A stretch of DNA of 64,000 bases. It comes from Parasphingorhabdus sp. (GTDB lineage: Bacteria > Pseudomonadota > Alphaproteobacteria > Sphingomonadales > Sphingomonadaceae). Below are positions 1 through 64,000 of this stretch, piece by piece (within the stretch, counting starts at the first letter, position 1; each line of letters opens with the position of its first letter). The DNA lies in assembly GCA_030373505.1 (NCBI GenBank), contig JAUCYS010000008.1, positions 1 to 64,000 on the forward strand, given 5' to 3'. The notes beneath the pieces are model-generated. The model was not told where the DNA came from. It ran no database searches and was given only the letters and a program-made list of their open reading frames with translations. The position numbers and the translations under genes were made by a program.

Positions 1-1
1 G

Positions 2-535
2 ATTCTCCAAGCTTGCTGGAATGAACTTCGGGAAGTCGGATACGGGGCGCTGACATTAGAGGCTGTGGCAGCAAGGGCGGGTACGAGCCGGCCTGTGATT
101 ACGCGACGGTGGCCAAGTCGATCTGATCTGGCGCTGGCAGCGATCCGCGACCGCCTTGCAAGCCATCCGCTCGATGTTCCTGATATGGGGAACGTACGCG
201 ACGAGCTGATCTGCTTTCTCAAACAAACTGTAGAACGCGGGTGGCCGACTGCCTTGATGATCGCACTGCAAATGGGCGATTATTTTCGCGAGACCCACAC
301 AACCCCCCATCAATTGCGCAAGGCAATCGCGTCGGCTGACGACGGCTCAATCTTCGACATCCTCCATCGTGCTGTTCAACGGAATGAAGTAGATGGACGT
401 AAACTGACGCCGACCGTAGTACGCCTTCCACGGGATTTGCTGTTCAATAACGCGATGGTCACATTGCAGCCCACATCGGAAGAAACCATAATCGATATCA
501 TCGACAATGTATTTCTGCCTTTGATCCGAAACTAG
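2..535 (+). CDS. TetR-family transcriptional regulator, 5' end outside the window
   Basis: The frame is open from base 2, so the start codon and first helix lie outside the window. What is visible is the end of the N-terminal helix-turn-helix (TLEAVAARAGTSRPVITRRW) followed by an all-helical ligand domain of about 140 residues, as in TetR repressors. The protein is a close paralogue of the TetR gene at 21212-21817, roughly two thirds identical by eye, sharing blocks such as RLASHPLDVPD and EVDGRKLTP. It converges with the mmsA-like gene. The two TetR genes bracket the catabolic cluster between them, so this one probably senses a substrate or intermediate of that cluster. The effector is unknown. 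Confidence 0.9.
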   Translation: MLQACWNELREVGYGALTLEAVAARAGTSRPVITRRWPSRSDLALAAIRDRLASHPLDVPDMGNVRDELICFLKQTVERGWPTALMIALQMGDYFRETHTTPHQLRKAIASADDGSIFDILHRAVQRNEVDGRKLTPTVVRLPRDLLFNNAMVTLQPTSEETIIDIIDNVFLPLIRN

Positions 536-585
536 TGCGGATGGTTCAAGGCCTCACTTGATCTTGCCTCCAACAACGGCTTTGC

Positions 586-2088
586 TCACCCAAGTGTCGG
601 CATAATGAAGTCTGCTCCCGCACGAATACCCTTTGGCCAGCGCAATGTTGCTGTCTTCAGCTTCGTATAGAAACGCACGCCTTCCGGGCCGTGCATATGG
701 TGGTCGCCGAACAATGAGCGTTTCCAGCCGCCAAAGGAATGGAACGCCATCGGTACCGGGATAGGCACATTGACGCCGACCATACCCGCCTGCACCTGAC
801 CGAGGAATGCCTGCGCGGTATCGCCGTCGCGGGTGAAGAGAGCGGTGCCGTTGCCAAATTCATGCTGGTTGATCAGACCCAGCGCCTCGTCAAAACTCTC
901 GGTGCGAACGATCGACAGGACGGGGCCAAAGATCTCCTCGCGATAGATGCGCATATCGGGCGTTACCTTGTCGAACAAAGAACCGCCGACGAAAAAGCCT
1001 TTTTCATAGCCCTGGATATTGAGGTTGCGTCCGTCAACAACCAGTTCTGCACCCTCGGCGACCCCGGCATCGACATAACCCAGAACCTTGTCGGCATGCT
1101 CGCGCGTGACAAGTGGCCCCATCTCGGCTTCCGGGTCGGTGCCCGGTCCGATCTTGAGTGTGCGCACCTTGGGAGCCAGCCGCTCGATCAGGGCGTCCGC
1201 TGTCGCCTGTCCCACGGGTACGGCTACCGAGATTGCCATGCAGCGTTCGCCAGCGGAGCCATAGGCTGCTCCCATGAGGGCATCGACGGCCTTGTCCAGA
1301 TCGGCATCGGGCATCACGATCATGTGATTCTTGGCACCGCCCAGCGCCTGAACACGCTTGCCGGCCGCAGTACCGCGATGATGGACATATTCGGCAATTG
1401 GAGTGGATCCAACGAATGAGACGGCCTGAACAGCGGGATGATCGAGGATCGCATCGACAACGGGCTTGCCGCCATGAACGACCTGGAACACCCCTTCGGG
1501 CAGCCCCGCCTTGCCGAGTAGCGCAGCCAGTTCGTTGGCAAGGCTCGGGTCACGTTCTGACGGTTTGAGGATGAAGCTATTGCCACAGGCGAGTGCAACC
1601 GGAAACATCCACATCGGTACCATTGCAGGGAAGTTGAAAGGCGTGATCCCCGCTACAACGCCCAGAGGCTGGCGGAAGGACACGGCATCAATGCCATTGC
1701 CGACCTGTTCAGAATATTCTCCCTTCAGTAATTGCGGAATCCCGCAGGCAAATTCGACCACCTCAAGCCCGCGGATCAGCTCGCCCTTGGCATCGGAATG
1801 CACTTTGCCACGTTCGGCAGTGATGAGCGATGCGAGCCGGTCAATTTCGCGCTCGATTAGATCGCGGAAGCGAAAAAAGACGCGCGCCCTTACATGCGGT
1901 GGGGTTGCAGCCCAGGCGGGAAAAGCCGCTTGGGCTGCGGCCACTGCCATCTCGACCTCTGCTGGTCCGCCCAGTGCCAAATGGCCACTGATTTCACCGG
2001 TCGCGGGATTGAAAATGTTCGACATATTCTCCGCTGGAGCAGATGCGCGGCCATGAATTATATGATCGACGATGTTGGACTGTGACAT
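586..2088 (-). CDS. mmsA: CoA-acylating (methyl)malonate-semialdehyde dehydrogenase, MmsA type
   Basis: A 500-residue aldehyde dehydrogenase of the MmsA branch, which oxidises methylmalonate or malonate semialdehyde with NAD and CoA to propionyl- or acetyl-CoA plus CO2. The family block [17 protein letters not shown] is present with catalytic Cys283, and the length fits. An upstream in-frame ATG at 2169 exists, but the start at 2088 is preferred because it has an AGGAGT ribosome site and gives the family's usual N-terminus ([10 protein letters not shown]). It follows the iron-type alcohol dehydrogenase on the same strand by 37 bases, so the pair may carry out alcohol to semialdehyde to acyl-CoA at the lower end of the catabolic pathway. 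Confidence 0.9.
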
Positions 2089-2125
2089 GAGGACTCCTGA
2101 CGAAAATGCGCTTGAAGCTGCGGGT

Positions 2126-3283
2126 TCAGGCCCAGGCTTCGCGGTAAAGTGACTGGATGGTTTCGGCATCCGGGATACGCGGATTGTTGCCGGGAGAACC
2201 GGAAGCCAGCGCCTGTTCCGCCATTAGCGGCAACAGTTCGGTCCATCGCGTTTCATCGATGCCATAGGTTTTGGGCGTTGGGACAGAAAGATCTCTGTTC
2301 ACGTCGCGCAACGCCTCAATCAATCGGCCGACCGCAGCCTGTTCGCCTTCTCCCGCTTCGCTGAGGCCCATGGCGTGGGCGCAATCGGCGTAGCGATTGA
2401 GGGCCGCAGGGGCGGACCATGCCGTGACGACCGGCAGCAGCATTGCGTTGGACAGGCCGTGCGCGACATGGAAATGCGCGCCGATCGGGCGGCTCATGCC
2501 GTGCACCAGCGCCACCGATGCGTTGGAAAAAGCGATGCCGGCCTGCAAGGACCCCACCATCAATGCTTCACGCGCCGGCCGGTCATCAGGCTGTTCGCAG
2601 GCGCGACGCAGGTTCGGCCAGATGGCGCGCATCGCCGCTATCGCCATCCCGTCAGAAAAGGGGTTGGCCAGTTTCGAGACATAGGCCTCCATTGCGTGGG
2701 TCAACGCGTCGATGCCGGTATCGGCGGTCAGGCGTGCCGGTTTGGTGAGTGTCAGTTCATAGTCGACGATAGCCAGTACGGGCAAATAGGCGAGGCCGAC
2801 GCACAGCATCTTTTCATCATTGGTCTCGTCGGTGATGATCGTGAAACGTGTTGCCTCGGAACCTGTGCCCGCCGTTGTGGGGATAGCGATGATCGGCAGG
2901 CCAGGCTCGTTTTCCTGATGCGGTGCCTTGCGCTCGCGCATAGTGCCACCCTTCGCCGCCAGAATTGCGACGGCCTTGGCCGTGTCTATCGGGCTCCCTC
3001 CACCGAAACCGATAATGCAATCATGCTTGCCTTCCGCCACAAAAGCGACGGCTGCTTCGACCGAAGTGACTGTGGGATCGGGGATAACATCGCTATATGC
3101 GCGTGCTGTCATACCAGCTTCTGCCAGAATGAAGAGCAAGCGATCCAGTACCCCTGAGCTGGCCATGAATGCATCGGTCATGATTGCCGGCGCTTTAAGC
3201 CCCAACTGGGAGAGAGCAACGGGCAGTTCATGGATTGATCCGGCACCAATCCGCATCGCGCGCGGGAGAAAAATGGCGGCCAT
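2126..3283 (-). CDS. Iron-containing (group III) alcohol dehydrogenase
   Basis: A 385-residue NAD(P)-dependent, metal-activated alcohol dehydrogenase. The nucleotide-binding block [14 protein letters not shown] lies at about residues 91-104. The four metal ligands are in the family spacing: Asp192 and His196 ([11 protein letters not shown]), His261 and His275 ([16 protein letters not shown]). The start at 3283 is preferred over 3316 because of the purine-rich AAGGGA upstream and because [13 protein letters not shown] is the usual beginning of the fold. Likely role: oxidation of a hydroxy-acid or alcohol intermediate before the adjacent MmsA step. Maleylacetate reductase is a related alternative but less likely, given the full set of metal ligands. 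Confidence 0.9.
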
Positions 3284-3465
3284 CAAATATCCCTTCATTT
3301 GGTTCGAGACATGCAATCAGGCGATACTCAGTGAGGGGCTGCAGCAACAGATCACAAAAAGGGCAGTTTTTTGAGATACAAATAAAGGGATGCCCAAAAG
3401 CGCAAGGTGTGAAGCGGGCGATCTCGCGACCATGAACAGCCGCAAGATCACCCGTTGAGATCCGT

Positions 3466-6027
3466 TCAATATTGGAATGAAAGACTCGCCCCGAAAATAC
3501 GCGGCTCGGCAAACTGCTTCGCCGTCACACCCAGACTGTTATTCAATGAGGAAGACGTCGTAGCATAAAGCTTGTCGAAGAGATTGCGGGCAAAGAGGCT
3601 CGCGGTAATGCCCTCATGGCCCAACGGTTCACGCCAATCAATCCGCGCGTTAGCGATGCCAAACCCCTTCTGGGATATATTATCCCTGGTAGTGTCGGGG
3701 AACAATTCCAAGTAGCGGTTTGCAGCCGAGAGATAATAGGCCCGCGACTGATATGTGTACTGACCCGTGATCGCAACCGTACCATTGTCTCCGGCAAGCG
3801 GAATGTCATAGGTCGCATTCACGTTCAGCTTGTGCTTCGGCGCGTTCTGGAAAGGGCTGTCTGAGAGATCAAGGTTGCCGTCTGCATCAAGGCCAGTCGT
3901 GCCGCCATAAGGATCAGCACCTGTCCACGACGTATATTTGGTGTCGTTGAGCGAATAGTTGAAGCCCAATGTCAGGTTGTCCGTTGGCAGGACCGTAAGC
4001 TCAACCTCCAGCCCACGCAGCTTCGCCTTTGCGACGTTGGCGATGAAGGAAACAGCAGAACCGCTGCTTGAGAGAGTGCTGATCGGTCTTTGAATGCCCG
4101 AATACCAGGCCTGATAGGCAGCCATGTTGAGGCGTCCTCTGGTGGCACCAAAATTGAAATCCCATTTGAATCCCCCTTCGATGTCCTCGATTGTTTCGGG
4201 AGCATATTGCTCTTTGAAAAGCGGAGAGTTCGCGGCGTTGAGATTATTGAGTCCGCCGGGGGAATAGCCTTTGCGATGGGCAACATACACAAGCAGTTCG
4301 GGAGTGGCTTTATAATCGATCGAGAAATTATAGTTTGTGCCACTGGACTTGAAGGCTTGGGTCGTAACCGTCGACGAGGGCGTCATGACGCCCGTCACGG
4401 GGTTGGTGACCGCTGCCGCCGTGCGCAGCAGGAAATCGTCCTTGGTATGACGGACACCGCCGGTCAGTTTGACGCCGTCGAGCAGTCCGTCCAGGCTAAG
4501 CGTGGCTTGCCCATAGAAGGCGTCCTGATTGGCGCGACCACCCACTGTGAATGGGTTAGTGGCACCATAGCCAAGGTTCAGGGTAGTTATGCCCCCAAAG
4601 GCCTTTTGGATACTGCCAAGGTTCACCAGATCCGGTCTGCTTGGCGCGTGCTGATAGTAATAACCGACAACGAAATTCAGCCGGTCGTCATACAGCGTTC
4701 CGGAAAGTTGCGTTTCGTTCGAATAGAACTTGTTGCCCTTGCCGAGCGACAGGACCGGCTGGTTACCGCTTTGGTTCAGCGCTGCACCGGCACCGACACC
4801 CACATAGAGGATTATAAGATCGTCAGGAATGCCGCCTATGTTTACGCCGGTGAGGCCTTTTGTGGTCTGATAGCCGAATATATTCTTCAGTTGCAGTTCG
4901 AGCGGGCCAAGCGCCGGAAGAGTCAACTCCGTCCTGTTGACCACCGTTTCATGCGTATGTCGGTCAATGAAACCCGTGGTGTTTCCTGCATTGACATTTC
5001 GCAGTGCGTCGCCGCCCGCTGCCGTGCGCGCGGTCTCGGCTTCCAGATTTCCCCTGATCGACGTCAGAATATCCAGACGCTGCTGAATGCAAGCAGCCAC
5101 GCTGGGGGTCAGGCCGAACGACTCCGCCGCCGTGCAGGCCGTGCCGAACACTGCAGGTCCCGCCGCAGCAGGCAGATTGAACAGCGCATGATTTGGGTTG
5201 TATGCCACAGGGACATATGCGGCTGACGATTGGTCCGCATGGAAACGGTCGTAAATGGTGGTGTTCTTCAGCCAGCTGAACGGTTCAAAACGCACACTCA
5301 CGCGCTGCGAGTCATTGTCCAGTCCGTCCAAGCGCTCGCCGGTGCCAATGACCTTGGTATAGCCGCGCCGGTGATTGTAGTTACCAGCAACCCTGATCGC
5401 CAGAACATCATCGATGACAGGGATACTGACCGCAAGCGTGCCCTGCACCAGGCCCATGCTGCCAAGCGAGAGATTGCCGACAGCTTCGACCTCGCTGAGG
5501 TTGGGCGCAGCGGGTGTGACGAGCACTGCGCCTGCCACCGATGTACGACCGAACAGCGTGCCCTGAGGCCCCTTGAGAACCTGTACCGATGCCAGGTCAT
5601 ACAGCGACGAACCAGCGCTGGTATCAACACCGATATTGTTGGTGGGCGTAGGAACTTCCGAGAAATAGGTGCCCACAGAAGGCGTGCCAGTGCTGGTACC
5701 AGAAAGACCACGCATACCATATGTGCCGCCCGTGTGACCGAAGCGGCCAGCAACACTCAGCGAGGGAACTTTCTGCTGAAGGTCGTTCTGATCATTCACC
5801 AGTTGCGTCTTCAACTCTTCTTCCGTCATGACACTGACTGCCAGCGGCACGTCCTGCAGTCTTTCGTCGCGACGACGAGCAGTGACAATGATTTCTTGAA
5901 AAGCACTGGCTTTCGTTTCTTCTTGGTTCCCGGCGTCCTGGGCAAATGCAGAGGAGGGCGCCAGACCGATAGTCAGTGCCGAAACAGTCGAAAACAAAAG
6001 CCTTTTTCTATTAAAATGAAATTCCAC
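3466..6027 (-). CDS. TonB-dependent outer-membrane receptor
   Basis: An 853-residue outer-membrane active transporter. It begins with a GTG at 6027 behind a strong GGGAGG site. A signal peptide ends near AFAQ (about residue 29), and the TonB box EIIVTARRR sits at about residues 45-53. A plug domain follows with PQGTLFGRTSVAGAVLV, then a long 22-strand-type barrel ending in the aromatic residue expected of outer-membrane proteins (SLSFQY). It resembles the broad sphingomonad class of receptors linked to catabolic clusters rather than classical siderophore receptors, since it has no STN domain. It sits inside the minus-strand catabolic block between the cupin and the dehydrogenases, so it probably imports the substrate of the cluster. 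Confidence 0.93.
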   Translation of the reverse strand: MEFHFNRKRLLFSTVSALTIGLAPSSAFAQDAGNQEETKASAFQEIIVTARRRDERLQDVPLAVSVMTEEELKTQLVNDQNDLQQKVPSLSVAGRFGHTGGTYGMRGLSGTSTGTPSVGTYFSEVPTPTNNIGVDTSAGSSLYDLASVQVLKGPQGTLFGRTSVAGAVLVTPAAPNLSEVEAVGNLSLGSMGLVQGTLAVSIPVIDDVLAIRVAGNYNHRRGYTKVIGTGERLDGLDNDSQRVSVRFEPFSWLKNTTIYDRFHADQSSAAYVPVAYNPNHALFNLPAAAGPAVFGTACTAAESFGLTPSVAACIQQRLDILTSIRGNLEAETARTAAGGDALRNVNAGNTTGFIDRHTHETVVNRTELTLPALGPLELQLKNIFGYQTTKGLTGVNIGGIPDDLIILYVGVGAGAALNQSGNQPVLSLGKGNKFYSNETQLSGTLYDDRLNFVVGYYYQHAPSRPDLVNLGSIQKAFGGITTLNLGYGATNPFTVGGRANQDAFYGQATLSLDGLLDGVKLTGGVRHTKDDFLLRTAAAVTNPVTGVMTPSSTVTTQAFKSSGTNYNFSIDYKATPELLVYVAHRKGYSPGGLNNLNAANSPLFKEQYAPETIEDIEGGFKWDFNFGATRGRLNMAAYQAWYSGIQRPISTLSSSGSAVSFIANVAKAKLRGLEVELTVLPTDNLTLGFNYSLNDTKYTSWTGADPYGGTTGLDADGNLDLSDSPFQNAPKHKLNVNATYDIPLAGDNGTVAITGQYTYQSRAYYLSAANRYLELFPDTTRDNISQKGFGIANARIDWREPLGHEGITASLFARNLFDKLYATTSSSLNNSLGVTAKQFAEPRIFGASLSFQY

Positions 6028-6548
6028 CTTCAGCCTCCCTTAACGTTATCATTTGTTGATTTAGATCACTTGACTCAAGCATTCAGATGCTCGGTAAAAG
6101 ACTCGCAGCACGCGCCAATGACAGTCTGCTTCCCCCTCCAATAGTGGGCCGCATCTTTGTGTCGTCACACAATTCCATGCATGGATCTGAGGGGTTTATT
6201 TGTGCCGGGAAGCCTGACAGCGTCTACTATCAAATACGGCTGAAATGGAGTTGCAGTTCGAGTATAGTTGCAGCGGCCTACTCGAGTGATATGAGCGGCT
6301 TTCTGGCCTTGGCTGGCCTCAAAATCCGCCCTTTCCTGATCAATTCCGCCTTCGGTAATGAGCAAAAGAGGGGCGACTAGCCAACGAGCGGCCTGTGCCT
6401 TGACTCACCCTGTGGATTAAAGGGCCAGCCCTCATCGAAATGCGGATCTCGTCACAGATACGAGCCAGAAAGCCCATGTGGATGACGATCATGGCCGAAG
6501 TCAGGGCACAGCAATTTTCAGGCAGTTGGTTCGCTATCCCGACAACTT
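6028..6548. other. Intergenic promoter region of the receptor gene; no credible gene
   Basis: About 520 bases separate the cupin stop from the receptor start on the minus strand. Short open frames exist on both strands but lack ribosome sites, recognisable products or sensible codon use. Two adjacent dyads stand out: TTGTGT-CGTC-ACACAA at 6157-6172 and the perfect palindrome TCCATGCATGGA at 6174-6185, about 130-160 bases upstream of the receptor start. They are reasonable operator candidates for the receptor gene, although nothing in the window identifies the binding protein. Confidence 0.5.
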
Positions 6549-6998
6549 TCAGGCTAGCACATTCGGACGGGGCAGGCCGGATTGTTCGCACATCTGCATG
6601 TAATTTTCCAGAACTGTTGCGCAATCAATCGAGGCGACAACTTCCAGTGTCTGTTCGTTGATATATTCGAGAATCCCGTAGCTCACAAATACCGCACTGA
6701 CAGGATTGGGGCCGGCATGGAATTTGTGGATCACGCCGGGCGTTTCGAAAATGTACGTGCCGGGCCGATATTCGTATGTGTGATCATGGCCCCAGGTGCC
6801 CTCCACTGTCCATCCAAACACGGGGCCGAGATGCCGGTGTAGTTCACTCGAACAGCCCGGGTCGGCCTGGATCTGCGTGACGATGAAATCCTCGCTGGGC
6901 CGTGCGTGCAAGATCCGCACTTTTGTACCTTTGCCGAAATCAACGAAAGGAATCGTCTCGCTGTGAAGATGCAGCGTATCCAGATCAGGGTGAGCCAT
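6549..6998 (-). CDS. Cupin-domain protein, 2,4'-dihydroxyacetophenone dioxygenase-like
   Basis: A 149-residue single-domain cupin. The metal-site motif is seen as ELHRHLGPVFGWTVEG and the second cupin motif as YIFETPGVIHKFHAG. These provide histidines for one mononuclear metal. The pattern resembles ChrR-like cupins annotated as 2,4'-dihydroxyacetophenone dioxygenase family, which cleave a C-C bond beside an aromatic ketone. Start 6998 (MAHPDLDTLH) is chosen over 7100 because a GGGAGA site precedes it. It follows the hypothetical and crotonase genes on the same strand with a gap of about 200 bases and is related in fold to the cupin at 33848-34324. An oxidative ring or side-chain step in the cluster is plausible but not proven. 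Confidence 0.75.
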   Translation of the reverse strand: MAHPDLDTLHLHSETIPFVDFGKGTKVRILHARPSEDFIVTQIQADPGCSSELHRHLGPVFGWTVEGTWGHDHTYEYRPGTYIFETPGVIHKFHAGPNPVSAVFVSYGILEYINEQTLEVVASIDCATVLENYMQMCEQSGLPRPNVLA

Positions 6999-7041
6999 TT
7001 TCCATTCTCCCAAAAATTTCCTTACCATTTTATGGCAGACA

Positions 7042-7058
7042 TTGCGCAACCTGCGCAA
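7042..7058. promoter_or_regulatory. Inverted repeat upstream of the cupin gene (candidate operator)
   Basis: TTGCGCA-ACC-TGCGCAA is a perfect 7-bp dyad with a 3-bp spacer, 44 bases upstream of the cupin start at 6998. Size and position suit a dimeric repressor or activator site. No second copy was noticed in the window, so the cognate protein is unknown. Confidence 0.4.
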
Positions 7059-7199
7059 ATACCCAAGTTGGTCCAAGATAGAGGGTTCAATTTGCACCAC
7101 CTATTGAGACCGGCAAAACCTATTTATTTGGCATCTTAAATAAACTCCGCTGAAGAGAAAACTATCAAGTCGGGTAGAAGCTGTGTTGAATGCCTCGCC

Positions 7200-7988
7200 C
7201 TATCTGAACGCAGCGCCAATCGCCTGTGCCCAAGTTGCGATCTGCGGCGCATGGCCAACAAAATTGGCGCTGATGATTGTTCCGTGGGCATCGATATGCC
7301 GGGAGTCGACCAGGCCGAATTGCGCGAGAACGGGTAACAGCAGCGAACGGGCAATCTGCGTGACTTCGCCCTTGCGTCCTTCGGCGAGATCGAAAGACCT
7401 GGCGCTTGGGTGGATCATTGGTCGCACATCGCTGCAGGGTGCGTTTGTCCCGTTTGCGAAATTCCACATCTGGAGTCGGGGCGGATCATCCGTCCGGACA
7501 GAAGAGAGCAGGCGCAGGTCAATAAACGCAGATCCCTGCACACCTGCCTGTGCCGCCCATTCGGCGGCCAAACGGACAAAACACACCGTTAGCCATGCGA
7601 TAGAGCCTTCCCCAATAGCCCATATCGCGCCTTGCCCGGTATCTGATTCTTTCAGATTGCCGACTTGCACAGCGGTGAGACTGCTTCCATCCGGGCTTAG
7701 CTCGACATGATATGCAGGGCCGGGTCCGCCATCAAGCGGTGAAGCAAAAACAAGCCTGTCATTGTGTAATGACTCGCAGAAATGCTCACCAACTTTCAGC
7801 GGCGCAGGCCAGTTTCCGGCCTCCTGACAGAGCCAGTTCTGGACCCGGGACGATGATCCCGGATCCAAATTCAGAAGCGCCTTTTCGTCAGGGATGCAGG
7901 TTGCCACCAGCCACAGGCTCGCCGGTTTCAGCATCCCCTTGGCATCCGCGAGAAGCCGCTCGACGCGGCTCTCGGTGTCGTCGCTCAT
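7200..7988 (-). CDS. Hypothetical protein translationally coupled to the crotonase-like hydrolase
   Basis: A 262-residue protein I do not recognise. The start at 7988 (MSDDTESRVERLL) overlaps the stop of the preceding crotonase-family gene by four bases (ATGA), which strongly suggests translational coupling and a shared step. The longer in-frame extension to 8192 only runs antiparallel through that gene and is not used. There is no signal peptide or obvious membrane helix. The middle contains a strand-rich stretch with HNDRLVFASPLDGGPGPAYH, and the end has a QIATWAQ helix. No metal, nucleotide or catalytic motif is evident. It could be an accessory subunit or a substrate-binding partner of the hydrolase. 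Confidence 0.7.
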   Translation of the reverse strand: MSDDTESRVERLLADAKGMLKPASLWLVATCIPDEKALLNLDPGSSSRVQNWLCQEAGNWPAPLKVGEHFCESLHNDRLVFASPLDGGPGPAYHVELSPDGSSLTAVQVGNLKESDTGQGAIWAIGEGSIAWLTVCFVRLAAEWAAQAGVQGSAFIDLRLLSSVRTDDPPRLQMWNFANGTNAPCSDVRPMIHPSARSFDLAEGRKGEVTQIARSLLLPVLAQFGLVDSRHIDAHGTIISANFVGHAPQIATWAQAIGAAFR

Positions 7989-8842
7989 TCGAAGACTTTC
8001 CGCCCTTCGGTGTCGCCGAAGAGTTCCGGATTGGGTACGACCGCCTTGCTGGCGATCGTGGACAGCATCTGCTGCGACATTTGAAAGCCGAAGTCTTCCG
8101 AGATCGCCTTCTTCCAATGACGCGACAGGATATTGTGCGTGGCCCAGCGAGTGAAGCGGGGGCGCTTCATGATGAAACGAGCCATATCCCATGCCTTGTC
8201 GAGTATCTCCTCGCGAGGGAAGATTTCATTGATCAGACCGGTTTCTTTCGCCACCTGTGCAGGGATCGCTTTGGCACCGTAGATATAATAGGCGGCGCGC
8301 TTGGCACCCATCAGTGCCTGGATAGCCATGCCCTGACCGTCCCCCGCAGCCGTGCCGAGCCAGAAGTGCGGGTCCATGAAATCGGCGTCGGGCGTGGAAA
8401 GCGTGATGTCGCAAAGGACCGCCATTTCGGTGTGGAAGCCGGGGCCATTAACGGCTGCGATGGTCGGAATGTCCATATTATAGATAAAGCTCTCGATCAG
8501 TTTCCAGCCATCCATCGTGCGCTGGAACATGAGGTCGGGATCGAGATCGGATGCCGGAACAGGGTTGTGCCCCTTGGCATCGCCGGTCATCCACTTTTCG
8601 CCGGTGCCGGTCAGGATCAGGACATGGTTTTCCGGATCATTGCCTATTTCCTGCCATACGCGTGTCCAGACATTATGCGCAGCATGAGTATGGACATAAA
8701 TCTCGTCATTGGTGTGCAGACGCACTTCGATGATACCGTCTTCGCGGCGCATCTTGAAGAATTCGGCATAGCGCTCCGAATATTCCTCAAAACTTGCTGG
8801 CGGGAGATAGCCCTTCCATTCTTTCTTTGGATCAAATGCCAT
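7985..8842 (-). CDS. Crotonase-superfamily hydrolase resembling 6-oxocamphor hydrolase
   Basis: A 285-residue crotonase-fold protein with the start (FEEYSERYAEF) and core (HVLILTGTG, IPTIAAVNGP) of the 6-oxocamphor hydrolase branch rather than enoyl-CoA hydratases. The oxyanion-hole region is conserved, but the hydratase glutamates are absent. Instead His137 (GPGFHTEM), His159 (FMDPHFWLG) and Asp168 (AAGDGQG) fall at nearly the spacing of the His122, His145 and Asp154 described for camphor hydrolase. That enzyme cleaves non-enolisable cyclic beta-diketones by retro-Claisen C-C bond hydrolysis. The ribosome site AAGGAAA precedes the ATG. The gene is coupled to the hypothetical gene downstream. 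Ring or side-chain C-C cleavage of a diketone intermediate is the best guess. Confidence 0.8.
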   Translation of the reverse strand: MAFDPKKEWKGYLPPASFEEYSERYAEFFKMRREDGIIEVRLHTNDEIYVHTHAAHNVWTRVWQEIGNDPENHVLILTGTGEKWMTGDAKGHNPVPASDLDPDLMFQRTMDGWKLIESFIYNMDIPTIAAVNGPGFHTEMAVLCDITLSTPDADFMDPHFWLGTAAGDGQGMAIQALMGAKRAAYYIYGAKAIPAQVAKETGLINEIFPREEILDKAWDMARFIMKRPRFTRWATHNILSRHWKKAISEDFGFQMSQQMLSTIASKAVVPNPELFGDTEGRKVFE

Positions 8843-8883
8843 TATGTTTCCTTCTCTTTTGGTTCGCTAAATTATGGAGCAGT

Positions 8884-10614
8884 TCAATTCTTGCCTGGCT
8901 GAACAGGCAGTATGAGACACGAGTTGTGGATACCGCCATGATGGATGCGCTGCTCGGCGACGATACCGACAGCGTCCGAACCGAGCGGATTGCCCGTGTT
9001 CATATTTCTGTCCCATGCCGGAAAGCAGCTGGAGGTGAGTTGCAGACGCAGCCGATGTCCCGGCAAAAAGGCATGGGCGACAACGCCAAGATCGATTTCC
9101 ATTTCGGTTATTTCACCGGCACTGAGCCGCGACAGCTGATCCGTTCCGTTTCTCCAACGGCACCGGACAAAGCCATCGGCGATATTATAGGAATTGCCCG
9201 CTTCATCGACATCGCACAGCTTTGCCATGAAATCCGTGTCGACCGCGCTGGAAGACGCCTTGATCGCCAGGCGGACTGGTCCGGCGATTTCAAGCGGTTC
9301 GCCGCTGACCGGCTCGCTGCTATAGACCAGAACGTCCTGCCGCTTTTCGATAGGCTGTTGCTCGAAGGGACCAGGAATTGAGCCGCCCAGTTCATAGAAG
9401 CGTCCGCCGAACGACGGGACCGGATCATGCGGATCGTAGAGATAGCTGTCGCTGCCTTCCTGCCCGACCTGGTTCCAGCTTAGGGCCCCGTCGCCATTTC
9501 GACTGTTGGCCTTGCCGCCGGAGGTGAGGAACAGCTTCTGGAACTTTGTGCTTGGTGGCGGCCAGCTTTCCGCCTGTCGCCATTCATTGATCCCCATCAC
9601 AAAATAGGTGGCTACCGGGAGATCGGCCTCTTCATCGCGCAGCCAGCGGGACAGGAACTTGAGTTGGGCGCCGGGAAGGCCGCCTGCTTCGGCAGATGCG
9701 TGATTGCCGAAGAATTTTTCGCCGAGATGCGGGCCAAGCCCGGTGTGCTGCCACGGCCCGATAAAGATTCGCGTGCCTTGGCGCGCTGCATCCGAACCAC
9801 CCGATTCGCGCATATTGGCGAACATTTCGGCGGCATCGCCCGGTGTCATATCATACCAGCCGCTGGTGATCAGCGCAGGCACCTTGATTTTCGATGCATC
9901 GAGATCTGCCATATTATGCAGGAATTCCTCGATCTGCTCGGCAAAGGGCGGCAACCCTGCCGCCTTCAGGAAAGGCAGCGCATCTAACGGAAGATGTTTT
10001 GCGGCGGCTTGCGGATTGAGAAATGCCTGCCGCGCCGTGGCAAGGTCCTCTTGCGTAGCCTCGCCTGCGGCAATTCGCTTGGTGATGCTGTTGAGCGCCT
10101 GCCCGGCCAGCCAGCCTATCACGGTCGAGTCGAGCTGCATGGCCCCAAAAAGACCGGTGCTGGGTCCACCGGTACGTTCCGGCACAATCGCTCGGAGCGA
10201 CGGCGGGCACTCCATTGCCGCCATCCACTGGGTGATGCTCGCGAAGCTTCCGCCGATCATGCCGACGCGGCCATTGCACCACGACTGCGCTGCCACCCAT
10301 TCCACGGCGTCATAGCCATCCCGGCCTTCTCCGCCGGTGGAAGGTGGTTCGTTCTTGCCTTCCGAAGCAAAGCGGCCGCGCACATCCTGCGCCACATAGG
10401 CAAAGCCCTGGGATGCGGCATCGACGGGGCGGATGCTTGGGATCGTATTCTTTTCAAAGCGGGCGGAAGACTTGTCATAGGGGGTGCGGATCAAGATCGC
10501 CGGAAACTGCCCGTCGGTTGCAGGGCGATAGATGTTCGACCTCAGCGTCACCCCATCGCGAGTCTGCATCTCAACATCATAGTCAACAATGACAGAGTAT
10601 CTTGGTTGGTTCAT
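8884..10614 (-). CDS. CocE/NonD family alpha/beta hydrolase
   Basis: A 576-residue hydrolase of the X-Pro dipeptidyl-peptidase S15 / cocaine-esterase type: an N-terminal alpha/beta-hydrolase domain with a helical cap insertion, then a C-terminal jelly-roll domain. The nucleophile elbow IGGSFAS, the acid in SGWYDMTPGD and the histidine in GPWQHTG are all visible. Members cleave esters or amides of acylated amines and amino acids. There is no signal peptide, so it is cytoplasmic. The gene starts 83 bases downstream of a perfect 18-bp palindrome (10697-10714) and leads the crotonase and hypothetical genes. An ester or amide link in the substrate of the cluster is therefore likely. Confidence 0.88.
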   Translation of the reverse strand: MNQPRYSVIVDYDVEMQTRDGVTLRSNIYRPATDGQFPAILIRTPYDKSSARFEKNTIPSIRPVDAASQGFAYVAQDVRGRFASEGKNEPPSTGGEGRDGYDAVEWVAAQSWCNGRVGMIGGSFASITQWMAAMECPPSLRAIVPERTGGPSTGLFGAMQLDSTVIGWLAGQALNSITKRIAAGEATQEDLATARQAFLNPQAAAKHLPLDALPFLKAAGLPPFAEQIEEFLHNMADLDASKIKVPALITSGWYDMTPGDAAEMFANMRESGGSDAARQGTRIFIGPWQHTGLGPHLGEKFFGNHASAEAGGLPGAQLKFLSRWLRDEEADLPVATYFVMGINEWRQAESWPPPSTKFQKLFLTSGGKANSRNGDGALSWNQVGQEGSDSYLYDPHDPVPSFGGRFYELGGSIPGPFEQQPIEKRQDVLVYSSEPVSGEPLEIAGPVRLAIKASSSAVDTDFMAKLCDVDEAGNSYNIADGFVRCRWRNGTDQLSRLSAGEITEMEIDLGVVAHAFLPGHRLRLQLTSSCFPAWDRNMNTGNPLGSDAVGIVAEQRIHHGGIHNSCLILPVQPGKN

Positions 10615-10696
10615 TCGGATAATCCCAAAGCGACGTGACAGCCGTACCCGATGGCTTACAAATCCGAAACTGCCAGATTCGCCAAGTGGACTTTAT

Positions 10697-10714
10697 AGAT
10701 ACATTAATGTATCT
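10697..10714. promoter_or_regulatory. Perfect 18-bp palindromic operator candidate, copy 1
   Basis: AGATACATTAATGTATCT is its own reverse complement. It is followed by TCAAGAT, and the same 25-base unit (one mismatch, in the centre) recurs at 14713-14737 upstream of the flavin monooxygenase. This copy lies between the homoserine-dehydrogenase-like gene and the CocE gene, 83 bases upstream of the CocE start. Conserved dyads in front of two transcription units of one cluster are strong evidence of a shared regulator, most likely one of the TetR paralogues or the LysR at 14865. Confidence 0.7.
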
Positions 10715-10747
10715 TCAAGATCATTTATTGCAATCTTATAAGGCTCG

Positions 10748-11767
10748 TTAACGAGGGTGCCGCTTCGGCGCTGCAGCGAGAATATGTTCAAGATCCTTTA
10801 GTGCAGCAGCCGCTGTAGCGCCTGCACCTGATGCTCCGCCGGCGACGAAGATCTCGCCCATTTCCGTCGTGTCAATCCAGATCGCCTTGTTCTTGCCTCG
10901 GACAAGCGAGAGTGCTTCATCGGCGGCGTAAGTCCGCAGTTCCACGCCGCCGCTCCAGCCGATGTCCGTGCGGCTGATATGGCCGATCAGCTTTGGTACC
11001 CTCCCTTCGTGGCGCCATTCGGCGAGTTGTTTCGGCGTGACGTGCGCGATACCACTGACTGTCAGATCACCAAGCGACAGCTCCGCGCCTAGGCCGAAAT
11101 TGGCAATGATGACCATCTTGCAAGCCGTGTCCCACCCGTCGACATCAAAACTGGGATCCGGCTCCGCAATGCCATCCTGTTGCGCCTGGTGCAGGGCATC
11201 CGCAAAGGACATGTCACGCTCCATCATTTCGGTAAGGAGATAATTGGTGGTTCCGTTCAAGATACCCTCGATACGCGACACCTCGCTGCCAAGGAGATTG
11301 AACTGCAGCAGATCAATGGTGGGGAGAGCAGCAGCGGTTGCTCCGCTGACTTTGAGCTGCGCGCCCGAAGTGGCGGCCAGCGTGCGCAGACCCTTTCCAT
11401 CAACCACCAGTGCGCCTTTCGAGATCGCGATAATATGCCGTCCGCGAGCCAAAGCGTCGCGCATATAGCCAAGGCCAGGACCCCCATCACTGAAATCGGT
11501 CGGCCCTGCTTCGATCAGTATGTCGACAGGGGCTGCGTTCAGGAAGTCCTGACCGGTCAATCCGGCCTGTAAGGGGGGTGCACTTGCCTCCAGTCCTTCC
11601 AGATTCATAAGTCCTGCGTTTGATCCGCAAACAGCGATCAATCTGACATCGGCCTTGTAAAGCTCGCGATATCGCGCCCGCCGCGCGAGAAATAGCTTTG
11701 CAACTGCTTTCCCGACCCCACCATAACCAGCGATGGCGATATTATATCGGTGCGTGGCCGCCTGCAT
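10748..11767 (-). CDS. Homoserine-dehydrogenase-family oxidoreductase without ACT domain
   Basis: A 339-residue NAD(P)-dependent enzyme. The Rossmann start IAGYGGVGKAVAKLF, the LNGTTNY signature of homoserine dehydrogenases and the catalytic-lysine block (DVDGWDTACKMVI) are present. It lacks the C-terminal ACT regulatory domain of the biosynthetic enzyme. Lying five bases after the TauE-type permease inside a catabolic operon, it is unlikely to be the housekeeping gene. A degradative role is more plausible: oxidising a 4-hydroxy-2-amino acid to its semialdehyde, or acting on a related hydroxy acid. The true substrate cannot be read from sequence. Confidence 0.82.
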   Translation of the reverse strand: MQAATHRYNIAIAGYGGVGKAVAKLFLARRARYRELYKADVRLIAVCGSNAGLMNLEGLEASAPPLQAGLTGQDFLNAAPVDILIEAGPTDFSDGGPGLGYMRDALARGRHIIAISKGALVVDGKGLRTLAATSGAQLKVSGATAAALPTIDLLQFNLLGSEVSRIEGILNGTTNYLLTEMMERDMSFADALHQAQQDGIAEPDPSFDVDGWDTACKMVIIANFGLGAELSLGDLTVSGIAHVTPKQLAEWRHEGRVPKLIGHISRTDIGWSGGVELRTYAADEALSLVRGKNKAIWIDTTEMGEIFVAGGASGAGATAAAALKDLEHILAAAPKRHPR

Positions 11768-11772
11768 CGCGC

Positions 11773-12534
11773 TTATCCTCCCACAACCAATTTCAGGGCT
11801 GCAATACCACTTAGCAGCAGCACAAGGCCATTGAACAGGCGCTGCGAAATGATCGTCAACAGGCGGCGACCGATCAACGCTGCCACGACAACGATCGGCG
11901 ATAGTATGGCGCTGTAAAGCAGGGACTCCATTGTGAAAAATGCGCCGCCGGGGGCGAAAGTCATGATCGCGAGGTAAATGGGAATTTTCGATGCATTGAC
12001 CGCGAAAAAGAACCAGGCGGAGGTACCGATTACTTCGTCTTTCGGCAGCCGGAGCGCCAGGAAATAGGTGTTGAGTACCGGGCCAGCGGCATTGGCGACA
12101 AAGGTGGTGAAGCCACCCATGACCCCTGTGAAGGCGATGGTCATCGCCTGGGGTTTGGAAGGTGGTGCTTGCCGGAGCATCCGGTAGATTTGGACGATCA
12201 CCAGCACCGCGATGATGACGCCCAGGCTTATCTCCAACGATCGAGCAGCAGAGCCAACGACGACAAAGAATATGGTGCCCAATAAATAGCCGACGGCAAG
12301 CGGCCCGAGAAGCGGGCGGACAATGTCAAAACGGGCATTCTGTCCATACCAGCGGACGGCGAGGATGTCTGCGACGAGCAACATGGGCAGCATCGCGCCG
12401 GCAATGCCGCGACCAACAAAGACCTCCGCTAACAAGGGAATGGCGAGCAGTCCCGTGCCCGGGAAAGCCGATTTTGACAGCCCGATCATAGCTGCCGCCC
12501 ACGCGCCGATCAGGAGCGAAGACGTTGTGAACAT
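11773..12534 (-). CDS. TauE/SafE family membrane permease
   Basis: A 253-residue integral membrane protein with seven to eight hydrophobic helices and the duplicated TauE/SafE arrangement. The first repeat has LSKSAFPGTGLLAIPLL and the second has GVMGGFTTFVANAAGPVL. The family carries sulfite, sulfoacetate, taurine-derived or other organic anions across the inner membrane, often outward. It is the third gene in the run monooxygenase, NTF2-like, permease and homoserine-dehydrogenase-like, with gaps of 5-30 bases. It may export an anionic product or import a small acid. A sulfur-containing substrate is possible, but nothing else in the cluster supports it. Confidence 0.85.
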   Translation of the reverse strand: MFTTSSLLIGAWAAAMIGLSKSAFPGTGLLAIPLLAEVFVGRGIAGAMLPMLLVADILAVRWYGQNARFDIVRPLLGPLAVGYLLGTIFFVVVGSAARSLEISLGVIIAVLVIVQIYRMLRQAPPSKPQAMTIAFTGVMGGFTTFVANAAGPVLNTYFLALRLPKDEVIGTSAWFFFAVNASKIPIYLAIMTFAPGGAFFTMESLLYSAILSPIVVVAALIGRRLLTIISQRLFNGLVLLLSGIAALKLVVGG

Positions 12535-12564
12535 CAGTTCGATTGTCCCGGTTGTTCGAGGCGG

Positions 12565-13068
12565 TCAGGCATCTTTCAACCAGAAGTCACGACCTGAACT
12601 AAACGTAAAGTCTGGATCACAGCCAATGAAGAAATCGTCAAAGGCCTGACTCTTGCCAAGCTCCCAATGTTCGGTTGCCTGACCATCGCTGTTGAAACGC
12701 CATGCACCGGCGGATTCCTCTTCAAACCGCAGACCATCTTTCTCTCCGGTAAAACCACCCCGCACAAATGCATAGACATCGTCAGCAACGATCAGGGGCG
12801 GTCGGGCAGGCCGGAAGGTTCCTCCAGACAACAGATTACGGCGCTTGCCCATGGCCATTGTGAATGCGCGATCACCGGTCGTGGCGAGACGAATGCCGCC
12901 TGTGTGGATCAGGAAATCGGGCGCCAGCAGTTGCCCGACTTTCTCTGCAATCTCGCTGAATGCCGCGTCGCGTGCATCAAGATTCGCATTGGGATCATGC
13001 AATGCGACCGACATCGCGCTGTAATAGTGGTTCAGGATCTGTGCGTTTGGATGGTCGGCTGACAACAT
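12565..13068 (-). CDS. NTF2/SnoaL-like protein of unknown function
   Basis: A 167-residue cytoplasmic protein with the layout of a SnoaL-like alpha+beta barrel: an N-terminal helix pair (QILNHYYSAMSVALHD), then strands with a terminal GAWRFNSDGQATEHWELG block of the type found in NTF2-fold proteins. A good AGGAGCAGGACC ribosome site precedes the ATG. It lies 14 bases after the flavin monooxygenase stop, so it is almost certainly co-transcribed and may act on or bind the hydroxylated product as an isomerase, cyclase or dehydratase-like helper. No catalytic residue can be assigned with certainty. Confidence 0.7.
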   Translation of the reverse strand: MLSADHPNAQILNHYYSAMSVALHDPNANLDARDAAFSEIAEKVGQLLAPDFLIHTGGIRLATTGDRAFTMAMGKRRNLLSGGTFRPARPPLIVADDVYAFVRGGFTGEKDGLRFEEESAGAWRFNSDGQATEHWELGKSQAFDDFFIGCDPDFTFSSGRDFWLKDA

Positions 13069-13082
13069 GGTCCTGCTCCTTA

Positions 13083-14678
13083 TTAAGAGACGCTGCGGCC
13101 AAGGACTTGATCAAGAACGTGCAATAGTGTTGCGCGGTGATCGGACACCTCAACAGAGGATCGCCAAGCGGTGACGGCATCAGGACGAACAAGAGCTGCT
13201 CCGCTGCGCCCAAAGCTGAACGGCCCCGACATCGAGGGCAGGACACGCACGGCAAGCCCGTGCGAAGATTCGCGTGCAATCTGTTCCCCTGCTTCGCGCC
13301 ACTGCCGGGCATCCGGACCGCAAACCAGCACCATGTCGCGCGCAAACCAGTCAAGGGTCGAGCTTTTATGTTCGGCATCGAGCCACATATGGGGGAAACG
13401 CGCCCCGGGCGCGTCGCTGGGCCAGAATATGCGATGATCGTGAGCAGGTAAGGGCATACTATCCGCGACAAGCGCACCATTAGCATAAGGCACCCCATAG
13501 CCTTGGCCTTCGCTGTTGAGATGCTTGCTCTGCTCGATCAATGCCTCGCGGATCGCCGCCGGGCTGCTCGCCCTGTCGCGCAAAACAGCCTCAACCTGAG
13601 GCAGGCGATGCGCGTTGCCCAACGACCATTCATTATTGGATTTGGCAACCTGTAACCGCTCTTTTCCGTAAGTATCTAGTAGTGCCTCTCCAGCCAAGCC
13701 GCGCAGCGCGAAGGCTAGTTTCCATCCCAGATTGCGGACATCCTGAATACCGGAATTGAGCCCCATGCCGCCAGCGGGTGGAAAGCGGTGTGCTGCGTCA
13801 CCCGCAAGGATGACACGCCCGGATCGCAGGCGCTCCGGTATCTGGGCGCACATCCGCCACACCAGACTGTTAATCGGGCGAACCTCCAGATCCGGGATTC
13901 CCCAGTGGCCGCGGACATTGCGGATCAGTTCGTCATCATCCAGAGGTTCGGCGCCGGGGGCAAGCGACGAAATCCACAACCAGCGTTCATTGTCAGGGCC
14001 GCTGGGGGCGATGCGTGCGGGTGCAATCGTCGGGTCGTTTGGGAGGACATTGAATACCACGCCAAGCGACGCCTGCGGCAGTTTGCTGGTATCGGCCCAA
14101 TAATAATAATTGGCCATCTGCGCGATTTCGGGTCCGATCAGTTCGATCCCCTCGGCCTTGCGAACGCGGCTGCCCGCGCCGTCGCAGCCGATCAGGAATT
14201 TCGCCCGGACGGTGATTTCCTTGCCCGTCTGCAGGTCCTTTGCGCAGCCGGCTACGCCCTCATCATCCTGTTCATAGCGCAGAAAATCATGCGAGCGGCG
14301 CAGGTCAACATTCGGTTCATTGGCCACTGCCCTTGCCAGGGCGCGCTCGACCACGTCTTGAGCGATTGTCATCTTCGAACAGGGGGAGTGGATATTTGCC
14401 GGACTTGCCTGCGTTGTGCCGACCAGGCGCCCGGTGATAGTCTCGCACGCCCAGATGACGTCGGGCCCGACAACGCCCCCGTTCCGCACCTCCTGTTCGA
14501 TGCCCCAGGTACGGAAATCCTCCATCGTCCGGGCGGTGGTTCCGCGCGACTTTGGATGATCGGTCGTCGAGGTGTTGCGCTCGACGATTACGCTGTCGAC
14601 CCCGTGTCGCGACAATTCCAACCCCAGCCCAAGCCCAACCGGCCCGCCGCCGACTATCAGCACTGACGTTTCGATCAT
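13083..14678 (-). CDS. FAD-dependent aromatic monooxygenase (PheA/TfdB, MhpA-like)
   Basis: A 531-residue class A flavoprotein hydroxylase. The dinucleotide fold VLIVGGGPVGLGLGLELSRH is at the start. The DG motif FLIGCDGAGSRVRK and the GD motif ILAGDAAHRFPPAGGMGLN are in order. A C-terminal thioredoxin-like domain follows, as in phenol and 3-(3-hydroxyphenyl)propionate hydroxylases. It would hydroxylate an aromatic ring with NAD(P)H and O2. A GAGGGG site precedes the ATG. The gene leads a four-gene minus-strand unit, is divergent from the LysR regulator and carries an 18-bp dyad about 35 bases upstream of its start. This is the clearest sign that an aromatic compound is an intermediate of the cluster. 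Confidence 0.9.
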   Translation of the reverse strand: MIETSVLIVGGGPVGLGLGLELSRHGVDSVIVERNTSTTDHPKSRGTTARTMEDFRTWGIEQEVRNGGVVGPDVIWACETITGRLVGTTQASPANIHSPCSKMTIAQDVVERALARAVANEPNVDLRRSHDFLRYEQDDEGVAGCAKDLQTGKEITVRAKFLIGCDGAGSRVRKAEGIELIGPEIAQMANYYYWADTSKLPQASLGVVFNVLPNDPTIAPARIAPSGPDNERWLWISSLAPGAEPLDDDELIRNVRGHWGIPDLEVRPINSLVWRMCAQIPERLRSGRVILAGDAAHRFPPAGGMGLNSGIQDVRNLGWKLAFALRGLAGEALLDTYGKERLQVAKSNNEWSLGNAHRLPQVEAVLRDRASSPAAIREALIEQSKHLNSEGQGYGVPYANGALVADSMPLPAHDHRIFWPSDAPGARFPHMWLDAEHKSSTLDWFARDMVLVCGPDARQWREAGEQIARESSHGLAVRVLPSMSGPFSFGRSGAALVRPDAVTAWRSSVEVSDHRATLLHVLDQVLGRSVS

Positions 14679-14712
14679 TTCAGCCCCTCTCAGTTTGAGT
14701 TAATTGCGATAT

Positions 14713-14730
14713 AGATACATTGATGTATCT
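14713..14730. promoter_or_regulatory. 18-bp dyad operator candidate, copy 2
   Basis: AGATACAT-TG-ATGTATCT, with perfect 8-bp arms, followed by TCAAGAT exactly as in copy 1 at 10697. It lies in the divergent promoter between the flavin monooxygenase and the LysR gene. A partial further copy, CATATCGTATCTATA, follows at 14746-14760 and reads on the other strand as an AGATAC half-site. The cluster of half-sites suggests cooperative or multi-site binding here. Confidence 0.7.
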
Positions 14731-14864
14731 TCAAGATAATATTTACATATCGTATCTATAAAATTTGCAGAAACTAAAATGCCCTTGACCTCCATGACAA
14801 TTCCGACTTTGGTTGCTGCCGAGCAGGCATCTCGGCCTTTGAACTGGCAGGGAGGACTAGAAAA

Positions 14865-15743
14865 ATGAACACCCGCTTTCTGGAAAGCTTCGTCGCCATC
14901 GTCGAGAGCGGATCGATGGCGGAAGCCGCACGTCGGCTCAACATCTCGCCAGCTGCGCTGGCCAAGCGTGTCCAGGCGCTCGAGGCAGAAATCGGGGTGC
15001 GCCTTCTTCTCCGTTCCGGCCGGACTGCGCAGCCGACGGAAGCCGGCTTTGCGATTTGCGATACGATCCGGCAGATACTTCGTGATGCGCGCAGCCTGAA
15101 ACATCTGGCTTCGGCCGATACGCTTGCCGGCCAATTGCGTATCGGGGTGATTGGAACAGCGGTCACCGGCATCCTGCCAACCATTCTTGACCACCTTGCC
15201 CGCGAATATCCGGAACTCGATCTCTACATTGTTCCCGGCACATCATCCGATCTGTATCGCCGTGTTATCGACCGCGATCTTGATGCTGCCATCGTCGTAG
15301 AACCCCCATTTGATCTCAGCAAGGAATTCGACTGGATGCTGCTTAGGGCTGAATCACTGCTGCTCATTGGCCCTCAGACGATGACCGTGACGGAGGCCAA
15401 GGCGGCGCAGATACTAAGGTCGGAACCGTTTATTCGCTATGACAGGCAACATTGGGGCGGTCGCCTTGCCGATGCCTATCTGCAACAGGCGGGAATCAGG
15501 CCGCGCGAGCGTTTTGAATTGGACGCGCTGGATGCGATCGCTGTGCTGGTCGACCGCGGTCTTGGCGTTTCCCTTGTCCCCGATTGGGCACCGCCATGGC
15601 CGGAAGGGCTGAAACTCAACAAAGTCCGTATCGAAGGAGAGGCGTTCGTGCGCCGGATCGGCTTGCTCTGGCTCCGCAACGCGCCGAGCGCGCGCCTTGT
15701 GAAAGCGTTTCGTCTTCAGGCCCGCACGGCACTGGACCTGTGA
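14865..15743 (+). CDS. LysR-family transcriptional regulator
   Basis: A 292-residue LysR regulator. The N-terminal winged helix-turn-helix is visible (FLESFVAIVESGSMAEAARR, then LNISPAALAKRVQALEAEIG), and a periplasmic-binding-protein-like effector domain begins at about residue 90 (LRIGVIGTAVTGILPTIL). The ATG is preceded by GGGAGGA. It is divergent from the monooxygenase operon and convergent with the dehydratase operon, the usual setting for a pathway-specific activator responding to a substrate or intermediate. The 18-bp dyads in the shared promoter could be its sites, although a perfect palindrome is also typical of TetR proteins. Confidence 0.93.
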   Translation: MNTRFLESFVAIVESGSMAEAARRLNISPAALAKRVQALEAEIGVRLLLRSGRTAQPTEAGFAICDTIRQILRDARSLKHLASADTLAGQLRIGVIGTAVTGILPTILDHLAREYPELDLYIVPGTSSDLYRRVIDRDLDAAIVVEPPFDLSKEFDWMLLRAESLLLIGPQTMTVTEAKAAQILRSEPFIRYDRQHWGGRLADAYLQQAGIRPRERFELDALDAIAVLVDRGLGVSLVPDWAPPWPEGLKLNKVRIEGEAFVRRIGLLWLRNAPSARLVKAFRLQARTALDL

Positions 15744-15749
15744 CCCCGG

Positions 15750-16706
15750 TCAAGCCCAGGGCAGCTTGTCAAGATCCAGGTTTCCACCCGTGAGAACGAT
15801 GCCGACCTTGCGGCCCTCGACCGGCAACTTTTCCTCAAGAATCGCCGCATAGGCGACTGCGGCGGAAGGCTCGACGATGATCTTCATGATTTCCCATATC
15901 TGGCGCATGGCCATGACGATCGCGTCTTCCGAGACGGTTACTATGCCATCGGTGTCGCGCTGGATTTCGCGGAAAGGCCGTTCACCGAGGGACGATCTGA
16001 GGCCATCGGCGATCGTCTGCGGATTGACGCTGGGAATGATCTCCCCCTTGGCGAACGAACGGGCTGCATCATCTGCGCCGGCAGGCTCCACACCAAATAC
16101 CTTGATTGATGGTTTGATCGTCTTGGCAGCGACCGAAATGCCGCTGAGATGCCCGCCGCCGCCCACCGGACACAGAATGATATCAAGATCCTCTATCTCG
16201 TCGAGCAACTCGGTTCCCGTCGTGGCCTGTCCCGCCATTACATGAAGATCGTCATAGGCGTGGACGAGGACAGCGCCGGTTTCAGCAATGATCCGCGCCG
16301 TCTCTCCCTCTCGAGCCGCCTGGGTTGGCGAACAGAAGATGACCTTGCCGCCATAGCGCTTGACGGACTCGACCTTCGCCGCGACCGAATTGTCGGGCAT
16401 GATGATATGGGATGGCACGCCGCGGAGAGTCGCCGCGCGGGCAACGGCTGCAGCATGATTGCCCGACGAATGGGTGACGACACCACGGTTCGCGTCTTCG
16501 GCCGACAGGGCAAAGATCGCGTTGGTGGCACCGCGTGCCTTGAATGCCCCGGTTTTCTGGAAATTCTCGCATTTGAAAAATAGCGATGCGCCCGCAAGAC
16601 GGTTGAGCGTTTCGCTGGTCAGCACTGGCGTCTGATTCACACGACCGCTGATCCGCGTTACCGCTTCCCGGATCATGCGCCACGAAAGTCCACTGCTGCC
16701 GTTCAT
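15750..16706 (-). CDS. PLP-dependent threonine/serine dehydratase-like enzyme
   Basis: A 318-residue fold-type II PLP enzyme. The PLP lysine lies in KCENFQKTGAFKARGA, the phosphate-binding glycine loop is CPVGGGGHLSG, and the end is GIVLTGGN. It lacks the C-terminal regulatory domain of biosynthetic threonine deaminase, so it is of the catabolic dehydratase / serine-racemase type. It would deaminate a 3-hydroxy amino acid to a 2-oxo acid through a reactive enamine. It is last in the operon SDR, RraA, dehydratase (gaps of about 30 bases). A RidA protein, which removes such enamines, is divergent from that operon. Which amino acid it uses is unknown. Confidence 0.88.
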   Translation of the reverse strand: MNGSSGLSWRMIREAVTRISGRVNQTPVLTSETLNRLAGASLFFKCENFQKTGAFKARGATNAIFALSAEDANRGVVTHSSGNHAAAVARAATLRGVPSHIIMPDNSVAAKVESVKRYGGKVIFCSPTQAAREGETARIIAETGAVLVHAYDDLHVMAGQATTGTELLDEIEDLDIILCPVGGGGHLSGISVAAKTIKPSIKVFGVEPAGADDAARSFAKGEIIPSVNPQTIADGLRSSLGERPFREIQRDTDGIVTVSEDAIVMAMRQIWEIMKIIVEPSAAVAYAAILEEKLPVEGRKVGIVLTGGNLDLDKLPWA

Positions 16707-16739
16707 ATCATTCCAGTCCCGGAAATGGCTGAGAGATCT

Positions 16740-17441
16740 TCAGCCCTTGCGAAAAGCTTCGTACCGCGCCTTGGTTTCAGCGTTCATGGGATAGAGGCCG
16801 GGAAGCGGAACGCCTTCGCCAACCTGTTCCATGATCCAGCCTTCCATTGCTTCCTGCTCAATCGCTTCGGGCACAATTTCGTCGACTAGCGCAGCGGGGA
16901 TCACGACGGCTCCGTCGAGGTCGGCGACGATCATGTCGCCGGGGAATACGGCAACGCCACCGCAGCCAATTGGCTCTTCCCAGTTGACAAATGTCAGGCC
17001 GGCAACCGAAGGTGGCGCTGCAGCTCCCGCCGCCCATACCGGCAGACCGGTGCTCAAAACCCCGCTCAGATCGCGGACCACGCCATCGGTGATCATCGCC
17101 TTCACATTGCGCTTGGCCATGCGTGCGCACAAAATGTCGCCAAAGACGCCGGCATCTGACTCGCCATTGCCATCAATCACAGCGATGCAACCTTCTGGCA
17201 TTGCCTCGATAGCCGCACGGGTCGAGATCGGATTACCCCAGGATGCCGGGGTAGCCATATCTTCACGTGCCGGAATAAAGCGAAAGGTAAATGCGCGCCC
17301 GACCAAGCGTTCCTGGCCCGGTCGAAGTGGGAAGGCGCTTCTGATCCAGATGTTGCGCAAACCTTTCTTGAGCAAAATAGTTGTCAGAGTTGCGGTTGTT
17401 ACCTGTTCGAGCTGCGCGATGATTGATGCGTCATCCGACAT
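16740..17441 (-). CDS. RraA-family protein, 4-hydroxy-4-methyl-2-oxoglutarate aldolase-like
   Basis: A 233-residue member of the RraA / HMG-aldolase fold. The family core is present: FGDILCARMAKRNVKAMI, then TDGVVRD with the arginine-aspartate pair that binds pyruvate enolate and Mg2+. In catabolic clusters such proteins are divalent-metal aldolases releasing pyruvate from 4-hydroxy-4-methyl- or 4-carboxy-4-hydroxy-2-oxo acids, the end of protocatechuate 4,5-cleavage and gallate pathways. A true RNase E inhibitor role is unlikely here. A strong AAGGAGAA site precedes the start, and the gene lies between an SDR and the dehydratase in one operon. This supports pyruvate formation at the end of the pathway. 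Confidence 0.83.
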   Translation of the reverse strand: MSDDASIIAQLEQVTTATLTTILLKKGLRNIWIRSAFPLRPGQERLVGRAFTFRFIPAREDMATPASWGNPISTRAAIEAMPEGCIAVIDGNGESDAGVFGDILCARMAKRNVKAMITDGVVRDLSGVLSTGLPVWAAGAAAPPSVAGLTFVNWEEPIGCGGVAVFPGDMIVADLDGAVVIPAALVDEIVPEAIEQEAMEGWIMEQVGEGVPLPGLYPMNAETKARYEAFRKG

Positions 17442-17469
17442 GGGAGTTCTCCTTGAATTTTTATGAAAA

Positions 17470-18255
17470 TCAGATGCTGGCGATCAGGCCACCGTCGATG
17501 CGGATGACAGATCCTGTGACATAGCTCGCCCGCTCGCTGGCAAGGAAGGTGACCATGTCGGCATATTCCTGCGGGTCGCCATAACGGCCAGCTGCGATCG
17601 CGGCGGTACTTTCTGCCGCGACGTCTTCAACCGTGCGGCCTTCGCGCTTTGCCTTTTGCTCGTCGAGGAACCGGATGCGGTCTGTGGCAACGCGGCCAGG
17701 CAGCACGATATTGGCGGTGATGCCATCACGTCCGACTTCGCGTGCGAGCGTCTTGGACCAGCCGACCAGAGCCATGCGCAAGGCGTTGGAAATACCCAGA
17801 TTGGGAATGGGGGCGACGACGCCCGATGAGGTTGAGGTGATGATGCGGCCCCAATTCTTGGCCTTCATGCCCGGCAATACGCGGTCAGTAATTGCGATGA
17901 CCGACAGGACCATCGCCTGAAATTGGGTTTGCCAGAGCGCCGTGTCCTGTCCCGACGCCGTGGTTGGCGGCGGGCCACCAGTGTTGTTGACGAGGATATC
18001 TACCGGACCAAATTCGCTTTCAATCTTGCCGATATGCGCGTCAATCGACCCAAGATCGGAGAGATCCCATGTCAGCGCCATTGCCTGGCCACCCGCTGCG
18101 CGGATTGCATCGGCCGATTTCGCGACAGTTTCGCCCGTACGACCGGCAACAACCACGCGCGCGCCTTCTCGTCCCAGGGCGAGGGCGATCGCCGAACCGA
18201 GACCGCCACCGCCGCCGAGAACGAGGGCGACCTTTTTATTCAGTCCAAGATCCAT
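17470..18255 (-). CDS. Short-chain dehydrogenase/reductase (SDR)
   Basis: A 261-residue classical SDR with the N-terminal glycine motif LVLGGGGGLGSAIALALG and the NNTGGPPP strand. The C-terminal signature FLASERASYVTGSVIRIDGG is also present. The expected YxxxK tyrosine is not obvious: the position reads STSSGVVAPIPNLGISNALR, with an asparagine or serine where tyrosine usually sits, as seen in a subset of SDRs close to 3-oxoacyl-ACP reductase-like proteins. Start 18255 (MDLGLNKKVALV) has an AAGGA site nine bases upstream. It is first in the operon with RraA and the dehydratase. The catalytic residues should be treated as uncertain. Confidence 0.85.
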   Translation of the reverse strand: MDLGLNKKVALVLGGGGGLGSAIALALGREGARVVVAGRTGETVAKSADAIRAAGGQAMALTWDLSDLGSIDAHIGKIESEFGPVDILVNNTGGPPPTTASGQDTALWQTQFQAMVLSVIAITDRVLPGMKAKNWGRIITSTSSGVVAPIPNLGISNALRMALVGWSKTLAREVGRDGITANIVLPGRVATDRIRFLDEQKAKREGRTVEDVAAESTAAIAAGRYGDPQEYADMVTFLASERASYVTGSVIRIDGGLIASI

Positions 18256-18426
18256 GCGGAATATCCTTATCACATATGTGCTTCAGCCATGACCATTGGC
18301 GAATAGACTGGAGGCAGAAAAGGGTGGTGAAGGTATGTTCTGAATTGTCTTTTTGGAGTTTGTTGGCGGCGCAGCCCGACTTCTAAGGTCGGCGCATATG
18401 CGCCACCTGATAGGAATAGGAAGCAG

Positions 18427-18894
18427 ATGAACCGGAATGTGACTGAAGCCCGCCTTAAAGAACTTGATATCGTCCTCCCGGCCATGCCGACGCCCGTTGC
18501 CAATTATGTACCCTATAGGATTACGGGAAATCGCCTTTACCTCTCGGGGCAGGGGCCAGGGACACCTGAAGGGGTGTTTTCATTGGGTAAGGTGGGAACA
18601 GAGGTCACGGTGGAGCAGGCCATAGTTGATGCCCGGCTGTGCGGGCTGCGGTTAATCGCGGTAACGCAAGCCGCATTGGGTTCGTTGGACCGCGTAACAC
18701 AAGTCGTAAAACTGCTCGGCCTTGTCAATGGCGCGCCCGAATTCGGCGAACATCCCCGTGTCATCAACGGGTGCTCTGATCTGTTCGTCGAAGTTTTTGG
18801 CGAAAAGGGACGTCATGCCCGCTCGGCCATGGGCGCAGGCAGCTTGCCCCGCAATATGACCGTGGAAATCGAGGCTATTCTGGAATTCGAATAG
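18427..18894 (+). CDS. RidA/YjgF-family enamine deaminase
   Basis: A 155-residue RidA-family protein of the longer subtype. The family end block is clear: RHARSAMGAGSLPRNMTVEI includes the arginine that contacts the substrate carboxylate. RidA hydrolyses 2-aminoacrylate or 2-aminocrotonate enamines released by PLP dehydratases, protecting PLP enzymes. A purine-rich AGGAAG site precedes the ATG. The gene is divergent from the SDR-RraA-dehydratase operon over a 171-base region, which fits clearing the enamine made by that dehydratase. A role as a catabolic deaminase of a pathway intermediate is an alternative. Confidence 0.88.
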   Translation: MNRNVTEARLKELDIVLPAMPTPVANYVPYRITGNRLYLSGQGPGTPEGVFSLGKVGTEVTVEQAIVDARLCGLRLIAVTQAALGSLDRVTQVVKLLGLVNGAPEFGEHPRVINGCSDLFVEVFGEKGRHARSAMGAGSLPRNMTVEIEAILEFE

Positions 18895-18953
18895 TTTCTT
18901 AGTCCCCAAACCATGACTGTTATCGAATAGCGCCGCCAGTCATATGGACGGAT

Positions 18954-18983
18954 AAAAAAAGGGACGGAGCAAAGCCCCGCCCC
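18954..18983 (-). terminator. Rho-independent terminator of the second TonB receptor gene
   Basis: Read on the minus strand, a GC-rich stem of ten positions with two mismatches (18961-18970 with 18974-18983, loop of three) is followed by seven T residues (18954-18960). It lies just beyond the stop of the receptor gene at 19003. Confidence 0.7.
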
Positions 18984-19002
18984 TCTCTGGCACGATCTTT
19001 CA

Positions 19003-21120
19003 TTAGAAATTCAGGCTAGCCGAAACTATTATGCGGCGACGTTCCCCAACATAGCCCAGGTGGCACTTGGTGCATGTTCCATCCGCACCTGCAGCGCCGA
19101 ACTGCTCCGGCGTGAAGTCGATGAAATAATCCTGGTTAAAGAGGTTGCTGACGCGCGCCGAAATCTTCCAGCGATCATCCGTTTCGGACAAGGCGAAATA
19201 GGCCGATGCGAGCCAATAGCTTGGGTTTATGCTTGAAACGGGCTCGTAGCCAAGTTTCCAGCGGAACTCGTCCTTATAGGAGGCATCGAAATGCAGTTCG
19301 GCCTTGACGCTGTCCGACAACGGAGCGGTATAGGTCGCACCGATAGTGCCGGTCCATTCCGGCGCGTTCGGTGTGTCGCGTCCGGATATGTTCACACCGT
19401 TGAACAGGGCACCCTTATCCCAGTCGGAATGAAGATAGCCGATCGATCCGTTGAGGGTGAGGTTTGGCGTCGGGTTCCAGTTCAGTGATGCTTCGGCACC
19501 ATAGGCTGTCGAATCGCCGATGTTGGCAATGGTTTCGACGAACGCGCCAGATTGCAGCTGCACACGAGTTTCAAACTGGCGGTCCGTATATAGTGTGTAG
19601 AAACCAGCAATCTCGTAATAAAGCGACCTTCCACCGATATTGCCCTTCGAGCCGACCTCGAATGCCCAGGTTTTTTCCGGCTTGTAGGTTCCAGGATCGT
19701 TACTGGTAAGCGCGGCTCTACCCGGCTCGTATCCGCGGCTGACCGAAGCATAAATATTGTTGCCGCCGGCTGTCTGGTAGGACAGGGCCAGCCGGGGCAG
19801 GATCACCGTATCGTTGTTCTGGAAATGCTGGTTGACCGGCGCGAGCTGGGCAACAAACAAGTCAGCGTCATAATCGACATGATAGAGACGCAGGCCGGTC
19901 GTGACTGTCAGGTCACCCAAGCGAAGGTCACTCGACGCAAAGGCGGCAAGATCGGTTTGCTCTGCTTTGAAGTCAAAGAAATCAGGCAATACTATGCCGA
20001 CATCGGCGTTTACCGGGTTTGCTGACAGATTCACATTCTTCAAATTGGCTGCGTACAGGCCAAATATCCAGTCGAATGTCTCATTGCCATTGGAAGACAA
20101 GCGGACTTCCTGGGTCAAGACCTTGGTCGGTCGTGGATCATCGGTGAACAAAATGATTATGGGATTATCTGTGTAATCGACGTCGCCCAGATAATTCTTG
20201 TCCTGCTTGGTGAAGGAGGAGATCCAGTCCAGCTCTATCCCGCCGAAATCATAATTCGCACTGCCGACGAATCCATAAGTTTTGGATTTGACGAAGGGCT
20301 TGGCATTCAGGCTGGCAACATAATTTACATCATCCACAGCGTTCTGGGCACTGGCCAGAATCCCGCTGCCATCATAGGATCGATACCGCCCGGTCAGTTT
20401 GATGGTCAAATCCTCGCTGGGCGTGAAGAGAAGCTGTCCACGAACGGCGAACTCCTCCGTTTCGGAGATATCCGGGATGGTTGGACTGGTCCAGAAACCG
20501 TCATCATGATTATAATAAGCCGAAATGCGCGCCGCGACCTTGTCCTGTGAAAGCGGCGCGTTGACGGCTCCATAGATGTTGCGGTAGCCGTAGCCCCCTG
20601 CCTCTGCCATCACCTCACCGCCGAAATCGAAATTGGGCTCCTTGGGGATGTAGCGGATTGCGCCGCCGATGCTGCTGCCGCCATAGAGGGTGCCCTGCGG
20701 TCCCTTGAGAACCTCGACACGCTCCAGATCCTGAAGGCGCATCGTCTGGTCGGTGAAATTCTGGACGTCGTCGATGTAGAAGCCGACTCCCTGGGTGTTG
20801 CCGAACGCCCCGATGCCGCGCATGACGACATTGGGTGACCGGTCATTGCCGATCTCCATCACGACGCCGGGCGTCTGGCGGCTCAGCGCGGCGATATCCA
20901 CGACGCCGCGGCTTTCCAGCATATCCGCGGACAGGGCAGCAATTGATTGCGGTATATCTTTCAACGCCGAGGACCGTTTTGTCGCGGTCACCACGATCTC
21001 GCCACTGTAGACGGTAGTATCGCTGGGAGGCTGGTCGCCACCCGATTGCTGCGCGACGGCGGGAGCGGCACTCAAACCCAGTGCCGTTCCACAGACAAGC
21101 ATTAACTTCGCTTTCAACAT
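19003..21120 (-). CDS. TonB-dependent outer-membrane receptor
   Basis: A 705-residue receptor. Start 21120 (MLKAKLMLVC) is preferred over 21147 because of the GAGGGGG site. The signal peptide ends at about AVAQQ (residue 25), the TonB box is EIVVTATKR, and the plug contains LKGPQGTLYGGSSIGGAIRY. The barrel ends in SASLNF with a terminal phenylalanine. It has the FyuA/CirA-like architecture common in sphingomonad catabolic clusters and no STN domain. It follows the TetR gene (21212-21817) on the same strand by 91 bases, so expression of regulator and receptor may be linked. The probable role is uptake of the cluster's substrate, possibly a different form from that taken by the receptor at 3466. 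Confidence 0.93.
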   Translation of the reverse strand: MLKAKLMLVCGTALGLSAAPAVAQQSGGDQPPSDTTVYSGEIVVTATKRSSALKDIPQSIAALSADMLESRGVVDIAALSRQTPGVVMEIGNDRSPNVVMRGIGAFGNTQGVGFYIDDVQNFTDQTMRLQDLERVEVLKGPQGTLYGGSSIGGAIRYIPKEPNFDFGGEVMAEAGGYGYRNIYGAVNAPLSQDKVAARISAYYNHDDGFWTSPTIPDISETEEFAVRGQLLFTPSEDLTIKLTGRYRSYDGSGILASAQNAVDDVNYVASLNAKPFVKSKTYGFVGSANYDFGGIELDWISSFTKQDKNYLGDVDYTDNPIIILFTDDPRPTKVLTQEVRLSSNGNETFDWIFGLYAANLKNVNLSANPVNADVGIVLPDFFDFKAEQTDLAAFASSDLRLGDLTVTTGLRLYHVDYDADLFVAQLAPVNQHFQNNDTVILPRLALSYQTAGGNNIYASVSRGYEPGRAALTSNDPGTYKPEKTWAFEVGSKGNIGGRSLYYEIAGFYTLYTDRQFETRVQLQSGAFVETIANIGDSTAYGAEASLNWNPTPNLTLNGSIGYLHSDWDKGALFNGVNISGRDTPNAPEWTGTIGATYTAPLSDSVKAELHFDASYKDEFRWKLGYEPVSSINPSYWLASAYFALSETDDRWKISARVSNLFNQDYFIDFTPEQFGAAGADGTCTKCHLGYVGERRRIIVSASLNF

Positions 21121-21211
21121 TATAGTTTCCCCCTCTTGTATGGCCAAAAATCTATCCAGCCAAAAAATAAGTGAACCTTCCTGCTATAATAAAATTATTT
21201 ATTATTATTTC

Positions 21212-21817
21212 TTAATCATTTACTTCTACTAAAGGCATAATAATTTCATCCACTATTTCGACAATAGTTTTATTGGATGTGGGTTTCATTGTGGCCATGG
21301 CATCATTGAACAATAGATCCTTGGGCAGGCGAACAATCCTTGGGGTGAGCTTTCGCCCATCCACCTCACCGCGATGCACAGCACGATGCAAAATTTCGTA
21401 GATCGAATTCTCGTCCGCCGTGGCAATAGCCGCCCTCAATTGATGCGGCGTAGTATTGGTTTCGCGGAAATATTCCGTCATCTGGGAAGCGAACATCATC
21501 GCGAAAGTCCAGCCGCGCGCGACAGTCTGTTTGAGATAGGATATCAGTTCATCCCGCACATTGCCGAGATCAGGAACATCGAGCGGATGAGATGCGAGCC
21601 TGTAGCGTATGGCGGCAAGCGCAAGATTTGAGCGAGTGGGCCAGCGGCGATTAAGGACGGGCCGACTTGTGTTAGCCCGGGTGGCGACTGCCTCGAAGGT
21701 CAGCGCGCTATATCCGCCCTCACGCAATTCCTCCCAGGCGACTTCCAGAATCGCGCGCTCCAGCACGGCCCCCCGTCTGCGCCGCGTAGTGCTGCCAATA
21801 TCTGGAGAATCGGTCAT
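21212..21817 (-). CDS. TetR-family transcriptional regulator
   Basis: A complete 201-residue TetR repressor. The N-terminal helix-turn-helix (ALTFEAVATRANTSRPVLNR) precedes a helical ligand domain. It is a close paralogue of the truncated regulator at the window's left edge, with identical or nearly identical blocks throughout. The pair frames the catabolic cluster. A degenerate version of the 18-bp dyad lies 68 bases upstream of its start (21885-21902), consistent with autoregulation. The 3' end is noticeably AT-rich compared with neighbours. The effector is unknown, but an aromatic or acyl-CoA intermediate is plausible. Confidence 0.92.
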   Translation of the reverse strand: MTDSPDIGSTTRRRRGAVLERAILEVAWEELREGGYSALTFEAVATRANTSRPVLNRRWPTRSNLALAAIRYRLASHPLDVPDLGNVRDELISYLKQTVARGWTFAMMFASQMTEYFRETNTTPHQLRAAIATADENSIYEILHRAVHRGEVDGRKLTPRIVRLPKDLLFNDAMATMKPTSNKTIVEIVDEIIMPLVEVND

Positions 21818-22234
21818 TTTTACTGCTCACTCAAAACACAAGATAGCTATTCTCTCGATATAGAAGGCTTGATTACTGCCAAGTAGATCCATCGTAGTAT
21901 CTTATAATGATCGCGTGAGCAATCTATCGAATATGATAGAAGAGAAAAATGCTCGATATAGACCGCCGATACAAGCCAAGGATTTTATGTCTTTCGCGAA
22001 CGTTGATCGGGCGGTGGTTGTGCGGGAAATAGCTGGACCGGCCCCCAATGCGTGCGGTCAAGCCCTAAGGATTGGCAGTTTAACTGTGCAAAGCCTGCCG
22101 TTCGTCGCCATGCTCGCGCCGACCGGTCTGGACTAGGATGCTTTATTCCTCTAACCTCTTCCTTATCGGCCGCCCAAGCCCAAGCAAATTGGCACTCGAC
22201 TGGCCGCAAGGCCGAAAACCATAGGAGTGCCGCG
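21818..22234. other. Divergent promoter region between TetR and LysR genes
   Basis: 417 bases with no convincing gene. A 73-residue frame at 21915-22136 (+) has no ribosome site or recognisable product. The region holds the degenerate dyad listed separately and must contain the promoters of both regulators. Confidence 0.5.
21885..21902. promoter_or_regulatory. Degenerate copy of the 18-bp dyad upstream of tetR
   Basis: AGATCCAT-CG-TAGTATCT keeps 14 of 18 positions of AGATACATTAATGTATCT, including both outer AGAT/ATCT ends. It sits 68 bases upstream of the TetR start. It is weaker than the copies at 10697 and 14713 and could be chance. Confidence 0.3.
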
Positions 22235-23215
22235 ATGATCTCAGATCAATCCATGACCGCGAAGGATAACTCGCATTTGCTTGCCGAGGAGCCGCCGATG
22301 CGACGGCTGAACCTCAATCTCCTGTATCCCCTTCATGCCATTCTGCATTCTCCAACGCTGACCGAAGCTGGGCGCCGGGTAAGCCTCAGCCAGTCTGCCA
22401 TGAGTCATGCGCTGCGCCGGTTGCGCGACCATTTCGGGGATGACCTGGTGGCTCATTCGGGAGGGACTCACCAGTTGACTCCGCTCGGTATGGCATTGCG
22501 CGGGGAGGTGCGGCGGGTGATGAAGGAGGTTGAGGGCACCTTCAATTACGCGCTCGATTTCAATCCCCTCACTGCCGCGCAGACGATCACCATCGCCGCA
22601 CCAGAGGCGATCGAGCAGATGTTGATGGGTCCCGTCCTGCGTGGACTGTCCATCCATGCGCCCGCCCTGTCGGTCAGAATGGTTCCGATCGATGTGGAGG
22701 CACCTCAACGTTCGCTGGATCAGGGTGCCGACCTGCTGTTGCTCCCCGCAGAGTTCGCCATCGATCGGTTGGAGACGCTGCCGATCCTGACCGATCATGC
22801 ATCGTGCATGGTCTGGAACGGGCACACCGAGTTCAGCGATTGCAACGATTTCAGCGAGGAACAATATCGGGCCGCGCGACATATCGTTCCGCTGGGCGAG
22901 GCGACGGCGCTCCTGGCAATCGATGACCTTGGCCAGCATATCCTGAGGGCGCGCAGAATCGGGGCGCGAACGACATCCCAGGCAACACTGCCGGCCGTCG
23001 TAATCGGCAGCGATCTGGTGGCCACGGGCAGCGCCTGGCTGTTCCAATATTATGCGTCGATCATGCCGCTGAGAGTGATCACCGCTCCTTTCCAGAAGAA
23101 GGAAACCGTGTTCGTCGCGCAATGGGAGAATCATCGCCGGTGCGACCCCATGCTGGCCTGGTTCGTCAAGCAGATCGAAGAACATGTCAGCAGCTTTCGC
23201 AACCGGCCGCGATAG
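22235..23215 (+). CDS. LysR-family transcriptional regulator, NodD-like branch
   Basis: A 326-residue LysR regulator with the DNA-binding start LNLNLLYPLHAILHSPTLTE, followed by AAGRRVSLSQSAMSHALRRL-type residues, characteristic of the NodD/PcpR-like branch. The effector domain begins at about residue 110 (AQTITIAAPEAIEQML). Start 22235 is supported by ATAGGAG eight bases upstream, and the in-frame extension to 22052 has no such site. It lies on the same strand immediately ahead of the receptor-transporter-protease operon, separated by 277 bases that contain three hairpins. It is the obvious candidate regulator of that operon, though proximity is the only evidence. Confidence 0.9.
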   Translation: MISDQSMTAKDNSHLLAEEPPMRRLNLNLLYPLHAILHSPTLTEAGRRVSLSQSAMSHALRRLRDHFGDDLVAHSGGTHQLTPLGMALRGEVRRVMKEVEGTFNYALDFNPLTAAQTITIAAPEAIEQMLMGPVLRGLSIHAPALSVRMVPIDVEAPQRSLDQGADLLLLPAEFAIDRLETLPILTDHASCMVWNGHTEFSDCNDFSEEQYRAARHIVPLGEATALLAIDDLGQHILRARRIGARTTSQATLPAVVIGSDLVATGSAWLFQYYASIMPLRVITAPFQKKETVFVAQWENHRRCDPMLAWFVKQIEEHVSSFRNRPR

Positions 23216-23225
23216 CCATCGATAT

Positions 23226-23246
23226 TGTTCATGCCGGCCATGAACA
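23226..23246. repeat. Inverted repeat directly after the LysR stop
   Basis: TGTTCATG-CCGGC-CATGAACA, a perfect 8-bp dyad with a 5-base spacer. No U-tract follows, so it is not a typical terminator. It may be an RNA stabilising hairpin or a binding site upstream of the receptor operon. Confidence 0.4.
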
Positions 23247-23392
23247 GTTAGAATTTGCCCGTAACAGAAGTGCAGCATAGTTTCCTTTCCGACAGGAAAA
23301 TCTGGGCGGCCGTTCCGGCATCAAGACTCGGATATCTGTCAGCAGGAGGTCGGGCGCGGTTCTAGAATCCACTGGGGCCGCGACTACTTGGC

Positions 23393-23415
23393 TGTGCCGA
23401 AAGGCACATCTTTTT
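23393..23415 (+). terminator. GNRA-capped hairpin with U-tract between LysR and the receptor operon
   Basis: TGTGCC-GAAA-GGCACA forms a 6-bp stem with a GAAA tetraloop, followed by TCTTTTT. It looks like a short intrinsic terminator on the plus strand, about 180 bases after the LysR stop and 80 bases before the receptor start. It would insulate the operon or act as an attenuator in its leader. Confidence 0.55.
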
Positions 23416-23440
23416 AGCAAAGGGTTCCGTTTTATCGAGT

Positions 23441-23460
23441 GTGCAGCCGTCGCTGCACAT
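23441..23460 (+). promoter_or_regulatory. Hairpin or operator just upstream of the receptor ribosome site
   Basis: TGTGCAGC-CGTC-GCTGCACA, a perfect 8-bp dyad with a 4-base loop, ends 32 bases before the start codon at 23493. It could be a dimeric regulator site or a 5'-leader hairpin. Its closeness to the terminator-like hairpin upstream suggests leader control. Confidence 0.4.
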
Positions 23461-23492
23461 TTGTTGGCGCGCAGCCTTGGGAAGGGGATTAT

Positions 23493-25826
23493 ATGATGGG
23501 TATTACTTCAAAATCGCGGATTCTATTGGGCGCAGTGAGCGTCGGCACGGTCGTGATCGCCAGCGTAGTCGCGACTGCTCCCGCCTTCGCGCAGGAAGCG
23601 CGTAGCGTAGCTATCAATGTGCCCGCAATGCCGATGGCCAGGGCGCTTCAACAGATCGGAGAACAATCGGGGGCTCCCGTCGCCTTCGATCCAGATGCCG
23701 TAAAGGAGCTGACGTCGCGCCCTGTTAGCAGCGCGGCGTCTGCAGAGGAAGCCCTTCGGGTAGCGACCGAGGGGACAAACCTGACGGTCCTTCGTGCTCC
23801 GAATGGCGGTTTCGACGTCGTTGGCGATATCGTCGTAGTCGCGCGGCGGGACGAAGCCGAAACGAGCCTGCTCGTCCGGCAATCGTCAACATCCGATCGC
23901 AGTGGTCTGGGCCTGCGGGACCAGCCGCGCAACACACAGGTGATTACCGCCAAGGCGATCGAGGAGCAGCAGGCGCTGGACATCACCGATATTCTGCGCA
24001 ACGCTGGCGGCGTTTCGGTGCAGGCTAATAATCCCAACACCGGTGCCAGCTATACGGTGCGCGGTTTCGCTGCGACCGGGCTGGTAAACGGCTTGGCCGG
24101 CGGATCGCAATATGGCGTGCAATCCGGTGCCAACCAGCCGGTCGCGAACATCGAGCGCGTCGAGGTGCTGAAAGGCCCAGATGCGCTGCTGTCCGGCTTC
24201 GGCAATCTAGGCGGCAACGTCAACGTCGTGACGAAAAAGCCAAGTGCCGAAGAACGCCTGGATCTTTCGTTCGACACAGGATCATTCGGGCTCGTGCGCG
24301 GCGTGATCGATGCCAATAACGCAATCACAGCCGACAAGAAGCTGTCGGGCCGCGTCATCGCCAGTGTGCAGACGATGGATCACAATTATGGTGGCTACAG
24401 GGGGACCGATGATTATCTCTTCGCGCCATCGCTTCGGTTCAAGGATCGGTTGACCGATATAGTGATCGGCGCCAGCCTTTCGAAATCGAACGCGGGTATC
24501 GGCGCTTACACGCTTTTCGACAACAAGACCTTCCAGCTCATCGAACGCGATCCATCCATGCCGATCTATTCGCCCGATCAGGGAATCAGCATCGGCACAG
24601 ACCGCTTCTATTTCGATGCGACGCGCAAGATTATACCCGGCATTGAGTTTGTCGCGCGGGGCATGCACGATGAAACCCAGCTGACGCTGCAGGTCTACCA
24701 GGTCGGCTATAACCGGGCTGGCAATCTCACGCTGGGCGTCGGCGGGTCGCAGCAGCAGGGCAAGTCCGATGCGCTCGACAGCTTCTTCCGCTTCAAGGCG
24801 GGTCTGGGCGACGCCGTGAAGGCGACTGTCAATGTCGGCTACAATTACAGCAAGGGCTTTACCAATCAGCGTAGTGAAACGCTCTTTACGGTAGTCAACA
24901 ATCCGCCGCTGGGAGCCAACACCACTCTTCCCGTCATCCCGTTCTCGCCCCTGGGGCCCGTAACCATTCGTATAGAGGGCAAGCAGGAGGGGATATATGG
25001 GCAGGCGCTGATTGAATTTTGGAAGGTCAAGCTGCTGGGTGGCTTGCGCAAGAACTGGTTCGAGACAAGCACGCAGTTCTTATTTCCTGGCGTTCCGCCC
25101 CAACCGATACAGAAGCGGAATGGTGTTTCGCCCAGCGGCGGCATTATCGTCGATGTCACCAACGATCTCTCGGTCTTCGCCAATTATGTGCGCGGCGAAC
25201 AGGCGACCTTCAATCTCGATACTTCTGGAAACTTTCTGCCTAACATCATCACCACCAACAAGGAAGCGGGCGTCAAGCTCGACCTGTTTGGCAAGCGGGC
25301 GACAATCAACGTGTCCTATTTCGACATCCAGCAGGACAACACCATCGTCTTTAACCCGACCATAGGCGGGTTTGAGTCGGGACCGGGCCAGCGCGGACGT
25401 GGCATCGATCTCAACATTGTCGGTCAGGTGATGCCCGGCTGGACCGTGACCGGCTCTTACACCCGGACCAAATATGCGCTGCTGACCACGACGCCCACGC
25501 AAACGACGGTAGCGCGTCAGCCGCGCGATACCTATAGCCTCTATACGAATTATCGCACCCGGATTGCCGATGGCATCACAGGCGGCGCGTCCGTGGGTCT
25601 TTACGGCCGGTCCAGTTCCTTTGCCGACGTTCTTGGGCGGTATGCCGTTCCGGGCGCCCGGCAGATCGACGTCAACGGCTTCGTGACGGTTGCGGGCTTC
25701 GACATCAACCTGGGCATCCGCAATATCTTCGATCGGCGCAACTACAACACGACGAGCGCCTTCAGCTACGTCCCGGTTGACGAACCCCGCAGCGTGCGCT
25801 TGTCTATCAGCAAACGTATCTTCTGA
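23493..25826 (+). CDS. TonB-dependent receptor with N-terminal STN signalling domain (siderophore-receptor type)
   Basis: A 777-residue outer-membrane receptor. The start at 23493 has GAAGGGG upstream; 23496 (second ATG) is equally possible. The signal peptide ends at AFAQ (about residue 34). An STN domain occupies roughly residues 36-110 (INVPAMPMARALQQIGEQSG). A TonB-box-like DIVVVARR follows at 112-119, then a plug with ERVEVLKGPDALLSGFGNLG, and a barrel ending in ISKRIF. STN domains normally talk to a FecR-type anti-sigma factor, yet no fecI/fecR pair is nearby. It is first of six co-directional genes and lies 15 bases before the ABC transporter. The ligand could be a metal chelate or a peptide. 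Confidence 0.93.
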   Translation: MMGITSKSRILLGAVSVGTVVIASVVATAPAFAQEARSVAINVPAMPMARALQQIGEQSGAPVAFDPDAVKELTSRPVSSAASAEEALRVATEGTNLTVLRAPNGGFDVVGDIVVVARRDEAETSLLVRQSSTSDRSGLGLRDQPRNTQVITAKAIEEQQALDITDILRNAGGVSVQANNPNTGASYTVRGFAATGLVNGLAGGSQYGVQSGANQPVANIERVEVLKGPDALLSGFGNLGGNVNVVTKKPSAEERLDLSFDTGSFGLVRGVIDANNAITADKKLSGRVIASVQTMDHNYGGYRGTDDYLFAPSLRFKDRLTDIVIGASLSKSNAGIGAYTLFDNKTFQLIERDPSMPIYSPDQGISIGTDRFYFDATRKIIPGIEFVARGMHDETQLTLQVYQVGYNRAGNLTLGVGGSQQQGKSDALDSFFRFKAGLGDAVKATVNVGYNYSKGFTNQRSETLFTVVNNPPLGANTTLPVIPFSPLGPVTIRIEGKQEGIYGQALIEFWKVKLLGGLRKNWFETSTQFLFPGVPPQPIQKRNGVSPSGGIIVDVTNDLSVFANYVRGEQATFNLDTSGNFLPNIITTNKEAGVKLDLFGKRATINVSYFDIQQDNTIVFNPTIGGFESGPGQRGRGIDLNIVGQVMPGWTVTGSYTRTKYALLTTTPTQTTVARQPRDTYSLYTNYRTRIADGITGGASVGLYGRSSSFADVLGRYAVPGARQIDVNGFVTVAGFDINLGIRNIFDRRNYNTTSAFSYVPVDEPRSVRLSISKRIF

Positions 25827-25841
25827 TAGTCTGCCACCGAT

Positions 25842-27638
25842 ATGATTCCAGCCCCAGCCAATGTAGAGGAGACCCGCCGCGAGGCGGGTCTCCGGTCAAC
25901 GCAGCCCGCCCGCGAACGCTTCGCGCACGCGTGGCGACTGACGACCCGCTACTACATGTCCGAGGACTGGAAGGCCGCGTGGTTTCTGCTGATCCTGTAT
26001 GCGGCGCTTTCCCTTGGTGGGGTCTATACGTTCATATTGTTGAACCAGTGGCAGCGCGACTTTTTCGACTCGATCGAACAGCGCCAGTCCGGCCTGTTCA
26101 TCACGCTCATCTTCACCTTCCTGCTGATCTCGGCATTTCAGGTCGCGGTCATCGTGGTAAACAATCTGGTCAGTTGGACATTGTCGATGCGCTGGCGGAA
26201 CTGGCTGACCAACTGGTACATGGACCGTTGGTTCGCCCGCGACCGGTTTTACGAAATCGAACGTCTGCGCATGATCGACAATCCCGATCAGCGTATCGCG
26301 GAAGACATCAAAAACTTCACTTTAATCACGCAAGGCAATTCCCTGGTCGGGATCGGGGTCGGCATCATCGGAAGCCTGGTCAGTGCGGTCAGCTTTGGCT
26401 ATATTCTTCTGCAGACGTCGGGAGCGTTGGTGATACCAGTCGCTGGCTATCAGATCTCGCTTCCGGGCGGTGATCTCCTTTGGTTCTCGATCGCCTATGT
26501 GCTGTTCGGATCGATCGTCATCACCTGGATCGGCAGACCCTATATCCGTCGCCGGATGCGAGAGCAGCATTATGAGGCCGATTTCCGTACCAATCTCATC
26601 CACGTTCGCAGAAACGGCGAACAGATCGCTTTTTCGCGCACGCAGGACATGGAACGGCGCGGGCTGAGACAGTCCTTCTCCCATATCCGGCGGAACTGGT
26701 ACCGGCTGATGTGGGCCAACATCGGTCTGAGCGCGGGAAGCAGTATCTACGAACGGGTCATGACCGTGATCCCGCTGTTCCTGACCGTGCCGCGATTTTT
26801 CGCCGGGCTGATCAGCTTCGGTCAGGTGATGGCTGCACGCGATGCCTTCACCCAGTTCAGCTCTTCCTTGTCCTATTTTGTCCAGGTCTATCCGGGACTG
26901 GCGGTGCAGATCGCCAATATCAACCGTCTCAAGGCGCTGGATGATGCGATTGACGATGAACGACCGCGCGGCATTGCGTTCCTCCCGGGGGCCGCCGACG
27001 AAGGCATCTCGATTCATGTCAAGAATCTGGAACTGCGCCGTCCCAATGGTGCGCCGCTGATCGCACTGGACGAGTGGAAGGTCTGCGACGGCCAGCGCTG
27101 GGTGATCGAAGGGCCCTCTGGGGCGGGCAAGACAACATTGTTGCGCGCCATCGCCGGGCTGTGGCCCGATGGAGCAGGATCGGTCGCGATGACGCGCCAT
27201 GGCACGGCCATGCTGGTGCCACAGCGTCTTTATCTGCCAATGGGCACGCTGAAGAATGCCATCTGTTTCCCGGACCAGGCCGAGGATCATGATGATGCGA
27301 CTGTCCAGGCGTTGCTGGAAAAGGTTCGGCTCGGCGCGCATGCTGACGATATGCACCAGTTGCGCATGTGGCAGGACGAATTGTCCCCCGGTGAACAGCA
27401 GCGTGTCGCACTCGCTCGTATCCTTCTTCAGCGACCGACCCTGCTCGTGCTGGACGAAGCGACCAGCGCGCTCGATGCGGACAATGCCGCGCATTTCTAT
27501 GAGGCGGTGCAGGAGGCGATACCCGAAGTCACTATGGTCAGCGTCGTGCATAATGAAAAGCTGGCCGCCTATCACACGCATCGTCTGCTAATCGAGGATG
27601 GTTATGCGACGAAATCGATAATCGAGACCGAAGCATGA
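25842..27638 (+). CDS. ABC transporter, fused SbmA/BacA-like membrane domain and ATPase (YddA/FusD type)
   Basis: A 598-residue half-transporter. The membrane domain (about residues 40-350, six helices) is of the SbmA/BacA family, with WRNWLTNWYMDRWFARDRFY and a following NPDQRIAEDI block typical of it. The ATPase follows, with Walker A GPSGAGKT (424-431), signature LSPGEQQ (514-520), Walker B LLVLDEAT (534-541) and the switch histidine His570. Relatives include E. coli YddA, Pectobacterium FusD and mycobacterial Rv1819c, which import or are linked to peptides, proteolysed protein or cobalamin. It lies 15 bases after the receptor and overlaps tldE by four bases, so it is the likely inner-membrane step for whatever the receptor brings in. 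Confidence 0.92.
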   Translation: MIPAPANVEETRREAGLRSTQPARERFAHAWRLTTRYYMSEDWKAAWFLLILYAALSLGGVYTFILLNQWQRDFFDSIEQRQSGLFITLIFTFLLISAFQVAVIVVNNLVSWTLSMRWRNWLTNWYMDRWFARDRFYEIERLRMIDNPDQRIAEDIKNFTLITQGNSLVGIGVGIIGSLVSAVSFGYILLQTSGALVIPVAGYQISLPGGDLLWFSIAYVLFGSIVITWIGRPYIRRRMREQHYEADFRTNLIHVRRNGEQIAFSRTQDMERRGLRQSFSHIRRNWYRLMWANIGLSAGSSIYERVMTVIPLFLTVPRFFAGLISFGQVMAARDAFTQFSSSLSYFVQVYPGLAVQIANINRLKALDDAIDDERPRGIAFLPGAADEGISIHVKNLELRRPNGAPLIALDEWKVCDGQRWVIEGPSGAGKTTLLRAIAGLWPDGAGSVAMTRHGTAMLVPQRLYLPMGTLKNAICFPDQAEDHDDATVQALLEKVRLGAHADDMHQLRMWQDELSPGEQQRVALARILLQRPTLLVLDEATSALDADNAAHFYEAVQEAIPEVTMVSVVHNEKLAAYHTHRLLIEDGYATKSIIETEA

Positions 27639-28984
27639 CCGAATTACTGACCCAGAGCGAAACGAACCTGCGTGATGTTGCCACGCTGGCAGTAGATCTT
27701 GCGGCCCGTCGCGGCGCCAGCGCGCGCGCCTCGGTCCACCATGAAGGCTTTGCCAAGATAGCGGTCCGGGACGGAGAGGTCGAGACGGCGGAACGAAGCG
27801 GCGGCCAGGGGCTCACAATCACCATATTCCGGGACGGCCGACAGGGGGCGGCATCGACCGCCGGGTTCGAGCGCGCGACGATCGAACGGGTGGTGGATGA
27901 GGCGATACTGATCGCAGGGCATGTCCAGCCCGATCCGGATGCCACCATGGCTCCTGCGGACTGGCTCGCCTTCTCTGGCCCTGCACCCGAGCTCTACGCC
28001 GACAGCCCCCGTAGTCCCGATGTCCTGCTCAATGCGGCGCAGGCGATGGACCGCGCGGCGAGCGAAATTGTGCGCTCCGACAGCCAGCTGCGGGCAGGGG
28101 AGTCCGTCGCAGTGGCCACCGAAGGATTATGGGCACTGGCGACCAGCGATGGCTTCTGCCGCAGTGTCCAGCGCTCAAACGATGCACGCTGGTCCGTCAT
28201 GCTGGCGCAGGATCAGGGCGGCAGCACATCGGCATTCTGCCAGTCGCAGGAACGCCGGGTCGATGCGCTGCTTTCCCCCGCCGTTCTTGCCGGCTGTGCC
28301 GCAGATCGGGCACGCCAGATGATCGGTGCGCGCACGATCGGCAGCCGGCGGTGTCCGGTCCTGTTCGACCCGCGGACAGCGGCGACGCTGGTTGGCGAAC
28401 TTGCCGGCGCATTGACCGGTCATGCCCAATATCGCCGGATGAGCTTTCTCCCCGACCCGGTCGGTCGCAGTGTCGCGGCCTCACATCTCGATCTCAGCGA
28501 AGATCCTTTTGAGCCACTCGGGTTGGCCAGCGGCGGCTTCGACAGCGAAGGGATCGCGGGGTCGCAGCGTGCCATCCTTCGGCAGGGAATGGTCGAAGGG
28601 CTGTTCCTGTCTACTTTTTCCGGGCGCAAGATGGGCATGCCCTCGACGGGCAATGCCGATGGCTTCTATAATCTGCGCCTCACCAGTTCGACTGCAAGCG
28701 GCGACTGGCAAGCGATGCTGGCGATGCTAGGCACCGGTCTGGTCGTGACCGAGTTTCAGGGCGGCAAGACCGATCCAGCCAGCGGCAACTGGACCCAGGC
28801 GATCAAGGGCCTGTGGGTCGAGGACGGACAGGTGGTCCATGCCGTCACCGATGTGACACTGGCCAGCAATATGCTCGCGATGCTGACCGGCATTCGCGCA
28901 GTCGGCAGCGATGTCGAACGACAGGGGCCGATCCGTACCGGGTCTATCCTGATCGATGACATGCAGGTGGGAGGTACAGCATGA
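27635..28984 (+). CDS. tldE: TldE/PmbA family subunit of the TldD/TldE metalloprotease
   Basis: A 449-residue PmbA/TldE protein: an N-terminal domain built round VRDGEVETAERSGGQGLTI, a C-terminal beta domain with FDSEGIAGSQRAILRQGMVE, and the family's GNADGFYNL. It lacks a zinc motif, as expected of the non-catalytic partner that pairs with TldD. In E. coli the heterodimer matures microcin B17 and degrades unfolded or small peptides fed through a narrow tunnel. The start overlaps the transporter stop (ATGA at 27635-27638) and its own stop overlaps tldD, so synthesis of the subunits is coupled. This is likely an operon-specific copy dedicated to the imported or produced peptide rather than the housekeeping one. 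Confidence 0.92.
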   Translation: MTELLTQSETNLRDVATLAVDLAARRGASARASVHHEGFAKIAVRDGEVETAERSGGQGLTITIFRDGRQGAASTAGFERATIERVVDEAILIAGHVQPDPDATMAPADWLAFSGPAPELYADSPRSPDVLLNAAQAMDRAASEIVRSDSQLRAGESVAVATEGLWALATSDGFCRSVQRSNDARWSVMLAQDQGGSTSAFCQSQERRVDALLSPAVLAGCAADRARQMIGARTIGSRRCPVLFDPRTAATLVGELAGALTGHAQYRRMSFLPDPVGRSVAASHLDLSEDPFEPLGLASGGFDSEGIAGSQRAILRQGMVEGLFLSTFSGRKMGMPSTGNADGFYNLRLTSSTASGDWQAMLAMLGTGLVVTEFQGGKTDPASGNWTQAIKGLWVEDGQVVHAVTDVTLASNMLAMLTGIRAVGSDVERQGPIRTGSILIDDMQVGGTA

Positions 28985-30441
28985 ACGGCGGTGACCTTGC
29001 GATGGAAATCGCTCGCGACAGGGTGCTCGGCCCAGCCGGGCTGGACGAGGCGGCGATTGCTCGCGCTCTGGGCCAGCTGGCAGGCGGCGGTGCCGATCTG
29101 GCCGACCTGTTCTTCGAGACGACCAATCTGCGCAGCTGGCGGCTGGAGGGGGGGCGCGTCACCAATGGCAGCTTCGCCATGCGTCAGGGCGTCGGCGCGC
29201 GGGCGGCGCATGGCGGCCATGTCAGTTTCGCCCATTCGGCCGATATGCGCGAAGGCGCACTTCAGGACACGGTCGGAGCCGTCCGCGCCTTGGCGGGTCG
29301 CGGCGATACAATGCGTCATCCCCAGGGCATTGCTCTGAACCGGAATGCGGGTCGCCATGACCTCTATCCCCCCATTGACGCGGTTGCGTTGAAGGATGCG
29401 ACCGCATGGATCGCCTTGCTCGAGCGGATCGATCAGCTCGCTCGCGCCCATGATCCGCGGATCGTCCGCATCGACGCCAATGTTCGCGCGCAGGACACGA
29501 CCATCCTGGTCGCCGAGGCCGATGGTCTGCTGGCCGGCGATGTGCGGCCGATGACTATTCTGGCGGTCATGGTCGTCGCCGAGGCAAACGGACGCCGCGC
29601 GCGCGGCCAGGCGGGAATTGGGCGGCGTGCAGGACTGGATGGCTTCGATGCCGCCTCGGTGGAGGCGATGGTCGCGAACGCCGCGCGTATGGCCCTCCAT
29701 AATCTTGACGCCATCCCGGCACCGGTCGGCGAGATGCCGGTGGTGTTGGGGCCGGGCTATCCCGGCGTTCTGTTCCACGAGGCGGTCGGCCACGGGTTGG
29801 AAGGCGATCATCATCGCAAGCATCTGTCTGCCTTTGACGGCAAGGTGGGAGAGCGCATCGCCGCGCCCGGTGTAACGGTGATAGACGATGGCGGCATCGC
29901 CGGACAGCTCGGCTCTCTGGGGATCGATGACGAAGGCACTGCGCCGGATCGCACCGTTCTGGTGGAGGACGGCGTGCTGACCGGCCTGATGCAGGATCGC
30001 CTCAACGCCGGCCTGATGAACGCGCGGTCGACCGGCAATGGTCGGCGTCAATCCTATGCCCATCTTCCGATGCCGCGTATGACCAATACCTTTCTGGCGA
30101 ACGGAGAGGCCGATCCGGCCGACATCATCGCGTCTATTGATCGCGGTATCTATGCAACCGAATTCGACGGCGGACAGGTCGATATTGTTACCGGTCGCTT
30201 CAACTTCACCACGATCGAGGCCTGGCTTGTCGAAAAGGGCAAGCTCGTCGCGCCCGTAACGGGGGCGACCCTGATTGGCGTCGGCCATGAAGCTCTGCGC
30301 CACATCTCGATGGTTGGCAACGACCTCGCTTTCGACAACGGCATCGCCACTTGCGGCAAGCAGGGCCAGACGCTGAACGTCAGCGTCGGACAGCCGACCC
30401 TCCGCATTGATCGGATGATGGTCGGCGGACAGGCCAGTTGA
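28981..30441 (+). CDS. tldD: TldD, catalytic zinc subunit of the TldD/TldE protease
   Basis: A 486-residue TldD. The zinc motif HExxxH is FHEAVGHG (His266, Glu267, His271). The third ligand is Cys458, in the conserved context LAFDNGIATCGKQGQ. The end TLRIDRMMVGG is also typical. It is a cytoplasmic aminopeptidase-like metalloprotease that trims unstructured peptides in a chamber formed with TldE. It overlaps tldE by four bases, and the thioredoxin gene follows 42 bases later. All catalytic elements are intact, so the enzyme should be active. Its placement after an SbmA-like transporter links peptide import with hydrolysis. Alternatively the pair could process a RiPP precursor, but no precursor or cyclase is seen nearby. 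Confidence 0.95.
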   Translation: MNGGDLAMEIARDRVLGPAGLDEAAIARALGQLAGGGADLADLFFETTNLRSWRLEGGRVTNGSFAMRQGVGARAAHGGHVSFAHSADMREGALQDTVGAVRALAGRGDTMRHPQGIALNRNAGRHDLYPPIDAVALKDATAWIALLERIDQLARAHDPRIVRIDANVRAQDTTILVAEADGLLAGDVRPMTILAVMVVAEANGRRARGQAGIGRRAGLDGFDAASVEAMVANAARMALHNLDAIPAPVGEMPVVLGPGYPGVLFHEAVGHGLEGDHHRKHLSAFDGKVGERIAAPGVTVIDDGGIAGQLGSLGIDDEGTAPDRTVLVEDGVLTGLMQDRLNAGLMNARSTGNGRRQSYAHLPMPRMTNTFLANGEADPADIIASIDRGIYATEFDGGQVDIVTGRFNFTTIEAWLVEKGKLVAPVTGATLIGVGHEALRHISMVGNDLAFDNGIATCGKQGQTLNVSVGQPTLRIDRMMVGGQAS

Positions 30442-30483
30442 TTACCCCCGACTCCCCCATTTTCTCTAGAAGGATGATCCAAC

Positions 30484-30807
30484 ATGCGTAACGCGACTGA
30501 GCAGGATTTTGACGACATTGTGATGAAGAACAATAAGCCGGTGCTTGTCGACTTCTGGGCGCCCTGGTGCGCACCGTGCAAGGCGCTGGCCCCTACGCTG
30601 GACGAGCTCGCAGAGGAATATGCCGAGGAGATGGAGATCGTGAAGGTCGATATTGAGGCCCATCCCGCCCTGGCGGCCCGCTTTGGTGTGCGCGGCATTC
30701 CGTTGCTGATGGTCGTCCGGGATGGCGAAGAGCAGGCGCGTACCGTCGGCACGATCTCGCGCAGCAGGCTGGATGCTTTCGTTGAAGCCAATGTGGGAAC
30801 AGAATGA
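30484..30807 (+). CDS. Thioredoxin with a WCAPC active site
   Basis: A 107-residue cytoplasmic thioredoxin, with no signal peptide. The redox site is [12 protein letters not shown] (Cys29, Cys32), with alanine where canonical thioredoxin 1 has glycine, and the cis-proline is Pro73 (RGIPLL). An AGAAGGA site lies upstream. Its stop overlaps the next start (ATGA at 30804-30807), so it is coupled to the unknown protein. It is probably not the housekeeping trxA. Within this operon it would reduce disulfides in an imported peptide before TldD/TldE digestion, or keep Cys458 of TldD reduced. Confidence 0.93.
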
Positions 30808-31682
30808 TGAACGATATCGCCTTTCTGGGGGATCCGGCAGTCAAGGCTCAGGCGCTCGCGCGTCTGCGCAGCCACATCGCCGCCGGGACATTCATGATCT
30901 TTCCGGCATGGCAAGACGGTTTGGCCAATGTCATTGGTGCGCTTGTCGAAGCCGATGACAAACAGGCCTTTGCGGAGCAATATGGTTATCCAATTGCATT
31001 GGCGACAGCATTGGAAATGATCGTCAACGCGTTCAAGACTCTCCCGGCTGCCCAGGAGTTTGTCGAAGCTCTGCTGGAGCGTACTCCTGTCGGAGCCGAT
31101 CTCTCCGGGGTCGTGTCGCAGGCCCTGGTCTTCCTCCTCGAACGACCGGAAATCGTCGCGCTTGTCGCCCCGCATGCTCAAGTTGAGCAATGTCGCCAAG
31201 CTGTTCTAGGCCTGCACCAGCGCGTGATCGCTGGCGAGGAGCCTGATCGAAAGGAATGGAAGTCGATACGTCTGGCCTCCGTGGCCGCAAGTGACATGAT
31301 CGTCGATGATGCCAGTGCGCATATGGCCAGCCTGATCATCGAATCGGCGGCATGGCCCGCGTCTATGCGCAGTGTATTGCATGACACGCTTGGCGCTTGT
31401 GGTCGCCTGGAGAGCCAACAGTTGATGGACGCGATCGGTTGGACGGAAGCGGATGAGAGCCGTGTTTTCAAGATCCGGGACAAGGCGGAAGGCGACGGGC
31501 GTATGGCCGAACTGGAGGGGCTGGACCGGGTGCTCGCCCTGCTCGATCACGACGACCCGGCACTGGCACGCGGATTCCGGGAGCGGCTCGACCAGTTCAA
31601 AAAGATGGGGGAAGTGTACCGAACCGTTGGGTGGAAGATCGTTGACTTCATCGAACAGGCGCCGGATCCCGCAGGAATGTGA
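30804..31682 (+). CDS. Hypothetical protein, last gene of the receptor-transporter-TldDE-thioredoxin operon
   Basis: A 292-residue protein I do not recognise. It is largely helical, without signal peptide or membrane helix, and has few cysteines. The first half ([20 protein letters not shown] and [20 protein letters not shown]) and second half ([20 protein letters not shown]) suggest repeated helical hairpins. The end ([20 protein letters not shown]) is amphipathic. Its start codon pair ATGATG overlaps the thioredoxin stop, which implies stoichiometric co-expression with the thioredoxin. It may be a thioredoxin client, a chaperone-like adaptor handing peptide to TldD/E, or a sensor. No enzymatic motif is visible. 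Confidence 0.75.
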
Positions 31683-31743
31683 CCTGAGGACCTAGAATTT
31701 CGCTTGGTAACTTTTCATGTTCTGCCACGCGGATGATCCTATT

Positions 31744-32490
31744 CTAGCTCAGCAGCTTTTCGATCATTGCCTGGCTGTACCCTGCGGTGACGCCGCCATC
31801 GATCGGTAGCAGCTGGCCGGTGATATAGGCGGAACCGTCATTGGCCAGGAATTCGACGAGCTTGGCCACTTCGTCGGCTTCGCCTACCCGGCCCAACGGG
31901 CAGGCAATTTCGACGAGCGCCACTTCGGGGTTTCCCGGCTCCAGCATTTCCGACCAGATGCTGCCCGGCGCGATGGCGTTGACCCGGATTCGGCGCGCGG
32001 CAAGCTCCAGCGCGGCGCTTTTGCTGAGGGAAACCACAGCAGCCTTGGTTGCGGAATATTGCGCATATCCCGGCAAATGTATGATCGCCGCGACCGAAGC
32101 GGTGTTCACGATGGAGCCGCCATCTTTCATATGGGCGGGGCCGAGGCGAAGGCCATTGTAGACGGCGATGACATTAAGCTCGATCAGATCGCGAAAGCCC
32201 TGCGCATCCTGTTCCTCGATCCCCTCGCCGATATTTTCGCCGCCGGCGTTGTTGAACAGAAGATCAATCTTGCCGAGCTCCGCTTCTGTCCGGGCCAGCG
32301 CATTGGCGAGCGCGGATTCGTCGGTCACATCCGCGCATAGCGGCAGAATATTGGGGGTCTCGCCGGCGTTGGCCATATCGCGCCGTCCCACGGCGGCGAC
32401 GCGCCAGCCGGCGCTGGCCAGCCGAAGGGCTGTGGCCCTGCCGATCCCGGAGGTGCCTCCGGTAATGAATGCGGTACGATGGGTGCTCAT
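31744..32490 (-). CDS. Short-chain dehydrogenase/reductase (SDR)
   Basis: A 248-residue classical SDR: cofactor loop FITGGTSGIGRATALRLASA, NNAGGENIG, active site TASVAA with YSATK, and the end GSAYITGQLLPIDGG. The start overlaps the stop of the upstream FAD oxidase by four bases (ATGA at 32487-32490), so it is coupled to it. It would oxidise or reduce a hydroxy or keto group of the oxidase product, with NAD(H) or NADP(H). Convergent with the unknown gene of the peptide operon, it closes a cupin-oxidase-SDR operon read leftwards. Confidence 0.9.
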   Translation of the reverse strand: MSTHRTAFITGGTSGIGRATALRLASAGWRVAAVGRRDMANAGETPNILPLCADVTDESALANALARTEAELGKIDLLFNNAGGENIGEGIEEQDAQGFRDLIELNVIAVYNGLRLGPAHMKDGGSIVNTASVAAIIHLPGYAQYSATKAAVVSLSKSAALELAARRIRVNAIAPGSIWSEMLEPGNPEVALVEIACPLGRVGEADEVAKLVEFLANDGSAYITGQLLPIDGGVTAGYSQAMIEKLLS

Positions 32491-33845
32491 GCTTCGGCCT
32501 CCGTAATGGTTTCAACACTCTCTCTGGCGATCTTGCGGTCAAGCCGCCGGTCCTTCCCCGTCAGAAAGGACAGCAGTCCCTGGACCGCCAGCCAGCGAAA
32601 GGGTTCCGGCGGCAAGGGCAGAATGCGCCGGGACAGAATATCCAATATACCGCTGCCTTTACCGACCATGCGATCGGCCATGGCGGCGCCCATTGTCGAG
32701 GCCTGGGCGATGCCATGGCCATTATAGCCCATGCTGTAATGGATATTGCCTTCCCCCTTGACCGTGCCGCAGACCGGCAGGAAGTCGAGCACCAGGGCGA
32801 TCCATCCGCTCCAGTAATTTTCTATGCCGACATCTGCGAGCTCGGGAAAGCGCACCCGGAACATGTTTTCGAGCCGTGCAAAGGTCTCGGGATGATCGGC
32901 CGGCGGCAATGAACTGCCATAGCCGTAGCGGACATATTTGGAGCCGCCGAGCAAACGATTGTCGGCGGTCAGCCGGAAGCTTTCGAGACTCTCATGCGCC
33001 GTATACAGGCCTTCGCGGCCGGACCAGCCAAGCCGTTCGAGCTGTGCGCCGGACAGCGGCGGCGTGCTGAACAGGGAAACCGCCAGCGGCGCCAGCTTGC
33101 TGCGGAACATGTTGAGGGATACCGGCGTGAAGGCATTTGTGGCGAGCAGCACCTGTCGCGCCCGTATCCGCCGCGCCTGCGACCTGAGGACCAAGGTCTC
33201 GCCGTGCTCGATATGATCGACCGGAGTCTGTTCATGGATCTGCACACCCGAATCGAGCGCAGCGCGGCGCAGGCCCATGACATATTTGCCCGGATGAAGA
33301 TGGCCGCCACCGGTTTCATGGATGCCGAACAGAAAGGCGGACGGCAGCGAGCGAGCGCGCATTTCGGCTTCATCCAGAAAATCCGCGTGCAGACCGTGGC
33401 GAGCAGCCAGCTCGGCGGACTTGGCCAGTATCGCGCGCTGGTCGGGATGCACGCCGGCGATGATATTGCCGCTCGCCCGATAGTCGCAGGCGATATTCCG
33501 CTCGGCGATCGTCCGCTCGGCGAAGGCGACTGCGTCCTCGCCGAAGCGGATTAGATCCAGCCCCCGCTTTTCACCATATAGCTTGATGCAGCTGAAAATA
33601 TCCTTGCCGATGGTCGGGGTCAGATGACCCGCGTTGCGACCGCTTGCGCCAAAGCCGCAAAATTCCTGCTCGAGAAGGACGACGTCATGGCCCAGCTCGC
33701 GCAAACGGAGTGCGGCTGACAGGCCCGTATAGCCGCCGCCTATGATCGCGATTTCGGCGTCGATATCATGATCCGGCGGCGGACAGAGATCGGAGGGCCG
33801 GTCTACCCATATGCTGACGGGAGCAAACTTGCCGCCGATGGTCAC
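32487..33845 (-). CDS. FAD-dependent amine oxidase, gamma-glutamylputrescine oxidase (PuuB)-like
   Basis: A 452-residue flavoprotein of the D-amino-acid-oxidase superfamily. The FAD loop is AEIAIIGGGYTGLSAALRLR, followed by GFGASGRNAGHL, as in PuuB and related secondary-amine oxidases. SFRLTADNRLLGGSKYV and YSMGYNGHGIAQ match the PuuB C-terminal region. It begins with GTG at 33845, two bases after the cupin stop, and overlaps the SDR downstream. Likely reaction: O2-dependent oxidation of an amine to imine/aldehyde with H2O2. Together with the Tat-exported amine oxidase nearby it marks this block as amine catabolism. The exact substrate is open. Confidence 0.87.
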   Translation of the reverse strand: MTIGGKFAPVSIWVDRPSDLCPPPDHDIDAEIAIIGGGYTGLSAALRLRELGHDVVLLEQEFCGFGASGRNAGHLTPTIGKDIFSCIKLYGEKRGLDLIRFGEDAVAFAERTIAERNIACDYRASGNIIAGVHPDQRAILAKSAELAARHGLHADFLDEAEMRARSLPSAFLFGIHETGGGHLHPGKYVMGLRRAALDSGVQIHEQTPVDHIEHGETLVLRSQARRIRARQVLLATNAFTPVSLNMFRSKLAPLAVSLFSTPPLSGAQLERLGWSGREGLYTAHESLESFRLTADNRLLGGSKYVRYGYGSSLPPADHPETFARLENMFRVRFPELADVGIENYWSGWIALVLDFLPVCGTVKGEGNIHYSMGYNGHGIAQASTMGAAMADRMVGKGSGILDILSRRILPLPPEPFRWLAVQGLLSFLTGKDRRLDRKIARESVETITEAEA

Positions 33846-33847
33846 GA

Positions 33848-34324
33848 TCAGGCCTCAAGCAGCGCGCCGAAAATCGCCTCGGCTTCTGCGGCGGACTTGC
33901 CTTCCAGCATGGCAAAAAAGTCGAAATCGAGATCGGATGTGCTGCCATCGTCGAAATGGTTGCGCAGCAGCCGATGCTCGCCTTCCGGGGCAAGAAGGAC
34001 GATGAACAGTTCAGCTCCATCTTCGCTGGTCGGCGTGTGATCGCTGCCGGCTCCTTCATAGGCAACGTCGCCGGCCGCAAATTCTCCCTCGTCATAGGCC
34101 CAGCGCCCCGACAGCGTGATCGCGCAGGCTTCGGCGAAATGATAATGGCGCGGCGCCTCCGAATTGGGGCCGAATCGCACCTTGAACATCACCCTGGCCT
34201 TTTTGCGATCCACCTTGATGACCTTGATTGCCATATTGCGTGTCCCGGCGACCGCGTCGATCGGAATCCACTCCAGATCATCACGGATGATTTCGGTTAC
34301 TATGGGCTTGGTGGCGACGTTCAT
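33848..34324 (-). CDS. Cupin-domain protein
   Basis: A 158-residue single cupin with the metal motif EAPRHYHFAEACAITLSG and second motif AYEGAGSDHTPTSEDGAE. It is of the same ChrR / dihydroxyacetophenone-dioxygenase-like group as the cupin at 6549-6998 but clearly diverged. It starts at ATG 34324 behind an AGGAGAG site and is the first gene of the cupin-oxidase-SDR operon, divergent from the receptor at 34579. It could be an oxygenase acting before the amine oxidase or a small-molecule-binding protein. Histidine ligands are present, so metal binding is expected. Confidence 0.78.
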   Translation of the reverse strand: MNVATKPIVTEIIRDDLEWIPIDAVAGTRNMAIKVIKVDRKKARVMFKVRFGPNSEAPRHYHFAEACAITLSGRWAYDEGEFAAGDVAYEGAGSDHTPTSEDGAELFIVLLAPEGEHRLLRNHFDDGSTSDLDFDFFAMLEGKSAAEAEAIFGALLEA

Positions 34325-34414
34325 ATGGCTCTCCTTGGTGCAGGCCGCGATGACAGCCCTTGCTGGGAACCATATAGGCCCGGACGCTCAAGCCGAGACT
34401 ATCCTGACATGACA

Positions 34415-34435
34415 ATGGATGGTCTATGGATGTCA
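34415..34435. promoter_or_regulatory. Direct repeats in the cupin/receptor divergent promoter (AraC-site candidate)
   Basis: ATGGATG occurs at 34415-34421 and again at 34426-34432, an 11-base period (about one helical turn) as AraC-type monomers like to bind. The overlapping GTCTATGGATGTCA (34422-34435) has a near match, GTCTATCGCTTGTCA, at 37949-37963 between the AraC gene and the amine oxidase gene. Confidence 0.4.
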
Positions 34436-34578
34436 ATTTTGCTGCGCACCATGACGCGTGAAAACAATACAATGTCATTTCAAAACCTCTTCAGAATCGG
34501 TCGCACGGTTAGTCAGATAGCGAGCCGAACCCGTTTCTGAGTAACGGGAAGCGAAAATAATCCATCGGGGGTGCGCAT

Positions 34579-36852
34579 ATGAAAAAGAAACTGACAGGCC
34601 TATCGGCAGCAAGCGTCTTGGCGATATTGATGGCGGGAAGCGCGGCAGCCCAGACCAGCGATCCCGGAGCCAACTCCCGGGTCGACACCGGCGCCATCGT
34701 CGTTACGGCCCAGCGGCGTGAACAGCGGCTTCAGGATGTCGGCCTGTCGGTGACGGCGTTCAGTGCGGAAACCTTGCAGAATCTGGGTGTCGATGACAGC
34801 ACCGCGATCGCCGAATTTGTCCCCAATCTGGAGATTGGCGATCCGCTGGGGGCCGGCAGCCAGCCGGCGATCTTCATCCGCGGCATCGGACTGAATGATT
34901 TCAACAGCAACAACGCCGGTCCCAACGGTGTCTATGTCGACGAAGTCTATATCAGTTCGCCCAGCGCGCAGGCCTTCCAGATATTCGATCTGGACCGGGT
35001 CGAGGTGCTGCGCGGGCCGCAGGGCACGCTCTATGGGCGCAATACAACCGGCGGCGCGATCAACTTCATCACCGCGCGGCCAACGGCCAGCCCGACTGCT
35101 TCGGGCCGGTTGAGCTACGGCTCGTTCGATACGGTAACGGCGGAAGGCGCGGTCAGCGGGCCCTTGTCGGATGATGTGCGCGCCCGTGTCGCTGCGATCT
35201 ACAATTATGGCGACGGCTATATCCTGAACCGGGTCACCGGCAACCGGAACAACGGGACCTCCAATTATGCCGGTCGGTTGCTGATCGACGCGGATGCCAG
35301 CGACAATTTCGCTCTGCGCTTCAATCTCCACGGCGGTTCGCTGGACACGACGGCGCCGCAATACCGGTCGCAGGGCGTGCTCGATCCAGCGACCGGCGCG
35401 CCCTGCAGTGTCAGTGCCATTCAGGCCGGCGGCTGCACCGATGCCCTCGGCTATGTCAGCCCGACAGATCTGCGCACTGGCGACTATAATCGCGAAGGGG
35501 ACCTGACGGTCGACAGCTGGGGCGGCTCGCTGACTGCGGAATGGAATGTCGGCGACGTGACGCTGGTGTCCCTTTCTGCCTATGAATATCTCGACAAGCT
35601 GCAGCAGGAAGAAACCGACGCCAGTCCGAACCGTCTCCTCGAACTCGACTACGGGACAACGTCGGAAACCTTCACCCAGGAACTGCGCGCCAATGGCGAG
35701 ACCGATTCGATGCGCTGGCTGGCCGGCCTTTACTATCTCTGGGAGGAGATCGACCAGAACCAGACCGCCGACCTGTTCCGCGACCTGCGCCCTCTGGTCG
35801 AATCGATCGATCCGGTCGCCTTTCCGGGCGGCTTTGATCCGGATGGAGCATCGGGCGTAGCGCCGATATTCTTCAGTCGCACGCTCAATTCGCAGCGCAC
35901 CGAGTCGGTGGCGGCCTATGCCCAGGTCGAATATGATATCACCAACAGCCTGCAGGTCACGCTCGGCGGTCGCTATACCAAGGAATCGCGCGACTTCACC
36001 TCGTCCCTCACTTTCGAGGAGCCAAGCTTTGACTTCCCTGTCTTCGCTATCACCGATGGCTTGGACAATGACGATTTCTCCTGGCGCTTGGCGCTGGATT
36101 ATCAGGCAACCGATGATGTTCTGCTCTATGCAAGCTATGCCACCGGCTTCAAGAGCGGCGGCTTCAACGGTGGTGTCGTTTTCGATCCGGTGGCCCTGGC
36201 GCCGATCGGGGAAGAATCGCTGGCTGCCTATGAACTGGGCTTCAAGTCGCAATTTGCCGATCGCCGGGTGACGCTGAATGCCGCCGCTTTCTATTATGAC
36301 TATAGCGATCTGCAGGTGTTCACGCTGGTCAATACAGGCGGTGTCCCGACCCAGATTCTGGACAATGCCGCGGATGCAAAAATCACCGGTTTTGAAGTCG
36401 AATTTGTCGCGGAGCCGGTCGATGACCTGCGCTTCAATATCGGCCTGGGCTATCTTGACACCGAGCTGCAGAATTTCCAATCCGGCACGGGGCTCGATCT
36501 GTCCGGCAACCGCCTTGCCCTTGCCCCAAAATGGTCACTGAGCGGCATTGTGTCCTATGACTGGCATCTCGGGGCCGGGACGCTCCGTGCTCAGGGCTCG
36601 CTCAGCTATCGCAGCCATGTGTTCTTCTCGACCGAGAATGATCCGCTGATCGCGCAGGACGGCTACGGGCTGCTCGGCGCGCGGCTGCAATATGAAAGTC
36701 CGGACAAAAGCTGGCACGCCGCCGTGTTCGGCGAAAATCTGGCCGATACCGACTATCTGACCTACGCCGTCGATCTGTCCGATTTCGGTTTCAACCAGTT
36801 GATGGTTGCCCCCGGTCGCTCGTTCGGCGCGGAGGTCGGTTTCAAGTTCTGA
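34579..36852 (+). CDS. TonB-dependent outer-membrane receptor
   Basis: A 757-residue receptor. The signal peptide MKKKLTGLSAASVLAILMAG ends at about SAAAQ (residue 25). The TonB box is AIVVTAQRR, the plug contains VEVLRGPQGTLYGRNTTGGA, and the barrel ends in GAEVGFKF. GGGGG lies upstream of the ATG. It has no STN domain. It is divergent from the cupin-oxidase-SDR operon and convergent with the AraC gene, so it probably brings the amine-containing substrate of this block across the outer membrane. The barrel holds the YASYATGFKSGGFNGG motif common to this receptor family. Confidence 0.93.
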   Translation: MKKKLTGLSAASVLAILMAGSAAAQTSDPGANSRVDTGAIVVTAQRREQRLQDVGLSVTAFSAETLQNLGVDDSTAIAEFVPNLEIGDPLGAGSQPAIFIRGIGLNDFNSNNAGPNGVYVDEVYISSPSAQAFQIFDLDRVEVLRGPQGTLYGRNTTGGAINFITARPTASPTASGRLSYGSFDTVTAEGAVSGPLSDDVRARVAAIYNYGDGYILNRVTGNRNNGTSNYAGRLLIDADASDNFALRFNLHGGSLDTTAPQYRSQGVLDPATGAPCSVSAIQAGGCTDALGYVSPTDLRTGDYNREGDLTVDSWGGSLTAEWNVGDVTLVSLSAYEYLDKLQQEETDASPNRLLELDYGTTSETFTQELRANGETDSMRWLAGLYYLWEEIDQNQTADLFRDLRPLVESIDPVAFPGGFDPDGASGVAPIFFSRTLNSQRTESVAAYAQVEYDITNSLQVTLGGRYTKESRDFTSSLTFEEPSFDFPVFAITDGLDNDDFSWRLALDYQATDDVLLYASYATGFKSGGFNGGVVFDPVALAPIGEESLAAYELGFKSQFADRRVTLNAAAFYYDYSDLQVFTLVNTGGVPTQILDNAADAKITGFEVEFVAEPVDDLRFNIGLGYLDTELQNFQSGTGLDLSGNRLALAPKWSLSGIVSYDWHLGAGTLRAQGSLSYRSHVFFSTENDPLIAQDGYGLLGARLQYESPDKSWHAAVFGENLADTDYLTYAVDLSDFGFNQLMVAPGRSFGAEVGFKF

Positions 36853-36875
36853 CAGCGGCCGTCGCGAGCGGGAGA

Positions 36876-37919
36876 CTAGGCTTTGTCGGCCCGGTGCCGC
36901 TCGCGATAGGCGATCGGGGTCAGGCCGGTCGAGCGCTTGAACGCCTTGATGAAGGCGCTGGGATCGGAGAAGCCAAGGAAATAGGAGATTTCCTTGACCT
37001 CGGTTGACGTGTCTTCGAGATAGCGTCTGGCTTCCTCCTCGCGGACCTGGCTGATCAGATCGGAAAAGCTGACGCCTTGCGCGTCGAGCCGCCGCTGCAG
37101 GGTGCGTTGCTGGACGGCGAGCAGCTGGCTTATCGCAGCCAGGCTTGGCGGCTTGCCGGAGAGGCGTACCCGGACCAGCTCTTTCACCGAATCAACCAGG
37201 GTCTGCGTCTTGGGCAATTCCTCGATCAGATCCTCCAGATGCTTGCTGATCACATAATAGAGGCGATGATCCGCCGCCAGATTTTCCAGATCGCCCGCCC
37301 GGCGTTCGTAGTGGAGCGAGTTGACGTCGGCATCGAAGATCGGGCGAACGCCGAGATATTTTTCGTAAGCCGAGGTCTCGGCGACCTGCGGGTGCATGAA
37401 ACTGGCATGGACCGGGGCAGCAAGACCCCCGCTCATCCGGCGGATTTGGTTCGCGGTGAAAGAGAGGCTGAATTCCGCATCCTGATCACGATGGCGGACT
37501 GCGGGATGGAGAATGGCATATTCGATACGCATGAAATCCCGGTCGCGCACCGCCTTTGCATGGGTTCCGCTCTGCCATGGCGGCAGAAACCGTTCGAGCG
37601 CGCTGAGACATTCCCAGACCGTCGGTGCATTGAGCAAAACAAAACCCAGAGCGCCCCAGTTTGCCGGATCCTGCTCGAACCCGAGCTGCAATCCTGTCGA
37701 AGCTATGCCGGTTTCTTCCGCAACCAGCTTCATGAGCTCGGTGAAGGAGGACAGCTGCATCGACGCATAGGGATCCCGGACCGAGTCCAGATCGAGACCG
37801 AGCTGTCGAAACAGCGGCTGCGGTTCAATGCCGTGACGCTGCAGAAAGGATGTCAGGTTGGCTGCGGCCGCCGCTCGCACGAACGGCGCGGGCTCATAGG
37901 GTGCGCGTGGAGGTTCCAT
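36876..37919 (-). CDS. AraC-family transcriptional regulator (OruR-like)
   Basis: A 347-residue AraC regulator with an N-terminal ligand domain of the arabinose-binding / OruR type (about residues 20-210) and a C-terminal double helix-turn-helix (EISYFLGFSDPSAFIKAFKR, then STGLTPIAYRERH). Start 37919 (MEPPRAPYEPAPF) is preferred over 37964, which would add a cysteine-rich extension without family support. It is divergent from the amine oxidase and convergent with the receptor. OruR-like proteins often respond to ornithine or related amines, which suits the neighbouring amine oxidases. Repeats at 34415-34435 and 37949-37963 are candidate sites. Confidence 0.92.
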   Translation of the reverse strand: MEPPRAPYEPAPFVRAAAAANLTSFLQRHGIEPQPLFRQLGLDLDSVRDPYASMQLSSFTELMKLVAEETGIASTGLQLGFEQDPANWGALGFVLLNAPTVWECLSALERFLPPWQSGTHAKAVRDRDFMRIEYAILHPAVRHRDQDAEFSLSFTANQIRRMSGGLAAPVHASFMHPQVAETSAYEKYLGVRPIFDADVNSLHYERRAGDLENLAADHRLYYVISKHLEDLIEELPKTQTLVDSVKELVRVRLSGKPPSLAAISQLLAVQQRTLQRRLDAQGVSFSDLISQVREEEARRYLEDTSTEVKEISYFLGFSDPSAFIKAFKRSTGLTPIAYRERHRADKA

Positions 37920-38030
37920 GCAGCGGATATAACAGCATAGCGTGCGAAGTCTATCGCTTGTCATCTGAAAGCTATTGGCTCCTCGGCTGCCGATCTAGGA
38001 AAGGAACCGGAAACAGAGCGGAGATAGACG

Positions 38031-39554
38031 ATGACCAAGGGGATTACGCGCAGGACTATATTGGCGGCATCGGCGGTTCCAGCAGCGGCAAGCCTGGCGG
38101 GCCTGTCCGCTGCTCATGCGCAATCCACATCGCGCTCCGAAGCCGGCGGCGAATCTGGCGCGATCAGGGCCGATGTCGTGATATGCGGTGGCGGCCTGTC
38201 CGGCATGACGGCCGCCTGGCGGCTCGCCCAGGCGGGCAAATGCGTCGCCGTGCTGGAAGCTTCGGACCGGCTCGGCGGACGAACCTTCACGCGGCGGGCC
38301 AGCGATGGCGCTGCGTTTGATCTCGGCGCGCAATATGTCGGGCCTAGCCAGACACGCGTTCTCAAGCTGGCGGCTGAACTCGGGATCGCGGTGTTCAAGG
38401 GCTATGGTCCGGGCGACGGCCTGCTAGACTATCAGGGAAAACGCTTCCGGCTTCCCGATGGTGCCTTTGCGCTGGACGAGGCGGATCTCGAGGAATTCGG
38501 GCGGGTCACCGCGGCGATCAATGCGCTGGCCGCACAGGTGCCGCTGGATGCACCTCAAAAGGCGCCGGAAGCCAAGGCCTGGGATGCGATGACGATGCGG
38601 ACATGGATCGGGGAAAATGTCCGCGCGCCGCTGGTCGCGGCCTTTGTCGAGCTGGCCGTGACAGCGTTGCTGGGGGCCTCGCCCGACGAAATCTCCGTGC
38701 TCTTCTTTGCCTATTATGTGCGCCATGGCGATTCCTTCGAAATGCTGATCTCGACGCGCGACGGCGCGCAAGATTCGCGTTTTGTCGGCGGCGCGCAGCA
38801 GTTCAGCCAGCGTCTCGCCAAACGGCTGCCGGCCGGTTCGGTGCATCTGCAATCGCCGGTCAGCAAAATCGTTCAAACGGCGAGCGGCGTCGAGGTTTCC
38901 GCTGGTGAGATCAGCATCGCTGCCGATCAGGTGATCGTCGCCATGCCGCCCGGAGCCGCCGACCGGATCGTCTTCGATCCGCCGCTGCCGACGGCCCGGC
39001 GCGAGCTGCAGGCGCGTTCGCCGATGGGCCGCTATATGAAAATCATTGCGTCCTATGATCGTGCCTTCTGGAAAGATGCTGGTCTCAACGGCGAGGCGCT
39101 CAACCTCTCGGGCTATCTGTTCGGCGTGTTCGATGAATCCGAACCGGCAGCGGGCAGCCACGCGCTGCTCGGCTTTGCCGCAGCGGACAAGCTGATCGAG
39201 CTGCGCGCCTTGTCGCCAGCCGAGAGACGCGCACGCATCCTCGCCGAATTTGCTTCCTTCTTTGGCGAGGCCGCGCTGACCCCGACCGCCTATCTGGAAT
39301 ATGACTGGGATGACGATCATTGGGTCGGCGGGGGGCCGGTCATCTGTCCGCCGCCGGGTACGCTGAGCCGGGTCGGTGCAGCCCTCAGAGAGCCGGTCGG
39401 GCGCATTCACTGGGCCGGAACGGAAGCGGCACCGAAATGGACGGGCTATCTTGATGGCGCCGTGCGCGCCGGGGAAGCAGCGGCAAAAACCGTGATCGCC
39501 CGGTCCGGTTCTGCGGCCGCTCAAGCCAGCTATTCCAGAGGAGAAAAATCATGA
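38031..39554 (+). CDS. Flavin monoamine oxidase family protein, Tat-exported
   Basis: A 507-residue FAD amine oxidase. The N-terminus ITRRTILAASAVPAAASLAG is a twin-arginine signal ending near AHAQ (about residue 31), so the folded flavoprotein is predicted in the periplasm. The FAD loop is DVVICGGGLSGMTAAWRLAQ, then SDRLGGRTFT. The C-terminal flavin-binding end WAGTEAAPKWTGYLDGAVRA is intact. It oxidises a primary or secondary amine to the imine/aldehyde with H2O2 release. The stop overlaps the RidA start (ATGA at 39551-39554). It is divergent from the AraC regulator, which probably controls it. Confidence 0.9.
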   Translation: MTKGITRRTILAASAVPAAASLAGLSAAHAQSTSRSEAGGESGAIRADVVICGGGLSGMTAAWRLAQAGKCVAVLEASDRLGGRTFTRRASDGAAFDLGAQYVGPSQTRVLKLAAELGIAVFKGYGPGDGLLDYQGKRFRLPDGAFALDEADLEEFGRVTAAINALAAQVPLDAPQKAPEAKAWDAMTMRTWIGENVRAPLVAAFVELAVTALLGASPDEISVLFFAYYVRHGDSFEMLISTRDGAQDSRFVGGAQQFSQRLAKRLPAGSVHLQSPVSKIVQTASGVEVSAGEISIAADQVIVAMPPGAADRIVFDPPLPTARRELQARSPMGRYMKIIASYDRAFWKDAGLNGEALNLSGYLFGVFDESEPAAGSHALLGFAAADKLIELRALSPAERRARILAEFASFFGEAALTPTAYLEYDWDDDHWVGGGPVICPPPGTLSRVGAALREPVGRIHWAGTEAAPKWTGYLDGAVRAGEAAAKTVIARSGSAAAQASYSRGEKS

Positions 39555-39949
39555 AGCCCTTTCAACCCGTCACCCCGGCTCCGTTCCGCGAGGGAGCAGA
39601 AGCCTGGCAATTTTCGCCAGCGGTGATCGCTGGCAACCAGCTCCATATCTCGGGGCAGATCGGATTGAATCCGGAAGATATGAGCGTGCCGGACGACCTT
39701 GAGACCCAGATCCAGAATATTTTTGCCGCGTTCGACCTGATCCTTGCCGAGGCGGGTGCGACGGCTTCCGATATTTTCAGCATGACGAGCTATCATGTCG
39801 GCGATATGGACGTGCAATTGCCCGTCTTTATCGCCGCCCGCGCCGCCTTTCTGAAGACACCACCGCCCGCCTGGACCGCGGTCGGCGTATCAAAGCTAGC
39901 GATACCGGGATTGCTGATCGAGGTGTCGGCGATAGCGGCGAAAAATTGA
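39551..39949 (+). CDS. RidA/YjgF-family protein
   Basis: A 132-residue RidA-family protein with the usual start of the core (VIAGNQLHISGQIGL) and the second half YHVGDMDVQLPVFIAARAAF, then PPPAWTAVGVSKLAIPGLLI. The family arginine is replaced in this region by a valine/serine context (VGVSKLA), so it may not be a classical enamine deaminase. It is coupled to the amine oxidase by a four-base overlap. It is cytoplasmic, while the oxidase seems to be exported, so it more likely handles an imine or enamine arising after uptake. This is the second RidA-type gene in the window tied to nitrogen chemistry. Confidence 0.85.
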   Translation: MKPFQPVTPAPFREGAEAWQFSPAVIAGNQLHISGQIGLNPEDMSVPDDLETQIQNIFAAFDLILAEAGATASDIFSMTSYHVGDMDVQLPVFIAARAAFLKTPPPAWTAVGVSKLAIPGLLIEVSAIAAKN

Positions 39950-40339
39950 GACGCCGCTCGCCATCTATTGGGCCGGATGCTCCTGACCATATAGCTGGTA
40001 GTCTCGCTTTGACGGAGTGACCACGATCCTCCGGGCCGGATGCGATGGGGATGTCGGCAATCCTTGGGCGATGGGGGCTTGCCTTGCCCGGAGGAAATCG
40101 TGGTTTTTGGTATGACCGGCTTCAGACGGAGCAACGAAACCGGTGCACAAACCCTGTCTATCGTTCATCGCCTGTCGGGAAGATGTCGGGAAACTAAACT
40201 TTTTGTAATGTAGAAAGCTGGAACTATCTCCACCGCTGGACGGGCGTATCGAGATTAACAATTTTTAATCCACCGATCAGCCTGCGGCAAGTTTCCGGTT
40301 CTTATCAGGGGGCTGTTTTATGAAAAAGGAAGATAGACC
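39950..40339. other. Intergenic region upstream of the DUF6491 gene
   Basis: 390 bases without a credible gene; short frames here have no ribosome sites or family resemblance. The right part is AT-rich and holds the inverted repeat GATTAACAATTTTTAATC (40254-40271), about 70 bases upstream of the DUF6491 start, resembling elements upstream of yfdX and htrA. Confidence 0.5.
40254..40271. promoter_or_regulatory. AT-rich dyad, candidate response-regulator site
   Basis: GATTAA-CAATTT-TTAATC is a 6-bp dyad with a 6-base spacer. Related GAACAT/TTTTTTAATC elements lie at 42953-42967 (before yfdX) and 46430-46450 (before htrA), all around the two-component system at 40803-42851. Confidence 0.4.
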
Positions 40340-40756
40340 ATGACGCTTTCCAGAAAACTGATTTTTGCTTGCGGGCTGCCGCTGGCGCTGTGTTCAACCG
40401 CCGGCACTGCTTATGCAGCAGGGAAATCTCCCCAGGACCAGCTTCAGGAAACATTGTCGGGTTATGCCGCTGGCCAACCGGTGAATTGCATCTCGCAATA
40501 TGCCATCCAGTCGGTCAAGATTTTTGACAAGACGGCGCTGCTTTATGAAATGGCCGGCGACAAATATTATCTCAATATTCCTGATACGGGCGCGAAGTCA
40601 TTGGATGACCAGGATGTCCTCGTCACCGAGAACTGGACGTCACAGCTCTGCAATGTGGATATTGTCAAATTGTGGGACCCCGGCAGCCGGATAGTAACGG
40701 GCTTTGTCGGGCTGGGAAAGTTCATCCCCTATACCAGGACCAGGGAATATAAGTGA
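40340..40756 (+). CDS. DUF6491-like exported protein
   Basis: A 138-residue protein with a clear signal peptide (LIFACGLPLALCSTAGTAYA) cut at about residue 26, leaving a small periplasmic protein with two cysteines (VNCISQYAIQ and SQLCNVDIVK) that may pair. The pattern resembles DUF6491 proteins of sphingomonads, whose role is unknown. An AAGGA site lies before the ATG. It is convergent with the histidine kinase gene and has an AT-rich dyad upstream, so it may belong to the regulon of that two-component system. Confidence 0.75.
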   Translation: MTLSRKLIFACGLPLALCSTAGTAYAAGKSPQDQLQETLSGYAAGQPVNCISQYAIQSVKIFDKTALLYEMAGDKYYLNIPDTGAKSLDDQDVLVTENWTSQLCNVDIVKLWDPGSRIVTGFVGLGKFIPYTRTREYK

Positions 40757-40802
40757 CCGGACTGCATCATACGCGTCAGTCTGCACCGCAAAAGAGCTAC
40801 CG

Positions 40803-42167
40803 CTAGCGAAACAGGGTCACATCGACCCGCAATCCGGGCCCGTTGTCTTTCAGCTCCGCTGTGCCGCCATGCAATTTGGCCACGGCTTCGACAAGCGACA
40901 GGCCCAGCCCCGAACCGGTCTGGGTCCGTGCGCTGTCCAGCCGCCCAAACCGCTTCTGCGCCTCTGCCCTGCGCTCGGCGGGAATGCCTTTGCCATTATC
41001 GGCGACCGATAATATGATCTTGTCGCCCTGCCGGGCGGCGGTGAGGCGGACAACATCTGCTCCTTCGGCATATTTCAGGGCATTTTCTATCAGGTTGCCC
41101 AGGGCCTGGCTCACCAGTTCGCGGTGCAGCGCCATCGTCAAACCTGCGGGCGCGGCATATTGCAAATCGACCTCATGATCCTCCGCCAGCGGACCATAGA
41201 CTTCGACGAGATCCGACAAAAGCGCGCTGATCTCGGTTTCGACAAAACGGTCCCTGCCGATTCCCGCTTCCGCTCGGCTGATCTGCAACGCCGTGGTCAG
41301 CATAGCCAGCAGGGTTTCCGCTTCCGTCGACACTTTCTGCAGCGCGGCCAGCGCCGTTTCATCCCTGGTTTCGACAATCGCGTGCTCGATAACCGATTTC
41401 AGGCGCGTGATCGGGGACCGCAAATCATGGGCAAGCCCGTCGGTCATCATCCGGAGTTCTGAAACCAGCGCCTCCAGCTGATCCAGCATTGCGTTGATGC
41501 CATCGCTCAAACGGTCAAACGGCCCGTCGGTGCCGTCGAGATATATGCGCTGCGACAGGTCGCCGCCGCGCACCGCATCGGTAACTTTTGTGACCACCTC
41601 AATCCTTCTGCTGATCAGCTTGCCGAGCAGAAAGGCGATCAGCAGGGCGATGGGCAGCGCCAGCACGAAGGCCGTCATGATCGCTGTCCGGTTGATCTCG
41701 GTAAGGCGTTGCTCGCTGGTCAGGACATGACCGGTCAGCAAGCGAGAACCATCCGGAAGTACGGTTGCCGTGAAGCCGATGGGTTCTGCTGTGTCCGAAC
41801 CCTTGCGATACAGATTCTGGATCGTCCAGTTGCTATTGTGAGTCAGCCGGGTCGGCCAGCGGTCGATATTGCCGACGACGTTCTGGCCACTGGGCAGGGT
41901 CAGCAATATCACCATGTCCCGGTTGCGGCCCAGCTCCAGCCGCTTTTCAATTTCATAGACGAGACCGGCCAGGCCGCCGCTGCGATATTGCACCAAGAGA
42001 TTGTCGTGCAATTCCCCGACAAAAGCCTTCTGCTCGCCGATCAGCGCTCGCTCGCTGGCTTTGTGGACGTAGAACAGGATTCCGCCCGTCGCCAGCAGCT
42101 GGGCCAGGAAAATCATCAGCACCAGGCGGCTGGTGGTGTAGCCAAAAATGCCGGAAAACCGAAAAAT
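40803..42167 (-). CDS. Sensor histidine kinase, probable ATT start
   Basis: Membrane sensor kinase: TM1 (LVLMIFLAQLLATGGILFYV), a periplasmic loop of about 120 residues, TM2 (AFVLALPIALLIAFLLGKLI), HAMP, H-box LAHDLRSPITRL, N-box LIENALKYA and G-boxes (VADNGKGIP, GSGLGLSL). The first ordinary start codons (GTG 42122, ATG 42116) would cut off the N-terminal end before TM1. The only codon with a good ribosome site is ATT at 42165-42167, preceded by GGAGG at 7 bases and lying three bases after the regulator's stop. This gives 454 residues. The signal is unknown, but the neighbours suggest envelope or acid stress. Confidence 0.87.
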   Translation of the reverse strand: MFRFSGIFGYTTSRLVLMIFLAQLLATGGILFYVHKASERALIGEQKAFVGELHDNLLVQYRSGGLAGLVYEIEKRLELGRNRDMVILLTLPSGQNVVGNIDRWPTRLTHNSNWTIQNLYRKGSDTAEPIGFTATVLPDGSRLLTGHVLTSEQRLTEINRTAIMTAFVLALPIALLIAFLLGKLISRRIEVVTKVTDAVRGGDLSQRIYLDGTDGPFDRLSDGINAMLDQLEALVSELRMMTDGLAHDLRSPITRLKSVIEHAIVETRDETALAALQKVSTEAETLLAMLTTALQISRAEAGIGRDRFVETEISALLSDLVEVYGPLAEDHEVDLQYAAPAGLTMALHRELVSQALGNLIENALKYAEGADVVRLTAARQGDKIILSVADNGKGIPAERRAEAQKRFGRLDSARTQTGSGLGLSLVEAVAKLHGGTAELKDNGPGLRVDVTLFR

Positions 42168-42170
42168 AGT

Positions 42171-42851
42171 CTATCCTCCGCCCAGCCGATACCCGGCACC
42201 GCGGATGGTGTGGAGGAGCGGCCGGTCAAATCCGTCATCCAGCTTGCGGCGCAGGCGGCTGATATGGACATCAATGACATTGGTGCCGGGGTCGAAATGA
42301 TAATCCCACACCCCTTCGAGCAACATCGTGCGCGTCACCACCTGCTCCGCATGGCGCATGAGATATTCGAGCAGCCGGAATTCTCTCGGTTGAAGATCGA
42401 TCAGCTTGCCAGCGCGGGTCACTCTGCGGGATAACAGGTCCAGTTTCAGATCCTCGCAGGACAGGGATGTTTCGACGCCGCTATTGCCGCCCTTGCGGAT
42501 CAGCAAATTGACCCGGGCCAGCAGTTCGGCAAAGGCAAAGGGCTTCACCAGATAATCGTCCGAACCGGCGAGCAGGCCTTCGATGCGATCTTCCGGTGCC
42601 CCCAGAGCGGACAATATGATGACCGGTGTTTCGATCTTTGCCGCGCGCAAGGCACTCAGCACCGACATGCCGTCCATCAGTGGCAGCATCCGGTCCAATA
42701 TGATTGCATCATAGCTGCCATCGCTCGCATGAAACAGGCCATCGCGACCGTTGTCCGCCTTGTCGACCAGAAATCCGGCCTCATCCATCGCCTTTGCGAT
42801 ATAGTTGGCGGTGGCCTGATCATCTTCGACCAGTAAAATTTTATGGCCCAT
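42171..42851 (-). CDS. OmpR-family response regulator
   Basis: A 226-residue response regulator. The receiver domain has the phosphorylated aspartate Asp53 (IILDRMLP), acidic pocket VEDD and the switch lysine in VKPFAFAEL. The C-terminal winged helix is of OmpR/PhoB type (VIDVHISRLRRKLDDG). It is closest in style to CusR/QseB-like regulators. It precedes the kinase by three bases and is divergent from yfdX. The AT-rich GAACATTTTTTAATC element at 42953-42967 in that divergent promoter is a plausible binding site. Confidence 0.95.
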   Translation of the reverse strand: MGHKILLVEDDQATANYIAKAMDEAGFLVDKADNGRDGLFHASDGSYDAIILDRMLPLMDGMSVLSALRAAKIETPVIILSALGAPEDRIEGLLAGSDDYLVKPFAFAELLARVNLLIRKGGNSGVETSLSCEDLKLDLLSRRVTRAGKLIDLQPREFRLLEYLMRHAEQVVTRTMLLEGVWDYHFDPGTNVIDVHISRLRRKLDDGFDRPLLHTIRGAGYRLGGG

Positions 42852-42952
42852 GGTCCAGGCTCCATATTGCGCAATAACGGCGGCATAAACCCTCGCGATT
42901 CAATGAGTCACGTTAAACTTTGGTCATGTTGTCCGGTCCGACCGACCAAAAT

Positions 42953-42967
42953 GAACATTTTTTAATC
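42953..42967. promoter_or_regulatory. AT-rich element between the response regulator and yfdX genes
   Basis: GAACATTTTTTAATC shares the TTTTTAATC core with 40254-40271 and 46430-46450. It is about 90 bases upstream of the YfdX start and about 100 bases upstream of the response-regulator start. It may be bound by the response regulator. Confidence 0.4.
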
Positions 42968-43058
42968 TGTCGGCAACCGTCCGGTGCCCTGCGCTCTTTC
43001 ATAATCGTCATTGCGGTGCGGCAAGTGGTCGCGCCTGAACATCAAATTCAGGAAAATA

Positions 43059-43790
43059 ATGATGAAAAAACCCCTTCTCCAAGCGGTCGCCATGGGTGCG
43101 CTGGTTGCGACGATTTCGGCTTGCTCTGCCAATGGCGGAGCCAAAGACAAGGGCGCGGATGCCGAGCTCGCGGTAGCGACCGCCGTGGACCCGGTCGCGC
43201 AGGCAACCGGCAATGCCAAAAATACCGGGGTCATCAGGACCGTCGAAGATGCCTATACCGCGATGCGCGAAATCCGGGCGGCCCGGCTTGCCATTTTTGA
43301 TGGTTCGGGTCCTGCTGCGATTTCCTTTGTCAATGATGCCGCCAAGAAACTCGAAGCCGCCAAAACTGCGGGCGAGAAAGCGAAACCGCAAGTCGAAGGC
43401 GCGGGAGTGGAAGCTGGTCTGATACCATTCGACACGTCGATGGCGATTGCGGAGGACTATACAGCGACACCGCAGAAGGCGTTGAAGGTAAAGGAGGCGA
43501 ACTCGCATCTTGCCAAGGGGGATCGCAAGACAGCGATCGAAAAACTGCGGCTGGCCGACATCAATGTGCTGACGACTGTGGCTCTGTTGCCTGTCGGTCC
43601 GACGATGGATCATCTGACCGATGCCGCCAATCTGCTCGAGCAGGACAAATATTATGATGCCAATATTGCCCTGAAGGCGATCGAGGATAGCGTGATGGTT
43701 CAGACTTATGACGCGAATGGTGTACCGGCGAAGACACCGGCTGAATCAGCCACGACGCCCGCCGGAAAAGCGGCAACGAAAAAGGGTTGA
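43059..43790 (+). CDS. YfdX-family protein, probable lipoprotein
   Basis: A 243-residue exported protein. Start 43059 (MMKKPLLQAV) follows AGGA. The signal ends in ATISAC, a plausible lipobox with Cys22, suggesting a lipid-anchored periplasmic protein. The body matches the YfdX family: helical, with LAKGDRKTAIEKLRLADINV and NVLTTVALLPVGPTMDHLTD, then a low-complexity Ala/Thr/Pro/Lys tail. In enterobacteria YfdX is linked to acid stress and periplasmic chaperoning. It is divergent from the two-component regulator and overlaps or abuts the DUF202 gene downstream. Confidence 0.85.
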   Translation: MMKKPLLQAVAMGALVATISACSANGGAKDKGADAELAVATAVDPVAQATGNAKNTGVIRTVEDAYTAMREIRAARLAIFDGSGPAAISFVNDAAKKLEAAKTAGEKAKPQVEGAGVEAGLIPFDTSMAIAEDYTATPQKALKVKEANSHLAKGDRKTAIEKLRLADINVLTTVALLPVGPTMDHLTDAANLLEQDKYYDANIALKAIEDSVMVQTYDANGVPAKTPAESATTPAGKAATKKG

Positions 43791-44188
43791 GACGGACATC
43801 ACCCGGAGCGGATATCAGGCGGCCCGACTGCGATCCGGGGCCAGTCCTGAGAGGGTCCTATACCGACCATAGCGCGAACGAACGGACATTTCTGGCCTGG
43901 GTGCGGACGGCTCTGGCGATCGTCGGATTTGGCATATTGGTGGCCAAGCTGGACGATCAGGGAAATCTGGTCGGCGGGATCGGCTGGACCGGAATGGCGC
44001 TGCTCTTTCTCGGCCTTACGGTAATCCTGGCGGCCGCTGCCCGATTCTTTCTCACCCGCAAGCATCTGAACCTGGGCGAATTCGCGGCCGCTTCGCCGGT
44101 GATTCTTGATGTGATGCTGATCACCGCGCTGATGGCGCTGTTCGCGACGCTGATCGGTTTTGGCGCGAATATCCTCGCGCAAGGCTAG
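43787..44188 (+). CDS. DUF202 (YidH-like) inner-membrane protein
   Basis: A 133-residue small membrane protein. The family motif NERTFLAWVRTALAIVGFG is present, followed by two further hydrophobic helices (MALLFLGLTVILAAAARFFL and MLITALMALFATLIGFGANI). The only start that keeps the soluble N-terminus is TTG at 43787, overlapping the YfdX stop (TTGA), so translation is probably coupled. DUF202 proteins have no settled function but recur beside envelope-stress genes. The N-terminal 25 residues are poorly conserved in character, and a later non-ATG start is possible. Confidence 0.8.
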   Translation: MRRTSPGADIRRPDCDPGPVLRGSYTDHSANERTFLAWVRTALAIVGFGILVAKLDDQGNLVGGIGWTGMALLFLGLTVILAAAARFFLTRKHLNLGEFAAASPVILDVMLITALMALFATLIGFGANILAQG

Positions 44189-44275
44189 CGAGAAACCGGA
44201 AAGCCTGAATATGACGTCGAGCAGCTGGGCTGTAAAAGCTAGTGACCCCGGTCCACAATCAGGGCAGGACTGGCA

Positions 44276-44728
44276 TCAGTCCCTGGGCGCGCATTTGCTC
44301 CTGTCGCCCGCCAAGCAGGCTGCCGCATCCGCTTCCCACCGGGCATGGCGAGCTGCATAATCGTCCTTCTGCTTCCGGACCTCTGCTTCCCATGCGCTTT
44401 TGCTCGCCCTATATTTTGCCACCGCAGCATCATGTTCCAGCCTGGCCGCTGCCGCCTGTTGCTGGTCAGCGACAATGATCCGGTTCTGCGCGCTGGCATA
44501 ATTGGCGATTTCCAGGTTTATCGTGCAGGTGCGGATCAATTCCTGCTTGCTACGTTTCGCCCGATCGGCAGGGGCCATGGTCGCCCAGCGATCTGCTACC
44601 TGCGCGTTGCAGGCCGCGACAGTGGCGGCCGAGGGGCTGTCCTGAGGGCCGGGCTCGCTCACTTGAGCGGCGACGGGGGAGGCGAACGCTATTCCCGATA
44701 TCATGAAAATATGAGTCACTTTGGTCAT
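44276..44728 (-). CDS. Small exported hypothetical protein
   Basis: A 150-residue protein with a signal peptide (MTKVTHIFMISGIAFASPVA) cleaved near AAQ. The mature part has two or three conserved-looking cysteines (VAACNAQVADRW, IRTCTINLE, AAACLAGDRSKC) and a long charged helix rich in Ala, Lys and Gln (about residues 80-130), likely a coiled coil. Start 44728 has AAAGGA upstream. It lies 45 bases after the htrA stop on the same strand and may be co-transcribed with it. I do not recognise a family; a periplasmic stress or lysozyme-inhibitor-like role would be guesswork. Confidence 0.65.
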   Translation of the reverse strand: MTKVTHIFMISGIAFASPVAAQVSEPGPQDSPSAATVAACNAQVADRWATMAPADRAKRSKQELIRTCTINLEIANYASAQNRIIVADQQQAAAARLEHDAAVAKYRASKSAWEAEVRKQKDDYAARHARWEADAAACLAGDRSKCAPRD

Positions 44729-44773
44729 CGCATTGATCCTTTCAAATCCGGAAGGGTTATGGCCCAATATAGG

Positions 44774-46273
44774 CTAGCCATCGGCAAGCTCAACGGTCAG
44801 AAACGACGTGCTGCCCTGCCGGTTCACCAGCAGCAGGGCGGTATTCTGTCGGCTTTTGGACAGCGCCGAGACCAGTTCCGTGCCCGTAGCCACATTCTGG
44901 TCACCTACCCGCTCGATAATATCGCCGGTCTGGATGCCGGCGCGATCAGCAGGGCCGTCTTCGTCCACTGCGACAACGACCACGCCGTTGATATCCGCAG
45001 GCACCCCGATCCGGTCCCGCATGCTGCTGAGCGGAGCAACGGTCAGGCCCAGTCGGGGGGTGGCATTGCCGGTACCGGGACCGGATTTATGTCCGGCTTC
45101 GGTCTTGGCGGATTCCAGTTTGCCCAGCTTCACCTTGACGTCCATTTTGTTGCCCTGCCGCATGATGCCGATATCGGCGACCTGCCCGACCTTGGCGGAT
45201 GAGGCTGCGAGACTGAGGTCCCGCCCTTCATGAATGGGAGTAGTGCCGAAGTGGGTAACGATGTCACCGGTCTTGAGTTTGCCGGCCGACGGACCGTTAT
45301 CACTGACCGTGGTCACGATGGCCCCCTCCGCCTTTGCCAGCCCGGCCGCCGCTGCGATGGCGGGGGTGACGTCCTGGATGGCGACGCCGAGATAGGCACG
45401 GGTCACCTTGCCTTCGGCACGCAATTGCCGCACGACCTGGTTCACAGTATTGGAGGGAACGGCAAAGCCGATCCCGACCGAGCCGCCGTTGGGCGAATAG
45501 ATGGCGCTGTTCACCCCGACGACATGGCCGGCGTAGTCGAGCAGGGGGCCACCGGAATTCCCCTGGTTGATCGGCGCATCGGTCTGAATATAGTCGACAT
45601 AGCTGCTGGTGCCGAGCGAGCGGCCCCGCGCCGAGATGATGCCGGTGGTGACGGTTTGGCCCACGCCATAGGGATTGCCGATGGCGATGACCGAATCGCC
45701 GATGCGCAGCTTGTCTGAATCGGCGAGCGTCAGCGGCGTCACATCCGGTTTCTTGTCGACATGGATGAGCGCGAGATCGGTCTGCGGGTCGCTTCCAACC
45801 AGCTTTGCCTCGGCTATGGTCTTGTCGGAAAATTCGACGGTGAACCGCCTGCCGTGCTCAATAACATGATTGTTGGTCAGTATGTCGCCATTGTCGTTGA
45901 TCAGAAAGCCCGAGCCGAGTGCCGTCGCCCTGCCACGGGGAACCTGTTCCATGCCATCGCGACCCATGAACTGGCGGAAGAAGTCGCTGAACGGATCATT
46001 GTCCCCAAAAGTGCCGCCGAAGGATACGGGCTTTGCTTCCTGCTCGACGGTGATCGAAACCACCGCCGGCTGCACCACGGCCACGACATCGGCAATACCG
46101 TTGGGATCCCGCTGATAGGCGGCAGGATCGGCATTGATCACGGGGGAGTGGGCGCTTGGCCGGGTCAGCGATGCGGCATCGGGCAAATAGGGAGACAGGC
46201 CCCAGGTTGCAGCGGCGGCGATGGCGGCCGCTCCGCCGAGACCAAGAAGATAGGTGTGACGTTTATCTCTCAT
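44774..46273 (-). CDS. HtrA/DegP-type periplasmic serine protease
   Basis: A 499-residue Do-family protease. The N-terminal hydrophobic anchor/signal (YLLGLGGAAAIAAAATWGLS) is followed by a trypsin-like domain with His136 (LTNNHVIEHG), Asp166 (TDLALIHV) and Ser240 (INQGNSGGPLL), then two PDZ domains (about residues 300-390 and 410-495). Start 46273 (MRDKRHTYLL) has AAAGGA upstream; the longer frame to 46399 lacks one. It degrades or refolds damaged envelope proteins. It is grouped with the YfdX, DUF202 and two-component genes, which supports envelope-stress control. An AT-rich element lies about 160 bases upstream. Confidence 0.94.
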   Translation of the reverse strand: MRDKRHTYLLGLGGAAAIAAAATWGLSPYLPDAASLTRPSAHSPVINADPAAYQRDPNGIADVVAVVQPAVVSITVEQEAKPVSFGGTFGDNDPFSDFFRQFMGRDGMEQVPRGRATALGSGFLINDNGDILTNNHVIEHGRRFTVEFSDKTIAEAKLVGSDPQTDLALIHVDKKPDVTPLTLADSDKLRIGDSVIAIGNPYGVGQTVTTGIISARGRSLGTSSYVDYIQTDAPINQGNSGGPLLDYAGHVVGVNSAIYSPNGGSVGIGFAVPSNTVNQVVRQLRAEGKVTRAYLGVAIQDVTPAIAAAAGLAKAEGAIVTTVSDNGPSAGKLKTGDIVTHFGTTPIHEGRDLSLAASSAKVGQVADIGIMRQGNKMDVKVKLGKLESAKTEAGHKSGPGTGNATPRLGLTVAPLSSMRDRIGVPADINGVVVVAVDEDGPADRAGIQTGDIIERVGDQNVATGTELVSALSKSRQNTALLLVNRQGSTSFLTVELADG

Positions 46274-46681
46274 AGGATATTCCTTTGCTTCATCCTGCAG
46301 CAAGGGAAGTCGGCCCGCCCAATCCCGGGTAACGGATCGCCTCGCCTCGCCAGATTCGGTCTCCAACCGGATCAGAGGCCAAACCAATGACAGGGTCATG
46401 CCACGACCCGCTTGTCAGCAAGGTGACCGGAACATAAATTTTTTTTAATCTCCGGGCGGGGCGAGGGACCGCAGGTCGGAGCGGCCCTGTCCGGCCAGGC
46501 CGACCTTCCTAACCGCTCGCAGCGATCTCCCGCTTTCCGCTGATCAGCGCCTCGCCGTGGTTAAAAATCAGCACGCCGATGATGCCAAGGCAAGAGAGAC
46601 CCGGCAGGCGGGCGAAATCGCAGCTATAATCGGGTGGCGCCCCGGTAGAACAAGCCGGTTTCCCCTATCCCGCCACAGCGA
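46274..46681. other. Intergenic region upstream of htrA
   Basis: 408 bases with no convincing gene. On the right it ends at the stop of the DUF35-type gene. At 46430-46450 is an AT-rich element ending TTTTTTTTAATC, similar to those before DUF6491 and yfdX but inverted relative to the htrA transcript. It is the likely htrA control region. Confidence 0.5.
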
Positions 46682-47080
46682 TCAGCCGGCAGGCCTGAAC
46701 TGCGGGATGAAGACATCGTCGCGCTGCTCGAACCAGACGTCAACCGGCATGTCGATGGCCACCTTGTTCGCGTCCATGTCGACATTCGCCATCATCCGCA
46801 CGCCTTCCTCCAGCCTGACCAGCGCGATGACGTAGGGAACATCGGCAGCCCATGCCTCATAGGGGGGCATGTGCATGACCGTGTAGGATTCGATCTTCCC
46901 CTTGCCCGACGACACGACGTAATCGAACGAGTCCGACCAGCACTCGGGGCACAACGGATGGACATAGCGGAACAACTCGCCGCATTTCATGCAGCGGCAG
47001 AGCCGAAGTTCACCCGCAGCCGTCCCCTCGAAAAACACGCGGTTGAGCGGGGTGATTTCCGGAACCGGCTTGCCGCTCAT
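46682..47080 (-). CDS. DUF35 OB-fold protein with zinc ribbon
   Basis: A 132-residue protein: an N-terminal helix, a rubredoxin-like zinc ribbon (CMKCGELF and CPECWSDS) and an OB fold (GKGKIESYTVMHMPPYEAWA). Such proteins bind acyl-CoA and act as the partner of thiolase-like (SCP2) proteins, as in the ChsH2-DUF35/Ltp2 retro-aldolase of steroid side-chain degradation and in thiolase complexes. The start overlaps the thiolase stop by four bases (ATGA at 47077-47080), so the two are almost surely one complex. The substrate acyl-CoA is unknown. Confidence 0.9.
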   Translation of the reverse strand: MSGKPVPEITPLNRVFFEGTAAGELRLCRCMKCGELFRYVHPLCPECWSDSFDYVVSSGKGKIESYTVMHMPPYEAWAADVPYVIALVRLEEGVRMMANVDMDANKVAIDMPVDVWFEQRDDVFIPQFRPAG

Positions 47081-48246
47081 GGCTGGCGTCCCAGGATCAG
47101 CGTGGTGTGGTCGTACATCATTCCTCCATAGCAGTGGACAAGAACATTCTCGGCCCCCGTGATTTGTCTCGCTCCCGCCTGTCCCATCGCCTGTCTCGCG
47201 CCTTCGACCAGCACCGACATGCCCGATGAGTCGCCGGTATGGCCATAGGACAGGAGACCGCCGTAGGTGTTGACGGGAAAGCGGCCACCGGGATCGCATG
47301 CGCCACTGTTGAAAAAATCGCCGGACGTACCGGGTGCACAGAAGCCCAGATTTTCCAGCAAGATGAGCGGGGTGGCGGAAAATGCATCATAAAGCTGGGC
47401 CACGTCGATGTCCGCAGGGGTCAGATTGGCTTGCGCAAAGGCTTCGGCACCACTTTGGACGGCCCCGGTTTCATTGAGCACATCTGCGCCCGAGATCGTT
47501 CCGCACGCGTGATACTCGCCATAGCCCTTCACATAGGCTGGCTGGTCGCTCAATTGATGGCCAATGTCCGCTCTGGTGACGAGCACGACGCCGCCACCAT
47601 CGGAAGGGATCGAGCAATCGAGATAGTTGAAGGGATCGGCGATCGGGCGCGAGGCGATCACGTCCTCGACGGTGATTTCGCCCTTGCCGTACATCCTGGC
47701 GTCGGGATTCAGCAGCGCCCATTTGCGCGCGGAAACCGCGACCCGGGCGATGTCTTCGCGCGTGATGTTGCGCTCGTGCATGAAGCGCCTGGCGATCAGG
47801 GCGTAAAGCCCGGGAATGAAGGGTCCGTAAGGTACTTCGAAATCCGCCTCGGCAATCGTCTTGGCCAGCATTTCGGCGCTACCTTCCGACGGCTTCAGGA
47901 ATTTTCCCGAACCGATACACAAAACCGCGTTGGCGCGACCCTCGCGTACCGCGGACATCGCCCGGTTGACCATGACGCCGAACGAAGCGCCGCCCAGGCA
48001 CATTGTTTCGGCGAAGCGCGGTTTGAGCGCAAATTCCGATATAAGCTTGTCGTGCACATAGGCGTCGGTCTGGCCCTGTGACTGTCCGCTGGGGCTTGTC
48101 AGCAAGCCGTCAACCATCTTGGGGCTGATGTTCCATCGGGTAATGGCGTCTTTCAGCAGGCTCCGGAAGAGATCATAGGGCCCCTGGTCCGTATAGCGCC
48201 CCGGGCGCATTTCATGAGCTGCGGCTATGGTAACTGGAATAGTCAA
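47077..48246 (-). CDS. SCP2-type thiolase-fold protein (thiolase or retro-aldolase)
   Basis: A 389-residue thiolase-superfamily protein of the SCP2/lipid-transfer branch. ETMCLGGASFG marks the nucleophile-cysteine region, YDAFSATPLILLENLGFC the active-site tyrosine region, NTYGGLLSYGHTGDSSG the conserved histidine loop, and LVHCYGGMMYDHTTLILGRQ the end. It starts with TTG at 48244-48246 behind AAAGGTG. Its partner DUF35 gene overlaps downstream. The pair could do thiolytic cleavage of a 3-oxoacyl-CoA or Ltp2-like retro-aldol cleavage of a hydroxy side chain. It is divergent from a MaoC hydratase, which would make the hydroxyacyl-CoA for the aldol option. Confidence 0.88.
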   Translation of the reverse strand: MTIPVTIAAAHEMRPGRYTDQGPYDLFRSLLKDAITRWNISPKMVDGLLTSPSGQSQGQTDAYVHDKLISEFALKPRFAETMCLGGASFGVMVNRAMSAVREGRANAVLCIGSGKFLKPSEGSAEMLAKTIAEADFEVPYGPFIPGLYALIARRFMHERNITREDIARVAVSARKWALLNPDARMYGKGEITVEDVIASRPIADPFNYLDCSIPSDGGGVVLVTRADIGHQLSDQPAYVKGYGEYHACGTISGADVLNETGAVQSGAEAFAQANLTPADIDVAQLYDAFSATPLILLENLGFCAPGTSGDFFNSGACDPGGRFPVNTYGGLLSYGHTGDSSGMSVLVEGARQAMGQAGARQITGAENVLVHCYGGMMYDHTTLILGRQP

Positions 48247-48489
48247 TACACGACACCTTTCGAATCCTTCGCGTCAGACGGTACTGCTTGTTTGCACGAT
48301 GTCTACCGCTGACGATGCCGCACTAGCAGCCGCCGCATGCCTAAGGCTGTACTAAATCAGGTCCATGAAGGAAGGCGGACGAAAATGGCTCCCCGCCGAG
48401 GATTGATAGGCTTCGGTCAGGTTTACAAGAGTTGCGAACGGTAGCTAGGACGATGGCTCTTCTTTTCTTTTCCGAGGTAGAATTGCGCA

Positions 48490-49005
48490 ATGAACTTCAG
48501 GCAGCCACTCCCCGACATGACCTTCGACGATCTGCGCGTGGGCGACCGTTTCGCATTGGGCACGCACCGATATGAGCGCGAAGATATGATTGCCTTCGCC
48601 TCCCAGGCGGACCCGATGCCTTTCCATCTCAGCGATGAAGGTGCAGCCGGTCACGCCGTGTTCGAGGGCATGTCCGCGAGCGGCTGGCAAACCGTTTGCC
48701 TGATGGGGAAAATGATCAACCAGCTTTGGACCAAAACCTCTGTCAAAGGCCTGGCCGGTGCCGGAGTGGATGAAATCCGCTGGTACACTCCGGTCTATGT
48801 CGGAGATGAACTGACCTTTACGATGGAAATCGCGGCTATTCGCGCCTTTGCCTCCAAGCCGTCGCAGGGCATCATGACGATGCGTGTGGTGGCGACCAGG
48901 GAGGATGGCAGCGAGAACGCCGCCATGTCGATTCTCGGCGTATTTCAGCGCGATCCACAGGCGCCCGATCCGGGAACCCTGCCCGGCAGCAAGGGGAGCG
49001 TATGA
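48490..49005 (+). CDS. MaoC-family hydratase/dehydratase
   Basis: A 171-residue single hot-dog protein. The MaoC hydratase region is seen as IAFASQADPMPFHLSDEGA, with the Asp and His expected for R-specific enoyl-CoA hydration, and the partner strand VDEIRWYTPVYVGDELTF. It is divergent from the thiolase/DUF35 operon over 243 bases. The opposite strand is also open across this gene but has no recognisable family, so the plus strand is taken as coding. Hydration of an unsaturated acyl-CoA ahead of the thiolase/aldolase pair is likely. Confidence 0.87.
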   Translation: MNFRQPLPDMTFDDLRVGDRFALGTHRYEREDMIAFASQADPMPFHLSDEGAAGHAVFEGMSASGWQTVCLMGKMINQLWTKTSVKGLAGAGVDEIRWYTPVYVGDELTFTMEIAAIRAFASKPSQGIMTMRVVATREDGSENAAMSILGVFQRDPQAPDPGTLPGSKGSV

Positions 49006-49119
49006 AAACCGCCTGTCGGGCAAGGCCTCCAGCAGATCGGCAACAATATAAAACAATATAAAGGCGCCAAATATTCCGGTGTCGGGGGTTGTTCTGATCC
49101 TTTCCTAGGGCACTTAGCG

Positions 49120-49887
49120 TCAGGTGGGGGTTTTGCTCCTCTTGCGGAAGCGTGCAATTCCGTCCGGGGCCTGCCGTTCAACCGCTGACAGGCTTTCTTT
49201 CAATTCCAGCGCGAGCGCGTCTTCGAGAGAAAGATCGGCACCGTGCAAGACCGCTTGCCGGGCGGCCGCCAGCGCTGGCACCGAAAATTCAGCCAATTGC
49301 GTGGCGCGGTCGACCGCAACCGCGAGGGCTGTGCCATCGGCGTTCGCCACCCAATTGACCAAGCCTATCCGGGCCGCCTTTTCCGCATTAACCGGTTCGC
49401 CCGTACAGATCAGCTCAAGAGCTTTTGCCGGTCCCAGCAGCATGCGTGCCAGTTGCGTGCCGCCGTAGGAAGGTATCGCGCCCAGCCGGATTTCGGGCAA
49501 TCCCAATCGTGCATCCGGAGCCGCGGTCCTGAAGGTGCACGCCATCGCAAGCTCCAGCCCGCCGCCCAGGGCCCATCCTTCGATGGCCGCGATTGTTGCT
49601 GCCGGAAAATCGCGGAGCCGCAGGACCAGCCGATGCATGCGCCGAATGCGCTCGATCTGTTCGAAGCCCTCTTCCTTGAGATCGGCCCCTGCCGAAAAAT
49701 TCCCGCCACTGCCTGTAAAGATGAGAGTGGCAAGCATATCCTTTTCCTGCAGACGATCCAGCGCCAGCTCGACTTCATCGAGCAGGTCGCCATTGAGCGC
49801 ATTCATCACGCGTGGTCGGTCCAATGTGATTATTGCAACGCGCCCGTCGAGAATCTCCTCGCACTGGATGAATTTGAACGGGGCCAA
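49120..49887 (-). CDS. Enoyl-CoA hydratase/isomerase, catalytically complete
   Basis: A 255-residue crotonase with the oxyanion-hole stretch FSAGADLKE and both catalytic glutamates: GGGLELAMAC for the first and LGLPEIRLG for the second. It is therefore a true hydratase, in contrast to the crotonases at 7985 and 53941. It begins at TTG 49887 with AAGGG eight bases upstream; the codon choice fits the TTG/GTG starts seen in several genes of this region. It converges with the MaoC gene and is divergent from the 2-oxoacid oxidoreductase. Beta-oxidation-type step. Confidence 0.9.
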   Translation of the reverse strand: MAPFKFIQCEEILDGRVAIITLDRPRVMNALNGDLLDEVELALDRLQEKDMLATLIFTGSGGNFSAGADLKEEGFEQIERIRRMHRLVLRLRDFPAATIAAIEGWALGGGLELAMACTFRTAAPDARLGLPEIRLGAIPSYGGTQLARMLLGPAKALELICTGEPVNAEKAARIGLVNWVANADGTALAVAVDRATQLAEFSVPALAAARQAVLHGADLSLEDALALELKESLSAVERQAPDGIARFRKRSKTPT

Positions 49888-50421
49888 GGCTGTTTCCCTT
49901 CCGGTTTGGTTGATATTGTGCCCGGGCCGGTGGCACGGTAAACCTCTGATGAATCTATGCAGAAAGGGGCGGAACGCTCACAAGAAACCGTGGCGATTTC
50001 CTGTGAGGGCAAGCTTCTTTACTACCCGGTGACGGACTCGAGGATTTGCTCCAACAGGTCAACACATAGCGCATCGGTTCGCGGGAAGGAATATGGTGCC
50101 GATGCCGGCACTTCAATATCAAGCCCTCCAAACGATAGGTCGAGCGGTCGTTTTGCCCCTGCGGATGTCTCGCTCCCGGCGATATTCCTGGCGGCCTGGA
50201 CTCCGAAATTCTGCTCTACGAAGCGATGCGACATTTGCATGAGAGGCGCCGGTGACTGTTTGCGTCACTTGCAAACGCGCTAGTCTGCAGTAGCAATGAG
50301 GGTAGTAATAGGTTCCGGAGCAGCCCATCTGTCCAGTATAGTCGATGTTCGTGCAATCTCGCTCCGGCGAAAAATCGCGGCACTGCGCAAGGCGATCAAC
50401 ACACTTACTTCACGGAGACCT
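49888..50421. other. Divergent control region between the hydratase and oxidoreductase genes
   Basis: 534 bases. A 72-residue minus-strand frame (50022-50240) has acceptable composition (end PRTDALCVDLLEQILESVTG) but no ribosome site or family, so it could be a gene remnant at best. Near the right end is the dyad GTTTGC-GTCACTT-GCAAAC (50258-50276), about 150 bases upstream of the oxidoreductase start, a candidate operator. Confidence 0.45.
50258..50276. promoter_or_regulatory. GTTTGC dyad in the divergent promoter
   Basis: GTTTGC-N7-GCAAAC, perfect 6-bp arms. A CTTGTTTGCACG element with the same GTTTGC core is found in two other divergent promoters of this region (48287-48298, 54915-54926), hinting at a common regulator. 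Confidence 0.35.
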
Positions 50422-53400
50422 ATGACCAAGTCCGTTGTTACCCTCGATGACAAGTACGAGCTTACACAAGGCCGTGTCTTCCTTTCTGCCAACCAGGCCC
50501 TGACCCGCCTTCCGCTGGATCAGGCTCGGCGGGATCGTGCTGCCGGGCTGAAGACCACCGGCTTCATATCGGGCTATCGCGGTTCGCCGCTCGGGGTCTA
50601 TGACGCGGCGCTCTGGGCAGCGCAAAAACATCTTGATGCGTTCGATATCCGGTTTGTGCCAGGGCTCAACGAGGAGCTGGCTGCGACATCGGTGCGGGGA
50701 AGTCAGGAACTCGAGTGGTTTGGCAAGTCTGACTATGAAGGCGTGTTCGGTCTCTGGTACGGCAAGGGCCTTGGTGTGGACCGGGCCTGTGAAGCGCTCA
50801 AGCTGGGCAATCTGGAAGGCGCTGCGGCCAAGGGCGGCGTTCTGGTCGTTGCCGGCGACGATCACGGCGGCAAATCATCCGCGAGCGCCCATCAGTCCGA
50901 ACATACGTTGATGGCCGGGTTTATCCCGATCCTCTATCCCGCCACGATCGACGAGATTATCGAGTACGGGCTCTACGGCTGGGCCATGTCTCGCTTCAGC
51001 GGCGCATATATAGGGCTGAAGTGCATCACCGACACCCTTGACCTCACTTCTTCAATCATGCTGCCGGACCTGTTCCGGGAATATGAAACACCCGACTTCG
51101 CCATGCCGCCCGGTGGTCTCAATGTGCGCTATTCGCCAGCGCCACTCGAGCTGGAGAAGCTCACTGTCGAGCAGAGATTGCCGGCCGTTGCCGCTTTTGC
51201 GCGGGCAAACCGCCTGGATCGCACGGTCATTTCAGGAGACCGCTGTGAGCTGGGTCTTGTCGCTGCCGGCAAGGCTTATCTTGATCTGCGACAGGCCTTG
51301 TTCGATCTGGGACTGAACGAAGACCGTTGCGCGCAGCTCGGTATCGGCCTGTACAAGCCCGGTCTGATCTGGCCGCTTGAAGAGAGCGGCGCGCTTGATT
51401 TTACCGCACGCTATCGTGCGGTTATGACGGTCGAGGAAAAGCGTCCGGTGATCGAGGACCAGCTGGCGCGAATTCTCTATGATAACGGCAAGCGTCCCGA
51501 ACTTCTCGGTAAACGGGACCGTTCCGGTGCGCCGCTGTTGCCGGAAGTCGGAGAGTTGAGCAGTGCACTGATCAGAAGCGCTCTGGTCCGGGTGCTCACC
51601 GACATGGGGCTGGCGGATGATGCCATAGTGGCGGCCAACGAGCGCTATGCCGGAATTGAGGCCCGTTCCGGCCTGCTCGGCGGGGGTGGCATACGACCAC
51701 CCTTCTACTGCTCCGGTTGTCCACACAACACCAGCACGCGGGTTCCCGAAGGCAGCAATGCCATGGCGGCGGTGGGCTGTCAGGGTCTTGCGGCCTACGT
51801 GATGCCGGAACGCCGTACCATGCTGCCGGTCAACATGGGGGGCGAGGGCATGCCCTGGCTCGCCGTCGGCCCGCTCGTCGAACGCGAGCATATGTTCCAG
51901 AACATGGGCGATGGAACCTATTCGCATTCGGGTATTCTCGCGATACGCGCATCGGTGGCTGAAGGCGCGCGGGTGACGTTCAAGCTTCTCTACAATGATG
52001 CGGTGGCGATGACCGGAGGCCAGCCGGTCGAAATGCACATCGGTCCGCTTGATATGGTCAGGCAATTGCTGGCCGAAGGCGTAAAGCCGGTCGTGATCGT
52101 CTCCGACCAGATCGAGCCGTATCAAAAACAGAAGCTCCCTGCCGGCGTGACCGTGCGGGATCGCGATGATCTCGACGAGGTCCAGCGGGAATTACGCGAA
52201 ACAACTGGCGTGTCGGCGATCGTCTACGAACAGACCTGCGCAACCGAGAAGCGGCGCCGTCGCAAACGCGGCGCATTCCCCGATCCGGACAAGCGCGTTT
52301 TCATCAACCAGGATGTTTGCGAAGGCTGTGGCGACTGCTCGGTACAGTCGAACTGTATTTCGATCACACCGCTGGAAACCGAATTTGGGCGTAAACGCAA
52401 GATCGACCAGTCGACCTGCAACAAGGATTTTAGCTGCCTGAAGGGATTCTGCCCGTCCTTCGTCACGGTCGAGGGCGCAAAAGTGGCAACCCGCATTGCG
52501 GGCGATTCTGCCGGACTCGAAGCCAGGCTCGAGAACCTGCCGGAGGCGGAAGTTGCCGATCTCGACGAAAATTTCGCGATGCTGGTAACCGGTATCGGCG
52601 GTACCGGAGTTCTGACGGTGGGCGCGCTGGTCGGCATGGCGGCGCATCTCGAGGGCAAGGGCTGCACAGTGTTGGACATGACGGGCATGGCGCAAAAGGG
52701 CGGAGCGGTCACCGCGCATATTCGCATTGCGACCTCCCCCGACAGGCTGAGTGCGACAAGGCTGAGCTATGGCCACACGGATGTCCTCCTGGCCTGTGAT
52801 GCGATTGTCGGTTCCAGTCAGGACGTGCTCAAGACGATCGAGACCGATCGGAGCGTCGCCGTCGTAAACGCTGATGTCACGCCGACCGGTGCTTTCCAGA
52901 CCGATCGCGACGCCAGCTATGACGACCGCAAGCTGATCTCTGCGATCGAAAGGGCGCTCGGCAAAGGAACACTCTTCACCTTGCACGGCAGCGGCATTTC
53001 GACATCGCTGACCGGCGACAGCATTGGCACCAATGTGTTGATGCTGGGCTATGCGGCGCAAAAAGGCTTGTTGCCGGTTTCAACCGACGCGCTCGAGGAA
53101 GCGATCCGCCTCAACGGTGCATTTGTGCAGGGGAACTTGCGGACTTTTGCGATTGGCCGGTTGGCGGCGATCGCGCCTCAGGAAGTCTACCGGATGATCG
53201 CTCCTGCCCCGGTCAAGCTGGAGGACATGTCGCTCGATGAGATACTCGACAGCCGCCGGGAGCTCCTCACGAGCTACCAGAGCGCGGACTATGCCAGCGC
53301 TTATATCGATTTCGTCGAGCACGCGCGTGATATCGTTACGACCCGGAAAGTCGAGGGTAGCGATCTGCTGGTTCGCGAAATCGCTATCACGCTGGCCAGA

Positions 53401-53913
53401 CTGATGGCTTACAAGGACGAATATGAGGTTGCGAGGCTCCATACCGATCCCAAATTCTGGGAGCGCCTCAATTATCAGTTCGACGGCGACTTCAAGGTTA
53501 AATTCCACCTAGGATCGCCTTTGCTGCTGGCGGGCAAGGACGCACAGGGCAGGCCAAAAAAGCGGACGTTCGGGAAATGGCTGGTGCCATTCTTCAAGAT
53601 ATTGGCCAGAATGAAGGGGCTGCGCGGCACCGCGTTCGACCCGTTCGGATGGATGGAGGACCGGCGCATTGAGCGGGCCCTTGTTGACGATTATCGCGCG
53701 ATGATGTCCGACGTCCTTGGCAAGGTGAACCAGGCCAATCTTTCCGCGGCGATCGAACTTGCCGGCGCCGCGCTGGAAGTGCGCGGATATGGTCCGGTCA
53801 AGCTCGCAGCCTATGAGGAATATAAGGTCCGCAAGGCCGAATTGCTGGTCGCATTCGAAGAGATTCAGCCGGCAGCAAACAACCAGGCAACGGCGCCGGA
53901 ACTGAGCAGCTGA
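50422..53913 (+). CDS. Fused indolepyruvate:ferredoxin oxidoreductase-type 2-oxoacid oxidoreductase
   Basis: A 1163-residue single-chain 2-oxoacid:acceptor oxidoreductase with alpha (TPP-binding) and beta/gamma parts fused, as in the aerobic IorAB-like proteins of proteobacteria. Start 50422 (MTKSVVTLDDKYEL) has CGGAGA upstream. The TPP-binding block is MGDGTYSHSG (from about residue 495), the iron-sulfur cluster motif is CEGCGDCSVQSNC from Cys633, and the gamma domain starts with LVTGIGGTGVLTVGALVG. It converts an aryl- or branched 2-oxo acid to its acyl-CoA, delivering electrons to ferredoxin. Set among crotonases and the thiolase pair, it would feed acyl-CoA into that pathway. Confidence 0.93.
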   Translation: MTKSVVTLDDKYELTQGRVFLSANQALTRLPLDQARRDRAAGLKTTGFISGYRGSPLGVYDAALWAAQKHLDAFDIRFVPGLNEELAATSVRGSQELEWFGKSDYEGVFGLWYGKGLGVDRACEALKLGNLEGAAAKGGVLVVAGDDHGGKSSASAHQSEHTLMAGFIPILYPATIDEIIEYGLYGWAMSRFSGAYIGLKCITDTLDLTSSIMLPDLFREYETPDFAMPPGGLNVRYSPAPLELEKLTVEQRLPAVAAFARANRLDRTVISGDRCELGLVAAGKAYLDLRQALFDLGLNEDRCAQLGIGLYKPGLIWPLEESGALDFTARYRAVMTVEEKRPVIEDQLARILYDNGKRPELLGKRDRSGAPLLPEVGELSSALIRSALVRVLTDMGLADDAIVAANERYAGIEARSGLLGGGGIRPPFYCSGCPHNTSTRVPEGSNAMAAVGCQGLAAYVMPERRTMLPVNMGGEGMPWLAVGPLVEREHMFQNMGDGTYSHSGILAIRASVAEGARVTFKLLYNDAVAMTGGQPVEMHIGPLDMVRQLLAEGVKPVVIVSDQIEPYQKQKLPAGVTVRDRDDLDEVQRELRETTGVSAIVYEQTCATEKRRRRKRGAFPDPDKRVFINQDVCEGCGDCSVQSNCISITPLETEFGRKRKIDQSTCNKDFSCLKGFCPSFVTVEGAKVATRIAGDSAGLEARLENLPEAEVADLDENFAMLVTGIGGTGVLTVGALVGMAAHLEGKGCTVLDMTGMAQKGGAVTAHIRIATSPDRLSATRLSYGHTDVLLACDAIVGSSQDVLKTIETDRSVAVVNADVTPTGAFQTDRDASYDDRKLISAIERALGKGTLFTLHGSGISTSLTGDSIGTNVLMLGYAAQKGLLPVSTDALEEAIRLNGAFVQGNLRTFAIGRLAAIAPQEVYRMIAPAPVKLEDMSLDEILDSRRELLTSYQSADYASAYIDFVEHARDIVTTRKVEGSDLLVREIAITLARLMAYKDEYEVARLHTDPKFWERLNYQFDGDFKVKFHLGSPLLLAGKDAQGRPKKRTFGKWLVPFFKILARMKGLRGTAFDPFGWMEDRRIERALVDDYRAMMSDVLGKVNQANLSAAIELAGAALEVRGYGPVKLAAYEEYKVRKAELLVAFEEIQPAANNQATAPELSS

Positions 53914-53916
53914 TCT

Positions 53917-53934
53917 GGTCCCGGGTGCGGGACC
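53917..53934. terminator. Hairpin between convergent genes
   Basis: GGTCCCG-GGTG-CGGGACC, a perfect 7-bp stem with a 4-base loop, lies between the stops of the oxidoreductase and the crotonase. There is no U-tract on either side, so its terminating strength is doubtful, but its place suits a bidirectional stop. Confidence 0.45.
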
Positions 53935-53940
53935 GTACTG

Positions 53941-54804
53941 CTATTCGGAGGGATTGGAGCGCGGCTTCTGCTTGAGGTTGCTGGGATCCATCAGCATTCC
54001 GTGCACCAGCATGTTGTGAGCATGGGAAAGCTGATGGTGGCCGAAGGCGGATTGCATGACGGTTGAGCGCCCTGCCGCATCCTGCGCGGCGTTGACAGCC
54101 TCCTTGGCCAGCTTCAGCGCGAACAGGGGCTTGCGTGCAATTTCCTGCGCCAGTTCCAGCGTGAAAGCCTGCAGCCGGTCGCGGGCGACGACATGATTCA
54201 CCATGCCGGCATCGGCTGCTTCCGCAGCCGTGATAATGTTGGAGCGAAACAGAAACTCCTTCGCCTTGCGAACGCCCAGTTCATAGGGGTGGTTGAAAAA
54301 TTCGACTCCGCAGACTCCCAGTTCGACCGCAGTATCCTGAAAGGTCGCATCATCCGCCGCGACGATCAGATCGCAAGGCCAGACCAGCATCAAGCCCCCG
54401 GTGATAACCTTGCCCTGAACCTGTGCGATCGTTGGCTTTGGCAGATTGCGCCATCGTTCGGACAAGCCGAAATAGACTTCCTTTTCGTAGGCCATCTGCG
54501 CTTCCGCGCCGGCACAACCGAAGCCGCACCAGGTTCCGACCGTTTCCTCCTTGCGCACATTGTCATCGGCCTGGCCCGATCCGATCTCGCCAAGATCATG
54601 TCCTGACGAGAAGTGCGGGCCGTTGGCGGCGAGAATGATAACGTGGACGCTGTCGTCCTGGGCAGCCCGGTCGAAGGCAGCATTCAGCTGATAGAGCAAA
54701 CGCGTGTTTTGCGCATTGCGTCTCTCCGGCCGGTCCAGGGTGATCCGGACCACGCGGTCAGCGGGTTTGTCATATTCTATATAGTTGCAATCGTCAGACA
54801 TCAT
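53941..54804 (-). CDS. Crotonase-superfamily protein lacking the hydratase glutamates
   Basis: A 287-residue crotonase fold with a good oxyanion-hole region (HFSSGHDLGEI) but neither hydratase glutamate: the first site reads GGLMLVWPCD (Met for Glu) and the second TFQDTAVELGV (Ala for Glu). A distinctive VEFFNHPYELG loop follows. It is therefore probably an isomerase, hydrolase, decarboxylase or dehalogenase-like member rather than an enoyl-CoA hydratase. Start 54804 or 54801 (adjacent ATGs) behind GAGG; the longer frame is not supported. It is divergent from the TonB receptor at 55043. Confidence 0.85.
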   Translation of the reverse strand: MMSDDCNYIEYDKPADRVVRITLDRPERRNAQNTRLLYQLNAAFDRAAQDDSVHVIILAANGPHFSSGHDLGEIGSGQADDNVRKEETVGTWCGFGCAGAEAQMAYEKEVYFGLSERWRNLPKPTIAQVQGKVITGGLMLVWPCDLIVAADDATFQDTAVELGVCGVEFFNHPYELGVRKAKEFLFRSNIITAAEAADAGMVNHVVARDRLQAFTLELAQEIARKPLFALKLAKEAVNAAQDAAGRSTVMQSAFGHHQLSHAHNMLVHGMLMDPSNLKQKPRSNPSE

Positions 54805-55042
54805 CAAAACCTCAGCAAGGCGGCCTGCGCCGGTATGGACGGAGCCATGTCCCGGCATCAGCGATGCCACTGTGCTTTTCCAAACATTTCGAGGGTTATG
54901 CAACTGTGGGCAATCTTGTTTGCACGCCAATGTGAGAGCCCGCGCGCAGACTAGGGTAAGGATGGTCCATGCTGGCAAACGCCAAGAACGATCGCCCATG
55001 CGCGAGGCGGAAGGGCCGGCCAATAATTTTTAGGAGGATTGT

Positions 55043-57484
55043 ATGTTAGGTTTTGGGAAAATTGCAGGTCAGCTCGCCTGCAGCTGCGGATTAATGGCTC
55101 TCGCCGCAACGTCCGCTCAGGCGCAAGAGGCAACAGCAGACTCCGCGACACAGGCAGACAGCGGCGGCCAGGACGACACGATCATCGTTACCGCTCGTCG
55201 CCGCGCAGAAGATATCGCCAACGTGCCGGCGACGATCACCGCGATGGGCGCGGACGCCCTTCGGGAGCGTTCGATCAACAATCAAGCCGACCTCCAGCTT
55301 GCCGTCCCGGGCCTTATCGTGCGCGAGACGCAATCGAACAACAATTTGAACTATTCGATCCGCGGCCAGACGGTTGATGCTTTCTCCGGTTCGTCCACGG
55401 CCGTTGTACCCTATCTGAATGAAGTGCCCTTCGTCGCCGGTGGCGTCGCGTCGTTTTTCGACCTTCAGTCGGTTCAGGTGCTCAAGGGGCCGCAGGGCAC
55501 GCTTTTTGGCCGAAACGCGACAGGTGGTGCGGTTCTCAGCACCACAGCGAGACCAGTCGATGTCGTCGAGGGTGCCGTCAAGCTGGGCTATGGCAATTAT
55601 AATGCCGTGGATGTCGAAGGAATGGCGAACGTTCCGCTTGTTGGTGATACCGTATTGGCACGAGCGGCGTTCAAGATCACTCGCCGGGACGGATATATCG
55701 ACAATGTGTACAGCGGCCCCGTTTACGGCGGCGGTGACAATAGCGAGCTGGGCAAGGTCGATCGTCAGGCTTTTCGTCTGTCGCTGTTGCTTCAGCCTTC
55801 CGATACGTTTGAAAACCTGACGATGGTGCAATATGAAAGATCGCGCGGAAACAATTCGGGCGTTCGGCTTTTCAGCTACAACAAATGCGGCGATACCGGT
55901 CCTGACGGCACGCCGCTGGCTTGCTCGGCGGACCTGCTGTTCGGGCCTCAGCTTGATGCGAATATTGGTTTTCCGGGCGCCTGGGCTGCGGTTCTGGCCG
56001 CGCATCCCGGCTACAACCCGGCGGGCATGCAGGGCGTACTTGACCGGCAAAACAACGAACTGGGTTTCTGGCAGGTCGATGCCTACGCACCTTCCTTCCA
56101 CAGCGGCAAGGATCTGGCCCTTACCAACAACACGATCTTCGAACTTTCACCGTCGCTGACGTTAAAGAATACATTTGGTTATTCGAAGGCAAAGGCGATC
56201 GATTCCACCGAGCAGTCGGGGACCCCGTTCGTGGTAATTTCCAACTATGACGTCAACCGACCCGTAAACGACACGTTGCGCAGCCTTGGCAACGAGGTGA
56301 CCAACAAGTCGATCTCGGACGAAGTTCAGCTCCAGGCCGATCTTTTCAACGGCGGGCTGGAATATATTCTCGGCGGCTATTTTCAGCAGATCAAGAACCA
56401 CACAATTTTTCCGCAAAGCTATTTCGACCTGTCACCGGTGATCCCGGCGGCATCCACCACGTCGAACTTCAAGACCAATGACCGCACCTATGCGGTTTTC
56501 ACTCACGGGACATTTGATCTGGGTGAGCTGGCGGGGCTCGACGGGCTGAAATTCAGCGCGGGTATCCGCTACGCCTGGGAAAAGATCAGCCTCGAACATC
56601 AGCCCGGTGGCACATTCTATCCGATGACCACGGACGATGCAAAATTTGACCGGGCGAGTTGGAACCTCGGACTCGAATATCAGGCCACGCCGGATGTCTT
56701 GCTCTATGCAGTGACACGCGAAAGCTGGCGTGCGGGCGGTATCAATGGCGTCGCTCCACCGGCTCTCAGCGCCACGGTGACCAACACCGACAAATTCAAG
56801 GCAGAGGTCGCCCGCGACTACGAAATCGGCATGAAATATGACGGGATCGTCGGCGCATCCCGTACGCACCTCTATCTTTCTGCCTATACAATGACGGTCA
56901 AGGATGTGCAGCGCACGCTGTTCCCGACCAACCCGGTCAACCCAGCGCTGGGCTCGATCGCGGTTACCGTCAATGTGCCTGAGGCGCGCATCCGCGGCGG
57001 CGAATTTGATTTCGGGATCAATCCGTCCGACTGGCTGAGCCTGGGCGTATCCGGCGCCTATACCGATGCGAAGTTTACCGAAAATATCGCGTCTCCGTTC
57101 GGTGTGCCGATTCGCTTTGGCCCGGTTGCCGATACACCGAAATGGACGGGATCCGCCTACGCGGCCGTCACCGTCCCGCTGTCGGGTGACCAGGGTGAGT
57201 TGAACCTGCGGGGCGACGTCTATGGACAGACCAGCTTCTACTTCTCGAACACAGCAGGCTCGATTACACCGGACACCAAGGTCTCCGGTTATGTCCTGGC
57301 CAATTTCCGGCTCGACTGGAACGAAATTGGCGGGTCACCGCTGGGTCTGGGCGCTTGGGTGCGCAATGCCTTTAACGAAAAATATATCGTGGGCGGATTG
57401 GCACAAGGCGGATCGCTGGGTCTCAACGCCGTGAACGTCGGACGTCCGCGCATGTACGGTGTGGAACTGCGTTACAGTTTCTGA
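55043..57484 (+). CDS. TonB-dependent outer-membrane receptor
   Basis: An 813-residue receptor with an excellent AGGAGG site. The signal peptide ends near SAQAQ (about residue 28), the TonB box is TIIVTARRR, and the plug has VQVLKGPQGTLFGRNATGGA. The barrel ends in GVELRYSF. It has no STN domain. Similar in style to the receptors at 3466 and 34579, it belongs to the group associated with catabolism of hydrophobic compounds. It is divergent from the non-canonical crotonase. A strong terminator follows the stop. Confidence 0.94.
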   Translation: MLGFGKIAGQLACSCGLMALAATSAQAQEATADSATQADSGGQDDTIIVTARRRAEDIANVPATITAMGADALRERSINNQADLQLAVPGLIVRETQSNNNLNYSIRGQTVDAFSGSSTAVVPYLNEVPFVAGGVASFFDLQSVQVLKGPQGTLFGRNATGGAVLSTTARPVDVVEGAVKLGYGNYNAVDVEGMANVPLVGDTVLARAAFKITRRDGYIDNVYSGPVYGGGDNSELGKVDRQAFRLSLLLQPSDTFENLTMVQYERSRGNNSGVRLFSYNKCGDTGPDGTPLACSADLLFGPQLDANIGFPGAWAAVLAAHPGYNPAGMQGVLDRQNNELGFWQVDAYAPSFHSGKDLALTNNTIFELSPSLTLKNTFGYSKAKAIDSTEQSGTPFVVISNYDVNRPVNDTLRSLGNEVTNKSISDEVQLQADLFNGGLEYILGGYFQQIKNHTIFPQSYFDLSPVIPAASTTSNFKTNDRTYAVFTHGTFDLGELAGLDGLKFSAGIRYAWEKISLEHQPGGTFYPMTTDDAKFDRASWNLGLEYQATPDVLLYAVTRESWRAGGINGVAPPALSATVTNTDKFKAEVARDYEIGMKYDGIVGASRTHLYLSAYTMTVKDVQRTLFPTNPVNPALGSIAVTVNVPEARIRGGEFDFGINPSDWLSLGVSGAYTDAKFTENIASPFGVPIRFGPVADTPKWTGSAYAAVTVPLSGDQGELNLRGDVYGQTSFYFSNTAGSITPDTKVSGYVLANFRLDWNEIGGSPLGLGAWVRNAFNEKYIVGGLAQGGSLGLNAVNVGRPRMYGVELRYSF

Positions 57485-57498
57485 TCCGAGAATCAAAG

Positions 57499-57547
57499 CG
57501 GTCGGGAAAGGCTGAAATGCCGATCCCGACCGTCTGATAATTTTTTT
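57499..57547 (+). terminator. Rho-independent terminator after the TonB receptor
   Basis: CGGTCGGGA (57499-57507) pairs perfectly with TCCCGACCG (57524-57532), followed after eight bases by seven T residues (57541-57547). It lies 15 bases beyond the receptor stop. Confidence 0.75.
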
Positions 57548-57593
57548 AATCCGTTGCTGCGGTTATGCGATCGAGCGCTCCGCGCTCGCATAT

Positions 57594-57902
57594 TCAGCCG
57601 GAATAATCTGTCTTCACCATGATCTGGAATGTCTCGTTCTGCAGATAGTCGGGCATGACAGCCAGAATTTCCTGCGCTTCGGGGTCCGAATAGCACGCAT
57701 TCAGCGCAGTCTCGATGTCGGCAAAATTCTCCACTTTCCAGACGTGAATCATCTCGGTCAGGTCGCCGACGAAAGGTTGAAGGCCCAGGGTCAGTTCCCA
57801 CCCTTGCTTCGCCATATAGGGGACGAGCTTGCCCATCATTTCACTATAGCCGACCGCGCCGCCCATCTTGAGCCTGACATTGGTCCGAATGAAATAGGTC
57901 AT
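57594..57902 (-). CDS. NIPSNAP-family protein
   Basis: A 102-residue ferredoxin-like alpha+beta barrel of the NIPSNAP type (YFIRTNVRLKMGGAVGYSEM, IHVWKVENFADIETAL). Start 57902 has AGGAG eight bases upstream. Proteins of this class in catabolic operons are small dimers, sometimes monooxygenase- or isomerase-like, often with no proven reaction. It follows the SDR on the same strand by 11 bases and is probably co-transcribed. It resembles the ABM protein at 60030 in fold. Confidence 0.8.
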   Translation of the reverse strand: MTYFIRTNVRLKMGGAVGYSEMMGKLVPYMAKQGWELTLGLQPFVGDLTEMIHVWKVENFADIETALNACYSDPEAQEILAVMPDYLQNETFQIMVKTDYSG

Positions 57903-57913
57903 TTGAAATTCTC

Positions 57914-58693
57914 CTAGCTTACGTGATCGAGTTCCTGCGAATTGGTCATCAGGCCGCTGGTCCACGCGCCATCGACGGCGAGTTCCGCGCCGCTGATATA
58001 GGAAGCTTCGTCGCTGGCGAGGAACAGGCTGGCGGCGGCGACTTCCTCGGCCCGCCCGACCCGCTGAAACGGTATCTGAAAATCCTTGCCCATCTGCTCT
58101 GAACTCATCTTTCCGCCCGGATTGAGCATCGGAGTGTCGATGGCACCGGGATGGACCGAGTTCACGCGGATATTCTCGGCAGCCATTTCAAGTGCGATGG
58201 CCTTTGACATGCCGCGCACCGCCCATTTGCAGGAATCATAGGCGCTCATGCCATAGGTCCCGCGCAATCCGTTGACCGACGAGATGTTCACGATCGATCC
58301 GCGACCAGCTTTCTGCATGACGGGCAGGACGGTCTTCATCCCGATGTAGGGCCCGACCACATTGACCGACAGGAGCTTGTCCAGATCTTCCTTGGACGTA
58401 TCGCCGATCAGGTTGAAAAAGGTGATCGCGGCATTGTTGACCAGAATATCAATCTTTCCGAAACGCTCGACGGTCCGGTCAACCACTGCCTGCCATGATG
58501 CCGCGTCGGATACATCGTGTTTCAACGCAACCGCCTCCCCGCCGATCTGTTCGACAACGGTGCCGACGAGGGATTCCTTCAGATCAGTCGCAACGACTTT
58601 GCACCCTTCTGCAGCAAACAGGCGTGCTGTTGCTTCGCCTTGACCTTGCGCAGCGCCAGTGATGATCGCCACCTTGCCCTTCAATCGTTCCAT
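57914..58693 (-). CDS. Short-chain dehydrogenase/reductase (SDR)
   Basis: A 259-residue classical SDR: cofactor loop IITGAAQGQGEATARLF, DILVNNAAIT, catalytic serine in NISSVNG and YDSCK as the tyrosine-lysine pair, end GAELAVDGAWTSG. Start 58693 (MERLKGKVAIITG) follows AGGAG; the longer frame to 58783 is unsupported. It resembles the hydroxysteroid/cyclic-alcohol dehydrogenase group by its TGAAQGQG loop. It is in one unit with the NIPSNAP gene and divergent from another SDR. Oxidation of a ring hydroxyl is the likeliest job. Confidence 0.9.
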   Translation of the reverse strand: MERLKGKVAIITGAAQGQGEATARLFAAEGCKVVATDLKESLVGTVVEQIGGEAVALKHDVSDAASWQAVVDRTVERFGKIDILVNNAAITFFNLIGDTSKEDLDKLLSVNVVGPYIGMKTVLPVMQKAGRGSIVNISSVNGLRGTYGMSAYDSCKWAVRGMSKAIALEMAAENIRVNSVHPGAIDTPMLNPGGKMSSEQMGKDFQIPFQRVGRAEEVAAASLFLASDEASYISGAELAVDGAWTSGLMTNSQELDHVS

Positions 58694-59154
58694 GCTCGTT
58701 TTTCTCCTGTTATCCGGGCCAAGGTCACAGACTGGTTTCTGTTGACAGCGACCGGGTTCGTTGTTGCTATGGCCAGCTTTCAATGATCTCCTCGGTCATC
58801 GGAACCACAGTGACATATGTCCGCAATGACGCGTGTCTGGCTGGTCACTGAAGCTTCCACATGAACTATGAAGCAGCAACCCGGATAGCGCATCAGTGCG
58901 TCGCCGAGCAAATGCCATGTCACCTAGCGATCCGCTGGCGCGATGCCCGCGGCCGCGCCTGTCCGGTCCGGAACGCTCGGCCGGTGCAGTCGGGGCAGGC
59001 ATTCAGTTGGGGTCATGTATCGGTACATCCTCGGCATGGTTTGGCAAGGCAAGAGTCTGGCTCCTGCCTGTGCTTGGGTGATACACTCTGCCAGTGTTTA
59101 TGAGCGCAATCGCTGCCGCCCGACTTGTTCAATGCGGTCACAGGGAGGAGAGAA
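58694..59154. other. Divergent promoter region between two SDR genes
   Basis: 461 bases; short frames on both strands have no ribosome sites or family resemblance. It must carry the promoters of the two divergent SDR units. No strong dyad was noticed. Confidence 0.45.
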
Positions 59155-59949
59155 ATGGCACAGCTAGAAAAATATCCGTCAATCGCAGAATTGTTCGATC
59201 TTGGCGGGCAGACTGCGATCGTTACCGGCGCCGGACAGGGCATGGGAAGAGGTGTCGCTCTGGCTCTTGCCAATGCGGGTGCAAAACTGGTGATCGCGGG
59301 ACGGACGCTGTCGAAATGCGAAGCGGTGGCCGCTGAGATTATCGAGCGCGGCGGCGAGGCCGTGGCGGTCGCATGCGATGTGACGTCGCTCGAAGACCTC
59401 GACACGACTGTCGCGAAAGCGATGGAATCTTTTGGTCGCATCGACATCCTGGTAAACAACGCCGGAGGGATTCATCCCTTCACGCCCTTTATAGACGTGA
59501 CACCGGAAACATGGACCGGGACGATCGACCGCAACATGAAAGGCACCTATTTCCTGACACAAAATTGTGTGCGGGAAATGATAGCGGCAGGCCGTGGCGG
59601 GCGGATCGTTAACATAGCGTCGACAGCGGCGTTCAAGCCTGATGCCCTGCTCGCCGCCTATAACAGCGCGAAGGCGGCGACGGTGGTTCTGACCCGGTCT
59701 TTGGCGGTTGAACTCGCTCCCTATGGCATTCTGGTCAACACTGTGGCGCCCGGTCCCATTCATACGGACAACACCGCCAAAATTTATGCGAATCCGAAGA
59801 TCGCGGCGATGGTGAAAGAGCGTGTGCCTGTCGGCGGTCCCGGGGAACCCGAGGATGTGGGGAACGCCGTTCTTTTTTGCGCCAGCCCGGCAGCCAGGCA
59901 CATGACCGGCGGACTGATCGTGATCGATGGCGGATATATGTGGACCTGA
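59155..59949 (+). CDS. Short-chain dehydrogenase/reductase (SDR)
   Basis: A 264-residue SDR starting at 59155 behind GGGAGGAG. It has AIVTGAGQGMGRGVALALAN as cofactor loop, DILVNNAGGIHPF, NIASTAAF with the YNSAK pair, and the end AARHMTGGLIVIDGG. It resembles 3-oxoacyl reductase / gluconate-dehydrogenase-like SDRs used in catabolism. It is followed at 80 bases by the ABM gene on the same strand. NAD(P)-dependent oxidation of a secondary alcohol is expected. Confidence 0.9.
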   Translation: MAQLEKYPSIAELFDLGGQTAIVTGAGQGMGRGVALALANAGAKLVIAGRTLSKCEAVAAEIIERGGEAVAVACDVTSLEDLDTTVAKAMESFGRIDILVNNAGGIHPFTPFIDVTPETWTGTIDRNMKGTYFLTQNCVREMIAAGRGGRIVNIASTAAFKPDALLAAYNSAKAATVVLTRSLAVELAPYGILVNTVAPGPIHTDNTAKIYANPKIAAMVKERVPVGGPGEPEDVGNAVLFCASPAARHMTGGLIVIDGGYMWT

Positions 59950-60029
59950 GCCGCTTTGCCTGGGCCGGCCCGTTCCGATCGATCGGGGAAGCCGAGCCAT
60001 GTTTGAATTGAGATTGAAGGAGAAATATA

Positions 60030-60332
60030 ATGAGCGGCGTCAAAATTACTTTCGCTTTGAAACTGATCCCCGAAGCGGTCGACGCATTTTGCTCCGCGCT
60101 TCCGGAGACGGTCAAGGATACGGCGAAGCGTCCTGGATTTCGCGACCTTTGCGTTGTCCGCCATGCCACCGATCCGTCCCGGTTGATGTTTATAGAGACC
60201 TGGGATAGCGAACAATCCTATCACGACTATATCGCCTGGCGCACCGAACGCGGCGAGATGGACGGGATGTCCGCGATCCTCGCGGAACCGCCGCAACTGG
60301 ACGTGTGGCCGATACTGGTCGCTGCTGCCTGA
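60030..60332 (+). CDS. Antibiotic-biosynthesis-monooxygenase (ABM) domain protein
   Basis: A 100-residue ferredoxin-like protein of the ABM fold (ITFALKLIPEAVDAFCSALP, FRDLCVVRHA, MFIETWDSEQSYHDYIAWRT). GAAGGAG precedes the ATG. ABM proteins act as cofactor-free quinone-forming monooxygenases or as small structural dimers. In this SDR cluster it could oxidise an aromatic intermediate. The stop lies 57 bases from the convergent MFS gene end. Confidence 0.83.
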   Translation: MSGVKITFALKLIPEAVDAFCSALPETVKDTAKRPGFRDLCVVRHATDPSRLMFIETWDSEQSYHDYIAWRTERGEMDGMSAILAEPPQLDVWPILVAAA

Positions 60333-60388
60333 TCCCGTTGTTAGGGTTTTTCCTTTGAACCGGCCGGCAGTTCTCTCGGTGCTTGCAA

Positions 60389-61600
60389 TTATATCGCCGC
60401 ATCCTGTTGTGCCTGCAATGCGCCCCGGCGTTTCGCCGCGATAATACCGGCTATCAACAGGGCCACTGCAATCAGCAGACCCGAGGAGATGGCCAGAAAT
60501 GCTAGCTTGTAATCGCCGGCCTGGAGATAGACGAAGCCGACAGCGGGACTGATTGAAAAGAGGAAGGGCAGCTTGAGCGCGTAACTGATGCCCATCGCTT
60601 TACTGACGCTGGCGGCCCCGAAAAGCCGCGCCATCGCGGCGCCATGAAGGGTGGGCAGGGGGGTTGTCGCCAGGCCAAGGATCACCGCCAGGATCAGGTA
60701 AGCACCCACCGGCGCGATGGCGAACCCGGTCCAGCACAGGCATTGCAGTAAAGCCGTGACCGCCAGGGCCACCGGCGGGCCGACCTTGTCCGCCAGCCAG
60801 CCGAAGAAGGGCACTCCGGCAAGACCCGCACCCGAGTATATCGACAGCATCAGGGCGGCCTTTAACGGGTCAAGGCCGCGCGTCATGGCATAGGGAATGG
60901 CGTGCACCATGAAGGCGACGCCGGTTCCCGCGATGATCGCGATGCCCAGGGTGATAAGCCAGAAATCGGCCTTGGCTAGCATCGCGCGATTGGACGCCGG
61001 TGCATTGGCGTGGCCGGCCGGAAAGGCCTCCGCGACTTCGGTTTGTGGCAGCAGAAAACAGGCGACGAGGACCGGGGCCAATAGTCCTGCCATGACGAAA
61101 TAGGTGCCGTCGCGGTTCAAGATTGGCAATATTTCGGTGATGACAAAGGGCGCCGCAAATAGCACCACAGGTAGGTTTACTATGGCAAGCATGCGGCCGG
61201 CACGGTCCGGAAAGCGCTCTGCCGCAATTGCCACGGGGGCGAGAATGGCCGCCATCGCCGTGCCGAATCCCAGCAGCGCCCACATGGCAAAGGCGAAAGC
61301 AAGGTTGGTGGTCCATCCAAGTCCCAGGAAACCGATGCTGCTGGCCAAAACGCCGATGGCCAGAGCAAGACGCGGCGTCAGGCGGCGTATGACGCCTCCC
61401 ATCAACAATGCGGACAGCCCCATCGTGACGCTGAACGTGCTCATTGCGAGTGATATCGTGTCGCGGGCGATCCCGAAGGCCTGCTCGTTCGCGACCACCA
61501 GCGCTCCGAACGATCCGAAAACCAGACCCATGGTAAGATTATTTGCGAACATGCAGACGATTACGATCTGTATGCCGCCCTTAAGGCTGCCTTTTTCCAT
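60389..61600 (-). CDS. Major facilitator superfamily transporter
   Basis: A 403-residue protein with 12 predicted membrane helices, symmetrical halves and a central loop at about residues 195-215. The family loop between helices 2 and 3 is GGVIRRLTPRLALAIG and its counterpart is GWLADKVGPPVALAV. Start 61600 (MEKGSLKGGIQIV) has GGGGA upstream; the longer frame to 61657 adds an unlikely extension. It belongs to the monocarboxylate-transporter-like MFS group, so inner-membrane import of an organic acid for the flanking catabolic genes is likely. It is convergent with the ABM gene. Confidence 0.9.
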   Translation of the reverse strand: MEKGSLKGGIQIVIVCMFANNLTMGLVFGSFGALVVANEQAFGIARDTISLAMSTFSVTMGLSALLMGGVIRRLTPRLALAIGVLASSIGFLGLGWTTNLAFAFAMWALLGFGTAMAAILAPVAIAAERFPDRAGRMLAIVNLPVVLFAAPFVITEILPILNRDGTYFVMAGLLAPVLVACFLLPQTEVAEAFPAGHANAPASNRAMLAKADFWLITLGIAIIAGTGVAFMVHAIPYAMTRGLDPLKAALMLSIYSGAGLAGVPFFGWLADKVGPPVALAVTALLQCLCWTGFAIAPVGAYLILAVILGLATTPLPTLHGAAMARLFGAASVSKAMGISYALKLPFLFSISPAVGFVYLQAGDYKLAFLAISSGLLIAVALLIAGIIAAKRRGALQAQQDAAI

Positions 61601-61862
61601 GCTCTCATCCCCGATTATATTATCTGGAGATGGTATCTCACCCTGAGAGCGGGACAAATCGGAAATGCAGGCGATCCATGCCTACTGTGGCAGCTGTATC
61701 TGTCCAGGGATGCAGCTGGCCTCGGGTCTCGGCTCAAGACGAGCAGTGGCAACAAAAGCGTGCGATATATTCAGCGGCAGCAGCACTATGTTGTCCGCTC
61801 GGCCGAATTTCAGATAGCCAACTCACATGCCACCCGGATGTATGCGCGTTGGCGCAAATTCG

Positions 61863-62279
61863 TCATTCCGGGCGTGCGCCATCGAAGAAAACATCGGTCA
61901 GATACAGGCTGTCCAGATATTCGTGGCTGCTCGCGATCTTGCCGTCCTCGAAATAGAGCAAAAAGTGATAGCGGTTCTCGTAAGGCTTGCCGGAAACATG
62001 GACGGCCTTCGAATGCGCGCGGACCGAAACGCGGTTTTCTTCCGCGGTGACATCATCGACGATGATCTTGAGGCCGGTTTCGGGGAACAGTTCCGGCAGC
62101 ATGCCCACGAGGCCGCGGATCGCGTCCTTCCCCCGCACTTCGGGAGGGAGCATCGTTTCGCTTTCGACGATGATGGCACCATCTTCGGTAAACAGGTTGA
62201 CGACGCCGTCGATATCACCTGCGGCGATACGCTCGAGATACTCTCTGGCAATCTGCTTGTTTTTCGCGATGTCGTTCAT
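61863..62279 (-). CDS. SnoaL-like / NTF2-fold protein
   Basis: A 138-residue protein with the SnoaL-like pattern: IAREYLERIAAGDIDGVVNL, FTEDGAIIVESET and the late strand YHFLLYFEDGKIASSHEYLD. Start 62279 is placed by GGAGGA. The fold covers polyketide cyclases, ketosteroid isomerase and limonene epoxide hydrolase relatives. The EDG/HEYLD acid residues could support isomerase or hydrolase activity. It lies on the same strand after an SDR (gap about 210 bases). A ketosteroid-isomerase-like step is possible but unproven. Confidence 0.8.
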   Translation of the reverse strand: MNDIAKNKQIAREYLERIAAGDIDGVVNLFTEDGAIIVESETMLPPEVRGKDAIRGLVGMLPELFPETGLKIIVDDVTAEENRVSVRAHSKAVHVSGKPYENRYHFLLYFEDGKIASSHEYLDSLYLTDVFFDGARPE

Positions 62280-62492
62280 TGGATTTCCTCCATGCAAAGT
62301 TTTTGGTCGTTTCCCGTGACCGGGCACACCCGTTCAGAACAGGCAGATGCTGGTGCGACAATCTGGTTCGTCGCAGCTTGATAGGCGAGCATCGAGCGGT
62401 CGTCTTCGCCTCTCGGTGTATTTCCTCTTGTATGCACAGGTAATGGCGCTGGTTTCCACGTCTTTGGCCTGATGCCGGTATTTTTCTTGGCG

Positions 62493-63239
62493 CTACAAGC
62501 TGCGCCCACCGTCAACGATCATGGTTTGGCCGGTGACATAAGCTGCCAGGGGTGACACCAGATAGAGCGCGGCGGTGGCGACATCCTCAGGCTGACCCAG
62601 CCGGCCCAGCGAAATTGTGTCCACCGCGGCCTTCAGCCGGTCGGGATTCTGGGTGGTGACTGCGGTCATCTTGGTGGCGATCATCCCCGGCGCGATGCCG
62701 TTAACCCTTACGCCTTCACGCGCCCAGGCGTCGCCAAGTGTGCGGGTGAGGCCGACGACACCGGCTTTCGAGGCAGCATATGCAGGATTTCCGATCACCG
62801 ATTTATACGCGCCAATCGAGCTGATGATGATGATATTGCCTTCACGCGCCTTGATCGCCGGAAAAAAACGCGTGCAGCAATGCATGACGCTGACGAGGTT
62901 GATGTCGACAACACGGCGGAATGTTTCCATCTCATATTCTTTGCGGCGATAAACAACCGCCCCCTGGGCCAGGACGAGAATGTCCAGTCCGTCCCCGAAA
63001 TCGCCAGCGGAATCGATGGCGGCTGGATCGGAAACATCGACCTGTTCATAGTCCAGTCCGGTTAGGTCGGAACCTTCTTCGTCCGCATAATCAGTGGCAG
63101 CTGCACGCGTGCCCCAGACCCGCACACTGGCACCCTGCGCACGGAACATCTGTGCGATACCGTTGCCGATCCCGCTCGATCCGCCGACGACCAGGGCTTG
63201 CTTGCCGGTCAGCGACAAGGTTTCTTCAGATATGTCCAT
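62493..63239 (-). CDS. Short-chain dehydrogenase/reductase (SDR)
   Basis: A 248-residue SDR with LVVGGSSGIGNGIAQMFRAQ, DILVLAQGAVVYR in place of the usual NNAG, IIISSIGAYKS and the YAASK pair, end LAAYVTGQTMIVDGG. Start 63239 (MDISEETLSLTG) is chosen because the upstream frame runs through the neighbouring SDR without protein-like sequence. The unusual AQG instead of NAG in the fourth strand is seen in some SDRs. It lies 62 bases after the next SDR stop on the same strand and is likely in one operon with it. Confidence 0.88.
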   Translation of the reverse strand: MDISEETLSLTGKQALVVGGSSGIGNGIAQMFRAQGASVRVWGTRAAATDYADEEGSDLTGLDYEQVDVSDPAAIDSAGDFGDGLDILVLAQGAVVYRRKEYEMETFRRVVDINLVSVMHCCTRFFPAIKAREGNIIIISSIGAYKSVIGNPAYAASKAGVVGLTRTLGDAWAREGVRVNGIAPGMIATKMTAVTTQNPDRLKAAVDTISLGRLGQPEDVATAALYLVSPLAAYVTGQTMIVDGGRSL

Positions 63240-63301
63240 GTGTTTTGTTCCTGCCGTTGGGGCTGATATCAGATATGGTGTCGATAATGCTCGCTTGCGG
63301 A

Positions 63302-64000
63302 TCAGTCTGCATTGGTGGGGTCTGCCCCGACCATCTCCGGTCGTTCTGCAAGGGTTGGCATACGGGTCAACTGATTGCCACCGCTGACATGGAGGTTCAA
63401 TCCGCTGACGAACGACGGGCCGGCGAGCCATAGCGCGGCATCGGCATAATCCTCCGGTTCTCCGATCCGCCGCAGCGGAATTTCGTTGGCATAGGCGGCC
63501 TCCATCCCTTCCACGGTCCACAAAGCCGAGGCCATGGCGCTCCGGATCGGGCCGGGAAGGATCGAGTTTACCTTGATGCCTTGTGGGCCATATTCGGCGG
63601 CCGCGTACCGCACCAGGCTGTCGGTCGCCGCCTTGGCGCACCCATAGGCATAGACGAATTCCATCGGCTGGACGGCTGCCAGTGACGAGAACAGGATGAT
63701 CGAACCCCCCGATGTCATCGCTGCCGCACTATGTCTGATGAAATGAAGGCAGCCGAAATAGTTCACTTCCATCGCCGCGCGGGCATCTTCCAGCGGGGCA
63801 CCGGCAATGGTACCACCGACGGGCAGGCCCGCTGCGTTCACGGCAATGTCGAGCTGCCCATATTCATCGACGGCGCGCCCGACGAAGGCAGCAACCTGTG
63901 TCTCGTCGGCGACATCACATGCCTGGGCAAGGCCCCCGGTTTGCCGGGCCAGATCTTCCAGCGGCCCGGTACTGCGTGCGCCGACGACGAGGCGGGCGCC
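63302..64000 (-). CDS. Short-chain dehydrogenase/reductase, N-terminus outside the window
   Basis: The minus-strand frame is open to the window's right edge, so the first part including the cofactor glycine loop is missing. Visible are RLVVGARSTGPLEDLARQTG, the NAAGLPVGG strand, ILFSSLAAVQP with the YGCAK pair, and the SDR dimer end FVSGLNLHVSGGNQ. About 232 residues are seen. It is the sixth SDR in the window and the upstream partner of the one at 62493. A secondary-alcohol dehydrogenase or ketoreductase is expected. Confidence 0.88.
   Translation of the reverse strand, partial: GARLVVGARSTGPLEDLARQTGGLAQACDVADETQVAAFVGRAVDEYGQLDIAVNAAGLPVGGTIAGAPLEDARAAMEVNYFGCLHFIRHSAAAMTSGGSIILFSSLAAVQPMEFVYAYGCAKAATDSLVRYAAAEYGPQGIKVNSILPGPIRSAMASALWTVEGMEAAYANEIPLRRIGEPEDYADAALWLAGPSFVSGLNLHVSGGNQLTRMPTLAERPEMVGADPTNAD

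Follow-up and report, generated by a model that had tools for sequence, protein, structure and literature searches.

A patchily distributed cassette joining a TonB receptor, an SbmA/BacA-type ABC transporter, a thioredoxin, and exchangeable peptidases: a probable route for peptide import in Proteobacteria

The window analyzed here (a 64,000-nt stretch from Parasphingorhabdus sp., GCA_030373505.1, contig JAUCYS010000008.1, positions 1 to 64,000) contains an intact operon encoding, all on the plus strand, a TonB receptor, a YddA/SbmA-type ABC transporter, TldE, TldD, a thioredoxin, and a protein designated ORF7; a LysR gene lies upstream. The window copy is a reduced version of a cassette that is patchily distributed across Proteobacteria and that, in our judgment, probably mediates TonB-dependent import of peptides, likely containing cysteine or disulfides, followed by their reduction and digestion and by the breakdown of cysteine. 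The uptake of whole or modified peptides by Gram-negative bacteria is poorly known, and, to our knowledge, a substrate is known for only a minority of TonB receptors; the cassette offers a testable path from receptor to end product. In a literature search of open-licence papers, we recognized none as describing the operon, the elements of which are the following.

22052..23215, + strand: LysR-family regulator (Pfam HTH_1, LysR_substrate), the first gene of the unit in 8/8 loci
23228..23244, no strand: dyad TTCATG-N5-CATGAA, a candidate LysR-type operator inferred from the alignment of LysR-TBDT gaps
23493..25826, + strand: TonB-dependent receptor (TBDT; Pfam Plug and TonB barrel, weak STN)
25842..27638, + strand: ABC half-transporter with an SbmA/BacA-like membrane domain and a nucleotide-binding domain; YddA/Rv1819c homologue
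27635..28984, + strand: TldE (PmbA) subunit (Pfam PmbA_TldD domains)
28981..30441, + strand: TldD catalytic subunit (Pfam PmbA_TldD domains; HExxxH and C-terminal Cys present)
30484..30807, + strand: thioredoxin with a CAPC active site (Pfam Thioredoxin)
30804..31682, + strand: ORF7, 292 aa, all-helical, without a recognized family; marks the system

The six co-directional genes from receptor to ORF7 had been claimed in a sequence-only reading of this DNA, and all were found as described, including the 4-base overlaps between neighbouring genes at 27635, 28981, and 30804; the other gaps within the operon are shorter than 50 bases. Since 8/8 loci found with TldE, belonging to at least four named genera, share all seven genes in identical order, and since dN/dS for the six window genes is 0.05 to 0.20 in a comparison with three relatives, the operon is not a chance arrangement, and its adjacency is conserved beyond a single genome.

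The receptor has a start that looks like a signal peptide by eye. Its proposed STN domain, in contrast to the Plug and TonB barrel domains, is visible but remains below the Pfam cut-off (23.4 versus 28.4 bits). For the ABC protein, the proposed SbmA/BacA-like membrane domain was borne out (SbmA_BacA, PF05992, 94.9 bits with a cut-off of 24), next to ABC_membrane_2 and ABC_tran; the protein is 33% identical to E. coli YddA over 517 aa (E 6e-84), and its best solved chain is 6tqe (E 6e-71), which we take to be Rv1819c. By its membrane domain it is a member of the SbmA/BacA type, for which peptide import activity is predicted. Whereas SbmA lacks an ATPase domain of its own, the window protein has one, and it differs from the SbmA/BacA and YddA/Rv1819c proteins that it resembles in membrane domain and homology by sitting with a receptor and peptidases.

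Both TldE and TldD are complete, as had been read from the sequence: TldD matches E. coli TldD (5nj5) at E 2e-128, with HEAVGH and the C-terminal Cys aligned. With both subunits, HExxxH, and the metal-binding Cys present, the pair shares the defining features of E. coli TldD/TldE and is predicted to be proteolytic, but it differs in being an additional copy inside a transport operon. No signal peptide was seen on TldE or on the thioredoxin. The cassette TldD/E comes in addition to the housekeeping genes: among 12 genomes checked, the 10 with a TldDE cassette had four PF01523 genes each, while the two with an M16 or S9 cassette had two each. The window organism's own genome has three, and the 12-kb region around a same-genus housekeeping tldD gave only short matches in its assembly, which is 88% complete. 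In a tree, the 12 sphingomonad cassette TldD copies formed a clade separate from the housekeeping TldD rows; a shared origin with the cassette TldD of L027, L028, and L052 is possible, a branch uniting the two groups in 47% of bootstrap trees, with long branches. One further genome (G097) was rejected as a cassette carrier despite its four PF01523 genes; its TldD pair adjoins MoxR-like and DUF58-like genes (by eye), a setting resembling the Stenotrophomonas operon of two TldD proteins and a MoxR ATPase described in the available part of PMC7688217.

At least 25 distinct cassettes were found (8 by TldE, 16 by ORF7, and the window copy), all counts being lower bounds, as the genome samples were drawn from larger groups and five of the searches scored no more than 6, 6, 11, 12, and 6 candidates per genome, respectively, after a first look. 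Taxonomic placement of G724, G826, G683, G727, G904, G939, G997, and G1061 is at phylum level, in the same phylum. The constant core comprises the receptor (25/25 cassettes), the ABC gene (24/25; in the exception, L027, the stretch read was too short), and the thioredoxin, which adjoins or is fused to ORF7 in 25/25. The peptidase varies: TldE/TldD occurs in 15 of the 25, M16 in 5 (with the HxxEH motif found in L056 and in both L053 copies), S9 in 3, and M3 alone in 1, with none seen in 1, so that TldE/TldD is exchanged for other peptidases in 9/25. Several unrelated peptidase types may do the same job, which would constitute a natural experiment, and dedicated TldD/E pairs gain a setting beyond toxin and leader processing.

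In all eight TldE-found loci, ORF7 is followed by an M3 oligopeptidase gene (seven full, one remnant) and a cysteine-desulfhydrase-like (Cds1-like) gene, although many of the Cds1, M3, S9, and NifS names used here rest on NCBIfam scores below the curated cut-off (the L008 Cds1-like copy, for example, scored 557.7 bits against NF052478, cut-off 600). These further genes are carried by relatives and so were invisible from the window sequence alone. Cds1-like genes were found in 11/25 cassettes, plus a 33-codon piece in L080, a full copy being absent from the stretch read in 14/25; thioredoxin reductase (TrxB) was found in 6/25, a NifS-like desulfurase in 1/25, TonB, ExbB, and ExbD genes together in 4/25, and ExbB/ExbD in 1/25. 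The neighbourhood of the window operon contains no TrxB, M3, or Cds1-like gene, and the 88%-complete assembly holds no close M3 or Cds1 copy (best identities, 32% and 24%); the cysteine theme is therefore borrowed from the relatives.

The presence of a thioredoxin and of a protein of no recognizable family had likewise been anticipated, and ORF7 indeed could not be assigned to any known family or fold. For the window copy, Pfam gave nothing at E≤0.001 and NCBIfam a single match (16.6 of 282 bits); at E≤1, eight proteins (six of the cassette ORF7 family and those of L029 and L030) gave six weak Pfam matches, all below cut-off (best E 0.012), and at E≤0.1, seven proteins gave two weak PHROGs matches. 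Its structural model has a pLDDT of 84.6 (the other four models, only 62 to 70), and none of the 246 PDB matches that Foldseek returned for it at E≤10 reached E≤0.001. Thioredoxin is fused to ORF7 in four loci (L028, L027, L052, and L053) and ORF7 to an S9 peptidase in one (L026). ORF7 may act as a thioredoxin partner or adaptor; it would then represent a new protein family in which thioredoxin and proteases meet, and it serves as a marker gene for locating the cassette in other genomes. Against the proposed explanation, seven further ORF7-like matches lay outside any cassette found (L029, L030, a Pantoea plasmid, G1415, G546, G272, and a second match in G997; E 2e-8 to 9e-4), the first four of them on closer inspection.

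In the mechanism that we favor, a peptide would cross the outer membrane via the TonB receptor and the inner membrane via the YddA/SbmA-type ABC protein. Once in the cytoplasm, it would be reduced and opened by the operon's own thioredoxin, assisted by ORF7 as a partner or adaptor, so that TldD/E could degrade it; in other lineages, S9, M3, or M16 proteases, the last of them probably located in the periplasm, would take this part. Such a reducing step fits the proposal, in the available text of PMC5810440, that TldD/E takes unfolded polypeptide through a narrow channel. Because the relatives continue with an oligopeptidase, thioredoxin reductase, and a Cds1-like enzyme, the likeliest substrate would be a peptide with disulfides or cysteine that serves as a cysteine source; the window copy would have to hand its fragments to general peptidases. 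The capture and digestion of peptides put forward in the sequence-only reading is supported by the conserved gene order and the extra tldDE; its mechanism, that is, the direction of transport, the substrate, and the role of ORF7, is what we infer. A bolder version, to which we give slightly less than an even chance, is that ORF7 founds a family docking thioredoxin to interchangeable peptidases in an undescribed class of reductive peptide piracy, in which imported disulfide peptides (e.g., plant or microbial cysteine-rich ones) are reduced, fed to proteases, and stripped for cysteine, ending as hydrogen sulfide, pyruvate, and ammonia.

An analogy to Fus/YddAB-PqqL import, in which, according to the available part of PMC6793856, a TonB receptor gene is coupled to a protease gene sporadically in Proteobacteria, had also been drawn. 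It holds for the receptor-protease coupling and the sporadic distribution and is strengthened by the M16 protease on the same core in 5/25 cassettes and by the YddA homology of the ABC protein, but not for the receptor type or a tie to ferredoxin or iron, as nothing was found linking the receptor to either. Neither FusA nor YddB is named among the 41 listed solved-structure matches to the receptor (E≤0.001), and the best blastp match to E. coli YddB has an E value of 4.1. Moreover, the window operon has TldD/E without a signal peptide in place of an M16 periplasmic protease (FusC/PqqL), and the cassettes add thioredoxin and ORF7, with Cds1-like genes in relatives; the words "thioredoxin," "TldD," and "cysteine" do not occur in the main text of PMC6793856. 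The system is thus predicted to work like Fus/PqqL import while lying outside that family by receptor and protease, and the relatives' thioredoxin reductase and Cds1-like genes shift the presumed substrate to cysteine or disulfide peptides. PQQ import was dropped as a candidate; PqqU (in the available part of PMC12124388) is NP_415968.1 and YddB is NP_416012.1. Lasso peptide isopeptidase/receptor pairs are another known kind of system, matched here by the 3/25 cassettes in which an S9-type hydrolase accompanies the TonB receptor, but S9 is only one of several exchangeable peptidases, and the match to the isopeptidase model is far below cut-off. We know of no receptor-ABC-thioredoxin core for HrrP. 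This plasmid-borne M16 protease, which degrades plant nodule cysteine-rich peptides (PMC12731061, available part), sets a precedent as an accessory peptidase against cysteine-rich peptides, a role in which the M16 cassettes may resemble it.

Among the alternatives, piracy of peptide siderophores or metallophores, with a metal-loaded peptide being imported and cut by TldD/E to release the metal, is unlikely but has several observations on its side: the best solved relatives of the receptor are siderophore receptors (alcaligin and pyoverdine), the receptor matches TIGR01783, albeit below cut-off (191.5 of 223.5 bits), and FecI- and FecR-like genes accompany L028, L027, L052, and L053, with a FecR-like gene at L051. 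It leaves unexplained the gene families recognized next to the core, which are peptidases, thioredoxin reductase, and cysteine enzymes. Less probable still is resistance by uptake and destruction of a peptide antibiotic; an energized receptor would increase exposure to the antibiotic, and the relatives' Cds1-like gene suits feeding more than defence, even though TldD/E acts on the microcin B17 precursor (PMC5810440, available part) and the L050 S9 protein matches Dpp5 (93.9 bits, cut-off 900) and the lasso isopeptidase model (69.9 bits, cut-off 400), both far below cut-off. In a PADLOC search with five of the six proteins, only the ABC protein was matched, four times (mad3 best, at E 2e-21), which we read as generic ATPase similarity.

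Production of a RiPP whose leader is trimmed by TldD/E and whose product is exported by the ABC protein and retaken by the receptor would build on the known leader-protease role of TldD/E (PMC5810440 and PMC10885120, available parts). We regard it as very improbable, however: the six genes include no modifying enzyme, no small ORF that could encode a precursor peptide is conserved in the LysR-TBDT gap across nine loci, the other gaps of the window operon are short, and the replacement of TldD/E by M16, S9, or M3 is in keeping with degradation. Uptake of cobalamin or another small molecule through an Rv1819c-like transporter, suggested by 6tqe as the closest solved ABC chain, seems the most remote, as the receptor is distant from BtuB (TIGR01779, 43.7 of 599.7 bits) and such uptake would give no role to the peptidases and the thioredoxin.

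Finally, the LysR gene (22052 to 23215), missing from the gene list of the sequence-only reading, is part of the unit. Its true start is unsure and possibly lies near 22214 to 22238, since homology begins at residue 54 to 62 in 5/8 loci (residue 7 to 29 in the other three). In the candidate operator downstream, TCAT...CATGAA is invariant in 9/9 aligned LysR-TBDT gaps, with a spacing of 4 or 5 between TCATG and CATGA.

Six plus-strand genes with three 4-base overlaps, claimed in the sequence-only reading, were confirmed by ORF listing, translation and Pfam: a TonB-dependent receptor (TBDT, 23493 to 25826), an ABC protein (25842 to 27638), TldE (27635 to 28984), TldD (28981 to 30441), thioredoxin (Trx, 30484 to 30807) and ORF7 (30804 to 31682). 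Directly upstream, on the same strand, lies a LysR gene (22052 to 23215). A contig scan with TldE as the query yielded eight loci (L010 to L017; best segment 74 to 86% identical to the window TldE), a lower bound, since such a scan detects close relatives only. The order LysR-TBDT-ABC-TldE-TldD-Trx-ORF7 was identical in 8/8, so that the proposed arrangement does extend beyond this genome. The hosts are Sphingosinicella microcystinivorans, Novosphingobium mathurense, N. hassiacum, Novosphingobium sp. 17-62-19, Sphingomonas populi, S. yabuuchiae, Sphingobium sp. CECT 9361 and an alphaproteobacterial metagenome-assembled genome. Compared with L010, L012 and L017, the window's six genes gave dN/dS values of 0.05 to 0.20, and a dyad at 23228 to 23244, invariant in all nine LysR-TBDT gaps, is a candidate operator.

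All eight loci carry extra genes past ORF7: a Cds1-like gene (8/8), an M3 peptidase gene (7/8) and, in L010 and L015, thioredoxin reductase. None of the three lies alongside the window operon, and its own assembly yielded nothing close to Cds1 or M3 (best identity, 24% and 32%, respectively). In L016, M3 survives as a remnant (13182 to 13295) flanked by ORF7 and the Cds1-like gene; the cassette has therefore lost sequence from its 3' part elsewhere, too.

As a tracer, ORF7 imposes no requirement for a receptor, a transporter, a thioredoxin or a peptidase nearby, and its neighbors are therefore informative. Positives numbered 3 among 147 relatives, 2 among 385 genomes of the class, 7 among 398 of the phylum, 5 among 200 from the family to which genome G727 belongs, 3 among 197 from the order of genome G724 and 7 among 396 from the window's own order (each count includes its center genome, and the samples overlap); two scans of 72,556 plasmid records gave 3 and 2. 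With duplicates merged (L076 with L011, L077 with L013, L078 with L054), 25 distinct cassettes remained, namely, the window, eight found via TldE (L010 to L017) and 16 via ORF7 (L054/L078, L055, L007, L008, L056, L079, L080, L051, L048, L026, L050, L049, L028, L027, L052 and L053). At least two are plasmid borne (L053 to L056); this location and the patchy distribution suggest that the cassette has spread horizontally.

Seven further ORF7-like matches (E values of 2e-8 to 9e-4) fell outside recognized cassettes; surroundings were viewed for L029, L030, L081 and L057, the others being in G546, G272 and, as a second match, G997. L030 encodes a 220-amino-acid protein (9121 to 9783, minus strand) with an ORF7-like N-terminal stretch (E value of only 7e-6) and no cassette genes around it. 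In L029 (6510 to 10536), a 933-amino-acid receptor-like ORF is followed by an ORF7-like gene of 309 amino acids, with no match to the thioredoxins, ABC proteins or peptidases of the cassette set.

Across the 25 cassettes, the core is constant and the peptidase varies. Thioredoxin adjoins or is fused to ORF7 in 25/25, a TonB receptor lies within the locus in 25/25 and a YddA-type ABC gene is present in 24, the exception being L027, where the fetched stretch was too short. The peptidase is TldE/TldD in 15, M16 in five, S9 in three and M3 alone in one (L051); none was seen in L048, for which 19 of the contig's 23.7 kb was read. M3 occurs in 14 cassettes, also alongside other peptidases, besides the L016 remnant. 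Regulators are LysR, MocR-like or FecI/FecR-like, and TonB, ExbB and ExbD genes accompany L028, L027, L052 and L053 (ExbB and ExbD in L026). The L053 cassette, on a 74.9-kb Klebsiella pneumoniae plasmid amid insertion sequences near sul1, has two M16 proteases, two ABC genes, a Trx::ORF7 fusion, TonB-ExbD-ExbB and FecR genes. L007 (5887 to 9431) has tandem ABC half-transporters where others have one, which suggests a heterodimer.

A Cds1-like gene occurs in 11/25 cassettes (plus a 33-codon piece in L080) and thioredoxin reductase in 6/25, above the TIGR01292 cutoff in L049 and L050. Other assignments fall below their cutoffs: the L008 Cds1-like protein scores 557.7 bits on the NCBIfam L-cysteine desulfhydrase Cds1 model (cutoff, 600), for M3, the L050 and L051 proteins reach 652 and 603 bits on oligopeptidase A (cutoff, 927), and one L049 ORF joins NifS-like desulfurase and hydroxyacylglutathione-hydrolase-like parts, both below cutoff.

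The window ORF7 (292 amino acids) has no Pfam match at an E value of ≤0.001, nor at ≤1; its predicted fold is all helical, with no PDB match at ≤0.001. Eight close members are 52 to 79% identical to it, and five columns (D9, G60, P62, G96 and W151, numbered from the Met at 30807) are invariant even with distant members included. Thioredoxin and ORF7 form a single chain in L028, L027, L052 and L053, and in L026, ORF7 is joined to an S9 prolyl-oligopeptidase domain; by gene-fusion logic, ORF7 should contact both thioredoxin and peptidase.

PF01523, the TldD/E family, was present in all 30 genomes searched, own included: two copies in 25, one in three, three in the own genome and four in G097. 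Each of the eight genomes with TldE-found loci has four, as do G060 and G724 (TldDE cassettes); G067 and G727 (cassettes without TldDE) have two each. In the TldD tree, the cassette copies from sphingomonads (n = 12) group together in a single clade (100/100), separate from seven housekeeping rows; the copies of L027, L028 and L052 are unsurely placed. As for a second, housekeeping tldDE in the own genome, raised in the sequence-only reading, one PmbA was found on another contig besides the cassette pair, without a tldD. In the own assembly, a 12-kb stretch around a same-genus housekeeping tldD matched only the cassette tldD and segments of 187 and 36 bases; because this assembly is 88% complete, the housekeeping tldD is more likely unassembled than lost. 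In L032 of G097 (721 to 11817, minus strand), another kind of TldD pair adjoins, by eye, MoxR- and DUF58-like genes, resembling the Stenotrophomonas operon in the available text of PMC7688217.

Literature searches, as far as the texts were available, found no published description of this cassette. The nearest published idea is the Fus/PqqL-type protease-associated import system, some FusA homologues adjoining other proteases (available parts of PMC6793856). By analogy, the window operon would work like the Fus system, and its ABC protein groups with YddA, yet we do not file it as one, because its receptor is not FusA/YddB-like and its protease is of another kind. The receptor begins with a signal-peptide-like stretch, and none was seen, likewise by eye, on TldE, TldD, thioredoxin or ORF7; digestion is thus probably cytoplasmic. 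The proposed TldD/E substrate is an unfolded polypeptide entering via a narrow channel (PMC5810440, in part), and the dedicated thioredoxin would open disulfides ahead of that step. Full cassettes would pass freed cysteine to the Cds1-like enzyme (Mycobacterium tuberculosis Cds1 produces H2S; PMC8389258, in part), and in M16 cassettes, the first cut may be periplasmic. Because the rhizobial M16 protease HrrP, which is plasmid borne, reportedly breaks down the cysteine-rich peptides of plant nodules (PMC12731061, in part), cysteine-rich plant peptides are one candidate substrate class.

Domain searches (Pfam for the receptors) also placed the following in the window:

19003 to 21147, minus strand, TonB-dependent receptor
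34579 to 36852, plus strand, TonB-dependent receptor
50296 to 53913, plus strand, 1,205-amino-acid protein with POR and DUF6537 domains
55043 to 57484, plus strand, TonB-dependent receptor

The first two are only 25 to 28% identical to the cassette receptor set over matching parts. The SDR, FAD oxidoreductase and cupin genes downstream of the operon lie on the opposite strand, and none of the three was found beside the cassette in the eight TldE-found loci; grouped with a TonB receptor, an AraC regulator and a flavin amine oxidase (31744 to 39554), they are perhaps an amine-use cluster. The product of 50296 to 53913 is presumably an indolepyruvate-ferredoxin-oxidoreductase-type enzyme.
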